A stretch of DNA of 64,000 nt from Scleroderma bovista (lineage: Eukaryota; Basidiomycota; Agaricomycetes; Boletales; Sclerodermataceae). This document shows positions 1 through 64,000 of this stretch, piece after piece (positions within the stretch are counted from its first letter, which is position 1; each line of letters begins with the position of its first letter). Position numbers and translations under genes: made by a program. Location of the stretch: assembly GCA_037178675.1 (NCBI GenBank), contig JAYMGJ010000380.1, forward strand, positions 124,001-188,000. Reading direction: 5' to 3'. Under the pieces are notes generated by a model. It worked only from the letters and a program-made list of their open reading frames with translations. It ran no database searches and had not been told where the DNA came from.

Positions 1-639
1 GCAGAGGTGGTTCCTTCCAATCAAGGAAGAACCAGAGTTGCTTTCAGAGTTAGATTGCAGTCATGGGGGTTAGCCATCGCAAGCTGGATAGAAGCAGGTG
101 GGTTTGCCTGGAGTTACCAGGAGTTCAACTGGCTAGTCGACAAGGGGTCAGAGAGAGCAGGAGGTGGAAGTAAATTCCGAAGTTTTGGAAACTAGGTTCC
201 CAGGGGTGGCGTCAGGGGCTTGGCAAACACTGCAAGGTATTCGGCGGTAATACAAACTAATACCTAATTGATCAACAGATCCTTGTAGGTGGTATGTTAT
301 GTTTCAACATTACTCCTATTAGTAGTTTCCGAGCAAGGGTTGTGCATGGAGGCACAGATTTGTGCATATAGCACCAGATTGCACTGGAGGTGTGGATTGT
401 GCAAAAGAGCACGAAGGTTTGTGTGCAGAGACACAGAGGTGTGCACAGGGGCATGGAGAGAGTTTGTGCAACAATGCCAGAGGAGTGGAGATGACCGGAG
501 TTGACAATTTCAGAAAGGACAGACTCGGAGGTTGACAAGATAGTCGGAGACAGGTAAAAGGGGTCAGAAAGACAGACTGGATGGCAGGAGTTCCGGAAAT
601 AGGGGTTTCCGATGGGTAACAGCAAAGCCTGTTAGTCCG
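1..639. other. Unassigned repeat-derived sequence
   Basis: No reading frame here resembles a known protein. The stretch is rich in ACCAGAGTT/GGAGTT-type words that recur in the following minisatellite, so it is probably part of a decayed repeat. Nothing else is supported. Confidence 0.4.
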
Positions 640-1010
640 GGTAGGTGGAGAAAGTCCAGAGATACCAAAGCGATCAGGTGGAGATGTGACCGGAGTTAGC
701 ACACAGGGCACAGGAGGTGACTGGAGTTGGTGTGCAGCCACAGAAGATGACTGGAGTTAGTGTACTGGGCACAGCAGGCAACTGGAGTTAGCACACAGGG
801 CACAGGAGATGACTGGAGTTAGTGTGCAACCACAGGAGTTGACCGGAGTTAGTGCACAGCCACAGGAGATGACAAGCATTGGTGCACTGGGCACAGAAGG
901 TAACTAGTAAAGGTAGTACACAGGTCACAGGAGGTGACTGAAGTTAGTGCACAACCAGGAGTTGACTGGAGTTAGTGCGCAGCCACAAGGAGTGACCTTT
1001 TCACTAGAGG
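640..1010. repeat. Imperfect minisatellite, unit about 30 bp
   Basis: About ten degenerate units follow one another, each built around GACTGGAGTTAGTGCACAG followed by CCACAGGAG or GGGCACAGGAG. Unit length varies from roughly 27 to 36 bp. The array ends before the hAT-like remnant on the other strand. Confidence 0.65.
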
Positions 1011-1056
1011 GAGCCCAAGCGAACAGTAGGGTGACCGGAGTTTTGAGCTAAAACAT

Positions 1057-2240
1057 TGGAGTTGGTTATAGAGTTTACCCATCTGTTTGCAATGTAGCTC
1101 AACACCCCTTGCTTGTACTCTTGGCAAGCTGTCATTATTGATTCACCTCATGAGGTACAATGCAATTTGTGAGCTGGTAGCTAGAGATGGGGGTTGCAAA
1201 TGGCAAGAAATCATCCAAGAAATTCCTAACTCCTTGGTTCTCCACCCAGTTAAATGGCAGGCCACAAGAAGCTGTGATGTTAGCAATGTGACACTCAAAT
1301 CATTCCTGATGAGCATCTGACCACTGCTAAGAAACAATAGGACTGGCAGGTGGAGGGGTCCCAGATGGAAGATGCTGAGATGAAACTCGCCTATGCTTCA
1401 AGACAGGAAGAGGAAGGCTATCTGCTCCTGGGGTACCAGAGTGAGAAGGAGGGGCACTAGATGGCAAAAGAACAGAACTTGGTATAGGACTCACAGGGCC
1501 AGGAAATGGTGATGGAGAATATGAAAACCCACCCAGGGGCATTAGTCTAGGGTCAATGACTGGTGTCAATGATGCTGTAGACATAGTGCCTGGGGGAGAA
1601 ATCTGGATCAATGATGGAAATTGAACAAGAGATCCAGTGGCAAGTGCCTGTGCAGAAGGGGGAACAAAGACATGAGTTGTCACAATTGGATGAAGAGGGG
1701 GTGCAGCTGCAGGCTGTAAATGAGAGCTAGCCACACTAGTAGTATTGGCACCCTGAATCCACCTGTGGTCAATAACCTGCTGTTCTGCCTGACAATGAAT
1801 CTCATCAGGCTGATGGTCATAGTTCTTGAGATGCAGAACCATTGTATCTGAGCATCCCTGCAGCCAGGGACATCTTGGATCTTTGCTATAGCTCATGCCA
1901 TAGCCCCACACTGCAATAGATCAAATATTTGAGATAAAATACATTAGCTTTGTCATTAAGTTTTAAAAAGATGGTACAAACTCCACTCTATAATCTACTC
2001 TTGGGTCTGTACAACGCTAATTCTACCTTGTTGATGTGTCATGCAGTCTTCCTGCTGTTCAAAGATGATCCAAGCAATCTTGCATTGCTTGCACATGACT
2101 TTACTTTGTTTTTCCCTGATATTTGCATAAGCAGCTTCATTCCTTGTTGCAATACCTGGGTGTTCATCAAAGTAAGTCCACCACCATCCATGACCAGTGG
2201 ATGAGGCACTCATGGCAAGAAACAGAGTGAAACAGTGCAC
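1057..2240 (-). pseudogene. hAT-like transposase N-terminal half, decayed
   Basis: Read on the minus strand, the first exon (start best placed at the Met near 2213, MSASSTGHGWWW) carries a BED-like zinc finger with CKQC and a downstream His (MTHQ). A probable intron (GTAGAT...TTGCAG, about 1999-1912) leads to exon 2 with a second C-x(n)-C...HLKNYDHQP finger-like segment, then a Pro/Ser-rich linker, then FNWVENQGVRNFLDDFLP and a TLQTDG segment. That order (zinc finger, NWVEN block, conserved Asp of DGW) is typical of fungal hAT transposases. At least four in-frame stops interrupt the frame after 1327, and one replaces the Trp of DGW. The C-terminal half is absent, the sequence running into the minisatellite. 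The family call rests on motif resemblance only. Confidence 0.6.
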
Positions 2241-2554
2241 TGATTGTTATCAATTCTTGTGCAGTAGCTATGGTGAATGCTGACAAATTGATACTAAATT
2301 AGGGCAAAATCTGCCGCTGTCATCTTGGCAGTTGCCTCAGTTGTTGTCCTGCCATCAACATTCCATGTCTATGCACACGGCAGACCGCTGGCCTCTCAAA
2401 CACTGTAAGAGAGTAAAAAGTTGGGGAGTGAAACCCAAAAAATCGGTCTGTTCTTATAGATCCCCATTTCTCACTCAGACAATGGACTCTGGACTATGCA
2501 TTGTTCCAAGTGACTGCATGGCAGCCTCATGATGGGTCTCATGGGTTCATCCCC
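2241..2554. other. Spacer between hAT-like remnant and LTR-B
   Basis: No gene is recognisable. The last 80-100 bp resemble the stretch just before position 33447, so they are probably the 3' untranslated tail of an LTR-B element whose coding part is missing. Confidence 0.4.
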
Positions 2555-2568
2555 TAAGAGGGGGATAC
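2555..2568 (+). promoter_or_regulatory. Polypurine tract of LTR-B element
   Basis: TAAGAGGGGGATAC lies directly before the TG start of LTR-B. Near-identical tracts occur before another LTR-B-like copy (33447-33460) and, on the minus strand, beside LTR-A copies (47749 and 52250). This marks the LTR at 2569 as a 3' LTR. Confidence 0.7.
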
Positions 2569-3528
2569 TGTCAAGACCATGTCCAACTCCAGACTCTTAT
2601 CCAGTTCCTCTGGTTGCATTGCAGCTCTTCAGCTCAACTCTAGACCTCTGTACATCACTCCTGTCCTGGATGTACACATACCCTTCCACTAAGTACAACC
2701 CCTTGCATTAGTCTCTATCTAGTCATTACCTCACCTCTCCATCAACCCTATAGTACCATGAGTTCTCCATATCCCATTTATATCTTCTACCTTGTAGTAT
2801 TTTCTTTGGACCTTACTTATTTTCATTGGACCTGACCTAGTCCCAACTCTGGTTGTTCCTTGTGTTCAAGCCAAAACTTGCTGGAAGTGCACAAAGTGCT
2901 GCTGAGCTGCTCAGATAAGATCCAGACTAGAGTCCAGTGTGAGTAACTAGTGATATAGACAGTTGTAGAGAGGTATACAGCACCTAGAGTCCAGTGTGAG
3001 TAACTGAAGAGGAGAAACACTGGACTCTACAGGGTATGTGTGCTTCTGGGTAAACAAATGTAAACAACAAGTGAAGGAAACAAGTCAAGGGCACATCTAG
3101 CGCTACAATGCAGCTATGAAGCTAAAACAAGTTGGTAGTAAGTAGGATAGACTATGATAGTAAGTAATAGATTCATAAGAAGAGGTGGAAATCACCAAAA
3201 CTAACACCTTTGTCCACCCTTTAGGGTGTTTACTTGTCACTGTAAATACTTGACCCTAGTTCTCCATAGTATAAGCACCCTGTACTGCATCCTGTACTCC
3301 TCAGTCTGAAATTAACTTAGTCTCTACTCCCATTCCTGTCTGTCTCCATCTCTGTCTCTGCCTGACTGGAACCTATGCAAGGGATCAACACTTGATCACC
3401 TTGTCATTGAATCCAATTGGTCTCAACTCCCACTGGACTAAACCCTTGTCCAGCCTCTGTCCTTCCCCTTTGTTCATTTTCATCTGGACCTGACAAGGCC
3501 CCTTACTGGAGTAGACCCAGACTTGACA
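2569..3528 (+). repeat. LTR-B, interrupted by LTR-G
   Basis: Starts TGTCAAGACCATG and ends GACTTGACA. Without the nested LTR-G (2863-3206) and one duplicated pentamer it is about 611 bp, matching the 617-bp solo LTR-B at 51167-51783 throughout, including the TATA-like and GTACTCC segments near 3270-3300. Confidence 0.85.
2863..3206 (-). repeat. LTR-G solo copy inside LTR-B
   Basis: Plus-strand ends are TGTTCAAGCC and AAACTAACA. It matches LTR-G at 8699-8985 in full but carries an extra segment of about 55 bp (2949-3005) that duplicates neighbouring sequence. Flanking pentamers are CCTTG (2858-2862) and CCTTT (3207-3211), and uninterrupted LTR-B at 51450 confirms a single CCTTG-type site. Confidence 0.85.
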
Positions 3529-3892
3529 CCTTGCCTCATGGCAACACCAGTCACACCATAATCATTATCCCACAAAGGAGTCCCCATTTGGTTAAGGTTT
3601 GTTGTAAATGAATGAGTCTGCAAGCATGTATTGCTGATCAGTGGACCAGCTTCCATGAAAAGTCCACAACTAACCTATATAACCACAGCTGCAAGGTTGT
3701 AGCCTTGTCTCCTGGAATCATTTTGGCTTCAGAGATGCAGTCACAGAATCCCCCCATCAGCCCTATTCGCATACAGCATGAGGGTAATGGTTCTCACACT
3801 CTATGTTAGTTTTGGTGATTTCCACCTCTTCTTATGAGTCTATTACTTACTATCATGGTCTACCCTACTTACTACCAACTTGTTTCAGCTTC

Positions 3893-4067
3893 TGTTAAAA
3901 GTAATGTGACCAGACAGGGAATTGAACCCTAGACCTCCTAGGTCTATACCAGGTGCTCTAACCACTGAGCTATATGGTCAAGGGTACATGGCCTACTTGG
4001 GGGGTTTTGACCCAAGTGCTAGCTTGAGAACCAGTGAAGTGAGGTGCTGAGATTACACCACTCAACA
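3893..4067 (-). repeat. TRIM solo LTR (175 bp)
   Basis: Plus-strand ends are TGTTAAAAGTAATG and CACTCAACA. It is flanked by a perfect GCTTC duplication (3888-3892, 4068-4072). The unoccupied LTR-G copies near 3112 and 8894 show the same site once, proving a mobile unit of exactly 175 bp. It contains a tRNA-like segment. Confidence 0.92.
3907..3979 (-). tRNA. tRNA-like element in TRIM LTR
   Basis: A 73-nt unit on the minus strand folds as a cloverleaf: 7-bp acceptor stem (GACCATA with TCTGGTC, one mismatch), D stem GCTC/GAGC, anticodon stem CCTGG/CTAGG, T stem TAGGG/CCCTG. A box TAGCTCAGTGG and B box GGTTCAATTCC match the Pol III consensus. The anticodon loop TATAGAC lacks the universal U33, so a decoding role is doubtful. 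A TTTT run lies 7 nt downstream. Confidence 0.65.
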
Positions 4068-4270
4068 GCTTCATAGCTGCATTGTAGTGCTAGATGCACC
4101 CTTGACTTGTTTCCTTCACTTGTTGTTTACATTTGTTTACCCAGAAGTGCACATACCCTGTAGAGTCCAGTGTTTCTCCTCTTCAGTTACTCACACTGGA
4201 CTCTAGTCTGGATCTTATTTGAGCAGCTCAGCAGCACTTTGTGCACTTCCAGCAAGTTTTAGCTTGAACA

Positions 4271-4623
4271 CTCTATACCTTGCCACTGTGATTAATTCTT
4301 CCTTTAGTGTCTATGTTGAATGAGAGCCTTGTAAACAATGCCTGTCATGGGGGAAGACATGTAGTTTGTCCCCACTATGAGAACCAAGCACCAGGTACAT
4401 GTGTTTTTCTCCCCTCTAAATGTAGCCAACCAATGTGGTGCACCATTTCATCTTTCCCACCTGAAGAGTGTCCTGAAATGAAGGTCACCAACCACAACCT
4501 TCATACCCCCTTTCCTTATCAGTCTTTAATACCACTACTATGACCTACATGTGGCCTACATTTCAGGCTGCATTCCAGATGAGGCATCCACCTGTCATTT
4601 ACATCAACTACAACAACACTCAG
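4271..4623. other. No recognisable gene
   Basis: Flanking sequence of the LTR-G insertion. Frames are short and match no family I recognise. Confidence 0.4.
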
Positions 4624-5186
4624 TGAAGCAACCTTAGAACTAAATAGGACACTGAATGACCAACAACCAACAAGATGATAGATGCACTGAGAAGCCGATA
4701 ATGAGGCTAGTCGTGGAGGGGCACCAACAGTAGACAACTGAGTTCTAAAGTGATGGAACAAAGTGAAATAAACTAGAGACTACTGACTAAGGTACAGGGC
4801 CTTATATACAGTACAGTAGCTACCAGCCCTAAAGAGTACATGAGGTAGCTGCAAGGTAGGTACAGCCTACAACATGAGAAGCATGCATATAGGGGTTAAT
4901 ACAGTTGCAGCATGGAAGAGACAGAGATTAACTGCCACCAGGGGCAATGGAGATGCAAGGAAGTGCATAGATAAGGGTTAGGCACATTAATGAAGAGATC
5001 CTTGAGATCTCAGGGAAGAAGTGAAGAATAATCAGTATCATAGATCCATTAGATCATAGATACAATTAGATGCCAGAGATTGCTGATAGCAATCAGATAA
5101 ACCCTAGAAGAAAGAAAGAAAGAATATATGAACTCTAGAACAGGAGTAAGGTTAAGAGTTAGGTTGCAGATGGTAGATCCATTATA
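4624..5186 (-). repeat. LTR-E copy (boundaries approximate)
   Basis: Matches the LTR-E at 5757-6277 over its whole length, including TGGAGGGGCACCAACAGTAGA and the TTATATACAGTACAGTAGC segment (a TATA-like signal on the minus strand). No clean target duplication is visible, so the exact ends are uncertain. Confidence 0.65.
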
Positions 5187-5555
5187 CTTGAGGAGTGCCG
5201 ACTAGCATTGGTGAAAACCTTGCTTGGGTATGGGAACAGGAAAAGCTAAGAAAATGACTACATACCTAATTCATTTGGGGAAGGGGGGGATGAAAAAGTC
5301 ACTTATTACAAGAAATATTGTTAATTAATGTTGGCCTGGGTCACAGCAGTGCACATTGGTGGTGGAGCTTTCAGTCAGCATTTTGGGTTCATAGCAAGTG
5401 CTGGCATCCACAGATTGTCTGCAAATGAATGATCTGAGCATGTTGAATATAGGGAACTGCATGGGTAGAGGTATCTATTACTGTACTATGTAGTAGCTAT
5501 TACATGGAATGGTATAAGTAATATTGTTGGCATGGGGTTGATGCACAGTGGTAAA
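5187..5555. other. No recognisable gene
   Basis: AT-rich sequence between LTR-E and the MITE, with no coding signal or repeat that I can assign. Confidence 0.4.
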
Positions 5556-5756
5556 CACTGCAAGCATCTCAATGTTTCATGACACAACATTGTAAAAAAA
5601 ATGGAAGAAACAGATACTCTCTTATTTACAATTTTGTTAAACAAAAAAAAACAAATATCATACAAAATCTTTTTGTCTTTCTTTTTCCAAGACATGATTT
5701 GAGATCATTTCTTATGTTAGGACTATAAAATTTTTAACCTTTTTCTTCTGCCTATT

Positions 5757-7527
5757 CAAAGCGACCTTAGAACTGATAGGGTGCTGGAACAACCAACATC
5801 CAACAAAGAGACAGAAGATGAGAGACACACTGAGAAGCCAATAGCAAGGCTAGTCCTGGAGGGGCACCAACAGTAGATAGATGAGTTCTAAAGCGATGGA
5901 ACAAAGTGAAATAAACTGGAGACTACTGACTAAGGTACAGGGCTTTATATACAGTACAGTAGCTACCAGCCCTAAAGAGTACATGAAGTAGGCACAAGGT
6001 AAGTACAGCCTACAACATGAGGGGCACACACGTAGGTGGGGATTAACTGCCACCAGGGGTAATGGTGATGAAAGGAAACACATAGACAAGGGTTTGGCAT
6101 ATTAATGAAGAGATCCTTGGATCTCAGGGAAGATGTGAAGAGTAGAGTAATCAGTATTGCAGATCCATTAGATCATAGATACAATCAGATGAACCCTTTG
6201 AGAAATAAATAAATAACATATGAATCATAGCATAGAAGCAAGGTTGAGAGTTAGGATTTGGAAGGTAGATCTGTTACTGTCATATCCATACTTTTCCCAG
6301 TCACAACTCCGGTCTAACCCTGGCCCACCTGACCTCTCCTTAGGCATAGACACAACTCCAGATCTAGTCCGGCCATCTCCAGCCCCATAGCTGCACTCCA
6401 GCCCAACTCCGGTCACTACGTCCATCTCCACCTCAGGACTAACCCCTGTCTTCCTCTAGACACATCTGCAGTCTAACTCTGCCATGTCAAACCTGTACCT
6501 ACCACTTGTCGCTACTCCGGTTTCAGTCCAGCCACTCCCTTGGTCTTGTCTGCAACATAGCCCAACTCCGGCTGGTACATCCAACTCTGGCTCAGGTCTG
6601 CTCCTGTTCCGCTCCGCTTCCCCTGATAGGTCCACCAATGACCTTGGACATTTCCATGTCCAACTCTGGAGCTTCCTCCGGCTACTCCGCTCTTCCTCCA
6701 GCTGTACACTCCCTCTGCTCTTGCACTTCCTCCGGTCCCACTTCCTCTGGTCCTGGACATCGCTCTGGACTTAACATTAGTTAAGTCCACCTCCAACCCT
6801 TACTTGTCCTCTTCCGACCTAGTTCCCTTTACCTACTTGTCCCTGCATCTGCTCTGTCGTCCCTGTAATCCTAGTTCCCCATTTCTGCTTCCGCTCCGGT
6901 TTATTTTCCTGTCCCTGCTTTATTTTCTTGTACCTGGTTTATTTTCCTGTCTGCTTCTGCTCCATCTCTTGTCCCAACTAAGGTGTTTACTTGTCACCGT
7001 ATGTACTCACCCTAGTTCTCATTACTATATAAACTACCGTACTCCGGCCTAGTAGATCCTTAGATCAAATCTCGACTAAGATACTCCCCACTCTGTACTA
7101 CCCACCATGCTCTCCTAATGCCATCTTGTTCTCCTGAACTCTGGCCAACTGTGGCCTCTGTCCTATCTCATCCCCTTGGTCCTATGTCTGATCCTAGCAA
7201 GTCTCCTACTTGCACGAGGGTAAAAGCCACCTCTGTCCCAGACTCGATGCTAGACCTCTCAGGACTTATCCCACCTCTGAGATGTCCTTCGCTCCGGACA
7301 AGCTGCACTCAACTCTGGACCACTTTCCCGCGGTCCGGACTTACTCCGCAAAAACCCGGACTTACTCCCTGTGCTTCTCTAGTGCCTGGACTTCGTTCAT
7401 TTGACCCAGACTTGACTCTCCACACTAACTAGCACCTACTAGTGTCTGGACTTACCTCCTCATTAGTTCCTTGCACCTCTGGACCTCCTAGTAAGATTGT
7501 TGAGGAGAACCGGTCTTGACAGTTACA
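5757..7527 (-). repeat. LTR-E solo copy, split by LTR-D
   Basis: It lies within the MITE left arm, flanked by CTATT on both sides (5752-5756, 7528-7532). Read on the minus strand it starts TGTAAC and ends CTTTG, where a CA end would be expected. The other copy keeps TTCA there. Net length without LTR-D and its duplicated pentamer is 522 bp. Confidence 0.7.
6278..7521 (+). repeat. LTR-D solo copy (1,244 bp)
   Basis: Starts TGTCATATCCATAC and ends CCGGTCTTGACA, flanked by a perfect GTTAC duplication (6273-6277, 7522-7526). The left half is packed with CCGGT/CTCCGG words, the 3' third holds a TATA-like ACTATATAAAC (near 7025). This is the best reference copy of the family in the window. Confidence 0.9.
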
Positions 7528-8045
7528 CTATTCCTTGCAAAATAAAGAAAGAAAAGACAATGTAACTTTTCTCATAGCAAGTATTTCAGAATGTTTTATT
7601 AGAAATAAAGCATCATATTATTGTTAAAAACATGTTCAGAGAAAACAATAAATTTTTCTTCAAGAAACATAATTGTTCCTGGATGCTGATTGGCTGGCTA
7701 GAGTGTTATGACCAAAAAATATAGCATATTCATATTTTCTAAACATTTATTCTTGTGAAAAAGAGTATCTTTTGAGTCAAATTTTCACTGCAGAAAATTA
7801 AAATGTCTGTTGTGAGAAAAGTTACATTGTTTTTTCTTTATGTGTTGTCCAAGAGACAGGCAGAAGAAAATGTTAAATTTTTTATAGTTCCAACATAAGA
7901 AATGATCTCAAATCATGTCTTCAGACAAAAATGACAAAAATAATGCTGTATAATATTCATTTTTTTTGTTAAACAAAATTGTAAATAGAAGAGTATCTTT
8001 TTCTTCTAATGTTTTATCATGAAACATTGAGAAATGCTTGCAGTG

Positions 8046-8262
8046 AAAGAGGCCGTTGTTGTCTTCACTATCATGCATTGCCATCATCACCACTGCCGTC
8101 TGTGTCCTGCCAGCCTTCATCTTCATTGTTGTGTGTTGTTGTCACTGTTACCATCACCACCTTCACCATGGCACTGGCCATGAGCATTGTGTTGTCATCA
8201 TCATCTAGCCATGCTGACACAGGGTTGTTGTCATTGTTTTTGCCATGCACATGCCATGAGAT
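8046..8262. repeat. GTT/CAT-rich low-complexity stretch
   Basis: Irregular runs of TTGTTGTC, CATCATCACC and GCCATG words, of the same style as the subterminal repeats of the PIF/Harbinger element at 39180-39660. No gene seen. Confidence 0.5.
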
Positions 8263-8501
8263 TGTTCAAATAAACCATAGAGGAACACTCTTGTGCCCAG
8301 TGTCAGAGACTAAATTATGAGGAGAAGCTACAGAGTACAGACCTTATGCCCACTATCAGAGACTGAAGAGAAAAGACTCTGGGCACAAAAATTTCAACTA
8401 TACAAACAAAGAAAAACAAAAGTAACACAAAAGCCACAGATCACCTGATCAACCTGGAAAGGAAACAGCTGAAGTAATCCTGGAAATGTGCCACACAACA
8501 C
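8263..8501 (-). repeat. LTR-F fragment
   Basis: Starts TGTTCAAATAAACC on the plus strand and matches LTR-F up to CCACACAACAC, where the last 30 bp (the LTR 5' end on the minus strand) are missing. 8502-8698 holds nothing recognisable. Confidence 0.8.
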
Positions 8502-8698
8502 AGGCTAATTAGACATGGTGGAAAATGTTAGTGTCACTACCTAGTTAGGTTTGTTCCCTTGTTTTTCTTGACACTGGCAATAAATATTACCCCAAATATT
8601 GTACTACCTTGGTATATTTGGGGTACATGGGAGGGACTGGATAGCAGGTGCTGCCTGGCCCATGCAGGGGATTAGTCATTCAGCCACTACCATGTTCC

Positions 8699-8985
8699 TG
8701 TTCCAGCCAAAACTTGATGGAAGCACATAAAGTGCTGCTGAGCTGCTCAAATAAGGTCCAGACTAGAGTCCAGTGTGAGTAACTGAAGAGGAGAAACACT
8801 GGACTCTACAGGGTATGTGCACTTCTGGGTAAACAAATGTAAACAACACGTCAAGGAAACAAGTCAAGGGCGCATCTAGCACTACAATGCAGCTATGAAG
8901 CTGAAACAAATTGGTAGTAAGTAGGGTAGACCATGATAGTAAGTAATAGACTCATAAGAAGAGGTAGAAATCACCAAAACTAACA
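8699..8985 (-). repeat. LTR-G, 3' LTR of copia G
   Basis: 287 bp with TG and CA ends. On the minus strand it directly follows a purine tract (ATCATGGGGGG) after the copia pol stop, so it is a 3' LTR. This ties the LTR-G family to a copia lineage. Confidence 0.85.
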
Positions 8986-9015
8986 CCCCCCCATGATTGT
9001 GCACCTCTGATAGCC

Positions 9016-9375
9016 CTAACTCCCCCATGATGACGCCAGTCCCAGCATTTGACAGAACTGTTGCACCTTGACTCGAGCCAAAGGCTTGGTCAACAGGTCA
9101 GCAGGCATTTCAGTAGTGGGGACAAACACAGGCAAAATCAGGCCTTGGTGCACTACATTTCTCAGCCAGAACCAGCACAAATCCAGGTGCTTCATGTGTC
9201 CATAATGCTCCGGATTTTTGGCTACCTGGATGGCAGACTGGTTGTAAGTGTGCAGGATCGAAGGAGAACTAACAGAGAAGCCCATCTCATAGAGTAGGTT
9301 GCACAACCAGACAATCTCCTTCCCAGCCTCCACTGCAGCAATGTATTCAGCCTCTGTAGTGGACAGGGTAATGAG
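9016..9375 (-). pseudogene. Copia G polyprotein, RNase H tail
   Basis: The minus-strand frame encodes the C-terminal part of a Ty1/copia polyprotein: LSTTEAEYIAA (RNase H motif with catalytic Glu), GKEIVWLCNLL, DNQSAI-like YNQSAIQVAKNPEHYGHMKH and the tail ADLLTKPL...FCQMLGL. It diverges clearly from copia F in the window (for example AVEAGKEIVW against AVQAGKEIKW). The frame is open to its stop at 9016 but is cut upstream by LTR-F at 9376, so gag, protease, integrase and reverse transcriptase are absent. It is followed on the minus strand by a purine tract and its own LTR-G. Confidence 0.85.
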
Positions 9376-9654
9376 TGTTGGTATTGAGTGTTTGTGCACT
9401 CTTGTTGTACTTATGGACGCCTTTTTTACTGATTACTTCAGCTCCTTCCTTTCATGGATCATCACATGATTTGTGGCTCATGTTTTCCTTTGTTTCTCTT
9501 TGTTTGCTTTGTTTGTATAGTTGAAATTTTCGTGCCCAGAGTCTTTTCTCTTCAGTCTCTGACACTGGGCACTAGGTCTGTATCCTCTAGCTATCCTCTC
9601 AATTCAGTCTCTGACACTGGGCACTAGAGTGCTCCTCTGTGGTTTATCTTAACA
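9376..9654 (+). repeat. LTR-F, 5' LTR of copia F1
   Basis: 279 bp, TGTTGGTATTGAG to TTATCTTAACA. The left flank is ATGAG inside copia G pol. The right side joins the F1 coding region directly, without primer site or gag start. Confidence 0.85.
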
Positions 9655-12600
9655 CTACTACGTCTGAAGCCATCCTATTCGCTTCTGGTACCTCTTGCAA
9701 GTGTCCCCCATCTGTATCTTGCTCCATTTGCGAGTACTCGAACCACTGTGTCCATAAGTGCCAGAACCTGGTCAAGGCCAAGTCTAACTACCTTTCCCAG
9801 AAGTCTAAGCGCACTAAGAAGGGTGGTAATGCTGCAAATCAAGCCTTTGATGCGTCTAGCTCTTCTCAAACACCTGCTGAGTCGTCCTCTGACTCCCAGT
9901 CCGCTTCCCAGGCCATGGAGTTTGCTGGCAATGCAAGTCTTCGTTCCTTTGACCCCTCCTCTCCTCTGTATCCACTCCAACTCGATGCTGACGTCCATTG
10001 GAATGCAGACACTGGGGCCACTGCTCATATGACCCCCCATCGCCACTGGATCCGCAATTATACTCCAAAATGCGTCCCTGTGAAGTTGGCAGACAATAAA
10101 GTTGTCTATTCTGCTGGGGTGGGGTCAGTAGTCTTTGTACCAGTATTGGAGGGAGGAAGGAAGCAGCGCCCTGTCAAGTTTACCAACGTCATGCATGTCC
10201 CTGACCTCAGGAATAATTTACTATCTGTGCTTTACTTGTGTCGAAGTAAGGGCTTCCTTGTGAGCATTAATGCGACAAAGATAGCTTTCAGATGCCATCC
10301 CGGACCTGTCCTCTTCGTGGCAAACATTGGGAACACCAACTGGGCGTTTCTGGATGGAGAAACCGCCCCACTGGTCGAATTTGCGTCTGCAGCGACGACT
10401 ATCCCTCTAGACCTCGACTTGTGGCATAGGAGACTTGCCCACCACCACCTGGCTAATGTGAAGACCTTAGTTCATCGCAACCTTGTCACTGGTATGGCCA
10501 TAGACTCGAAGGCAGCTCCTGACCCTCTCTGTGAACCATGCCTGGCTGGTAAGATGCATGCCAACCCCTTCCCTAGCTCCTCTTGGCGCGCCTCCAGACC
10601 TCTGGAACTTGTCCACAGTGATGTCCATGATGTAGCCACCTCTCCATGTCTGGGTATCGATACTGGATCACTTTCATCGACGACTATTCGAGATTTCGCT
10701 TTGTTATGCCTCTCAAGGCCAAGTCCCAAGCTTTTGAGGCCTTCAAGACGTTCAAGGCCTTTGCTGAGAACCAGAGCGAGCGAAAAATGAAGATCCTGCA
10801 CGATGACAAGGGAGGGGAGTATATGAGCAATGCCTTCATCGATTTTACCACCCAATGCGGCATTCTTCGCCAGCATACTGTCAGGAATCGACCCCAGCAG
10901 AATGGAGTGGCAGAGCGTGCTAATAGGGTTCTATCCGAGCGGATTACTGGGATGTTGGACGAGTCTGGCCTTGCCAAAGGCTTCTGGGGCGACTGCCTTG
11001 CTTCTCTAGTCCATGTTTGGAACAGGTGTCCTACTGAGGCCATCAAGGATGCTACTCCCTATGAACTGTGGCATGGGTGCAAGCCTGATGTGTCCCACCT
11101 TCGAGTTTGGGGCTGTACTGCCTATGTGCATGTGCAGAAGGACAAGAGGCGACCTCTGGAGTCCCACATGGAGAAATGCGTCTTTCTAGGCTATCCTGAG
11201 GGTTACAAAGGCCGGAAGTTCTATAATCCCACCTCCAAGCGCACTCTAATCTCTGAAAGGGCTGATTTCGACGAAAGGTACTTCCCTATGTCCAAAAGAT
11301 CGTCCTCACCCTCCCAGCCTCCCCCTACTGCTCCTGCTCTCGTCCCACCTGCGCCCCCTGTTGAATACTACAACCCTGGTGCAACTCTGGACTCTGAGAG
11401 CGATTGCAATGAGGTACTGGATCATGGGGGGAGCCTATACCTTTACCTGCTAATCCAGAACCTCCTGCTATTCCAGACGAACCTCCTGCGCCTCCTGTGC
11501 GCACTCCATCCCCAGAACCACGTCCCAGACCTCCTAGTCCCGTCGGAATCGGTGCCAGACTGCCTATGCGCAACAGACAGAAGCCTAGGGAGTGGTGGAA
11601 GCTCTCCCCTGCGCAGCTCGATGATCCTGATGAGATAGAGGACAGTGATGGTGAGTTGGCAATGTCTGCATCGCTTCCAGATGAGCCACTCACATTTGCA
11701 GAGGCACTAACTCGTCCTGATGCGGAAAAGTGGAGACAGGCTGCTTTGGAGGAGCTGGCTGCTCACCAGTCAAATGGTACTTGGACCCTTGTTCCTAGGC
11801 CTGCTGGGAGTAAGGTGATCGGTTCAAAGTGGGTATTTAAGGTGAAGCGCAATGCAGATGGCTCTGTGGATCGCTACAAGGCTCGATTGGTGGCCAAGGG
11901 CTACAACCAGCGCCCTGGGTTCGATTATCTCGAAGTCTTCGCTCCTACTGTTCGCCTTTCCTCTATCCGGGTTATCCTCGCGCTTGCTGCACTCCAGGAC
12001 CTCCACCTGCACTCTCTCGACGTCTCTCATGCGTACCTCAATGGAGAAATGGACTGTGAGGTCTATATGGCGCAACCAGAAGGATTTGTGGAGGGAGATC
12101 CCAAAGCAAAGGTGTGTCTGCTCCAGAAGGCTATCTATGGCAGTAAACAGGGCAGAAACTGCTGGCACAAGAAGATGCGCTCTGTGCTCGGGTCCCTTGA
12201 CTTCAGGCAGACCTACTCCGATGCCAGCATCTATATCTACTCAAAGGATGGTGTAACTATCATTCTCCCTGTCTTTGTCGATGATATGACTCTAGCCTCG
12301 AAATCTGAACATGCCATCCAGTCTTTCATCGCCCAGCTCACCCAGCACGTCAAAATCGGCGATCTGGGGCCTACTACTCAGCTTCTAGGCATCAAAATCG
12401 ACAGGGATCGTTCCAAGCGCTCTATCTCACTCTCCCAAAGGCAGTATTGCCTTGATGTCCTTGATAGGTTTGGTATGGCTGACTGCAAACCCATCTCCAC
12501 TCCAATGGAACCTGGACTTCGTCTGTCTCGCACTCAGAGCCCCCAGAACGCTCAGGAAGCTGCAACTATGCGTCAGACCCCTTATCTCTCTGCTGTTGGT

Positions 12601-13260
12601 GCTCTGATGTATCTTGCTACCACTACTCGTCCAGATATCGCATATTCTGTCGGAGTATTGGCCAGATTCAACTCCAATCCTGGCTGGACCCACTGGCTCG
12701 CTGTCAAACACCTCCTGCGTTATATTAAGGGTACCCTTAATGACTCTATCATCTACTCCCCTGATCCCTCACAACCTGAGACCTTTATCACATTTTCTGA
12801 TGCAGATCATGGAGGATGCAAGGATACTGGTCACTCTACTGGTGGATATGTGGTCAAGATGGGTACTGGTGCGGTTTCCTGGTCTTCTAAGCTGCAAAAC
12901 GTCGTTGCTCTATCTACTACTGAAGCTGAGTACATGGCAGCTGTCCAAGCAGGCAAGGAGATCAAATGGATGCACAATCTGATGCATGAGCTTGGTATTC
13001 CACTTCCTGGTCCCTCGTCTCTGCTCATTGACAACCAATCCGCGATTTCTGTGGCCAAGAATCCAGAACACCATGGCAGGATGAAACAGCTGGACCTTTG
13101 CTACTACTGGCTTCGAGATGCGGTCCAGGAACAGGCTATCACACCTTCATTCGTCCCTACCACTCAACAGGCTGCTGATCTGCTCACCAAACCGTTGACT
13201 ACACCCAAGGTGAGGGAGTTTTGTCAGATGCTGGGACTTGGTGGATCTGGGGGGAGTTAG
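9655..13260 (+). pseudogene. Copia F1 gag-pol, 5'-deleted, two frameshifts
   Basis: Compared with copia F3, the primer site, leader and first 200 or so residues of gag are missing. The rest is in order: CCHC knuckle (CSICEYSNHCVHKC), aspartic protease (DTGATAHM), integrase HHCC (LWHRRLAHHH...CEPCLAGK), DDE core (HSDVHD, DDKGGEYMS, QQNGVAERANR), reverse transcriptase (KVKRNADGSVDRYKARLVAKGYNQ, FVDDM) and RNase H (TFSDADHGG, LSTTEAEYMAA). A 1-bp loss near 10636 and a length change in the G run near 11430 split it into three frames (9639-10790, 10646-11638, 11497-13260). The reverse transcriptase and RNase H part is one intact frame of 587 codons and still has the segment that F3 lost. It is dead as an autonomous element. 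Confidence 0.9.
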
Positions 13261-13279
13261 TGATTTACAGAGATGCACA

Positions 13280-13291
13280 ATCAGGGGGAAG
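13280..13291 (+). promoter_or_regulatory. Polypurine tract of copia F1
   Basis: ATCAGGGGGAAG immediately precedes the 3' LTR, identical to the tract of F3 (32946-32957). Confidence 0.8.
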
Positions 13292-13522
13292 TGTTGATAT
13301 TGAGTGTTTGTGCACTCTTGTGGTGTTGTGTGGCGCATTTGCAGTGATTACTTGAGCTGTTTCCTTTCCAGGTTGATCAGGTGATTTGTGGCTTGTGTTT
13401 TCCTATGTTTCTCTTTGTTTGCTTTGTGTGTATAGTTGAAATATTTGTGCCCAGAGTCCTTTCTCCTCAGTCTCTGACACTGGGCACTAGAGTGCTGAGC
13501 ACCTTTGTGGTTTATCTTAACA
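13292..13522 (+). repeat. LTR-F, 3' LTR of copia F1
   Basis: 231 bp, TGTTGATATTGAG to TTATCTTAACA. It is shorter than the 5' copy because one of the two CTGACACTGGGCAC repeats is missing. The right flank is CTATG in LTR-D and does not match the ATGAG at the left end. Confidence 0.85.
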
Positions 13523-13848
13523 CTATGTTGATCCTAGCAAGTCTCCTACTCACACAAAGGCAAAAGCCACCTCTTTCCCAGACTCAATGCTAGACCTTTT
13601 AGGACTTATCCCACCTCTGGGATGTCCTTCACTCCAGACATTGTAGCTGTGCTCAACTCTGGACTACTTTCCTGTGGTCCGGACTTACTCCCTGTGCTCA
13701 TCTAGTGCTCAGAACTACTTTGTATGACCCAGACTTGACTCTCCACACTAAATAGCACCTACCAGTGTCTAGACTTCCCTCCTCATTAGTCAGTCCCCTG
13801 CAATCCTGGACCTTCTAGTAAGATCATCGAGGAGAACCAGTCTTGACA
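13523..13848 (+). repeat. LTR-D 3' fragment
   Basis: Matches the last third of LTR-D, from GATCCTAGCAAGTCTCC to GAACCAGTCTTGACA. Its upstream two-thirds are not present on the far side of copia F1. Confidence 0.85.
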
Positions 13849-13935
13849 GCTGGCTGCTATATGCAGTTGGTCTATCTTAATCCCAGCATCTATGAGCCCA
13901 GTTCATTGCAGCCCCAGCCAAGTAATGGACTAATC

Positions 13936-14161
13936 TGTTAAGATAAACCACAAAGGAGCACTCTTGTGCCCAGTGTCAGAGCCTGAAGAGAAAGGACTCT
14001 GGGCACAAAAATTTTAGGTATACAAACAAAGCAAACACAGGAAAACAGTGTAACACAAAAGCCACAAATCATCTGATCAACCTGAAAAGGAAACAGCTGA
14101 AGTAATCACTACAAATGTGCCACATAACACCACAAGAGTGCACAAACACTCAATATCAACA
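13936..14161 (-). repeat. LTR-F solo copy
   Basis: 226 bp, plus-strand ends TGTTAAGATAAACC and AATATCAACA, with a perfect TAATC duplication (13931-13935, 14162-14166). Confidence 0.92.
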
Positions 14162-14496
14162 TAATCTCCCAGCTCCCATCCAACAGACATACACCACCTC
14201 TAGTACCAGCACTCCAGCCTCCCAGCCCTCCTCAACTTCTAGTTGTTATATGTGTGGAGGTCCTCACTTTCTCAGCCAGTGCTTGGTTGTAGAAGACTAT
14301 ATTCATGCTTGTCAGATTGTGCACAGAGATGCACATCTAACATTCCCAGATGGTTCCTGTCTCAATCTGACACCATAGAACTGGTCTTTTCCGCACCACC
14401 ATTGACAAGTGTTTTGGCAGCTCACTCCTAGTCCAGTCATCTACCCCCTATTAGCATGCCGAGCACTTCTGAGTTCAGACATTGTTAGAAGTAATG

Positions 14497-14569
14497 TGAC
14501 CAGACAGGGAATTGAACCATAGACCTCCTAGGTCTATACCAGGTGCTCTAACCACTGAGCTATATGGTC
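14497..14569 (-). tRNA. tRNA-like element in TRIM LTR
   Basis: Same 73-nt unit as at 3907, with both box motifs present. One change lies beside the B box (GGTTCAATTCC retained, CTATGG in place of CTAGGG in the T stem). Confidence 0.6.
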
Positions 14570-14642
14570 AAGGGTACATGGCCTACTTGGGGGGTTTTGA
14601 CCCAAGTACTAGCTTGAAAACTAGTAAAGTGAGGTGCTGAGA

Positions 14643-14868
14643 TGTTGGTTTTGAGTGTTTGTGCACTCTTATTGTGCTTATGAACGCCGTTTGGGTGATT
14701 ACTTCAGCTCCTTCCTTTATTAGTTGATCACATGATTTGTGGCTTGTGTTTTCCTATGTTTCTCTTTGTTTGCTTTGTTTGTATAGTTGAAATTTTCGTG
14801 CCCAGAGTCTCTTCTCTTCAGTCTCTGACACTGGGCACTAGTGTCCTCCTTTGTGATTTATCTGAACA
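14643..14868 (+). repeat. LTR-F solo copy inside TRIM LTR
   Basis: 226 bp, TGTTGGTTTTGAG to ATCTGAACA, flanked by a perfect TGAGA duplication (14638-14642, 14869-14873). It post-dates the TRIM insertion. Confidence 0.92.
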
Positions 14869-15542
14869 TGAGATTACACCACTCAACAGACATGACCCCC
14901 CACCTCACATAGCATTTACTACATACAGCACTGTAGAGCCAGACTTGGCTTCCTTCATCTTCCAATGAATCCCTATTGCTGAAAATAATGCTATAATCAT
15001 TGATGCTGATGAAGATGTGGAGGTTCATGCAATCACATGGAGTAAGGTGAAGGAGAAGGATGTGAGTAAGCCCCCACAGGAGAATACTCACACAAAGGAG
15101 GGAGGAGAGAGGCCAAATGCACTGAAAAATCAAGAACAATCTATGGAGGACTCAGTTCTGAGCCCCAACAACAACCAAGAAGACATTCAGCAAAATTCTC
15201 AAAGTCATTGTCCCTAGTATTACTGTCAGTGATCTTCTTGCAGTCAATTATACTCATACTCATTGCATTTTTGTGCTTGCATCTGCAAATGAGCTTTCCA
15301 CTGCAGTACCCCTTCTCCTTGAGTACTTTACCCCTCTATGTGAGCTTAAAGTCACTCTCAATGGTGTCCATGAAGAATTAGGCCTTCTTGACAATGGCTT
15401 GGAGATTGTTGTCATACGTAAATATATTTGGACAGAGTCACAAGCTAAAATAAACCTAAAATAAACCCTCAGATCAAGACCCATATGCAGACAGCTAATG
15501 GGAGCATTCAGGAGATGCCCAGATGTATTGAAATGCTTGAAA

Positions 15543-15820
15543 TGTTGGTATTGAGTGTTTGTGCACTCTTGTGGTGTTGTGTGGTGCATTTGCAGGGATT
15601 ACTTCAGCTGTTTCCTATCCAGGTTGATCAGGTGATTTGTGGCTGTTGTGTTTCACTGTTTTTCCTTGTTTGCTTTGTTTGTATAGTTGAAATATTTGTG
15701 CCCAGAGTCCCTTCTCTTCAGTCTCTGACACTGGGCACTAGGTCTGTATTGTGTAGCTCTCCTCTTAATTCAGTCTCTGACACTGGGCACTAGAGTGCTC
15801 ATTTGTGGTTTATTTTAACA
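15543..15820 (+). repeat. LTR-F solo copy
   Basis: 278 bp, TGTTGGTATTGAG to TATTTTAACA. Flanks are TGAAA (15538-15542) and TCAAA (15821-15825), a duplication with one difference. It interrupts the protease-region frame. Confidence 0.85.
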
Positions 15821-16129
15821 TCAAATTGACATTGAAGGTATCAAGACCTGGGTTCATATGTTTGTTATTCCAGATGCCATGTATTGCATTGTGCTTGGCT
15901 ACCCATGGCAGCGTCATGTTCATCTCAAGAAAGATGAAGATGATGTTGTCATCTACATTACCATTCACGACCCCTGTAACCACTCAAATCTTTGCCGCAT
16001 AGCCATGACACCCTGGCCATTCCAAGGCCCACCAAATTCTCTGGCCTTCCTCACTGCTATCCAAGCAAGTGTATCACATGCACTGCAGCATGCAGGCTTC
16101 TCAGTTTCTACAGCACAGGCTGCCCCTAG

Positions 16130-16185
16130 TGGTAAAAGTAATGTGACCAACAAGGAATTAAACTCTAGACCTCCTAGGTCGATAT
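16130..16185 (-). repeat. TRIM LTR fragment
   Basis: The first 56 bp of the TRIM LTR in plus-strand reading (starting TGGTAAAAGTAATG) end abruptly where LTR-F begins. The rest, with most of the tRNA-like unit, is not on the far side of copia F2. Confidence 0.8.
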
Positions 16186-16449
16186 TGTTTAAATAATCCA
16201 CAAAAGAGCACTCTTGTGCCCAGTGTCAGAGACTGAAATTATGAGGAGAGCTACAGATTACAGACCTTGTGCCCAGTGTCAGAGACTGAAGAGAAAGGAC
16301 TCTGGGCACGAAAATTTCAACTACACAAACAAAGCAAACAAGAAAAACAGTGTAACACAAAAGCCACAAATCACCTGATCAACCTGGAAAGGACCTCAAG
16401 TAATCACTGCAAATCACACACAAGAGTGCACAAACACTCAATATCAACA
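16186..16449 (-). repeat. LTR-F, 3' LTR of copia F2
   Basis: 264 bp, plus-strand TGTTTAAATAATCC to AATATCAACA. The adjoining CTTCCCCCTGAT is the purine tract of F2 read on the opposite strand. Confidence 0.85.
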
Positions 16450-17838
16450 CTTCCCCCTGATTGTGCATCTCTGCAAATCACTAACTCCCCCTAGATCCAC
16501 CAAGTCCCAGCATCTGACAGAACTCCCTCACCTTGGGTGTAGCCAACAGTTTGGTGAGCAAATCAGCAGCCTGTGGAGTAGTAGAGACAAAGGAAGTTGT
16601 GATGGCCTGTTCCTGGACTGAATCTCGAAGCCAGTAGTAACACAGATCAAGCTGCTTCATCCTGCCATGGTGTTCTGGATTCTTGGCCACAGAAATCGCA
16701 GATTGGTTGTCAATGAGCAGAGAGGAGGCACCAGGAAGGGGAATACCAAGCTCATGCATCAGATTGTGCATCCATTTGATCTCCTTGCCTGCCTGGACAG
16801 CTGCCATGTACTCAGCTTCAGTAGTAGAGAGAGCAATGACGTTATGCAGCTTAGAAGACCAGGAAACTGCACCAGTGCCCATCTTGACCACATATCCACC
16901 AGTAGAGCGACCAGTATCCTTGCATCCACCATGATCTGCATCAGAGAACGTGATAAAGGTCTCAGGTTGCGAGGGATCAGGGGAGTAGGTGATAGAGTAT
17001 TCAAGGGTACCCTTAATATAACGCAGGAGGTGTTTGACAGCGAGCCAGTGGGTCCAGCCAGGATTGGAGTTGAATCTGGCCAATACTCCAACAGAATATG
17101 CGATATCTGGACGAGTAGTGGTAGCAAGGTACATCAGAGCACCAACAGCAGAGAGATAAGGAGTCTGACGCATAATATCGGCTTCCTGAGCATTCTGGGG
17201 GCTCTGAGTGCGAGAGAGACGAAGGCCAGGTTCCATGGGAGTGGAGATGGGCTTATAGTTAGCCATACCAAATCTGTCCAGGACATCAAGGCAATACTGC
17301 CTTTGGGAGAGTGAGATAGAGCACTTGGCATGATCCCTGTCGATTTTGATACCTAGAAGCTGAGTGGTAGGCCCCAGATCACAGATTTTGAAGTGCTGGC
17401 TCAGTTGGGTGATGAAAGACTTGATGGCAGATTCAGATTGCGAGGCTAGAGTCATATCATTGACAAAGACAGGGAGAATAATAGTTACACCATCCTTGGA
17501 GTAGATATAGATGCTGGCATCAGAGTAGGTCTGCCTGAAGTCAAGAGACTCGAGCACAGAGCGCATCTCCTTGTTCCAGCGAATTCCACCCTGTTTACTG
17601 CCATAGATAGCCTTCTGGAGCAGACACACCTTAGTGTTGAGATCTCCCTCCACAAATCATTCTGGTTGAGCCATATAGACCTCACAGTCCATTTCCCCAT
17701 TGAGGTAGGCATGCGGGACGTCAAGGGAGTGCAGATGGAGGTCCTGGAGTGCAGCAAGAGCGAGAATAACCCGGATGGACGAAAGGCGAACAGTAGGAGC
17801 GAAGACTTCAAGGTAATCGAATCCAGGACGCTGGTTGT

Positions 17839-18412
17839 TGTTAAAAGTAATGTGACCAGACAGGGAATTGAACCCTAGACCTCCTAGGTCTATACCAGGT
17901 GCTCTAACCACTGAGCTATATGGTCAAGGGTACATGGCCCCTTGATGGGGGGTTTACTCCCAAGTACTAGCTTGGGAACTAGTGAGGTGATCGGTCCCTG
18001 ACGACTATGTATCCATCTCAACAGCCTCCCCTAATCCAGCACATCACTATTAGTAAAAGTGCAGGTGTGGGAATCCATTGCCTAATCTGCTTCTGGTCCA
18101 TTCCCTTGATGGTAGGGATTACTAACCCATAGGGGTTCCCTTCCTTTTGAAAGGGCTTACTAGGACACTGTGGACTTATCAGGAACATCAGACTCCACTT
18201 TATGTCTCTCTCCGCTTCTCGGCTCATAACCTGTAAAGTAAAGTGACCAGATGCTGAGGGAATTGAACCCTAGACCTCATCTTGGTCTATACCAGGTGCT
18301 CTAACCACTGTCTCCTATGGTCTGGGTACATCCGGCTTACTTGGGGACCTCCATCTCCAAGGACTAGCTTGGGAACTAGTGAGGTGAGGTGCTGAGACTA
18401 CACCACTCAACA
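17839..18412 (-). mobile_element. TRIM, full-length but diverged
   Basis: Two LTRs (17839-18023 and 18232-18412) flank an interior with the GCCTCCCC purine tract and a CGGCTCATAACC primer site (both in plus-strand reading). A perfect GTTGT duplication (17834-17838, 18413-18417) surrounds it. Compared with the 536-bp copies it is 574 bp and differs by short block replacements, for example around 17990-18010 and 18255-18345. Confidence 0.88.
17853..17925 (-). tRNA. tRNA-like element in TRIM LTR
   Basis: The 73-nt unit in the left LTR is identical to the consensus, with intact A and B boxes. The equivalent unit in the right LTR (about 18246-18325) is altered in several places, so it is not listed separately. 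Confidence 0.6.
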
Positions 18413-21400
18413 GTTGTAGCCCTTGGCCACCAATCGAGCCTTGTAGCGGTCTACAGAGCCATCTGCATTGCGCTTTACCTTGAATACCCACTTTGAACCG
18501 ATGACCTTACTCCCAGCAGGTCTAGGAACAAGGGTCCAAGTACCATTTGACTGGTGAGCAGCCAGCTCCTCCAAAGCAGCCTGTCTCCACTTTTCCGCAT
18601 CAGGACGAGTCAGAGCCTCTGCAAATGTGAGTGGCTCATCAGGGAGAGATGCAGACATAGCCAATTCATCATCACTGTCCTCCATCTCATCTGGTTCATC
18701 GAGCTGCGCAGGGGAGAGCTTCCACCACTCCCTAGGCTTCTGTCTGTTGTGCATAGGCAGTCTGGCACCGATTCCAATGGGACTAGGAGGTCTGGGACGT
18801 GGTTCTGGGGATGGAGTGCACACAGGGGGTGCAGGGGCTTCATATGGAACAGCAGGAGGTTCTGGATTAGCAGGTAAATGTATAGGCTCCCCCCCATGAT
18901 CCAGTACCTCATTGCAATCGCTCTCAGAGTCCAGAGTTGCACCAGGGTTGTAGTATTTAACAGGGGGCAAAGGTGGGACAACAGCAGGAGCAGTAGGGGG
19001 AGGCTGGGATGGTAAGGGCAATCTTTTGGACATAGGGAAGTACACTTTCGTCGAAATCAGCCCTTTCAGAGATCAGAGATTGAGAGAACGCTTGGAGGTG
19101 GGATTATAGAACTTCCAGCCTTTGTAACCCTCAGGATAGCCTAGAAAGACGCATTTCTCCAATGTGGGACTCCAGAGGGCGCCTCTTGTCCTTCTGCACA
19201 TGCACATAGGCAGTACATCCCCAAACTCGAAGGTGGGAGACATCATGGCTTGCACCTCATGTCCTTCTGCACAGTTCATAGTACAGCCCCAAACTCGAAG
19301 GTGGGACACATCAGGCTTGCACCCATGCCACAGTTCATAGGGAGTAGCATCCTTGACAGCCTCAGTAGGACACCTGTTCCAAACATGGACTAGAGAAGCA
19401 AGGCAGTCGCCCCAGAAACCTTTGGCAAGGCCAGACTCGTCCAACATCGCAGTCATCCGCTTGGATAGAACCCTATTAGCATGCTCTGCAACTCCATTCT
19501 GCTGGGGTTGATTCCTGACAGTATGCTGGCGAAGAATGTCACATTGGGTGGTGAAATCAATGAAGGCATTGCTCATATACTCCCCTCCCTTGTCATCGTG
19601 CAGAATCTTGATTTTTCGCTTGCTCTGGTTCTCAGCAAAGGCCTTGAACATCTTGAAAGCCTCAAAAGCTTGGGACTTGACCTTGAGAGGCATAACAAAG
19701 TGAAATCTCGAGTAGTCATCGATGAAAGTGATCCAGTATCGATACCCAGACATGGAGAGGTGGCCTACATCGTGGACATCGCTATGGACAAGTTCCAGGG
19801 GTCTGGATGCGTGCCATGAAGAGGTAGGGAAGGGGTTGGCATGCATCTTACCAGTCAGGCAGGGTTCACAGATAGGATCAGGGGCAGTCTTCGAGTCTAT
19901 GGCCATCCCAGTGACCAGATTGTGATGCAGCAGGGCCTTCACATCGGCCAGGTGGTGGTGAGCTAGTCTCCTATGCCACAAGTTGAGATCTAGAGGAGTA
20001 GTGGTAGCTGCAGACGCAAATTCGACCAGAGGGGCAGTTTCTCCATCCAGAAAAGCGCAGTTGCTTGTCCCTATGTTTGCAACGAAGAGAACAGGGCCAG
20101 GGTGACGTCTGAAGGCCATCTGCGTCGCATCAATGCTTACAAGGAAGCCCTTACTTCGACACAAGTATAGCACAGAGAGTAAATTATTCCTGAGGTCAGG
20201 GACATGCAGGACGTTGGTAAACTCGACGGGACGCTGCTTCCTTCCTCCAATAACCGGTACAAACACCACAGACCCCACCCCAGCAGAATAGACCACTTTA
20301 TTGTCTGCCAACTTCACTGGAACACATTTGGAGGTATAGTTGCGCATCCAGTGGCGATGGGGGGTCATATGAGCAGTGGCCCCAGTGTCTGCATTCCAAT
20401 GGACGTCAGCATCGAGTTGGAGTGGATAGAGTGGGGAGGAGGGGTCAAAGGAACGAAGACTTGCATTTCCAGCGAACTCCATGGCCTGGGAAGCGGACTG
20501 GGAGCCAGAGGATGCATCTGCAGGGGTCTGAGAGGAGCTGGACGCGTCAGAGGCTTGATTTGCGGCGTTACCACCCTTCTTAGTGCGCTTGGACTTCTGG
20601 GATAAGTAGTTGGTCTTGGCCTTGACAAGATTCTGGCACTTGTGGACACAGTGGTTCGAGTACTCGCAGAAAGTGCAGGACACAGAAGGGGGACACTTGC
20701 AGGTGCTGCCAGAGGCGAACAGGACTGCCTCAGACCCAGTGGTAGCCTCAGGGCGACGCTTGCGCTGTAACTCCTCCGCTAGGAAAGCCTCCTTGAGCCT
20801 GTCTTTCTCCAAAGACTGGAAGAGAAGTAGAGAAGAAGCAAAGTGGGAGTAGTCATCGCCCAGGGATCGCACCATAGCCATACAAATAAGCTCATTATCG
20901 AGGTCCTTGATGGTATAAGGGGTGGAGGCGTCCTTGGGGCGGAGCTGCTGGATCTTGGACATAGAGTCCTCAATCCTGGCGATGAGAGAGGTCAGGGACT
21001 CGTCCTCCTTCTTCCTAATCGAGAAAAAGTCGTCCCAGGCATTGAAACGAGCTCCTGGACGCTGTTGGAGGTGGATAGACTCCAGGGTCGACCAGATCTT
21101 GGCAGGGTGGTCTTGGACAGCCTCTATATGCGTCCTCTGTTCAGCAGAGAGGGAGAGATACAGCTGACCTGCAGCCTTGTCCGCTCTAAGGTCCCATTTA
21201 GCCTGGAGGTCGGAGTGGGAGTCATCAGGGCGCTTCTCAGCACCACTAACAATGGTCCAGAGGCCCTTGGTGCGCAGGAAGGCCTTCATCTCCCCCTTCC
21301 AGGTGGAGTAGTTGGAAGAGGCGAGTTTTTCGAAGGAAGGAGTGGAAGAGCTGGTGGAATCGTCGGCCATGGGGATGGGAATGCGATGGGGGCATGAAGG

Positions 21401-21520
21401 AGGGCTGGGGAGCGAGTTTTGAGGCTGGGGCAGAGAGGCAAAGAGTGGAAATCGATGTAGTAGGCGAAAAAAGTTGCGCAGCAGCAGGAGGGTGGTCTAA
21501 AGCATAGTCCTAAAGTTCCT

Positions 21521-21540
21521 GGAGCGCAGGGCTCATAACC
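21521..21540 (-). promoter_or_regulatory. Primer-binding site of copia F2
   Basis: Read on the minus strand it starts GGTTATGAGCCCTGCGCT, complementary to the anticodon region of initiator tRNA-Met. Here it adjoins a TRIM LTR in place of LTR-F. Confidence 0.75.
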
Positions 21541-21899
21541 TGTTAAAAGTAATGTGACCAGACAGGGAATTGAACCCTAGACCTCCTAGGTCTATATCAG
21601 GTGCTCTAACCACTGAGCTATATGGTCAAGGGTACATGGCTTACTTGGGGGGGTTTAACCCAAGTACTAGCTTGAGAACTAGTGAGGTGAGGTGCTGAGA
21701 CTACACCATTCAACAGCCTCCCCTAATCCAGCACATCACTATTACAAAGTGCAGGCGTGTGAATCCATTGCCTAATCGGGTCCATTGCCTTGATGGTAGG
21801 TCTTACTAACCCCATGGGGGATGCCTTCCTTTAAAGGGCTTACTAGGACACTAGGACTTATCAGGAACATCACCACTTTAGCACACAGGGCTCATAACC
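21541..21899 (-). mobile_element. TRIM LTR plus interior spliced into copia F2
   Basis: A 175-bp TRIM LTR (21541-21715) is followed in plus-strand reading by the purine tract GCCTCCCCTAATCC and the 184-bp interior, ending at the primer site GGGCTCATAACC. The next base starts LTR-F. There is only one TRIM LTR and no flanking duplication, so this is a recombinant join, not a normal insertion. Confidence 0.88.
21555..21627 (-). tRNA. tRNA-like element in TRIM LTR
   Basis: Same 73-nt unit, with one change in the anticodon stem (plus strand TATATCAGG for TATACCAGG). Both boxes are intact. Confidence 0.6.
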
Positions 21900-22136
21900 T
21901 GTTCAAATAATCCACAAAAGAGCACTCTAGTGCCCAGTGTCAGAGACTAAATTGAGAGGATAGCTACAGGATACAGACCTAGTGCCCAGTGTCAGAGACT
22001 GAAGAGAAGAGACTGTGGGCACGAAAATTTCAACTATACAAACAAAGCAAACACAGAAAAACAATGTAACACAAAAGCCACAAATCACCTGATCAACCTG
22101 GAAAGGAAACAGCTGAAGTAATTGTTAAAAGTAATG

Positions 22137-22209
22137 TGACCAGACAGGGAATTGAACCCTAGACCTCCTAGGTCTATACCAGGTGCTCTAACCACTGAGC
22201 TATATGGTC
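22137..22209 (-). tRNA. tRNA-like element in TRIM LTR (3' LTR)
   Basis: Consensus 73-nt cloverleaf with A box TAGCTCAGTGG and B box GGTTCAATTCC, TTTT 7 nt downstream. Confidence 0.65.
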
Positions 22210-22497
22210 AAGGGTACATGGCTTACTTGGGGGGGTTTAACCCAAGTACTAGCTTGAGAACTAGTGAGGTGAGGTGCTGAGATTACACCACTCAACAGCC
22301 TCCCCTAATCCAGCACATCACTATTACAAAGTGCAGGCGTGGGAATCCATTGCCTAATCGGGTCCATTGCCTTGATGGTAGGGCTTACTAACCCCATGGG
22401 GGTTGCCTTCCTTTTTAAAGGGCTTACTAGGACACTGGGACTTATCAGGAACATCACCACTTTAGCACACAGGGCTCATAACCTGTTAAAAGTAATG

Positions 22498-22570
22498 TGA
22501 CCAGACAGGGAATTGAACCCTAGACCTCCTAGGTCTATACCAGGTGCTCTAACCACTGAGCTATATGGTC
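22498..22570 (-). tRNA. tRNA-like element in TRIM LTR (5' LTR)
   Basis: Identical to the unit at 22137-22209. Its terminator run lies just before the primer-binding site. Confidence 0.65.
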
Positions 22571-23225
22571 AAGGGTACATGGCTTACTTGGGGGGGTTTA
22601 ACCCAAGTACTAGCTTGAGAACTAGTGAGGTGAGGTGCTGAGATTACACCACTCAACAGTAATCACAGGAAATGCGCAACAACAACACAACAAGAGTGCA
22701 CAAACACTCAATATCAACAGAGGTAGACCTGTGATCTGCAGCCACTAGCCGTTTGATCTTTGCATAGCTGTGCCACTGCCCTGACCCGGCGAGCACGACA
22801 GGCGAACAAAGTCTTACGCTTAGTTTAGTGGAACACCTGTGGGGATCTAGTCCCAAAGTAGCCTTACTTCTATGTCACCCCTTACATTAGTCACCATACC
22901 ATACCAGTTTCCCCACCACCTCGTCGGAGCACAACAGGAGCGCTTGGCGATCATCTACAGCCCTCACCCTGACGCTGTCCCCGAACCACAGGAAAGGGAA
23001 TCAGCAATTGAAGAAGAGTTTCAGTTCACCAACGCAGTTGCCGCCTACAGTTGCCTTGTTAGCGACTTTGAATTGCAAGTCCTCCTTGGCTTCCACCGTT
23101 CCCTTCCTGTCCCACCCCTGCCAGACCTCCCACTCGTGCGCCGCTGCACATTCCGTTCCTCTCGTTTCCATCCGGTCCAAAAGCGACCAACCTCTTATTC
23201 CCGTCTCTGCCCCTACTAGTTTGTC

Positions 23226-24228
23226 ATGGCGGACCTCAACCAGCTCCTTGCCCAGCTCATCCAGGGGCAAGTTAACCTCCAGGTGCATATCACGGCCCTT
23301 GCGGCTGCACAGCCTCAGCCTGCACCGCTGCCACGCAGGAAGGTGGTTGCGGATCCCAGGAGTTATGATGGCTCCCTGCAGAAGTTTCACGAGTGGTGGT
23401 CCAAGATCAAGATCTGGCTTCAGATCTCAATGGATGGGGCAACCGATGCCCAGGTCACCGCCACTGTACTCTCTCGGCTCACTGGCCTGAAGGCTGGTCG
23501 GTGGGCTCAGGTCCGTTTGGACAGCTGCATGGCGGCAGCCCAGGCCCTCGCCAATGCCCCGCCTGTACCAGCAGGCCAACCTGCACCCCCACCAGCTTGG
23601 CCCGCTTGGGATGACTTCTTGGAGGAGATAGAAAGGTTCTTTCTCCCCGGAAACAATGCTGAGTGGGCACGTGCCCAGCTTCTCCACCTTAGGCAGGGCC
23701 CAAGGCAGAGGATCAATGACTTCTTAGTGCAGTTCGAGGCGCTCAAGAACCAAGGTGGGTGTGTAGACAAGTATGCTCATGACCTGCTCGAACCCGCGCT
23801 CCAGAGGAAACTCGTGGAGCAAATTTATATACAAGGCATGCATCGGGACACATATGTCCACCTTGCAAATTCAGCTCGCACGATGGGAAGAGCCCAGGAA
23901 CTCCTTCTCATCAACGTCCAGAGCCAAGGGTCGGCCCGATACTACCAGGGCCAAAACTATTCGTCTTCAGCTGCATCTGGGAGTGGTACCCCCATGGATA
24001 TAGGTGCCGCTGAGACAAACCAGCAAAGGGTTACGTAAAGGGCCCCAATGCTACAATTGCCAATTATTTGGCCACATTGCACGTGAGTGCACAAAGCCGC
24101 GCCGCCCTCGTCGTGGGCAACCACAAGCATGGGCAATGCAAGCCCAGCCGGAGGATGACCGGCTAAATGCAGTAAGAGGAATGACGTTTGCAGAGATGCA
24201 GGCGTTTTTCAAGGATTTAAAAGATTAG
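23226..24228 (+). pseudogene. Gypsy C1 gag, frameshifted
   Basis: Starts MADLNQLLAQLIQGQVNLQ. A retrotransposon-gag domain lies at about residues 45-210 (DPRSYDGSLQKFHEWWSKI, FLPGNNAEWARAQLLHLRQG, INDFLVQFEALKNQ). The frame runs 270 codons and is then broken at about 24034 by 4 extra bases compared with C2. The next frame holds the zinc knuckle CYNCQLFGHIAREC, the RNA-binding part of nucleocapsid. In C2 gag and knuckle are one frame of 330 codons, so the break here is a lesion and not programmed frameshifting. The pol frame overlaps the gag stop at 24228. Confidence 0.85.
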
Positions 24229-27200
24229 TGAGTGAGGACACATCGGGCATCCTCGCTCTCGAATCTTCTTTGGACTTAGCTGTACGTATACTGGACTATA
24301 GACTTTCTCACGCTACTACTCCTGCTGTGCAGGAAATATTTAAATACTGCATTGCTTTGCTACATACAAAAATAGCGAAAACCCATAAGAAAGTGTCTAC
24401 AGTAGTTTCCCCTGTCTCGGTTTCTCCTTCCCACTTCTCTGTTTTGTCAGTTGATAGTATGGACTGTGACTCGGACTGTTCTGTACCTTCTAAGGGGGTC
24501 CCTGCAAAGGGCTCGGTGCCAGAAGTAAAATCGAGCGTGCTTAATTCCTGATTGAATAAAAATATTATTTCTCCTTCTTTGGCATCTAAGGAACCGGAAA
24601 GTCCTGCCAGCAACTTGGAAGTTCCTATGGACTTACAAAGGTCCTTCACAATAGAACGTGAAGTGACGGTACCGGTCTGCATCCGCGGACCACTTAATAC
24701 TATTAAAGTAGACGCTCTGCTAGACAGTGGCACTACTGGTTGCTTTGTTGACAAGAGCTGGGCTCTTGATCGACGGCTTCAGTTATCTAAGCTGGTAAAG
24801 CCCATCCCTGTGCTTAATGTAGATGGCACTAGGAATCAGGAGGACGATATCATGCATTATGTATTGTTGACAGTCAGTATTGGGAAACACGCTGAAAAGC
24901 TGTGGTGTGCCATCACATGCCTTGGAAAAGTGCTGCTTATCCTGGGCCACACCTGGCTGCAGAAGCATAATCCCGATATAGATTGGGTCACCGGCAAAGT
25001 TAATTTAACTAGGTGCCCTCCAGAGTGCAAGTCACTTCTAGAGACACGCTTTGCTAAAATATTACGAGAGAACGAATCTCAGGAAACTTGGGTGCAAGCT
25101 TTGAAAGCTCATGAGTCGAAGGTCACTATCGATGAGTCGACCCTAGAAGAAGCTCAGAAGCAGGTACCTAAAGAGTACTGGGAGTGCCTAGACATATTTA
25201 GTAAAAAGTCATCAGAGCGCATGCTGCTAAGGAAACCTTGGGATCATGGAATTGATCTAAAAGAAGACTTCCCGCCAAAAAAAGGAAGACTTATCCTGCT
25301 CTCTGTTGATGAGCAAAAAGAAGTTGAATCGTTCCTTGATGACCAACTCGCTAAAGGGTACATTTGGCCTTCTATTAGTCAACAGACATCCTCCGGTCTT
25401 CTTTATCCCAAAAAAGGACGGCAAGAAGCGCATGGTACAGGATTACCGATATGTAAACAACTGGACAATTAAGAATAACTATCCACTGCCGCTTATCTCT
25501 CAGCTTGTTGACAAGCTTAAGGGTTGCAAACTCTTTACGAAAATGGATCTTCGGTTACAACAATGTGAGGATTCACGAAGGCGATGAGTGGAAAGCTGCA
25601 TTTGTAACGCATAAAGGGGCCTTTGAGCCGTTAGTTATGTATTTCGGTCTCTGTAATTCACCTGCGACATTCCAGAAGATGATGAATGAGATATTCCACG
25701 ATATGTCGGATGTCTGCGTGGTGTACATTGATGACCTTATGATATTTACGGATACGGATGATCAGGAAAAGCATGATAGAATCGTGCTAGAAGTTTTGAA
25801 ATGTTTACGTGATAATGATCTTTATGTTAAACCCGAGAAGTGTCACTTCAGAGTCACTGAAGTTGACTTCCTCGGTATGATCGTTTCACGGGATGGTATC
25901 AAAATGGACCCTGAAAAAGTTAATGCTATTTTGAAATGGCCAGAGCCGACGAATGTGAAGCAGGTTCGCGCATTCTTAGGTCTCGGCAATTTCTATAGAC
26001 GCTTTATTAAAGATTATGCAATCATGGCTAGGCCCATGACGGACCTTACGTGTAAGGATACGGTATTTACCTTCGGAGAGAAGGAACGTGCTGCATTTGA
26101 GGCTTTGAAAGCTGCCTTTACTCATGCTCCGGTACTCCAGTACCCTGATCAGGATCGCGAATTCCGTCTGGAAACAGATGCGTCTGAGTTCGCCGTCGGG
26201 GGAGTGATATCCGTGAAGTGTGAAGACAGCGAATTCAGACCTGTCGCATACATGTCACATTCCATGACACCTCCCGAACGAAATTATCCTATTCACGATA
26301 AAGAAATGCTTGCCATCATAAAAGCAACTGAGGCCTGGCGCCATTATCTCAAAGCCACTCCTTACGCTTTTGAGATATATACGGACCACCATAATTTAAC
26401 GTACTTTACCAAGTCACAGAACCTGTCTAAGCGCCAAGCACGCTGGCAAATGTGAATGACACGGTTTAACTACTCGTTAATTTATAAAAAGGGAACTCGG
26501 ATGCATGTTGCAGATCCGCTTAGCAGGCGATCGGACCATTACGTATCTAGTTCAGAAGACAACAAGGACCAGGTCCTGTTGAACCCGGTATCTATTAAAC
26601 TGGTCGATGTCACTGATCAGTCTTACGAAGAGTGACAGTCGCTCATTATGAACTTTCATGACACTCCTGTTGCTGGGCATAAAGGAGTAAAAGCTATGTA
26701 TAATGCGCTCAGGAAGCACTATTCTTGGAAAGGGATGAAAGAACAGATTCAAACCTACGTGAAGCACTGTCAAAAGTGCCAACAGTCTAAGGTGTTGAAT
26801 CAAAAGACTTCTGGAAGTCTTGTTCCTCTCCCTACCCCTAGTTGCCCGTGGCTTGATGTCACTATGGACTTTACCGAGATGCCGGAATCCCTCAGTTACA
26901 ATTATATATTAGTTGTAGTTGATCGGTTCTCCAAGGAGGTCGTGTTTGTGCCTTGTACAAAGGAGGAAACCGCCTTGTCAACCGCTGAGTTATTTAGAGA
27001 CCATGTCTGGTGTCAACATGGACTCCTGTCTTCCATTGTGTCTGACCGTGGATCAGTCTTTGCGAGCAACTTCCTGGGGGAGTTGTATAGACTTTTAGGC
27101 ATAAAAAGGAAAATGTCTACGGCATTTCACCCTCAAACCGATGGTCAAACGGAGCGGTTGAACCGTGAAATTAATCAGTATCTCCGAACCTACGTACACG

Positions 27201-27925
27201 ATCGACAGAGTGAATGGGCTAAGTGGATCAAGATTGCCCAGTTCGTTTGGAACAACACGGTCTCAGAAGTAACTACTGATTCACCATTCGGAATTACCCG
27301 GAGTTATTCCCCTCGCATGGGTGTTGAGCCTGTGGATACAGTAGCCCCAGTGGCTAAGGACTTCGCCGTTATATTTAATAAAGTCGTTGAGTCTTCTGAG
27401 AAGGCAAAACATAATATGAAGCTTCAGGCGGATAAGCATAGAAATCCCACTTCGGACTATGTTGTAGGCCAACATGTTTGGCTTTCTACGGACAACCTTC
27501 ATATGCTAAATCATGTTTCTAAGAAGCTTACAGAGAAGTGGATTGGCCCCTATGAAGTCACTCATGTAACCCCGAATGCGGTCGAGCTTAAGCTCCTGAA
27601 AACTCTTTGGATCCACCCGGTTGTGAATGTTTCACGAGTAAAACCTTATTTAGGTCCTCTTCCCAGTCAGCCTGTGTCCCGGCCCGGTCCAGTACATGTT
27701 TCTGAAGAACGCGATGAAGAGTATGAAGTAGACTATATAGTAGCTTCCCATATTTATAAAAGGCAGCTCCAGTACCTGGTACACTGGAAAGGATACGAAG
27801 AACACAAGAGAACGTGGGAACCCTCATCTAATTTGAAGAATTCTCCTCTGGTAGTCGAGCACTTTTACCATGAGAATCCCTCTGCCCCTCAAAAGCTTCA
27901 TATGACCCGAGTGGACTTTGACTGA
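24228..27925 (+). pseudogene. Gypsy C1 pol with integrase and chromodomain, several breaks
   Basis: Order of domains: linker (24228-24551, closed by a TGA), aspartic protease (ALLDSGTTGCFVDKSWAL, near 24715), reverse transcriptase ([20 protein letters not shown] near 25390, YIDDLMIF near 25725), RNase H (RLETDASEFAVGG near 26170), integrase HHCC (ending KHCQKCQQSK near 26765), DDE core (VVDRFSKEVVF, VSDRGSVFAS, TDGQTERLNRE) and a C-terminal chromodomain (YEVDYIVASH...LVHWKGYEEHKRTWEP) that in relatives directs integration to marked chromatin. Frameshifts near 25385 and 25555, a TGA after HWQM-like ARWQM (26453) and one before the integrase (26633) inactivate it. The integrase-chromodomain frame of 425 codons (from 26648) is intact. 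Confidence 0.9.
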
Positions 27926-28008
27926 TTATTTAGTTGTATCCCTGAAAACCTGACAGTTTGCGACACTCAGTTCTGCAGTCTGGAATCCTGCACCTGAGGG
28001 GGGAGTAG

Positions 28009-28379
28009 TGTTATGGACCAACTTTTTATCTTATCTAATTTGCGATTAGATAGTGTTTATCTTATCTTAGTGTACAGCCTCTATCTTATCTACCTAGTCT
28101 AGACCTGTACCTCATGCTGAACACGCTGCCACCCTTGACATCATTACGCATAGCCTTAGCTCCACAGTGATGTCATTACATAGCCTTCTCCCTGCACGTA
28201 GCCTCATGGATAGCCTCACGTAGCCCTCGTGTATAGTAGTATATATACAGTGCAATCCAGCACCCAGAGGCTCTCCATTTGAGCTCATCTTGGGTCTTTG
28301 CTGTAGATACTCGCATCCTATTCCTCCTCAGAGTCTCACGTGTTAGGGTCCTTGGTGTTCTTTGCCTAGGGTCTTCTCA
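28009..28379 (+). repeat. LTR-C, 3' LTR of gypsy C1
   Basis: 371 bp, TGTTATGGACC to GTCTTCTCA, preceded by the purine tract GAGGGGGGAGTAG. It contains a TATA-like TATATATAC (near 28240) and the TTTTTATCTTATC runs shared with 47176 and 55684. Confidence 0.88.
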
Positions 28380-28511
28380 TTTCTTCTCCTCTGCCTCCCA
28401 GCACTGCCTCTCCTCCCTCTTCACCTGCTTGCAGCAACAATGTTCCTTTGCCTTGGTGTCGAGAACACTTGACTTGTCCTTGCTACCAGACACTAGCTCC
28501 GGTGTAGGGGC
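28380..28511 (+). other. Flank of gypsy C1 and target of copia F3
   Basis: Continues across copia F3 at 33241. Joined, the two sides give a short open frame (LPDTSSGVGAF then NQSLDSVAAGVMR) that ends at a TGA near 33343. I do not recognise it. Confidence 0.35.
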
Positions 28512-28516
28512 CTTCA

Positions 28517-28794
28517 TGTTGATATTGAGTGTTTGTGCACTCTTGTGGTGTTGTGTGGCGCATTTGCAGTGATTACTTGAGGTGTTTCCTATCCAGGTTG
28601 ATCAGGTGATTTGTGGCTTTTGTGTTACACTGTTTTTCCTTGTTTGCTTTGTTTGTGTAGTTGAAATTTTCGTGCCCAGAGTCCTTTCTCTTCAGTCTCT
28701 GACACTGGGCACAAGGTCTGTAATCTGTAGCTCTCCTCATAATTTAGTCTCTGACACTGGGCACAAGAGTGCTATTTTGTGGATTATTTGAACA
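28517..28794 (+). repeat. LTR-F, 5' LTR of copia F3
   Basis: 278 bp, TGTTGATATTGAG to GATTATTTGAACA. Contains a duplicated CTGACACTGGGCAC motif. Confidence 0.93.
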
Positions 28795-28814
28795 GGTTAT
28801 GAGCCCTGCGCTCC
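28795..28814 (+). promoter_or_regulatory. Half-tRNA primer-binding site of copia F3
   Basis: GGTTATGAGCCCTGCGCT follows the LTR with no gap. Its complement GCGCAGGGCTCATAACC is the anticodon stem-loop sequence of eukaryotic initiator tRNA-Met, so priming is by an internally cleaved tRNA as known for Drosophila copia and yeast Ty5. Confidence 0.8.
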
Positions 28815-28965
28815 AGGAACTTTAGGACTACGCTTTAGACCACCCTCCTGCTGCTGCGCAACTTTTTTCGCCTACTACATCGATTTCCACTCTTTGCCTC
28901 TCTGCCCCAGCCTCAAAACTCGCTCCCCAGCCCTCCTTTGCTGCCCCCATCGCATTCCCATCCCC

Positions 28966-31900
28966 ATGGCCGACGATTCCACCAGCTCTTCCACTCCTTC
29001 CTTCGAAAAACTCGCCTCTTCCAACTACTCCACCTGGAAGGGGGAGATGAAGGCCTTCCTGCGCACCAAGGGCCTCTGGACCATTGTTAGTGGTGCTGAG
29101 AAGCGCCCTGATGACTCCCACTCCGACCTCCAGGCTAAATGGGACCTTAGAGCGGACAAGGCTGCAGGTCAGCTGTATCTCTCCCTCTCTGCTGAACAGA
29201 GGACGCATATAGAGGCTGTCCAAGACCACCCTGCCAAGATCTGGTCGACCCTGGAGTCTATCCACCTCCAACAGCGTCCAGGAGCTCGTTTCAATGCCTG
29301 GGACGACTTTTTCTCGATTAGGAAGAAGGAGGACGAGTCCCTGACCTCTCTCATCGCCAGGATTGAGGACTCTATGTCCAAGATCCAGCAGCTCCGCCCC
29401 AAGGACGCCTCCACCCCTTATACCATCAAGGACCTCGATAATGAGCTTATTTGTATGGCTATGGTGCGATCCCTGGGCGATGACTACTCCCACTTTGCTT
29501 CTTCTCTACTTCTCTTCCAGTCTTTGGAGAAAGACAGGCTCAAGGAGGCTTTCCTAGCGGAGGAGTTACAGCGCAAGCGTCGCCCTGAGGCTACCACTGG
29601 GTCTGAGGCAGTCCTGTTCGCCTCTGGCAGCACCTGCAAGTGTCCCCCTTCTGTGTCCTGCACTTTCTGCGAGTACTCGAACCACTGTGTCCACAAGTGC
29701 CAGAATCTTGTCAAGGCCAAGACCAACTACTTATCCCAGAAGTCCAAGCGCACTAAGAAGGGTGGTAACGCCGCAAATCAAGCCTCTGACGCGTCCAGCT
29801 CCTCTCAGACCCCTGCAGATGCATCCTCTGGCTCCCAGTCCGCTTCCCAGGCCATGGAGTTCGCTGGAAATGCAAGTCTTCGTTCCTTTGACCCCTCCTC
29901 CCCACTCTATCCACTCCAACTCGATGCTGACGTCCATTGGAATGCAGACACTGGGGCCACTGCTCATATGACCCCCCATCGCCACTGGATGCGCAACTAT
30001 ACCTCCAAATGTGTTCCAGTGAAGTTGGCAGACAATAAAGTGGTCTATTCTGCTGGGGTGGGGTCTGTGGTGTTTGTACCGGTTATTGGAGGAAGGAAGC
30101 AGCGTCCCGTCGAGTTTACCAACGTCCTGCATGTCCCTGACCTCAGGAATAATTTACTCTCTGTGCTATACTTGTGTCGAAGTAAGGGCTTCCTTGTAAG
30201 CATTGATGCGACGCAGATGGCCTTCAGACGTCACCCTGGACCTGTTCTCTTCGTTGCAAACATAGGGACAAGCAACTGCGCTTTTCTGGATGGAGAAACC
30301 GCCCCTCTGGTCGAATTTGCGTCTGCAGCCACCACTACTCCTCTAGATCTTGACTTGTGGCATAGGAGACTAGCTCACCACCACCTGGCCGATGTGAAGA
30401 CCTTGCTGCATCACAATCTGGTCACTGGGATGGCCATAGACTCGAAGACTGCCCCAGATCCTATCTGTGAAACCTGCCTGGCTGGTAAGATGCATGCCAA
30501 TCCCTTCCCTAGCTCTTCATGGCGCGCCTCCAAACCTCTGGAACTCGTCCATAGCGATGTCCACGATGTAGGCCACCTTTCCATGTCTGGGTATCGATAC
30601 TGGATCACTTTCATCGACGACTACTCGAGATTTTGCTTTGTTATCCCTCTGAAGGCCAAGTCACAAGCTTTTGAGGCCTTTAAGACGTTCAAGGCCTTTG
30701 CTGAGAACCAGAGCGAGCGAAAGATCAAGATCCTGCGCGATGACAAGGGAGGGGAGTATATGAGCAACGCTTTCATCGATTTCACGACCCAATGTGGCAT
30801 TCTTCGCCAGCATACTGTCAGGAATCGACCCCAGCAGAATGGAGTTGCAGAGCGTGCTAATAGGGTTCTATCCGAGCGGATTACTGCGATGTTGGACGAG
30901 TCTGGCCTTGCCAAAGGTTTCTGGGGCGACTGTCTTGCCTCTTTAGTCCATGTCTGGAACAGGTGTCCTACTGAGGCCATCAAGAATGCTACTCCCTATG
31001 AACTGTGGCATGGGTGCAAGCCTGATGTCTCCCACCTTCGAGTTTGGGGATGTACTGCCTATGTGCATGTGCAGAAGGACAAGAGGCGCCCTCTGGAGTC
31101 CCACATGGAGAAATGCGTCTTTCTAGGCTATCCTGAGGGTTACAAAGGCTGGAAGTTCTATAATCCCACCTCCAAGCGTACTCTCATCTCTGAAAGGGCT
31201 GATTTCGACGAAAGGTACTTCCCTATGTCCAAAAGATCGCCCTTACCATCCCAGCCTCCCCCTACTGCTCCTGCTGTTGTCCCACCTTCGCCCCCAGTTG
31301 AATACTACAACCCTGGTGCGACTCTGGACTCTGAGAGCGAATGCAATGAGGTACTGGATCATGGGGGGGCGCCTATACCTTTACCTGCTAATCCAGAACC
31401 TCCTGCTGTTCCAGATGAAGCTCCTGCGCCTCCTGTGCGCACTCCATCCCCAGAACCACGTCCCAGACCTCCTAGTCCCGTCGGAATCGGTGCCAGACTG
31501 CCTATGCGCAACAGACAGAAACCCAGAGAGTGGTGGAAGCTCTCCCCTGCGCAGCTTGATGAACCTGATGAGATGGAGGACAGTGATGACGAGTTGGCTA
31601 TGTCTGCATCTCTCCCTGATGAGCCACTCACATTTGCAGAGGCTCTGACTCGCCCTGATGCGGAAAAGTGGAGACAAGCTGCTTTGGAGGAGCTGGCTGC
31701 TCACCAGTCAAATGGTACTTGGACCCTTGTTCCTAGGCCTGCTGGGAGTAAGGTGATCGGTTCAAAGTGGGTATTTAAGGTGAAGCGCAACGCAGATGGC
31801 TCTGTAGACCGCTACAAGGCTCGATTGGTGGCCAAGGGCTACAACCAGCGTCCTGGATTCGATTACCTTGAAGTCTTCGCTCCTACTGTTCGCCTTTCGT

Positions 31901-32926
31901 CCATCCGGGTTATTCTCGCGCTTGCTGCACTCCAGGACCTCCACCTGCACTCCCTTGACGTCTCTCATGCCTACCTCAATGGGGAAATGGACTGTGAGGT
32001 GTATATGGCGCAACCTGAAGGCTTTGTGGAGGGAGATCCAAAAGCAAAGGTGTGTCTGCTTCAGAAGGCTATCTATGGCAGCAAACAGGGCGGAAACCGC
32101 TGGAACAAGAAGATGCGCTCTGTGCTTGAGTCTCTTAACTTCAGGCAGACCTACTCCGATGCCAGCATCTACATCTACTCCAAGGATGGTGTAACTATCA
32201 TTCTCCCTGTCTTTGTCGATGATATGACTCTAGCCTCGAAATCTGAACCAGCCATCCAGTCTTTCATCGCCCAACTCAGCCAGCACTTCAAATCGTCCAG
32301 ATATCGCCTACACTGTCGGAGTATTGGCCAGATTCAACTCCAATCCTGGCTGGACCCACTGGCTCGCTGTCAAACACCTCCTGCGCTATATTAAGGGTAC
32401 CCTTGACTACTCTATCACCTATTCTCCTGATCCCTCGCAACCTGAGACCTTTATCACCTTCTCTGATGCAGACCATGGTGGATGCAAGGATACTGGCCGC
32501 TCTACTGGTGGATATGTGGTCAAGATGGGTACTGGTGCGGTTTCCTGGTCTTCTAAGCTGCAAAACGTCGTTGCTCTGTCTACTACTGAAGCTGAGTATA
32601 TGGCAGCTGTCCAAGCAGGCAAGGAAATCAAATGGATGCGCAATCTGATGCATGAGCTTGGTATTCCCCTTCCTGGCGCCTCCTCTCTGCTCATTGACAA
32701 CCAATCTGCGATTTCTGTGGCTAAGAACCCAGAACACCATGGCAGGATGAAGCAGCTGGACCTTTGCTACTACTGGCTTCGAGATGCGGTCCAGGAACAG
32801 GCTATCACACCTTCATTCGTCCCTACCACTCAACAGGCTGCTGATCTGCTCACCAAACCATTGACTACACCCAAGGTGAGGGAGTTTTGTCAGATGCTGG
32901 GACTTGGTGGATCTGGGGGGAGTTAG
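28966..32926 (+). pseudogene. Copia F3 gag-pol with an internal deletion in reverse transcriptase
   Basis: Start at MADDSTSSSTPSFEKLASSNY (28966), after a 151-bp leader. Rough residue positions: gag 1-210; CCHC knuckle CTFCEYSNHCVHKC near 231; protease DTGATAHM near 326; integrase HHCC 463-510 (LWHRRLAHHH, CETCLAGK) and DDE core with Asp in HSDVHDVG near 528, Asp in DDKGGEYMS near 591 and Glu in QQNGVAERANR near 626; reverse transcriptase from KVKRNADGSVDRYK near 935 to the active site FVDDM near 1082. At about 32293 a deletion of about 272 bp relative to copia F1 removes the end of reverse transcriptase and shifts the frame, closing at 32394. RNase H continues in another frame (32324-32926). 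Everything upstream of the deletion is open, so capsid, protease and integrase could still be made. Confidence 0.92.
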
Positions 32927-32945
32927 TGATTTGCAGAAATGCACA

Positions 32946-32957
32946 ATCAGGGGGAAG
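32946..32957 (+). promoter_or_regulatory. Polypurine tract of copia F3
   Basis: ATCAGGGGGAAG immediately upstream of the 3' LTR. Confidence 0.8.
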
Positions 32958-33235
32958 TGTTGATATTGAGTGTTTGTGCACTCTTGTGGTGTTGTGTGGC
33001 GCATTTGCAGTGATTACTTGAGGTGTTTCCTTTCCAGGTTGATCAGGTGATTTGTGGCTTTTGTGTTACACTGTTTTTCCTTGTTTGCTTTGTTTGTGTA
33101 GTTGAAATTTTCGTGCCCAGAGTCCTTTCTCTTCAGTCTCTGACACTGGGCACAAGGTCTGTAATCTGTAGCTCTCCTCATAATTTAGTCTCTGACACTG
33201 GGCACAAGAGTGCTATTTTGTGGATTATTTGAACA
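32958..33235 (+). repeat. LTR-F, 3' LTR of copia F3
   Basis: 278 bp, one substitution relative to the 5' LTR. Followed by CTTCA. Confidence 0.93.
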
Positions 33236-33240
33236 CTTCA

Positions 33241-33460
33241 ACCAGTCTTTGGACTCAGTGGCAGCTGGGGTGATGAGGCTGGTGGACATAGTGGACATGT
33301 TGTTAGATGACAGGAAATTGGGGGTAAAGGCAAAACTGGTCTGATATTTATAGATCCAAATTTTGTACTCAGACAACCACTCCGGACTCCACATTGTTCT
33401 AGGTGACCACACAACTGCCTCATTGCAGCCTCATGGGTTTGGCCCCTAAAAGGGGGATAC
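33241..33460 (+). other. LTR-B-type element tail with polypurine tract
   Basis: The last 120 bp parallel 2440-2568 and end in AAAAGGGGGATAC (tract 33447-33460). The upstream part is the right half of the copia F3 target. Confidence 0.5.
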
Positions 33461-33534
33461 TGTTACAACCATGTCCAACTCTGAGTCTCATCCAGTCACT
33501 CCAGTCACATCCCAGCACTCTAGCCCAACTCTGG
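33461..33534 (+). repeat. LTR-B-like fragment
   Basis: Begins TGTTACAACCATGTCCAACT and follows LTR-B for about 74 bp before breaking into a transposase fragment. Confidence 0.65.
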
Positions 33535-33776
33535 TTGCTCACATCCATAGCTTCTTCTGCACCCCCAAACCTGCTTGAAGATGGTGGGTTCCAGTCTTTA
33601 GGTATGTATGCATCAAGGGTGCCATGCTGTGAATTTACAACTTCAACTTCATCAATTTCAGAAAAACAAACCAGATTGTTGACCCAGCGATGGCAATGAG
33701 ATGTGGGTTGGTTCATGTGTCACTGAATAGCTTCGTCCAATGGCAATATCTTTCCACAGCTTGGGCATCGTGGCAT
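33535..33776 (-). pseudogene. Plavaka-like transposon N-terminal fragment
   Basis: From an ATG at 33776 the minus strand reads MPRCPSCGKILPLDEAIQ, a stop, HMNQPTSHCHRW, then a FSEIDEVEV and YIPKDWNPPSSSRFGG segment. A C-x2-C...H-x3-4-C finger followed by HMNQP is what I associate with the start of agaricomycete Plavaka (KDZ-related) transposase-associated proteins. The stop sits where Arg (CGA) would fit. Only about 80 codons remain before the LTR-B-like fragment. The family call is tentative. Confidence 0.45.
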
Positions 33777-34124
33777 GGCAATATGGTAGTGGAGTATCTC
33801 ATGTGAAAGAGCACAAGCAAGTGACGATCTGCTACAACTATGTTGCTTTTCACTTACCATGTCATCCCTACCCCCTTCTTCCTTTCCTCCAACTACCCCA
33901 ATGACTACAAAAATGGACTTAAGCAGTGCCATTTCAGATCACACTGGTATCACAGAAATTTTTGCAATCAGTTCAAGGCCTGTGGTGCAGATGAACAAGT
34001 TCGAACATACCTCCCCACCTCTATCTCAATCCCTATCCCCTTTGATGCATACCAGCTCTCTCTCCTTGCACAATGAATTGCTCAGCTCAACTGCCATTGA
34101 CCCCTCCACTCTATTATCTGAGTC
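33777..34124. other. No recognisable gene
   Basis: Short frames only. This is the left flank of the large LTR-A nest. Confidence 0.4.
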
Positions 34125-34429
34125 TGTCAAGACTGGTTCTTCACTGACCTGATCTCTATGGAGGGTCTGTAGGGAATGGCATGGGTGTACCCATGGGTGT
34201 CCACCTGCATACCCACACCCAGATCCATGCTAATTAAACACCCAGACCCATGGGTCCAGGTGTCTTGTCGGATCACAGATTTTGCCACCCAAAAAGACAC
34301 CCACATGGGTGGGACCTTTGGGTGTAGTAATACTATATACTGAAGTCAATATATGTATTAATTTGTAGCTACTACATGATATGGTACATTATCACACTAG
34401 AAGTTGTTGTGTGATCATGCTGGATGGAA

Positions 34430-34700
34430 GGATCATTGCCTCTGTTGTCCTGGTGCTGGTGTGCATGCACTGGCATCATTGTTGTTGTCTCACCTTGCCA
34501 CAGGTGTCTCATTGTCTTGTGAGGCTGGGTGTAGGGGTGGTCACCTCTGTTGTCCTGGTGCTGGCATGCATGCACTGGTGTCATCATTGTCATCTTGCTG
34601 TGGGCATCTTAATAGTGGTGCTCAAGGTGCCTCTGGAAGGGTTCTGGAAGTGCTCTGGAAGTGCTCTGGAGGTGCTCTGGATGCAGGCCATTTTTAAACC
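34430..34700. repeat. Subterminal repeats, left side of PIF element
   Basis: A unit of about 108 bp containing CTCTGTTGTCCTGGTGCTGG and GCATGCACTGG occurs twice (near 34440 and 34547), followed by three copies of GGAAGTGCTCTGG-like sequence. Similar GCATGCATGCACTG words occur at the other end, so these may be transposase-binding sites. Confidence 0.5.
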
Positions 34701-35811
34701 CTGGGGCTTGTGCTAATTTCACTATCGTAGCATATCAAATATGATGCTGATTTATTTGAGTACCATACTCCCATCGTTCGGGAGCTACCAACATGCCCCG
34801 AAATTCTGTGCGCAAGAATATCTTGAACCAACTCGACAACACAACCCTTACTATTGTAACTGCAAGGCTAGAAAATGTGTCGTGGAATGGAGGATAGTAG
34901 CCCGAGTTCAGCCTCCAGTTGGGGCGAGTCCAGTCTCTCCCAGACCCCCCTCTTCACTCTGTCGTCACCGATCTCACTGATCTCATCAGATCTTGAGTCC
35001 AGCTCCTCTGATGACTCTACGGTTGAACGAGATGCTCGATATGCCCGGCTCCTAAATGGAATCAGTGCGCTTAGAGACGAAATCGAGTATGCCCGCGTAC
35101 TTGAAAAACCAGATGTGCCGATGATGCGTGCACCCCAGCTATGCCTCCTTGAACACTTTGCGGATCATAGACCCCACTTATTTATCAAGCGCCTTCGTGT
35201 GTGGCCATCGATTTTTGATCGCATCCTCAATCAAATCAGTGACCACCCTATTTTTCACAGCCGCTCTGAAAACCGCCAGTTGCCTGTTGCCATTCAATTG
35301 GCGATTTTCCTCTTCCGTGCAGGGCATTATGGGAATGCGGTGTCGCCTGAGGATGTCGCCCAATGGGCTGGGGTGAGCGTTGGGTCGGTTGTCAATTGTA
35401 CCAATCGTGTCATGATTGCTGTTCTGGACGAACACGACCAATTTGTCAGAATTCCATCCGAGGACTCGGAGGATATGGAGAAAGCCTGGGTCTTTACTGA
35501 ATCACGCACCTGTCCAGCCTGGAAAAATGGCATTTTTGCCGCTGATGGTTCAAGTATCCCCCTGTTTGAAAAGCCTCATATGTTTGGAGAATCATATTAT
35601 GACAGAAAGTCAAGATACTCCCTCAACTGTCAGGTGGGTACTTAAACAAGCATATAAAGTAGTAGGACTTACATGTCATATAGCTTGTTATCATGCCACA
35701 TAATTTACTTGTTGTGGACTATGTGTTGAGTGGTGTAATCTCAGCACCTCACCTCACTAGTTCTCAAGCTAGTACTTGGGTTAAACCCCCCCAAGTAAGC
35801 CATGTACCCTT

Positions 35812-35884
35812 GACCATATAGCTCAGTGGTTAGAGCACCTGGTATAGACCTAGGAGGTCTAGGGTTCAATTCCCTGTCTGGTCA
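35812..35884 (+). tRNA. tRNA-like element in TRIM 5' LTR
   Basis: 73 nt, LTR positions 89-161. Stems: acceptor 7 bp with one mismatch, D stem 4 bp, anticodon stem 5 bp, T stem 5 bp. A box TAGCTCAGTGG and B box GGTTCAATTCC agree fully with the Pol III consensus. The anticodon loop TATAGAC has A at position 33, so the nominal anticodon UAG (Leu) is unlikely to be used, and the short variable loop does not fit Leu. TTTT at 35891-35894 would end transcription inside the LTR. Confidence 0.7.
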
Positions 35885-35898
35885 CATTACTTTTAACA

Positions 35899-35917
35899 GG
35901 TTATGAGCCCTGTGTGC
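35899..35917 (+). promoter_or_regulatory. Primer-binding site of the TRIM
   Basis: GGTTATGAGCCCTGTGTGC follows the LTR directly. Its first 14 bases equal the copia F site, complementary to the initiator tRNA-Met anticodon region. Confidence 0.8.
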
Positions 35918-36070
35918 TAAAGTGGTGATGTTCCTGATAAGTCCCAGTGTCCTAGTAAGCCCTTTAAAAAGGAAGGCAACCCCCATGGGGTTAGTAAGCC
36001 CTACCATCAAGGCAATGGACCCGATTAGGCAATGGATTCCCACGCCTGCACTTTGTAATAGTGATGTGCT

Positions 36071-36084
36071 GGATTAGGGGAGGC
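36071..36084 (+). promoter_or_regulatory. Polypurine tract of the TRIM
   Basis: GGATTAGGGGAGGC immediately before the 3' LTR. Confidence 0.75.
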
Positions 36085-36172
36085 TGTTGAGTGGTGTAAT
36101 CTCAGCACCTCACCTCACTAGTTCTCAAGCTAGTACTTGGGTTAAACCCCCCCAAGTAAGCCATGTACCCTT

Positions 36173-36245
36173 GACCATATAGCTCAGTGGTTAGAGCACC
36201 TGGTATAGACCTAGGAGGTCTAGGGTTCAATTCCCTGTCTGGTCA
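36173..36245 (+). tRNA. tRNA-like element in TRIM 3' LTR
   Basis: Identical to 35812-35884, including both box motifs and the TTTT run. Confidence 0.7.
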
Positions 36246-37265
36246 CATTACTTTTAACACTATGGGCTCGGACACCCAGGAAGCATTCATGATGCATGGG
36301 CATTTCGGGGCACCTGTATCGCATCAGATCCTGCAGAATTTATCCCACAGGGTCACTGGATGTGGGCAGACAGCACATATCCAACAGAGACTTGGTGCGC
36401 TGTCCCCTTCAAAAAGCCTAGGGGAGGGGGATTATCTCGAGATCAAAATGTGTATAACAAACATCTTTCCAAGGTACATACCTTACTATCCCACAGGGAT
36501 CGCATATTGATCGGATAAACAGATTCGCGTGCGTGTTGAACACGCATTTGCTGCCTTGAAAGGTCGATTCCAAAGTCTTTGTGAAGTGCGCATGAAGATT
36601 CGGACAGAAAAGGATACAAAGGTGGCAATATTCTGGGTCCTTTGCTGCATCATTTTGCACAATATGATTGTATGCTTTGAGGAAGAAATGGGGGAGAATG
36701 TCATGCCCTCGACTGACTGGGCAATTAATGAAGGAAGTGGCTTGCACGATGAAGACGTGGTGGAGGTTGCAGAGGCTGTAGGAACTCCTGGTCAGCAATT
36801 TCGCATGGGGCTGCTAGATAAACTGTTTCAGCATCTCGGACGGGAGCGTACCCATACATAAACACATTCCAGCCAACAGCGGATGTTGGGGGTTCTTGAG
36901 GTCTTTGATGGAGTAGATGTCACAGTAAGGGGGTCCCAAGCGAGTTCAGACCTTTGTTCATGAAATAAAATCCTATGCCTGACACGCATACACGTTGGTG
37001 TGAGATGGGCAACGCAAACAAGAACACAAGATACACAAGTACATACACGAATTTCCCACCAAGGAAGGATACTGGGCCCTATAACAGTGGTACAATGTCA
37101 GATGTGAGCAATGAAGTGGATGTGACGAGCTGGGAGATGGGGTGAGCAACAAGACAGGACAAGCAACAAGATGAGATGAAACAACTTGATCAAATGCACC
37201 CGGCACAAGATAAAATGAGATGAGAAACTAAGGGACACAGTAATGAAGAAGCGAGGGTCTTGAGT

Positions 37266-39112
37266 CTAAGCAGGAGGAGTGGGCTGCGAGGAGCCACCAT
37301 TGGCCTTCATGAGTTGGGCGAGCTGAATTTTGAGTTGAAGTGTTTCAGCCTCACTGAGGAAGGCACTTTTCTCAGCGTTCTTCAGCTCGATGTCAAGCTT
37401 CTTCATCTCTTGCTCTTTCCGATGCCTTTCCTCCATATCCTGCTGCTGTACCTTGATCTCCTCCTTCATCAAGTCTGGCTCCCGACCCTTGATAACATAC
37501 TCCATTTTTGCAAGGTAGCGTGTAGTTTTATTAGAGGATGAGGATGCTAACATTGCCTCGACTTCCTGATTCAAATCGCTGACCTGGTTTTGAAGTTGAG
37601 ACTTGCCACGGTTGGCAGCTTGGACAGAACTTGCCTTTGTTGAGCTTGTCTTTGGGTCGGAGGATGAGGGCAAAGACAATCTCCCACCAGTTTTCCGCGA
37701 AGAAGATGAAGTTGATGAAGATGTTGTAGACACAGTTGAGTGGGGGGGATGGTGGTATGGCAAGGACTGACGGAATACAGAGTGGCTGTTAGTCAAGGGT
37801 GTACGAGCCTTGCGAAACATTGAGAATTGAGAGCGTGGACCACCACTACTTGGTGTCAAAGGGTGATGTGGATACGGCTATCAATTTATCAGTGATTTTC
37901 ATTAATTCAGTTCAAGGGAAATATACCTGATCTCCTTGAGCTGATATGGAGTCCATGTCAATATCTTGCTCATTGTTGCCCATATCCATCTGCTCCTGCT
38001 CCCAGTTGAAGTCTGGTGTTGGCCATTCATCGTATGTGGCTTCTTCTTCACCCTTGTTCATTGTTGGGCACAATGGCACTGTGGCCTCCTCACATCCACC
38101 ACCCTCAACAGCCACCTGATCTTCATCTGCTTCGTTGGGCATCTCCATCGCATTAGGACCCATCAAGTTCCCATCAGCTTCTGTAGGGGGAACATCAGCA
38201 GAGGTCCCTGCTCTAGTACTCAATGTCTTCTTCGGGCCAGCCGTCCTGCCATCCTGGAAAATCCCATAAAGCTCCTCTCCATAATTTTTATCCGGGGTGG
38301 AGTTGATACCATCAGGGTCAAACAATGGGTTGCCCTGCCAGATGGAGTGTAAGTCATCATACCAAGGGAAACTATTGAGAACATCCTCTGCATGTATACG
38401 TTGTAAGCACCTCTGTTCTCGATCATCAATCATGCAACGTACGCTGAAGATTTGCAAATTTTGGGTGGCCAGGTATGATACCTTCCCCTGATTGATTGAA
38501 TCACCCACGATGTTTGCAATAGAGTCCCTTCAGCCTAACCAATTAAAAGTAAATTTCATGGACTGGTGCAAGGGGGGAACTCACGTGGCAATTCAGTTGC
38601 CCACACTGGTCTGAAACTTGGCTGGGCTCGCCGCATACATCTCCTGGTATTCAGTATCATTCGCGAAAATGGCCTGGGAAACAATGGCCTGGACATCCTT
38701 TTTGTTGTGGCCCAATGGCTGCTCGGTTGGTAGGGGTGGTAGATCAGCAGCGTTTTTATTGCTGAAGAGAATGCGGGAATTAGCAGGATGGGTAAGAAGC
38801 CAGTTAACAAGTTTATTGGTTACGAGAATTATCCCATTGAATATTTTTGGGATGGGTGCTTCCTGATGAACCCTCAGTAGCAACTGCTGGACCCTTGCCT
38901 TTTGCACCAGTGAGATTCGTAGCAGGGGTTTGCAAGTTTGATCCACCACTAGTGCTTGCATTTGCAGCGGGTCGTTTGGGTCCCCCTCGATGGGGTGGTC
39001 CACTTGTGGAAGCCATGGGTCCTACTAAGATGGCCTGCAGGCGGGCAGACCGTCGAGGGCGTGGTCGTAGGGGAGGCATCACTATTCGAACTCCGCCTGG
39101 CCTCATTGCCAA
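37266..39112 (-). pseudogene. Myb/SANT-like partner gene of PIF element, frameshifted
   Basis: On the minus strand: a basic/Pro-Ser-rich start (MAMRPGGVRIVMPPLRPRPRR), then a Myb/SANT-like domain (IQWDNSRN, LVNWLLTHPANSRILFSNK, HNKKDVQAIVSQAIF), which in PIF/Harbinger elements binds the terminal repeats and brings the transposase to DNA. Introns GTGAGT...GGTTAG (near 38594-38532) and GTATAT...GATAG (about 37925-37885) join to an acidic region and a C-terminal coiled coil (37480-37270, REPDLMKEEIKVQQQDMEERHRKE as separate heptads). One extra base at about 38820 (AACCAATAAAC) breaks the SANT domain frame, and a TGA replaces an Arg after SVGN (near 38593). The two lesions make it non-functional unless the extra base is an assembly error. 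Confidence 0.75.
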
Positions 39113-39179
39113 CAGTGAGTCAGCATTCTGTGTTTGTCAGAGCATTTCCAGAGGCACCTTGAGCACCACTAATGTCTTT

Positions 39180-39660
39180 GTGCTGGTATGGACATGTTGC
39201 CGACTCGCCATGATCATCTTCATTGTTATGGTGTGGACGTGCTGCCACTGTCACCATTGTTGTCATCACCATGTCATGGTGGCATTTGCCATGCATGCCT
39301 CATTGTCGTTGACTTTGTTGTGGTGGTGGCTGTGCCATTGACACTGGTTTTTGTCATTGTTGTTGTCATTCTGGTGTGTATGCACTGCCATTGTCATCAT
39401 TGTTGTTCTGGCATGCATGCACTGCTGTCATCATTGTCGTTGTCTCACCATGGCATTTTCCATCAGCATCTCAACATTGTCATCTTTGTCATGCTCATGT
39501 GAAAATGCTGCCATTGTTGTCATTGTCATTGTTGTCATCCAGAGGGACATGATGGCCATGATGCTGATGGTTGTGCAGATCGTCATGATCATGGGTGCAT
39601 CGTTGTGGTGGTCATGGTGGTGGCTGCACTGTCAATGCTGGTCATTGCTGTCATCCATGT
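39180..39660. repeat. Subterminal low-complexity repeats, right side of PIF element
   Basis: Irregular CATCATTGTTGTTGTC and CATTGTTGTCATTGTC tracts with GCATGCATGCACTG twice (near 39290 and 39412). They mirror the left side at 34430-34700. Confidence 0.5.
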
Positions 39661-40444
39661 GACCATGGGTGCATAGTAAACCAAGCGACGGCGAGCAGAA
39701 GGTAGACAGAGAAGGACTGGGGAGCAATGTTGAAAGGTTAGTAGTCAAGGTGATCAGAGTAGGAGAGGGCTTACATTGGTACAGTATGTAGTTGAATACT
39801 ATGATATGCGAGAGTACTATGTTATGTAATCAACTTCTGTGTGTGGCTGTACCCATGCCCATGGGTGAGGGTTTTGGTGTGGGTGCCCCAGTGCTGACCC
39901 ACACCTGCACCCGTGTGGTACTCACACCTGGGACCTGCATGGGTACACTTGTACCCCTGTTTTTTCCTAGGGGTCTGGTTGGTCTAGCAGTAAGACCAAG
40001 GTGCTACATAGTGTAGTCATACTTCCTGAGTATTAGGAAGGCCGACCAAGGGTTATACAGAGAGTCCAAGGGTAAACAGTCAGCAACCAAGTACTTGTAA
40101 AAGGACAGAGATGGAGAGTACGAAGGGTGAACAGATGAGAAGTATCTTATTTGATATTTAAACTGGAACTACAACAGACTGAGTATATAGGTATTTATTC
40201 TGAGTAGAATGGAAGAGGCGATGTATGGGAAGGTGGGATTACTGATGAATGATGAGTGCAGTCGCACTGAGTAAGTATGGTAAGTGTGAGAGTATTGTAT
40301 TAGTAATGAAATGGGATGGGAACATATAGTAACCAGGAACAAGAAAGGAAACATATTAAGCAATTATACAGAGAGACAGAGCAGACAATGAACTCACTGA
40401 TTGGTGGTGATACAGGACAGATAGACAGAAATGGAAAAGGGAGT

Positions 40445-41070
40445 TGTCACGACCATGACATCCGATCACCCTGTACCCTATTGTCCGATTGCGTCCACGT
40501 GTTTGCCGTCCGTTTTATTGTATGTACTCCCTTTTCTGTTTCTCTCTATCTGTCCTGTATTGCCACCAATCAGTGAGCGTGTTGTCCGATCTGTCTCTCT
40601 GTACAATTACCTAATATGTTTCCTTTCTCGTTTCCGGTTACTATACGTTCCCATCCCATTGCATTACTAATATAATACCTATTGGTAATCCGGTTATTGC
40701 ACTTACCGTACTTACTCAGCGCACAGTGCGACTGCGCTCGTCGTTCGTCGGTAATCCCGACTTCCCGTACATCGCCTCATCTGTTCCACTCAGTATAAAT
40801 ACCTAGATACTCGGTCTGTTGTAGTCTCAGTTCGAATATTGAATAAGATACTTCTCATCTGTTCTCCCTTCGTACTCTCTGTCTCTGCCCTCATGCAAGT
40901 ACTCGGTCGTTGACCGTTTACCCTTGGACTCTCCATCACACCCTCGGTCGGCCTTCCTAATACTCGGGAAGCGCGACTACGCTATGTAGCATCTCGGTCT
41001 TACTGCTAGGCCAACCTCTGACCCCCAGACCCCTTGTAGAGATCAGATCGGTGAAGAACCGGTCTTGACA
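40445..41070 (+). repeat. LTR-A copy, complete, left end of nested insertion
   Basis: 626 bp, TGTCACGACCATGACATCC to CCGGTCTTGACA. Left flank GGAGT (40440-40444) equals the pentamer after 47664. It is inverted relative to the LTR-A at 46106-46731. Confidence 0.9.
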
Positions 41071-44000
41071 GTCGGCCACAAGTTCTGATGCGTGTCTGAG
41101 CTCGGTCGCGATCAACCAGGATGTTTCTTCATTGGTACCTTTGTAACCAGCCCATTTAACTAGGTAGAGGAGTGGGCATTGACGTCGACATTGGTCAAAC
41201 TTTGAATCGAGGATCTTGGTGATCTCGAATTCGGCTTCGCCGTCGACTTCAATGGGAGGTGGTGGAGGTTGAGACCGATTCGGTATTGTGTTCGGTGTCA
41301 ATGGTTCGAGCTGTGAGACGTGGAAGACAGGGTGGACAGCACGCATAGAGTCAGGGAGACAGATTGTGAATGATAGGGTGCCAACTTGGGCAACGATTGG
41401 GTAGGGGCCAAGATTCTTTGATGGTCGGGTAGACCTAAAGTACTTGGCTTTGACGAATACTTGATCACCGACTTTGAAATCGGGTGCAGGTGATCTTCTG
41501 GCGTCAGCGGGGCCTTGGTACCTTTTCTGGGCAGCAGCCATCTCTTCACATAGGTACTCATGCAATGACTCTAAGTCAACTGCATATTCCCTTGCCCAAG
41601 CTGATGAGAGATTGCACTCGGGATGCACAGCAAGGTTCAGGTGGTATCCTTTGTTTGCAAAGAACAGTGATACACCAGTCATAGTGCTAGGGGCATTGTT
41701 GTAGGCAAACTCAGCGAGAGGTAGTAGGTCCGACCAATTGTCCTGCTGGTAGTTGCAGTACATCCTAAGGTATTGTTCGAGGGTTTGATTAGCTTGCTCG
41801 GTCTGTCCATCACCTTCTGGGTGATAGCCCGAAGTGAAATGTAATTTCATATCTAAGGCCTTACTGAGTGATCAGAAGAAATGGGAGATGAACTCTGAGC
41901 CTTGGTCAGATGTTACATGTGCAGGGACGCCATGCTTAGCAAAGACATGGAGTAGGAAGAGCTGTGCGAGCTCGGGGGAAGTTATTGTGTTGTGAGTCAG
42001 GATGAATATGGCTTGCTTTGATAGTCAGTCTATGACTACCAGTATGGCTGTGAAGCCAGATGAGGATGGGAGTTGCTCGATGAAATCCATCGAGATGGAC
42101 TTCCATGGTCGGTCGGGGACCAGTAATTGCTTGAGCATCCCATAGGGTCAGTGACGTGGCGTCTTAGCTCGGGCGCAGGCCATGCAGGACTTAACGTAGT
42201 CCTTTATGTAGGTATGAATTCCTGGCCATGTGTATTCGTGACGGATGAGCTCTAGAGTGCAATTCTGACCAAAGTGTCCCAATAGGGGATGGTCATGCTT
42301 GTATCTGAGGACACGAAGACGTATGTCATCGGCCTTGGGGACGTACATGCAACCATCAAGACATTGGTAACCAGTCTCATTGGTCAACCATTGGGGATTC
42401 AATGTGTCCAAGAGGTGGGCTTTAGCAATGGGATCGGTCGGGAGATTAGCTAGGATATCGGCATGGAGATGCTCAACGTCCATGAGTACACTAGCTCTGA
42501 GTACTGGGGTGTGTAGGTATGTCACGCGAAGGGAATCGGTGAGCTGTTCAGCCGTGAACACTGGTCGGAGGTTCTGTGGATTGACTCGGGCGAAGCCCCT
42601 ATCCCCCTCTTTGGGGTAGACGTCCCAGCGTCTAGTCAAGGTGTCGGGCTTTGCACCAAGTTTACCAGGTTGGAAACGAATGATCAGGTTGAAAGATGAG
42701 AGATATTCTGACCATCGGGCTTGCTGATGGGTGAGAACCTTAGAGGTGGAGAAATACTCCAAGTTTTTGTGGTCAGTCACGACGTCAATCGGGAAGGCAG
42801 GGCCCTCCAGATAATGACACCAGGTTTTGAAGGCCTTGAAGATAGCGAGGAGCTCCTTGTCGTGGGTATCCTAATTTAGCTCAGGTGTGATCAGAGTGCA
42901 AGAGTAGAATGCAATCGGTTGGATCTCGTCATCCGAACCGGTGATGGACAAGATACCGGCGATCACGTAGTCTGACATGTTGGTCTTGACCGTCAGTTGG
43001 GCGCCTGGCTGGAAGTGGGTGAGGATGGGAGCTGTGGTGAAGGCCCTCTTGAGTTGGTTGAATGACCGTTGGCAGACGTCGGAGAAATCCCAAGGGGCAT
43101 CTTTCCATGTCAACCAAGTTAATGGAACCACTATATCAGAGTAATTGAAGATAAATTGACGGTAAAAGTTCGCGAAGCCGAGGAAGGACTGAATGTCCTT
43201 CACCTTGCAAGGTTCAGGCCAATCACAGATTGTCTTGACTTTGTCTTGCAACATCGTCAAACCATCGGGGGAGAGGAAGTACCCGAGGTACTCCACTGAG
43301 TCCGAATGGAACTCACACTTTTTGGGTTTGGCATAGAGCTTGTGCTTGTGGAGTCGCCGAAGCACTTCCCAAATGTGTTTGGTATGGTCCTCCATGTTGT
43401 CTGAGTAGACTAATATGTCGTCGAGGTAGACTACGATGCAGACATCGAGCATGTCCACGAAGACCGAGTTGACAAACTGCTGAAAGGCTGCAGGGGTGTT
43501 GGTGAGACCGAAGGGCATCACCTGCCACTCATATGAGCCATAGCGAGTCCTGAAAGCAGTTTTCCACTCATCACCTTCAGCAATGTGAACCAGGTGGTAA
43601 GCATGTTGAAGATCAATTTTAGTATAGACCTTTGCCCGACTCGGAGAGTCGAGTAGGTCGGAGATGAGGGTTAGAGGATACCAATCCTTCTTTGATATCT
43701 TATTGAGTCCTCGGTAGTTGACGCAAAGTCGTAGGAAGCCATCCTTCTTGACAAAGAGGACAGGGGCTGCATGGGAGGATGAGGTCGGACGGATGAAACC
43801 AAAGCAAAGGTTTTCGTCGATGAATGCCGGAAGGGTTTCGAGCTCGACGGGGGAGAGAGAGTAGAGTCTACCGGGCAGTAATGGCACTCCTTCTTCTAGT
43901 TCTATCTTGAGGTCGTATTCCCGATGAGGCACGAGTACCGATGCTTTCGCCTTGCTAAAGACGTCAGCAAAGTTGTGATATACCTCAGGGATGGAGGGGA

Positions 44001-44655
44001 GGTCAGGAGTAGTGTTAACTGATGCAGCACGAAAGCTACCGTCAGGCTTCAGCTGAATAGAGAACTGTTGAGAACCATCGAGCTGGCAGGCCTTTAGAAA
44101 GGCTGCAGCGTTGATGAGAGCAATAGGAGGTGCCCGAAGACCGGGAGCCTGAGGCGAGTCGGTCAGGGAAGGAGACGAGACTGACATAGCGTCAAGTCTC
44201 GGCGTGCTCGGTGAGTGCACTACTGGGTCAGGGAGTGAGCTCGGGGTTGGCACTTGCTGCATGGATGTTCTGAACTTGATACTGCTCAGTACCCAGTCAA
44301 TCGACGGATTGTATCGGGTGAGCCAGTTGTGTCCGAGAACAATCTTACAGTCAGAGTCCAATGGGGTGACATAAAATGTCATTGGGGTGACGTCGCCAGA
44401 GGGAAAACGGATAGGTAGATCAGTTGCTTTGGTAATTATGGTGGTGGTGGTACTGTCGAATAGACGGAGAACGATTGGGGATACCGAGTAGCGTGAAAGA
44501 GTGTTCATATTGGCAAATGATGGATCTACAAAATAATGGGTGGAACCCGAATCTACTAACATGGGGAAAGATTGTATATCGCGGTCACTGATAGTAACCT
44601 GAGGTCGGAGAGAGTTTGGATAGGAAAGAGTGGCTGCATTGAGTTGGGCCTCCAT
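41071..44655 (-). pseudogene. Gypsy A pol with integrase and chromodomain, decayed
   Basis: On the minus strand, 44655-42871 gives an aspartic protease (PMLVDSGSTHYFVDPSFA), reverse transcriptase (FVKKDGFLRLCVNYRGLNKI, VVYLDDILVYSDN) and the start of RNase H. 42780-42148 has the RNase H end (TDHKNLEYFSTSK) and integrase HHCC (HDHPLLGHFGQNC...CMACARAK). From 42147 to 40957 come the integrase core (TSDQGSEFISHFF near 41900, HPEGDGQTEQANQTLEQY) and a chromodomain-type tail (EFEITKILDSKFD, YLVKWAGYKG, TSWLIATELRHASELVAD). Stops at 42145 and 41870 fall where Arg is expected and look like CGA-to-TGA changes; one TAA lies near 42869. The frame runs out of pol straight into LTR-A at 41070, so the natural end and purine tract are lost. 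Confidence 0.88.
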
Positions 44656-44714
44656 AGGTGCACAGTCGGGAACAACGCAACTCCCACTCTGTGTGGAGTC
44701 TCAGGAGTTGCTAT

Positions 44715-46064
44715 CTATTTTTTTGCCTCGGTGGAGGCCGTCGGTTTGGCTTCCGACATGTTTGTGGTAGCGGCAGTAGCTGCCATAGCCTTGGCTGCTC
44801 GAGAGCCAGACTTGGGGCAGTCCTTGGCCTTGTGGCCAGTTGCACCACAGAACATGCACAGATTCATGTCGAACCTGCGCTTATGTTCCTCAGAGGTCAG
44901 CTTGCCGTCCTTGCCGAGCTTGTCTGAGAGCTCAGCAGTCTTGCCTGACTTGTTAGTTTTCTGAGTCGGGGTTGATGACAAAGAGGACTGGGCAGCATTG
45001 CCCGAGGATTTACCCTTGTCGGTCTTACCTGACTTGGTGTTGGGGGTGTTGGTACTAGTGCTGGTAGAGGTCTTGTTCTGACGAGTGACCTCTTCCTTGC
45101 GTTCCCAATATTAGGCATCGATCTCCTGGGTGAGAACGCAGAGACCGTTCAGAGTGCGCAGTTTACTGATGCGGCTTATCTCGTCCTTGATTCAGTTGGG
45201 GAGTCCTGTGTAGAAGTGATGACACAGGGTGCCATCACCGTAGCCCCGAACCTGGGACGTGATGCGGTTGAAGTCAACCATGTATCAGTTGGCACGATGG
45301 TTTTCCTTCATACAGAGGTGGTCGAGCTGATGCTTGGCGTCGGCAACAGGGTCGTGGGGACTGAAGGTTGTTTGGAGTTCGATAATGAACTCTTCCCAGT
45401 CGGTCATCCAGATTGGACGATTGTGGGGGTCTCCTGCACCCAGTAGGTCTGGCTCAAACCATTTGGGAGCCATTCCTTTGAGGTACGATTGCGTGAACGT
45501 GACCTTGGTTCGGTCAGTACGAAACACCTTTGGTCAGTCCTGGAAGTTGAGCTTGCACTGGACTAGAAATGTGCGCAACTTCTTTGGATCGGTCCCATCA
45601 AAGGTGTTGGGTTTGCGCACCTTGGTGTGAGATGAAGACTCAGATGAGTGCAAAGATCATGCGAGTCTGTTGATAGCGATGGAGAGGTTATTGAAAATGA
45701 CTAGACCGGCCTCTTCTTGGTCGGGGATGCACTCAATGGGGTCTTCACCGCCATCATCAGGGTTTGGGTCATTGGGGTCATCAGGACCATCACCGCTGGG
45801 ACCACCGTCACCGGGGCCATTGTCATTGGGATGGTCATCACCTAGGTCATTGCTGAGATCTGGGATGAAGGCCCCAGGTGGGCGACGCTGAGCAGGGGAG
45901 GAGGCTCTCCAAGCAGAGAAGCCTTGGAATTGGGAGACAGAGTCGGGTGAGTGCCTGAGGCTAGTCAGAGCACTCAAAGCAGCCGCCTGACAAGTGTCAG
46001 ACACTGAGGGTTCTGGGTTGTTTGCGCGAGCAGTGCGCAAGCGGGTTTGGATTGTCCTGGACAT
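44715..46064 (-). pseudogene. Gypsy A gag, several stops
   Basis: Starts MSRTIQTRLRTARANNPEPS (46064). An acidic Pro/Asp/Gly-rich stretch is followed by a stop at 45657, then a retrotransposon-gag domain (TFTQSYLKGMAPKWFEPD, WEEFIIELQTTFSP) and a zinc knuckle CMFCGATGHKAKDC (near 44850). Premature stops near 45657, 45533, 45284, 45186 and 45114 are mostly TGA at positions where Arg or Trp fits the frame. Gag would form the particle that packages the RNA. Confidence 0.82.
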
Positions 46065-46105
46065 AGGTGATTGTGAACTCGTACAAGACTAGAGTTTGAA
46101 TATAC

Positions 46106-46731
46106 TGTCAAGACCGGTTCTTCACCGATCTGATCTCTATGAGGGGTCAGGGGGTCAGGGGTTGGTCTAGCAGTAAGACCGAGATGCTATGTAGCATAGT
46201 TGCGCTTCCCAAGTATTAGGAAGGCCGACAGAGGGTCTGACGGAGAGTCCGAGGGTAAACGGTCAATGACCGAGTACTTGCACGAGGGCAGAGACGGAGG
46301 GTTCGAAGGGAGAGCAGATGAGAAGTATCTTATTCAATATTCGAACTGCAACTACAACAGACCAAGTATCTAAGTATTTATACTGAGTAGAATGGATGAG
46401 GCGATGTACAGGAAGTCGGGATCACCAACAAACGACGAGCGCAGTCACACTGCGCACTGAGTAAGTACGGTAAATGCGATAACTGGATTACTGATAGGTA
46501 TTATATTAGTAATGCAGTGGGACGGGAACATATAGTAACCGGAAACAAGAAAGGAAACATATTAGGTAATTGTACAGAGAGACAGATCAGACAACGCGCT
46601 CACCGATCGGTGGCGATACAGGACAGATAGAGAGAAACGGAAAAGGGAGTACATACAATAAAACGGACAGTGAACGCGTGGACGTGATCAAACAATAGGG
46701 TACAGGGTGATCGGATGTCACAGTCATGACA
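46106..46731 (-). repeat. LTR-A, 5' LTR of gypsy A
   Basis: 626 bp, plus-strand TGTCAAGACCGG to CAGTCATGACA. On the minus strand it leads into the gag leader. No matching minus-oriented 3' LTR is found at the other end of the element. Confidence 0.9.
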
Positions 46732-47664
46732 GTACTCCCTTTTCCATTTCTCTCTATCTGTCCTGTATCGCCACTGATCGGTGAGCGTGTTGTCCGTCTG
46801 TCCCTCTGTACAATTACCTAATGTGTTTCCTTTCTTGTTTCTGGTTACGATATGCTCCCATCCCGTTGCTTTACTAATACAATACCTATCGGTAATCCGG
46901 TTATTGCACTTACCGTACTTACTCAGCACGTAGTGCAACTGCGCTCGTCATTCGTCAGTAATCCCGACTTCCCATACATCACCTCATCCATTCCACTCAG
47001 TATAAATACCTAGATACTCGGTCTGTTGTAGTTTCAGTTCGAATATCAAATAAGATACTTTTCATCTGTTCTCCTTTCACACTCCCTGTCTCTGCCCTCA
47101 TACAAGTACTCGGTCGTTGACTGTTCACCCTCGGACTCTCCATCCAACCCTCGGTCGGCCTTCCTACTACTTGGATGTAACGGTCTGACTTTTTATCTTA
47201 TCTAATCTGTGATTAGATGACATCTTATCTTATTGTAGCATAGTATCTTATCTAGTGCATCTTATCTGTATGTCTGTCTGGATCACAGCCTCGTGCTGTG
47301 CATGCTGTATCCCTTGATGTCATTAGCATAGCCTTACCACAGGATGGCAGCTGTGTTCACTGCCTTGTACAGCATACAGCCTCATGGGTAGCCTCACACA
47401 GGACACGTGTAGTACAGTATATATACCGCTGCAATCCAGCACCCAGAGGCTCCCCATTCAAGCTCTCTTTGGGTCTTTGCTCTAAGATGCTTGCATCCTT
47501 TCCTCCTCAGAGTCCCTTGTGTGGTAGTTCTTTGGGTTTTTTCCTTAGGGTTGTCTCATTGGAAGCACGACTATGCTACATAGCATCTCGGTCTTACTGC
47601 TAGACCAACCCCTGACCCCCAGACCCTTCGTAGAGATCAGATCGGTGAAGAACCGGTCTTGACA
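46732..47664 (+). repeat. LTR-A copy, 5'-truncated, split by LTR-C
   Basis: Starts at LTR position 80 (GTACTCCCTTTTCC), abutting the inverted LTR-A at 46731, and ends CCGGTCTTGACA at 47664, followed by GGAGT. Confidence 0.88.
47176..47558 (+). repeat. LTR-C solo copy
   Basis: 383 bp, TGTAACGGTCTGAC to GTTGTCTCA, with a perfect TTGGA duplication (47171-47175, 47559-47563) inside LTR-A. Confidence 0.92.
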
Positions 47665-47748
47665 GGAGTACATACAAGCAATGGATGCAAACACATGGAC
47701 GTGATCAGACAATAGGGTGAAGGTTTATTGGGTGTCACGGTTATGACA

Positions 47749-47762
47749 GTATCCCCCTCTTA
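47749..47762 (-). promoter_or_regulatory. Polypurine tract beside the outer LTR-A
   Basis: Minus strand CTAAGAGGGGGATAC directly before TGTCATAACCGTG. Confidence 0.7.
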
Positions 47763-47844
47763 GGGCCAAGCCCACAAGGCTGCAATGTGTATTCCACACC
47801 AATTGTGTGTGACCATTGTCTGGGTTTGAAAATTGGTTAGGGCA

Positions 47845-47851
47845 TATATAA
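47845..47851 (+). promoter_or_regulatory. TATA-like box
   Basis: TATATAA in GGGCATATATAAGACTGG, 63 bp before the ATG of the downstream gene remnant. Confidence 0.45.
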
Positions 47852-47913
47852 GACTGGCCTTTGGTGATGGTAACCCAACAAATCTCTTCTTTCATAACTA
47901 CTTTGATTTAATC

Positions 47914-48956
47914 ATGTCTGCTCGCAACACTGACAATGGCAACAACATTGACAGGATGTGTGCCCCCTTGCCTGAGTTGGAAGGAAAACTGACCAACTCA
48001 ATACAGGTACAAATCACCAAGTTTGACAAGCAATCATGAAGACATTGGGAGCAATTGATGAAACAGGCAGCCAAGCAAGAGGCAAGGAGAATAGCTGAGG
48101 AGGCAGTGAAGAAGAAAGCTGAGGAGGAGGTGAGGAGAGTCACCAAAGAGAAACAGAGGGTCAAGGAGCAGGCGAAGAAGGCCACCAAAGAAAAGGTGTG
48201 AGCTGATTTTGAGGCAAAGCACAAGGCCAAGGCAGAGGTGAGAGTGAGGGAGAAGGCCACATCACTGGTGGCTGGAGAGGCAATGTGGGAGTGTTTGGGG
48301 CTGGGGCTGAAGCCCAAGGTGCATGTTAACTCTTTATTTGACTTTTGCTGACTTATTATTTGATTAGCCTTATCAGGTCACTGCTCATTCCAGACCAATG
48401 CTGGTGAAGCAGCAACAGTGGTGGGTGCAAGCTGGCTGATGGTGCACACACACCAACATGTGGTCGGTGTCAGCACTTGAAGGTCAAATGTATCTTCAGC
48501 ATATCGACAGCCATGATGGAGAGGTTGGTGAGTGGGGAGAAGAGGAAGCAGAGCGAGAAGACAGTGGAGGTAGACACTTTGCCAAGAGGGGAAAAAAAGA
48601 GGAAACAGATGAGGAAGGTGATTGCCAATGCTGCAAGCATGGAGGAGATTAAGGTGATGATGGGGGGGTTCTCGGTGGCTGGGCCATTGAGTTGGCCAGA
48701 CCCAGTCATGCTGGTCTTGGACCGCCGACTGGGGGAGATCATGGAGGCCATTGACTACAACACAAGGGAGCTGGCCAAGCTGGGTCAACAGGTGGAAGGG
48801 ATCGCCTGGGAGATGAAGAGGGCAGCTGACACAAGGGATCTGAAGGGCAAGGGCAAGGTGATACCTGAGTGGAGCAAAGAGCAGGAGGAGTTGGACAATA
48901 TGAACAGGGAGAACAAGGAGTCAGGGGACAAAGATGGAGAAGGTGAGTCTGAGTAA
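47914..48956 (+). pseudogene. Hypothetical Cys-cluster, coiled-coil protein, decayed
   Basis: From ATG 47914 (MSARNTDNGNNIDRMCAPLPE) a Lys/Glu/Ala-rich segment (KQEARRIAEEAVKKKAEEEV, about residues 50-120) is predicted coiled coil. A probable intron (GTGCATGTT...TTTGATTAG, about 48320-48369) leads to a cysteine cluster: DQCW, GGCK, then CGRCQHLKVKC (48470-48490). That C-x2-C-x6-C pattern with basic residues resembles a Zn2Cys6-like DNA-binding finger found in many agaricomycete hypothetical proteins. The C-terminal part (SGEKRKQSEKT, WPDPVMLVLDRRLGEI, ELAKLGQQVEGIAWEMKR) is open for 159 codons to 48956. In-frame TGAs at 48037, 48199 and near 48408 inactivate it. No function is claimed. It lies antisense beside the polypurine tract of the outer LTR-A. 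Confidence 0.55.
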
Positions 48957-49099
48957 TTAGTTGGACAGGACTTGTGATTGTGTTTAGTTTGCTTTTTACT
49001 TTGTTTTGTGCAATGTCAATAGACTCTCATTCAGTGATTTAGACAACTCAGCATGAAAGGCTTTCTAAGGGGCCTAGTTTAGTTGGATAGGACTTATGA

Positions 49100-49570
49100 T
49101 AGTCGGCCACAAGTTCTGATGCATGTCTGAGCTCGGTCGTGATCAACCAAGAGGTTTCTTCATTGGTACCTTCGTAACCAGCCCATCTAACAAGGTAGAG
49201 GAGTGGGCATTGGTGTCAATGTCAGTCGAACTTTGAGTTGAGGATCTCCATGATCTCGAACTTGGGTTCACTGTTGACTTCAATGGGAGGTGGTGGAGGT
49301 TGTGGCCAATTTGGTATTGTGTTCAGTGTTGCTGGCTCAAGCTGTGAGACATGGAAGATGGGGTGGACAGTACACATAGAGTTGAGGAGACAGATTGTGA
49401 ATGATAGAGAGCCGGCTTGGGTGATGATTGGGTAGGGGCTGAGATTCTTCTTGGAGAGATTCTTTGATGGTAGGGTAGACCTAAAGTACTTAGCTTTGAC
49501 AAATACTTGATCACCAACTTTGAAATCGGGTGCAGGTGATCTTTTGGCATCAGCAGGGCCTTGGTACCTT
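49100..49570 (-). pseudogene. Gypsy A pol 3' fragment (integrase end, chromodomain start)
   Basis: Minus-strand frame 49593-49222 reads SPAPDFKVGDQVFVKAKYF, LSPYPIITQAGSLSFTICL, HPIFHVSQLEP, FEIMEILNSKFD, matching 41200-41530 of gypsy A. Compared with that copy it has a duplicated SKKNLS step. It is cut at 49570 by the MITE fragment. Beyond the chromodomain the sequence (LVADY..) is not LTR, indicating the native pol end that gypsy A has lost. Confidence 0.8.
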
Positions 49571-50070
49571 AATGACAATGTAACTTTTCTCATAGCAAGT
49601 ATTTCAGTATGTTTTATTAGAAATAAAGCATCATATTATTGTTGAAAACATGTTAAGAGAAAACAATAAATTTTTCTTCAAGAAACATGATTGGTCCTGG
49701 ATACTGATTGGCTGGCTAGAGTGTTATGACCAAAAATATATAGCACATTTTCTAAACATTTATTCTTGTGGAAAAGAGTATCTTTTGATTCAAATTTTCA
49801 CTGCAGGAAATTGAAAATGTCTACTGTGAGAAAAGTTACATTGTATTTTCTTTATTTGTTTTGCATGGAACAGGCAGAAGAAAAATGTTAAATTTTTTAT
49901 AGTTCTAACATAAGAAATGATCTCAAATCATGTCTTGGCAAAAGAAAGACAAAAAAGATTCTGTATGATATTTGTCTTTTTTGTGTAACAAAATTGTAAA
50001 TAAAAGAGTATCTCTTTCTTTTATTTTTTTACAATGTTTTGTCATGAAACATTGAGAAATGCTTGCAGTG
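49571..50070. mobile_element. MITE fragment, right two-thirds
   Basis: Matches the interior and right arm of the MITE, ending GAAATGCTTGCAGTG. The left arm is absent. Confidence 0.8.
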
Positions 50071-51001
50071 TGTGAAGGTGTTGCACAACACAACTTGCCA
50101 GATAAGGAAATTTGGTCCAATCTCAACAGCCAATCACAAACCAAATAAACATCCTACTGAAACTCAAACATATGAAAAACATGAAATAACACAGCACACA
50201 CACCATCTGGTGATCTGGTGATGGTAGTACAGAGGTTCTCATGGCCATTAGAGCTCATATGAATAATATTACAGGTACAATGCCCTACATAGTGCATGAT
50301 CATTGAAACTTCACCCAAGTTCAACTTGTCTAATTGTGCAAGGTTTCATGCTTTGTAGTTTTGATGGTCATAACAAATAGGATTTTATATGAGCATGGCA
50401 CAGTGCTTCAGAGGGGCCAGCTGGTCAGAGCCTTTTGGGCTGTTAACAAAGTATTCATTTATGGCCCTACATACAGACATTATACATAAATTAGCATGTA
50501 TGGGAGGGGAAACAGGTCACAGGAGGGTAGGAAATTCCCCAAACAAAAGTGGGAACATTGCAACTAAAGAAATGTCCAAATGCAGACATGTTTTGGGAGT
50601 ATTGATGCCTTTCATCACTTATGTAATACTGCAAGAAGTGCTGATGAAGTGACACTCATGCCCCACAGCCCAAGTGACTTGGCTGCAGAAGAGTGCCCCC
50701 TTCTTTTGAGAGCAATTACAGTTTCCAAAGATTATCAATGCCATAGGCATATTCAACTACAAGGATGGTACTACATGTATGATCTCTGCTCTTATCTGAA
50801 GGTGAGAACAAGGAGGTGATGCTGATGCTGGTTAATTATTTGAAAAATCTTGTGAAATTGTGGCCTGTCATGTATCTTGACTTGTTTTGCACACTCTTCA
50901 TAATAGTAGATTCAATTGATGTTGACCTCACCTTTGCAACAGTGGCCATAGTGCCACTGGTCACATCACCCCAGCACTAACATGCACACATGCTGCACTA
51001 C
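50071..51001. other. No recognisable gene
   Basis: Short interrupted frames (for example around 50580-50820) that I cannot assign. No repeat family of this window is present. Confidence 0.4.
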
Positions 51002-52249
51002 TGTCAAGACCGGTTCTTCATTAATCTGATCTCTATGAGGGGTCAGGGGGTCAGGGGTTGGTCTAGTGGTAAGACCGAGATGCTACGTAGTGTAGTCGTG
51101 CTTCCCGAGTATTGGGAAGGCCAACTGAGGGTTTGACGGAGAGTCTGAGGGTAAATGGTCAATGACTGTCAAGATCATGTCCAACTCCGGACTCTGATCC
51201 GGTTACTCCGGTCGCGTCGCAGTACTACAGCTCAACTCTGGACCTCTGCGCATAACTCCGGCTCCGGACGTGCACATATCCTTCCGCTAAGTGCAACCCT
51301 TTGCATTAGCCTCAATCCAGTCATTACCACACTTCCCCGTCCACCCTGTTGTACCATGAGTTCTCCGTGTCCCGTTTATATCTTCTACCTTGTAGTATTT
51401 TCTCCGGACCTTACTTATTTTCGTCGGACCTGACCTAGTCCCAACTCCGGTTGTTCCTTGTCTGCCCTTTGGGCTGTTTACTTGTCACTGTAAATACTCG
51501 ACCCTAGTTCTCCTTAGTATAAGTACCCTGTACTCCGTCCTGTACTCCTCAGTCTGAAATCAACTATAGTCACTACTCCTGTTCCTGCTTGTCTCTGTCT
51601 CTGCCTCCGTCTCCTCTTGACCGGAACCTATGCAAGGGATCAACGCTCGATCCCCTTGTCGTTGAATCCAATCGGTCTCAACTCCAGCCGGACTAACTCC
51701 TTGTCCAGCCTCTGTTCTTCTCCTTCGTCTGTTTCCATCCGGACTTGACCGGACCTCTTACCGGAGTAGACCCAGACTTGACAATGACCAAGTGCTTGCA
51801 TGAGGGCAGAGATGGAGAGTACAAAGGGAGAACAGATGAGAAGTATCTTATTCAATATTTGAACTGAAACTACAACAGACTGAGTATCTAAGTATTTATA
51901 CTGAGTGGAATGGATGAGGTGATGTATGGGAAGTCGGGATTACCAACGAACGACGAGCGCAGTTGCACTGCGTGCTGAGTAAGTACGGTAAGTGCGATAA
52001 CCGGATTACTGATAGGTATTGTATTAGTAAAGCAATGGGATGGGAACATATAGTAACCGGAAACAAGAAAGGAAACATATTAGGTAATTGTACAGAGGGA
52101 CAGAATGGACAACATGCTCACCGATTGGTGGCGATACAGGACAGATAGCGAGAGATGGAAAAGGAAGTACATACAGTAAAACAGACGGCGAATGCATGGA
52201 CGTGATTGGACAATATGGTACAGGGTGATCAGATGTCACAGTCATGACA
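51002..52249 (-). repeat. LTR-A copy, split by solo LTR-B
   Basis: Plus-strand TGTCAAGACCGG to CAGTCATGACA. Exactly 626 bp after removing LTR-B and one duplicated pentamer. On the minus strand the tract CTAAGAGGGGGATAC (52250-52264) precedes it, so it was a 3' LTR. Confidence 0.92.
51167..51783 (+). repeat. LTR-B solo copy (617 bp)
   Basis: TGTCAAGATCATGTCC to CCCAGACTTGACA with a perfect ATGAC duplication (51162-51166, 51784-51788). It is the least decayed LTR-B in the window, with many CCGG sites retained. Confidence 0.93.
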
Positions 52250-52264
52250 GTATCCCCCTCTTAG

Positions 52265-53240
52265 GGCCAAGAGGTCTCTGGTGACAGCGATGAGGAAACC
52301 TCGGACAATCTAAAGGTCCCCCATGCAGGTGATCTTGAGATTTTGGTCCAGAGCAACAGCTCTGGACACAGTGAATAGTACGTCATTTTCCTTGCCTCAT
52401 GGACTGATTGTGATTTGATACAGAGATATGAGTGCCCGGAATGTATTTTCGTTGTGTTTGATAGAAACTATGTACTACTCTCACCCTTGATTGTAACCCT
52501 TCTGTACTGGTTATCGGTTATCGGTCATCGATTTAAACATGCAGTGCGCATCGTGGCCAACACCCTCTGTCATATATCCCAACACTTGTCCACTGGCCCT
52601 GACCTTCGTCCATCATGGATCTGTCCAAAGTGAAGCACAGAGGGAAAAAGGTACGGGCTCCCATACTCGACCCATACTACTTGACCAAATGATGATACAC
52701 CATCTGACTACAGCAAATGAGCAAACCAGGCTCATGAAGCGGCCTCAATCCATCTCACATCTCTGATGCGATGCAAGTTGGTGTGGCCGCAGAATTTCCA
52801 CTGGATCCAGCATGAATCATATATCTGCCACTTGTTGCTACTGGGACCAAACCCTATGGTGGAGATACACACGCCACGGTCCCCACACTCCCCTGCCAGT
52901 CCCAGTCTGGATTCAAGGAATTACTATATGTTGGACCCAGCGGCTTTGTTGCTGCGGAAACTCAGACCAGCAGTGAATCTTATGGCCCTCCAGGTCCCTC
53001 TGGGTTTTCCCAGTGGGGCTATGCAACGAATCTCACCATCACAACACCCACCTCCAACCCATTGATTTCAACACCATCAACCCAAGTTTTGCCAACTCTT
53101 TGGGCTTTGAGCTGCCCCCAACCATATCCTCTCAGTCAAGTCCAGGAGGTGTTCGCATTCTCACCAGTATGTTGCGATGACACGGGATGTAACACAGCAG
53201 CAAGGGTTGGAGTTATCAGAGTCAGTGTCATGTTTTGTGT
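52265..53240. other. Decayed sequence with short coding-like pieces
   Basis: Near 52614 a frame begins MDLSKVKHRGKKVRAPILDP and stops at 52706. At 52855-53180 a Ser/Pro/Thr-rich frame (TVPTLPCQSQSGFKE, GPPGPSGFSQWG, FANSLGFELPPT) spans one or two shifts. These could be exons of one broken gene. I do not recognise it. Confidence 0.35.
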
Positions 53241-53300
53241 GATGACATGATTTGAGATCATTTCTTATGTTGGGACTATAAAAAATTTAACCTTTTTCTT
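53241..53300. repeat. MITE arm fragment
   Basis: GACATGATTTGAGATCATTT to AACCTTTTTCTTCT, part of the MITE terminal arm. Confidence 0.7.
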
Positions 53301-53369
53301 CTTGAGAAGGGGGTAGACCTGGTGGTGGCAGTGGTTGCTTGGGAACTGATGTCTCTGCTGCCAAGGGTG

Positions 53370-53558
53370 GGCAATGGTGGAGAAAGACAGGGGTTAGTCC
53401 TGAGGTGGAGATGGATGCAGTGACCAGAGTTGAGCTGGAATGCAGCTATGGGGCTGGAGATGACCAGACTAGATCCAGAGTAGCATCTATGGCTAAGGAG
53501 AGGTCAGGCAGGCCAAGGTTAGACCAGAGTTGTGACTGGGAAAAGCATGGATATGACA
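53370..53558 (-). repeat. LTR-D 5' fragment
   Basis: Minus-strand start TGTCATATCCATGC at 53558, matching the first 190 bp of LTR-D. Confidence 0.8.
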
Positions 53559-53819
53559 AGTTGATGACATTAGTGGGCCAATATCTGTCAGATATTTATG
53601 TGCCATGGTCAAGCACAATTGCTGCCCACAGGATAGCAATGTCATGACCAGCCACAAGCCTGTTCTGTTGTGATACATTTAGTGTTTGATCCATGGCAAT
53701 TATTTACATACTATAATGAAAACTGATGAATGCACATACTACATCCTTTTTGTCCTGGGTGTTCATATTCAAGATGATTGGAGATGCCATCTGCATCTGT
53801 TGGAAGGTTGAATCATGGG

Positions 53820-54049
53820 TGCTTTTTATTCAAAGAATCCACAAGGGTTCACTCTTGTTTCCAGTGTCAGAGATTGAAGAGAAAAGACTCTGGGCATGAA
53901 AATTTCATGTCTACAAACAAAGCAAACAAGAAGAAACAAAGATAAACACAGGCCACAAATCATGTGATGAACCTTGAAAGGAAATTGCTGGAGTAATCAT
54001 TAAAAACGTGTTCATAAGCCAACAAGTGCACAAACACCCAATATCAACA
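53820..54049 (-). repeat. Old LTR-F copy
   Basis: Clearly related to LTR-F along its length (CAGTGTCAGAGATTGAAG, ACAAACACCCAATATCAACA) but more diverged than the others. 53559-53819 holds nothing recognisable. Confidence 0.7.
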
Positions 54050-54410
54050 CCTTTTACCTTTGACAACCTTTCTTGGAACCACATCCTCAGTACCTTCACC
54101 ACTTTCCTTCTCCACACCAAAAACCTAGTGAGCATACTACTCCCACTTATTCTCCACCCTGTCCCAGCCCTCAAAGAGTTTATCATCATCCAATTCATTA
54201 TTAATGTTGTGCCTATGTGTTTCAGTAATAATATATGCAGCCACTAATCACACTTACAGGCCATACATAACATCACCTGCAGCACCTTTCCAAGTGGCCA
54301 TCACCACCACTCTAGCACCATATTGTTTTCACATTTCCTTTGAAACTTCACAGGCAAACTTTCAAACTTTTCCTTCCATGGTTCTATTTGTAATTCAGTA
54401 TCACACCACC
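54050..54410 (-). other. Decayed coding-like remnant
   Basis: The minus strand gives ATWKGAAGDVMYG, then ELDDDKLFEGWDRVENKWE, then VFGVEKESGEG across several stops. Codon pattern suggests a former protein; I do not recognise the family. Confidence 0.35.
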
Positions 54411-54413
54411 TGT

Positions 54414-55134
54414 CACTGCAAGCATTTCTCAATGTTTCATGACAAAACATTGTAAAAAAATAGAAGAAAGAGATACACTTTTATTTACAATTTTGTTCAA
54501 CAAAAAAGACAAATATGATACAGCATTATTTTTGTCATTTTTGTATCAAGACATGATTTGAGATCATTTGTTATGTTGGAACTATAAAATATTTAACCTT
54601 TTTCTTCTGCCTGTTCCTTGCAAAACAAATAAAGAAATGACAATGTAACTTTTCTCACAGTAAGCATTTTCAATTTTCTGCAGTGCAAAATTGAATCAAA
54701 AGACACTTTATTCCACAAAAATAAATGTTTAGGAAATATGCTATATGTTTTCAGTCATAACACTCTGGCCAGCCAATCAGCATCCAGGAACAATGATGTT
54801 TCTTGAAGGAAAATTTATTGTTTCTTTTAACATGTTTTCAAGAATAATTTGATATCTTATTTTTAATAACACATGCTGAAATACTTGCTATGAGAAAAGT
54901 TACATTGTCATTTCTTTATTTGTTTTGCAAGGAACAGGCAGAAGAAAAAGGTTAAATATTTTATAGTCCCAACATAACAAATGATCTCAAATCATGTCTT
55001 GATACAAAAATGACAAAAATAATGCTGTATCATATTTGTCTTTTTTGTTGAACAAAATTGTAAATAAAAGTGTATCTCTTTCTTCTATTTTTTTACAATG
55101 TTTTGTCATGAAACATTAGAAAATGCTTGCAGTG
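54414..55134. mobile_element. MITE, complete foldback copy (721 bp)
   Basis: Terminal inverted repeats of about 246 bp (54414-54659 and 54889-55134) are almost identical, starting CACTGCAAGCATTT. TGT lies on both sides (54411-54413, 55135-55137), the right one being the first bases of LTR-D. The central 230 bp has no coding capacity. A CACTA-type, transposase-dependent element is likely. Confidence 0.85.
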
Positions 55135-55683
55135 TGTCATATCCATACTTTTCCCAGTTGCAACTCTGGTCTAACCTTAGCCTGCCTGACCTCTCCTTAG
55201 TTATAGATGCAACTCTGGATCTAGTCTGACCATCTCCAGCCCCATAGCTGCACTCCAGCTCAACTCTAATCACTGTGTCCATCTCCACCTCAGGACTAAC
55301 CCCTGTCTTCCTCCAGACAGATCTGCAGTCTAACTTTGCCATGTCAAACCTATACCCACCACTAGTTGCTACTCCAGTCTCAGTCTGGCCACTCCCTTTG
55401 CCTGGTCCACAACCTAGCCCAACTTCAGATGGTACACCCATCTTCAGCTTAGGTCTGCTCCTGTTCCACTCCGCTTTCTCTGACAGGTCCACCAATAGCT
55501 TAGGATATTTCCATGTTAAACTCTAAACCTTCCTCCAACTACTCCACTCCTCCTCCACCTGCACACTCCCTTCACTCATGCATTCCCTCCACTCATGCAC
55601 TCCCTCTGCTCTTGCACTTCTTCTAGTCTCACTTCCTCTGGTCCTGGACATTGCTCTGGACTTCACTAATTTAAGTCCACCTC
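55135..55683 (+). repeat. LTR-D 5' half
   Basis: TGTCATATCCATAC onward, matching LTR-D until gypsy C2 begins at 55684. Confidence 0.85.
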
Positions 55684-56032
55684 TGTAATGGACCAACTTT
55701 TTATCTTATCTAATCTGCAATTAGATAGCATTTATCTTATCTACCTAGTCTAGACCTGTACCTCATGCTGTACATGCTGCCACCCTTGACATCATTACCC
55801 ATAGCCTTAGCTCCACAGTGATGTCATTACATAGCCTTTTACCTGCATGTAGCCTCATGGATAGCCTCACATAGCCCTCATGTATAGTAGTATATATATG
55901 CTGCTGCAATCCAGCACCCAGAGGCTCTCCATTTGAGCTCATCTTGGGTTTCTTGCTCTAGATACTCACATCCTGCTCCTCTCAGAGTCTTGCATGTTAG
56001 GGTCCTTGGTTCTTTTGCCTAGGGTCATCTCA
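55684..56032 (+). repeat. LTR-C, 5' LTR of gypsy C2
   Basis: 349 bp, TGTAATGGACC to GGTCATCTCA, TATATATATG near 55895. The leader that follows starts CCTCGGCTCGAATC. Confidence 0.88.
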
Positions 56033-56766
56033 CCTCGGCTCGAATCTAACCATCTCACTTTGCTCTATCACACGCTGTTCCCCAGCCTTATAAAGGGAAA
56101 CTATACCCGGACTCCAGGGTTAAGGAGCTTCTCTTTCACAACTTGCGTTTCATACATGGACAGCCTTTAGCACTGTTCCCGTAGTGCTTTTGCATTGGGA
56201 GTTTTTAGCACTGCTTCCTTTACATACTGTACACCAGCCCAGGGTCATGCCTGGTGTCTGAAGGTCAGTGCCCGTTCAGGAGTGGTTCGCAACCACAAGG
56301 CGATTGAGACATAGTTACCCCATAGTTCCTGCATCCATGCAGAGGTAGACCTATGATCTGCAGCCACTAGCCATTTATATTCTGCATAGCTGTGCCACTG
56401 CCCTGACCCGGTGAGAGCGACAGGCAAACAGAGTTTTATGCTGAGTTTAGTGGAACACCTGTGGGGATCTAGTCCCATATAGTCATACCCCTATGTTACC
56501 CCTTACCATTACCACCATACCTTACCAGTTTCCCTGCCATCTCATCAAAGCGCAACAGCAGTGCTTGGTGATCATTTATGGTCCCCGCCCTGTCACTGCC
56601 ACTGAGGCACAAACAAGGGAGTCGGCAGTTGAGGAAGAATACCAGTTTATCCACACCGTTGCCACCTACGGTCACCTTGTCAGCGACTTTGAAGTCCAAG
56701 TCCTCCTCAGCCTCCACCGTTCCCTTCCTGTCCCGCCCCTGCCAGACCTCCCTCTTGCTCGCTGCC

Positions 56767-59700
56767 TGTCAAGACCAGTTCTCCTCGATGATCTTACTAG
56801 GAGGTCCAGAGGTGCAGGGGACTAATGAGGAGGTAAGTCCAGACACTAGTAGGTGCTAGTTAGTGTGGAGAGTCAAGTCTGGGTCAAACGAACAAAGTCC
56901 GGGCACTAGAGAAGCACAGGGAGTAAGTCCGGGTTTTTGTGGAGTAAGTCCAGACCGCAGAAAAATGGTCCAGAGTTGAGTGCAGCTTGTCTGGAGTGAA
57001 GGATATCCCAGAGGTGGGATAAGTCCTGAGAGGTCTAGCATCAAGTCCGGGACAGAAATGGCTTTTGCCCTTGTGCAAGTGGGAGACTTGCTAGGATCAG
57101 ACATAGGACCAAGGGGACGAGATAGGACAGAGGCCACAGTTGGCCAGAGTTCAGGAGTTCAGGTGAACAGATGGATTAGAAGAGCATAGTGGGTAGTACA
57201 GAGTGGGGAGTATCTTAGTCGAGATTTGATCTAAGGATCTACTAGGCCGGAGTAAAGTAGTTTATATAGTAATGAGAACTAGGGTGAGTATATACGGTGA
57301 CAAGTAAACACCTTAGTTGGGACAAGGGATGGAGCAGAAACAGACAGGAAAATGTACAGGAAAATAAACCGGAGTGGGAGCAGACACAGGGAACTAGGAT
57401 TACAGGGATGACGGAGCAGATGCAGGGACAAGTAGGTAAAGGGAACTAGGTCGGAAGAGGACAAGTAAGGGTTGGAGATGTTAAGTCCGGAGTGATGTCC
57501 AGGACCGGAGGAAGTGGAACCAGAGGAAGTGGGACCAGTGTCACGCACCAAACAGGTTTGGTACAGTGAACATGGAAGATAACGCCTATATCGAATGATC
57601 CTTATGCGAAGGATAAGCACGACGGACCCTCATCGTAGCCATCTATTGCACGAGAACCGCCAAGAAGCAGAAGAAACTGAAGGAATAACGTCAATTGTGG
57701 TATGAGAAAGGAATGCACACGTCTGCAGTCCAACTCCCATACCAGAACGATCAAAGAAGCCGAAGAATTGATGGAGAAACGAAGGAGAAAGAGAAGAAAT
57801 GATTTTTAGTGCCCAAATGTCATTTTTAGGCGCCCAGTGCCGGCATTCCGATATTTTGAATAGCTCCATCGTTTCTGAAGCTATCAGGCATGTGACTATA
57901 CCGTCAGAGAGCCTAGAACGTGGTCTATCTGCCTGTCAAGTTTCGACGCAAATCCATTCATTTCCCACGGAGATATTCCCCCCGCAATCCAGACGTTCGC
58001 TTCATTGCTCACTATGGAGTCCGTATTTTCTCTGGATCATTTCTCTGCTATTGCTGCAGATCTCCACTATGTCCTGCTCTTAGGACAGCCTCTCCCAGAG
58101 TTCCCGTGCACTCCCTGGCACATATCTTCCCAGCCTGCTCCCTCAGTCCCTCTCGTTCTCGGTCAGTGCATTCTCCTTGTCAGTCCTGCGTCAAGGACAT
58201 ACTTTGGTCATCTTAGGTCTATTGTCAAGCTTGAGAAGTCTTCTCTGGTCGTCTCTGTGTCCCCTGAGCCCTCAGCCTATGGTCCCTTCCTCCCAGATAC
58301 TTGCCATGTCCATCTTCCTCTGTCGTTCGTCTCACTTCCCTGGATGCGTCGAATTCAGTACTCTATCCGCTTCCCTACTTTCAGATGACGTCCCCCAGCA
58401 CCATAACAGTTATTCCCCCACTTTATAGTACTATTAGGAAGAAGAACCCTCTCTCGTTCTTTCCCAGAAGAGAGCTCATCAAGGGAGCCCATGGTTGCGC
58501 TTCAGCGGCACTAGAACACATGCACTATACCTTAGTGTATGCTGACCCCCCAAAAGACCTCTGGACCCCTGGTACCCTTCTTGTGGCTGTTTTGTCTCGG
58601 ATCAATCCTCCTATTAATCTCAGATCTTCCCCATTGTTGTCCCATCAAATTCCTGATGGTACACAGCCCCCCATCAAACTTCTTAGGCTGTGCATCAATG
58701 ACTCCTTCTGCTGTGCAGTGACTCATCCCTTGCTTACTGATGCTCTCTTGTCATCAGTATTACTCTATCCCTTTCGCATTTTTGGTATATTACTCAGCTG
58801 ATGACTCACTCCCTTACCAATCAATCTTGTCATGCAGCTTACTCATTCCTTTACTCAGCAGCTTATTCATGCTTCCTATGCTTACTCATTCCTGCTTATC
58901 CCTTGCTTACTGATCACTTACAAACCCCTTACAAAGCTCTTACCAATCCCTTACCAATCCTTGACACATTCTGCTTACTCCCTTCTCTTTTTGTACTTTA
59001 ATGCTGTGCCCCCCCATGTATTTAAACCCCTGGGCTCAGCCCAGTGAAAAGACCCAATTGCACGAAATTATCCCTCTCTCAGACTCTCTCAATCAGTATC
59101 CCTTCAGTCTTTGAGTCCTTGTAGGCTTCAGTGAAGGTCTAAAGGCTCAATATTGTCAAGTTTATTCAAGTTATTCAAGATCTATTCTTTATACTAGGCT
59201 CAAGTGGAGTCTAGGCTTCATACCAGTCAATCTTCCTCGCCTCTGGACATCAGAGGCATTCCTGCCCCTTTGCTGCACCAACCTCTAGGTGTAGTATCAC
59301 TACTTCAGTCTCTGTCAGCCCAATCCCCACTTTGACACTTCCTAGGCTTTAGGAAGAGTCCAGACCCCTGACCCCTTCATCATCTATTGCTCCTGTACCC
59401 CAGGAGTATCCTGCATCATCGTCTGCTTCACCCTGTTGGTGTAGATCCCCTTCCCCCCTCCTCAGCACATCCTCTCTGGACACCGCAGAGGTAAACCACC
59501 ACTTGCACTTTTTCGTAGTCCTTTGTTGGTGTTGTGTTTGGGTTATCACTCCGACCCAAATCCACACTTTGACTCACACTGGAGGAAGTGCAAGAGTGGA
59601 GGGAGTGTACAAGTGGAGGGAGTGTACAAGCAGAGGGAGTGTACAGCTGGAGGAAGGGTGGAGTAGCCGGAGGAAGGTCCAGAGTTGGACATGGAAATGT

Positions 59701-60070
59701 CCAAGGTCATTGGTGGACCTGACAGAGGGAGTGGAGCAGAACAGGAGCAGACCTGAGCCAGAGTTGGATGTACCATCTGGAGTTGGGCTATGTTGCAGAC
59801 AAGACCAAGGGAGTGGCCAGACTGAAACCAGAGTAGCAACTAATGGTAAGTACAGGTCCAACATGGAGGAGTTAGACTGCGGATCTGTCTGCAGGAAGAC
59901 AGGGGTTAGTCCTGCGGTGGAGATGGATGTAGTGACCAGAGTTGAGCTGGAGTGCAGCTATGGGGCTGGAGATGGCCGGACTAGATCCAGAGTTGTGTCT
60001 ATGCCTAAGGAGAGGTCAGCTGGGCCAGGGTTAGACTGGAGTTGTGACTGGGAAAAGTATGGATATGACA
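56767..60070 (-). repeat. LTR-D copy in gypsy C2 leader, split by a 2-kb insert
   Basis: Plus-strand TGTCAAGACCAG to GGATATGACA. About 1.26 kb without the insert. It divides the leader between CTTGCTCGCTGCC and CCGCTGCACATTCC; gypsy C1 reads through this point. The flanking pentamers are not clearly equal. Confidence 0.85.
57539..59577. mobile_element. Unclassified insert inside LTR-D (2,039 bp)
   Basis: Begins TGTCACGCACC and ends GACTCAC, flanked by ACCAG and ACTGG, each one transition from the ACCGG of LTR-D. The plus strand has overlapping frames of 94 to 166 codons (57799-58801), for example MESVFSLDHFSAIAADLHYV, that match no family I know. The last 570 bp hold a TATTTAAA signal (near 59020) and long pyrimidine stretches. 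It could be a large solo LTR or a mini-element with a gene. Type uncertain. Confidence 0.45.
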
Positions 60071-60177
60071 CCGCTGCACATTCCGTTCCTCACACCTCCG
60101 ACCAGTTCAGAAGAGGCCCACCCCCTACTCTAGTCTCTGCACCTATTAGTTCGTCATAGCAGACCTCAACCAGCTCC

Positions 60178-61170
60178 TTGCCCAACTTGTCCAAAGGGCA
60201 AATCAATCTCCAGGCCCATATTGCGGCCCTTGCAGCTGCACAGCCTCAGCCTGCACTGCCGCCACACAAGAAGGGGGTCATGCATCCCAGGAGTTACAAT
60301 GGCTCCCCGCAGAAGTTCCAAGAATGGTGGTCCAAGATCAAGGTCTGGATGCAGATTTCCATGGAGGGTGCGATGGATGCACAGGTCACTGCAGCAGTTC
60401 TGTCTAGGCTCAGTGGCCCAAAGGCTGGTCAGTGGGCTCAGGTCCGCCTGGACGGCTGCATGGCAGCAGTGCACACCCTCACCAGCGCCCTGCCCATTCT
60501 GGCAGGGCAACCTCCGCATCCGCCAGCCTGGCCTGCTTGGGATGACTTTGTCGAGAAAATAGAAAGGTTCTTTCTCCCTGGAAACAACACCGAGTGGGCA
60601 CATGCCCAACTTCTCTGCCTTCAGCAGGGCCCTAGGCAGCGAATCAACGACTTCTTGGCGCAGTTCGAGGCGCTCAAGAATCAAAGTGGGTGTGTGGACC
60701 AGTATGCCCATGACCTCCTCGAACACCCACTCCAGAGGAAACTCTTGGAGCAAATTTACTTGCAGAACATGAACCAGGACACCTACGTCCAACTTGCGGC
60801 CTCCACTCGTGAAATGGGAAGAGCACAGGAGCTCTTCTTAATAAACACACAGTCTCAAGGTTCAGCCTGCTATTACCAGGGCCAAAATTATTTGTCTTTG
60901 GCTGCATCAGGGAGTGGTACCCCTATGGATGGTACCCCTATGGATATAGGTGCCATCAAGACAAACCAGCAAAGGGGTAAAGGGCCCCAATGCTACAACT
61001 GCCAATTATTTGGCCACATCGCACGTGAGTGCACAAAGCAACACCACCCTCGTCATGGGCCACGGCAAGCACGGGCAGCACAGGCCCAGCCAGAGGATGA
61101 CTGGCTAAACGCAGTGTGGGGAATGATGTTTGCAGAAATGCAGGTGTTTTTCAGAGATTTAAAAGATTAG
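60178..61170 (+). pseudogene. Gypsy C2 gag, start codon lost
   Basis: One open frame of 330 codons through gag (NGSPQKFQEWWSKIKVWM, FLPGNNTEWAHAQLLC, INDFLAQFEALKNQ) and the zinc knuckle CYNCQLFGHIAREC (near residue 275). Compared with C1, the original ATG is ATA at 60157 and one extra base follows, so the first native residues are out of frame and the next Met (60178) would be used. A tandem GTPMDGTPMD repeat near 60920 is specific to this copy. This copy shows that gag and the knuckle are naturally one frame. Confidence 0.85.
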
Positions 61171-64000
61171 AGAGTGAGGACATGTCGGGCACCCTCACTC
61201 TTGAGTCTTCTTTGGACTTAGCAGTATGCATTCTGGACTACAGACTATCTCGTGCTACTACTCCTGTTGTACAGGAAATATTTAAATATTGCATTGCTTT
61301 GTTACATACTAAAATTTGTAAAACACACAAAAAAGTGTCTTCTGTGGTTTCTCCCATTTCTGTTTCTCCTTCTCACTACTTGGTTTTGTCTGTTGATACT
61401 GTGGACTGCAATTTGAACTGTTCAGTACCTTCTAAGGGGGTCCCTGCAAAGGGTTCAGTGCTGGAAGTAAAATCAAGCGTGCTTAATTCCTGGTTGAATA
61501 AAAATATTCTTTCTCCTTCTTTGGCATCTAAGGAACCAGAAAGTCCCACCAGTAACTTGGAAGTTTCTATGGACTTATGAAGGTCCTTCACAATGGAACG
61601 TGAAGTGACAGTACCAGTCCACATCCACAGGCCCCTTAAAACTATTGAAGTAGACGCCTTGCTAGACAGTGGCGCTACTGGTTGCTTTTTTGACAAGAGC
61701 TGGGCTCTTGGTAGACGTTTGCAGTTATCTAAGCTGGTGAAACCCATCCCTGTGCTTAACGTAGATGGCACTAGGAATCAGGAGGGTGACATCACCCATT
61801 ATGTATTGCTTACAGTCAGTATTGGGAGACACACTGAAAAGCTGTGGGGTGCCATAACATGCCTTGGAAAAGTTCCACTTATCCTTGGCCACACCTGGCT
61901 TCAGAAGCATAACCCCAATATACATTGGGTTTCCGGCAAAGTTAATTTAACTTGGTGTCCTCCAGAGTGCAAGTCACTCTTAGAAACACGCTTTGCTAAG
62001 TTATTACAGGAGAATGAGTCCCAGAAAACTTGGGTGCAAGCTTTGAAAGCTCATGAATCGAGGGTCACTATCGATGAGTTGACCCTAGAAGAAGCCCAGA
62101 AGCAGGTGCCTAAAGAATACTGGGAGTTCTTAGACATATTTAGTAAAAGGTTGTCAGAGCGCATGTCGCTAAGGAAACCTTGGGATCATGGAATTGATCT
62201 GACAAGCTCAAGGGTTGTAAGCTCTTCACGAAGATGGATCTTCATTGGGGCTATAACAATGTGAGGATTTGCAAAGGCAATGAGTGGAAAGCAGCGTTTG
62301 TAATGCACAAGGGGGCTTTCAAGCCATTAGTTATGTATTTTGGTCTCTGTAACTCACCCACAACATTCCAAAAGATGATGAATGAGATATTCCATGATAT
62401 GTTGGATGTCTGCGTGGTGTACATTGATGACCTTATGATATTTACGAACACAGACAATCACGAAAAGCATGATAGGATCGTGCTGGAAGTTTTGAAACGT
62501 TTATGTGATAATGATCTTTACGTTAAACCCAAGAAGTGTTGCTTCAGAGTCACCGAAGTCAATTTCCTCGGTATGATTATTTCACATGATGGGATCAAAA
62601 TGGACCCTGAAAAAGTTAATGCTATTTTGAAGTGGCCAGAGCCAACGAATGTAAAGCAGGTTTGCATGTTTTTAGGTCTTGACAACTTCTATAGACGCTT
62701 CATTAAAGATTATGCAATCATGGCTAGGCCCATGATGGACCTTACGTGTAAAGACACTGTATTTAACTTCAGAAAAAAGGAACACACTGGGTTTGAAGCT
62801 TTGAAAGCCGCATTTACTCGTGCTCTGGTACTTCAGTACCCTGATCAAGATCGCAAATTCTGCCTGGAAACAGATGCATCTGAGTTCACCATCAGGGGAG
62901 TGATATCCGTGAAGTGTGAAGATGGTGAATTCAGACACGTCGCGTACATGTCACATTCCATGACACCTCCCGAACAAAATTATCCTATTCATGACAAAGA
63001 GATGCTGGCCATCATAAAAGCAACTGAGGCCTGGTGCCATTATCTTGAGGCCACTCCTTATGTCTTTGAGATATATATGGACCATCATAATTTAATGTAC
63101 TTTACGAAGTCGCAGAACCTCTCTAAGCGCCAAGCACACTGGCAGATGTGCATGATGCACTTTAACTACTCGTTAATTTATAAAAAGGGAACCCAGATGC
63201 ACATTGCAGATCCGCTTAGTAGGCGATCAGACCATTATGTATCTAGTTCCGAAGACAACAAGGATCAGGTCCTGTTGAATCCAGTATCTATTAAGCTGAT
63301 CAACGTCACTGATCAGACTTACAAAGAGTGACAGTCGCTCATTACGAACTTTCACGACAGTCCTGTTGCTGGGCATAAAGGATTAAAAGCTCCATATAAT
63401 GTGCTCAGGAAGCATTATTCTTGAAAAGGGATGAAAGAGCAGATTCAGACCTACGTAAAGCACTGTCAAAAGTGCCAACAGTCCAAGGTGTTGAATCAAA
63501 AGACTTCTGGAAGTCTTGTTCCCCTCCCTACCCCTAGTGGCCCACGGCTTGACATCACAATGGACTCCCATCTTCTGTTGTGTCTGACCATGGATCAGTC
63601 TTTGCGAGCAACTTCCTGGGGGAGTTGTATAGACTTTTAGGCATAAAAAGGAAGATGTCTATGACATTTCATCCTCAAACCGATGGTCAAACGGAGCAGT
63701 TGAACTGCGAAATTAATCAGTATCTCCGAACCTATGTAAACGATTGTCAGAACGAATGGGCTAAATGGATCAAGATTGCTCAGTTCATTTGGAACAACAC
63801 GGTTTCGGAAGTCACTACTGATTCCCCGTTTGGAATTACCTGGAGTTACTCCTCTAGGATGGGTGTTGACCCTGTAGAGACAGTAGCCCCAACAGCTAAG
63901 GACTTTGCCACCATATTTAATAAAGTTGTTGAGTCTTCTGAGAAGGCTAAACATAATATGAAGCTTCAGGCGGATAAGCACAGAAATCCTGCCTCAGACT
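61116..64000 (+). pseudogene. Gypsy C2 pol with two internal deletions, partial
   Basis: Linker frame 61116-61580 ends in TGA, protease follows (ALLDSGATGCFFDKSWAL near 61660). At about 62198 a deletion of roughly 250 bp removes the N-terminal part of reverse transcriptase. The frame 62234-63331 then encodes the rest (YIDDLMIF near 62430) and RNase H (LETDASEFTIRG). A TGA before the integrase matches that of C1 (QSLI context). Integrase has a TGA near 63424 and lost about 165 bp at 63568, including the first catalytic Asp region (VVDRFSK of C1). The TDGQTEQLN block near 63690 remains. The chromodomain would lie past 64000. Confidence 0.87.

What the first reader, a model, noticed from the sequence alone, without database searches (positions are those of the whole stretch)
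35724..36259. A TRIM retrotransposon whose LTR carries a tRNA-like Pol III unit
The 536-bp element has two identical 175-bp LTRs, a primer-binding site, a polypurine tract and a CTATG target duplication, so it is an LTR retrotransposon. It has no coding capacity. Each LTR holds a 73-nt cloverleaf with A box TAGCTCAGTGG and B box GGTTCAATTCC and a TTTT run 7 nt after it. Plant Cassandra elements carry a 5S rRNA Pol III promoter in their LTRs. A fungal counterpart with a tRNA promoter is, to my knowledge, not described. At least seven copies or fragments occur in this window (3893, 14483, 16130, 17839, 21541, 22123, 35724). The terminator sits inside the LTR, so Pol III would make a short LTR RNA of about 80 nt unless it reads through.
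Basis: partly seen in the sequence, partly recalled or inferred. Interest (0 to 1): 0.92.

Follow-up and report, generated by a model that had tools for sequence, protein, structure and literature searches.

The report
Fungal mini-retrotransposon with tRNA-like terminal repeats
This is a real, recently active, gene-less mobile element of a mushroom-type fungus whose end repeats hold a tRNA-like sequence, a kind already published in 2024 as Helenus, and some of its copies are natural hybrids that point to the larger element that moves it.

Summary
35724-36259 is a 536-bp TRIM: two identical 175-bp LTRs, a PBS, a purine-rich tract and a CTATG duplication. Each LTR holds a tRNA-like cloverleaf (Rfam tRNA, 55.9 bits) with TTTT six bases after it. 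The genome holds at least 54 such LTR ends. The novelty claim fails: Kojima (2024, PMC10886601) described "Helenus", TRIMs with tRNA-derived LTRs, from fungi, animals and plants. The Helenus features testable here are met (one inconclusive), including 5-bp duplications and a PBS matching the anticodon arm of initiator tRNA-Met. New here: of 17 internal-region copies, 7 carry a Copia LTR in place of the TRIM 5' LTR, joined exactly at the shared PBS. Three of four intact simple hybrids have perfect 5-bp duplications, so each was integrated as a unit. All seven use LTRs of one Copia lineage, which made up only 3 of 26 other PBS sites sampled. The best reading is that TRIM and Copia RNA share particles, and Copia plus-strand strong-stop DNA transfers to TRIM minus-strand DNA. 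That would name the helper physically. Pol III transcription remains inferred. The LTR's T4 is shorter than the first T run of 13 of 15 host tRNA genes, which would fit read-through.

The parts
35719..35723 (.). 5' target-site duplication CTATG
35724..35898 (+). 5' LTR of the TRIM (LTRt, 175 bp, TGTTGA...TTAACA)
35812..35884 (+). tRNA-like cloverleaf in the 5' LTR (A box TAGCTCAGTGG, B box GGTTCAATTCC)
   Evidence: pairing counts; cloverleaf energy -23.2 against minimum -23.4 kcal/mol
35891..35894 (+). TTTT, candidate Pol III terminator, kept in 52 of the 54 LTR 3' ends found by a pattern that itself includes it (up to 3 mismatches)
35899..35912 (+). PBS GGTTATGAGCCCTG, complementary to the anticodon arm of initiator tRNA-Met (half-tRNA priming)
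   Evidence: assignment to iMet from Kojima 2024 and recall, host iMet gene not retrieved
35899..36084 (+). internal region (INTt, 186 bp, non-coding)
36074..36084 (+). purine-rich tract TTAGGGGAGGC before the 3' LTR
36085..36259 (+). 3' LTR, identical to the 5' LTR
36173..36245 (+). tRNA-like cloverleaf in the 3' LTR
36260..36264 (.). 3' target-site duplication CTATG
22123..22658 (-). second intact TRIM copy, 100% identical over 536 bp, inserted in a Copia LTR with duplication ATTAC
17839..18412 (-). older TRIM copy (LTRs 84-95%, internal 88% identical) inside a Copia internal region, duplication ACAAC
3893..4067 (-). solo LTRt, duplication GAAGC
14483..14643 (-). LTRt lacking its first 14 bp
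16130..16184 (-). LTRt fragment (positions 120-175)
21541..21715 (-). LTRt joined on one side to TRIM internal and on the other to a Copia PBS
21716..21899 (-). TRIM internal region joined to a Copia LTR at the PBS (hybrid junction)
21900..22122 (-). Copia LTR (larger part; its first 61 bp lie at 22659-22719) upstream of the hybrid junction
16450..21540 (-). Copia internal region (gag, integrase, RT remnants) downstream of the hybrid LTRt, interrupted by the older TRIM
16186..16449 (-). 3' Copia LTR of the compound array (no target-site duplication: 3 of 5 bases match)
28517..33235 (+). Copia element of the candidate helper lineage: LTRs 28517-28794 and 32958-33235 (99.6%), same PBS at 28795, ORF 28894-32394 with gag, integrase and most of RVT_2, duplication CTTCA

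Best explanation
The element is a Helenus-type TRIM of an agaricomycete fungus. Its LTR carries a tRNA-derived Pol III promoter unit. Its RNA is packaged together with RNA of one Copia lineage (here 'Copia-c', represented at 28517-33235). That Copia's reverse transcriptase copies it from a half initiator tRNA-Met primer, and its integrase inserts it with 5-bp duplications. In a sizeable share of events the plus-strand strong-stop DNA of Copia-c (its LTR plus PBS) anneals to the TRIM minus-strand DNA through the common PBS (intermolecular second-strand transfer). The result is a cDNA with a Copia 5' LTR, TRIM internal region and TRIM 3' LTR that is integrated as a unit. Shown: structure, duplications, hybrid junctions at the PBS, matching duplications around three hybrids, and that all seven hybrid junctions carry an LTR of the Copia-c lineage. 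Inferred: integration of these hybrids as units (from the duplications), co-packaging, the transfer step, Pol III transcription, and read-through of the weak T4 of the 5' LTR to the T4 of the 3' LTR as the source of template RNA.
For: Anatomy. (18 of 18 candidates scored): 17 usable internal copies plus one 36-bp piece set aside; upstream LTR is TRIM in 10 and Copia-c in 7. All 7 junctions read ...AACA|GGTTATGAGCCCTG followed by TRIM sequence. Perfect 5-bp duplications around 3 of 4 intact simple hybrids (GAGGC, GCTGA, GGATA) and around 7 of 8 pure TRIM units tested, one of them a three-LTR tandem. A hybrid should not be copied as such, because reverse transcription makes both LTRs alike, so each should be its own event; the 7 donor LTRs are 76-96% identical to each other. 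Their best matches among 8 held LTRs that stand before Copia-c-type PBS sites are 92-99%, over the whole LTR or, for C748, C373:48888, C373:72031 and the window copy, over its first 200-205 bases. Donor choice: among the first 30 PBS sites listed, 26 are not TRIM; 3 of these are Copia-c and 15 belong to one other family, yet 7 of 7 hybrids use Copia-c. Copia-c RT loci lie on TRIM-bearing contigs in 9 of 13 cases, other Copia RT loci in 2 of 137. An intermolecular second-strand transfer is expected to break exactly at the PBS, between U5 and the internal region (PMC5651808 passages).
Against: No RNA, particle or Pol III data. Outside PBS, LTR ends and duplication length, TRIM and Copia-c share no sequence that would explain selective packaging. 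The PBS occurs 462 times in several repeat families, so it cannot itself confer choice. The two compound arrays (window 16186-22719; C373:71858-77104) and hybrid C182 lack duplications and may be post-integration recombinants or assembly joins. Of the three reciprocal LTRt-Copia junctions found (up to 3 mismatches) two lie in those compounds and the far end of the third was not mapped. The C748 donor LTR matches a held Copia-c LTR well (95%) only over 200 of 279 bases; over its full length the best is 83%. The Copia-c grouping was made after seeing the data, on the top 150 of 530 candidates. The 30 PBS sites are the first by contig order, not a random sample. In retroviruses the second transfer is generally intramolecular. 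Lack of TTTT elsewhere in the element is not significant (789 of 2000 shuffles contain one). The A box is not better conserved than the LTR upstream. In the pairing test two of five measures do not exceed the shuffles.
Confidence: 0.72

Rival explanations
1. The hybrids arose by recombination between integrated copies or between extrachromosomal cDNAs at the 18-bp AACA+PBS identity, not by strand transfer during reverse transcription.
For: Compound three-LTR arrays without duplications exist, which Sabot & Schulman 2007 (PMC1950507 passages) treat as the sign of recombination between insertions. TRIM and Copia-c copies sit on the same contigs.
Against: Three hybrids carry perfect 5-bp duplications directly abutting the Copia LTR on one side and the TRIM LTR on the other, which exchange between integrated copies would not be expected to leave. 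Recombination at the PBS should use the commonest donor families, but 7 of 7 hybrids use Copia-c. Extrachromosomal recombination before integration is not excluded.
Confidence: 0.2
2. The tRNA-like unit is a passenger (an old tRNA-derived SINE trapped in an LTR) and the element is transcribed by Pol II from its U3 like an ordinary TRIM; Pol III plays no part.
For: No expression data; the A box is not specially conserved (9 changed of 341 cells, 0.026, against 0.022 upstream); anticodon UAG with a short variable arm and A33 fits no functional tRNA (isotype rules recalled).
Against: The unit is the only alignable part shared by two otherwise dissimilar LTR families in this genome (84-85% over about 70 nt). 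It keeps a cloverleaf in 92.5% of cells (slid versions at most 44.2%), with two pairs changed on both sides, though two of the five covariation measures do not exceed the shuffles. It varies less than the LTR upstream (0.012 against 0.022, p 0.0085). TTTT is kept in 52 of 54 ends found (pattern-biased). The same association occurs in many Helenus families.
Confidence: 0.25
3. The tRNA-like units are ordinary or pseudo tRNA genes and the repeats around them are an array of unrelated solo sequences.
For: ARAGORN and Rfam call them tRNAs.
Against: LTR pair, PBS, purine tract, 5-bp duplications and at least 54 copies.
Confidence: 0.01

Closest known systems
Helenus (Kojima 2024, PMC10886601), TRIMs with tRNA-derived sequence in the LTR ('TRIMp3')
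   Different: This family's sequence could not be compared with the published consensus sequences (supplement and Repbase not available here). Here the cloverleaf pairs well, whereas the paper's introduction says predicted structures do not support tRNA function. The paper's main text has 0 occurrences of 'chimer' or 'hybrid'.
Cassandra (plant TRIM with 5S rRNA promoter in the LTR)
   Same: Pol III promoter unit with T-run inside the LTR of a non-coding LTR element
   Different: 5S rRNA instead of tRNA; plant hosts; transcript ends known in Cassandra (as cited by Kojima), not here; no helper known for Cassandra
SMARTs / FRetro129 with Copia FRetro64
   Same: Miniature element whose LTRs differ from those of its putative Copia helper while PBS and purine tract agree (PMC3281118 passages)
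   Different: There the internal region is 96% identical to the helper; here no internal similarity was found, and the link is given by hybrids instead
Template-switching complex insertions in Triticeae (Sabot & Schulman 2007, PMC1950507)
   Same: Chimeric LTR elements integrated as a unit with duplications (passages)
   Different: Those have three LTRs with matching outer LTRs and a proposed switch between two RNAs at R; here a two-LTR element with unlike LTRs and a break at the PBS (second transfer) between unrelated elements
Intermolecular second-strand transfer in HIV-1 (PMC5651808)
   Same: Predicted break between U5 and the internal region at the PBS (abstract and passages)
   Different: Inferred there between two related viral genomes; here between a TRIM and a Copia retrotransposon

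Membership tests
TRIM | Under 1000 bp, two LTRs, no protein genes, PBS and purine tract at the ends of the internal region | tested here: met
   536 bp
Helenus | tRNA-derived sequence with A and B boxes inside the LTR | tested here: met
Helenus | Fungal families make 5-bp target-site duplications | tested here: met
   Perfect in 7 of 8 pure TRIM units tested and in 11 of 16 full-length LTRs entered as solo copies (1 more 4/5; one of the 4 misses is the C539 copy joined to a Copia PBS); these 16 are the window's solo copy and those among the best-scoring loci, not all solo LTRs of the genome
Helenus | Fungal families mostly use the anticodon loop of a tRNA, chiefly iMet, as primer | tested here: met
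   PBS GGTTATGAGCCCTG contains the complement of a CAU anticodon arm; the host iMet gene itself was not retrieved
Helenus | tRNA isotype by sequence and by anticodon disagree (not a working tRNA) in many families | tested here: inconclusive
   ARAGORN calls Leu(UAG) on a short-variable-arm unit; tRNAscan-SE isotype models not available
Helenus | Sequence similarity to a published Helenus consensus | not testable with these tools
   Consensus sequences are in the supplement/Repbase; supplement look-ups capped at 0
Helenus / TRIMp3 | Transcription by RNA polymerase III | not testable with these tools
   No RNA or occupancy data; Kojima also leaves it unproved
Mobilised by Copia | Shared PBS and duplication length with a resident Copia; physical link | tested here: met
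   mobilisation itself is inferred
Cassandra | 5S rRNA-derived promoter in the LTR | tested here: not met
   Rfam finds only tRNA in the window at gathering scores
megB1 (basidiomycete repeat) | Dimeric Alu-like element, mostly in rDNA IGS1 | tested here: not met
   Our element is an LTR element with PBS and duplications; megB1 known only from passages in PMC10627285, sequences not compared

The most novel reading that the evidence does not exclude
The genome preserves repeated, independent products of intermolecular plus-strand strong-stop transfer between a Pol III-type TRIM and one Copia lineage. These would be direct fossil evidence that a TRIMp3 RNA is co-packaged with its helper, that the shared primer site is the gate for strand exchange, and that helper identity can be read from heterologous 5' LTRs. 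This could become a general way to find the unknown helpers of Cassandra, Helenus and other LTR parasites.
Probability: 0.6. Interest if true: 0.62.

Novelty: new member of a known kind. Interest (0 to 1): 0.45.

Why it matters
The element itself fills in a published group (Helenus) in another agaricomycete. The added value is the hybrids. How a TRIM is tied to its helper is stated as unknown in the 2024 paper, and there the Copia link of fungal Helenus rests on PBS similarity, duplication length and one internal-region match across species. Copies with a helper LTR at one end and the TRIM LTR at the other, inserted with a duplication, point to the helper within one genome and can be looked for in any assembly. 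The weak T4 in the LTR against T5-T7 of most host tRNA genes examined gives a concrete, measurable idea of how one promoter could yield both a short RNA and a full-length template.

Tried and rejected
Considered that the unit is a working tRNA gene: unlikely, because of A33, UAG with a short variable arm, and 54 or more copies fixed inside an LTR (tRNA rules recalled). Considered that the PBS pairs with the element's own tRNA-like unit: longest perfect match 5 nt, in line with what Kojima reports for Helenus. Considered megB1 (recalled as a basidiomycete element with Pol III features): described as a dimeric Alu-like element of rDNA spacers, not this. Lack of TTTT between the two tRNA-like units as evidence for Pol III passage: not significant. 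Similarity between the TRIM internal region and Copia beyond the PBS: none seen in the blastn runs. Host identity: Copia pol and COX3 searches point to Agaricomycetes (named hits include Sparassis, Agrocybe, Leucogyrophana, Hericium), but the nearest COX3 matches (93% and 86%) are unnamed; species not identified. Two RPB2-type loci were fetched but not used for a search, because exons are split. Relatives of the genome were not available, so conservation across species was not tested; two LTR families of this one genome were used instead. The second family has no PBS within 3 mismatches of its LTR end (0), so only solo LTRs of it are known here.

Papers: PMC10886601 read as abstract, introduction, methods, results, discussion, figure legends and tables plus passages; supplement not seen. 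PMC1950507 and PMC5651808: abstract and passages. PMC5668417, PMC11899658, PMC3187697, PMC3281118, PMC5689174, PMC10627285 and PMC3918722: passages and search listing. PMC2828711 (soybean LTR swapping): not held, title seen in a reference list only. Yeast terminator rules, and what is said of Ty5 or Cassandra beyond the passages cited: recalled. That TRIM/Copia heterologous-LTR hybrids were not found in print rests on searches of an open-access library only; several of these listed papers on recombinant LTR elements that I did not open.
Full report
What is there. The element at 35724-36259 has two identical 175-bp LTRs, perfect CTATG duplications, a PBS directly after the 5' LTR, and a purine-rich tract before the 3' LTR. 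A tRNA-like unit of 73 nt sits at LTR positions 89-161, found by ARAGORN and by Rfam with 55.9 bits. In the same genome the RF00005 matches that are not these repeats and look like ordinary tRNA genes score about 49 to 68 bits (63 of 1605 candidates were scored). The unit folds almost as well as a cloverleaf (-23.2 kcal/mol) as in its free minimum (-23.4). A second intact copy, 100% identical over 536 bp, lies at 22123-22658, so the family was active recently. The genome, 51.8 Mb in 850 contigs, has at least 54 LTR 3' ends (up to 3 mismatches) and 17 usable internal regions plus a 36-bp piece (18 of 18 candidates scored).

A second family. Of 20 RF00005 places fetched, four turned out to be LTRs of a different family, 203 or 238 bp, TGTTGGA...ATTTAACA. 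Three of these four have perfect 5-bp duplications (CTCTT, GTCCA, TGGGG), one (L108) does not. Two more copies, L111 and L112, were fetched but not tested for duplications. At least 12 places carry it (40 of 64 candidates scored). Its tRNA-like unit is 84-85% identical to that of the finding over about 70 nt; no other similarity between the LTRs was reported. On an alignment of 20 units, chosen as one per distinct variant (14 of the first family, 6 of the second; 19 distinct rows), 92.5% of cells pair in the cloverleaf, and sliding the structure drops pairing to 18-44%. Against 500 shuffles, percentage paired, cells changed on both sides (10) and covariation score are reached by none, but the number of pairs with a change on both sides (2; 428 of 500 shuffles as high) and of further pair types (15; 404 of 500) are not above the shuffles. 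Much of the signal is the difference between two families, so it counts as few events. No second-family LTR end is followed by the PBS within 3 mismatches.

It is a published kind. Kojima 2024 (PMC10886601; sections read) names TRIMs with tRNA-derived LTR sequences Helenus. They occur in fungi (Pucciniales, and Agaricus, Coprinopsis and Amylostereum), animals and a lycophyte. [quoted passage not shown] The present element meets these points as far as they can be tested.

The primer site. GGTTATGAGCCCTG occurs 462 times in the genome, its reversed control 0 times. In the 30 loci fetched from the first listed places, 35 rows were printed; all are preceded by CA or TA, as LTR ends are, 25 of them by AACA. 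Of the 30 primary sites, 4 are TRIM internals, 15 one abundant family, 4 another, 3 the Copia-c lineage, and 4 others. That the abundant families are Copia follows from RVT_2 matches 3.8-6.5 kb downstream on the same strand at C1, C20 and C28 (first family) and C2 and C10 (second), comparing the lists by eye; other sites were not checked. Priming at this site is thus common in this genome and by itself does not choose a helper.

The hybrids. Annotating each of the 17 internal regions with the segments LTRt, INTt, LTRc and INTc gives a TRIM LTR upstream in 10 (two of them in the C717 tandem) and a Copia-c LTR upstream in 7 (C748, C373:48888, C373:72031, C27:22074, C182, C498 and, in this window, 21716-21899). 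All seven junctions are exact at the PBS. Of the four intact simple hybrids (Copia LTR, TRIM internal, TRIM LTR), three have perfect 5-bp duplications (GAGGC, GCTGA, GGATA) and one (C182) does not (2 of 5 bases). The C498 copy is cut at its 3' side and was not tested, nor was the TRIM copy C27:2553, whose 3' LTR is cut. Two compound arrays, one of them in this window, lack duplications (0 of 2) and are better read as later recombination, the criterion used by Sabot & Schulman (passages). Three reciprocal LTRt-Copia junctions were found with up to 3 mismatches; two lie in the compounds, and the far end of the third, C539, was not mapped.

Why the simple hybrids matter. Normal reverse transcription makes both LTRs alike, so an element with unlike LTRs inside one duplication should be the first-generation product of an exchange made before integration, and each its own event. 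The seven donor LTRs are 76-96% identical to each other. Among 8 held LTRs standing before Copia-c-type PBS sites their best matches are 92-99%, over the whole LTR for C27, C182 and C498, and over the first 200-205 bases for C748, the two C373 copies and the window copy; for C748 the best full-length match is 83%. In the scheme for HIV-1, an intermolecular second-strand transfer breaks between U5 and the internal region at the PBS (passages of PMC5651808); this is the observed anatomy. The donor is Copia-c in 7 of 7, although Copia-c makes up only 3 of 26 non-TRIM sites in the sample. That is hard to square with random recombination at a PBS shared by all, though the sample is the first 30 places by contig order, not random. 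Copia-c RT loci also share contigs with TRIM LTRs (9 of 13 against 2 of 137; grouping by match position made after the fact, top 150 of 530 candidates, the window's own Copia not among them). Among duplication-flanked units with TRIM internals tested, 3 of 10 are hybrids. A misassembly would hardly create matching duplications on both sides of three loci, but read-level support could not be checked.

Transcription. Nothing here shows Pol III use. For it: the tRNA-like unit is the one module seen in common between two LTR families, it varies less than the LTR upstream (27 of 2263 against 59 of 2704 cells, p 0.0085; 31 LTR copies after collapsing by flank), and TTTT is kept in 52 of 54 ends (the pattern includes it, so this leans towards retention). 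Against: the A box shows no extra conservation (9 of 341 cells). Of the 20 places, five are repeats of the two families and 15 look like host tRNA genes; their first T-run of at least four is T5-T7 in 13 and T4 in 2, the latter two with T7 or T8 close behind (several genes are paralogues; a sixteenth gene printed was not counted). The LTR has T4 only. If terminator strength follows length as in yeast (recalled), Pol III would often pass the 5' LTR and stop in the 3' LTR. That would give an RNA of roughly 450 nt whose terminal repeat is the tRNA-like unit and whose U5 is four bases. Cassandra RNA is reported to start and end in its LTR 5S units (as cited). That no TTTT lies elsewhere in the element is not significant.

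Host. Copia and COX3 searches place the genome among Agaricomycetes; no named close relative was found.

Verdict. The element is a new family of a known kind, as far as could be compared. The hybrids are a useful new handle on how such elements are mobilised.

Noticed in passing
L106:491-728, L107 and L109 (C199, C473, C554) and at least 9 further places: Second family of tRNA-like LTRs (203 or 238 bp, TGTTGGA...ATTTAACA, 5-bp duplications in 3 of 4 tested), known here only as solo LTRs; ARAGORN calls its unit tRNA-Tyr(AUA).
   Followed up: partly
C717:6491-7384 (L003:1501-2394): Tandem TRIM with three LTRs and two internal regions inside one GACCA duplication.
   Followed up: partly
G000 genome-wide: 462 exact half-iMet-type primer sites: several repeat families of this genome, at least some with Copia RT downstream, share this PBS.
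   Followed up: partly
window 26648-27925, 42871-44655 and 60178-63331: Gypsy-type retrotransposon pieces (integrase with Chromo, RVT_1, RNase H); the window holds many nested retrotransposon pieces.
   Followed up: no
C387 (L116): Apparent mitochondrial contig (COX3, many tRNAs); its COX3 is only about 64% identical to the nearest named fungal COX3 but 93% to an unnamed protein.
   Followed up: no
C539:31399-31573 and downstream (L082:100-5250): Nearly intact TRIM LTR (98.9%) standing directly before a mutated PBS (GGTTATAAACCCTG) of a Copia diverged to about 68-85%; the two parts look different in age; far end not mapped.
   Followed up: partly
window 14483-14643, 16130-16184: Truncated TRIM LTRs next to Copia LTR pieces, signs of repeated nesting and recombination.
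   Followed up: no
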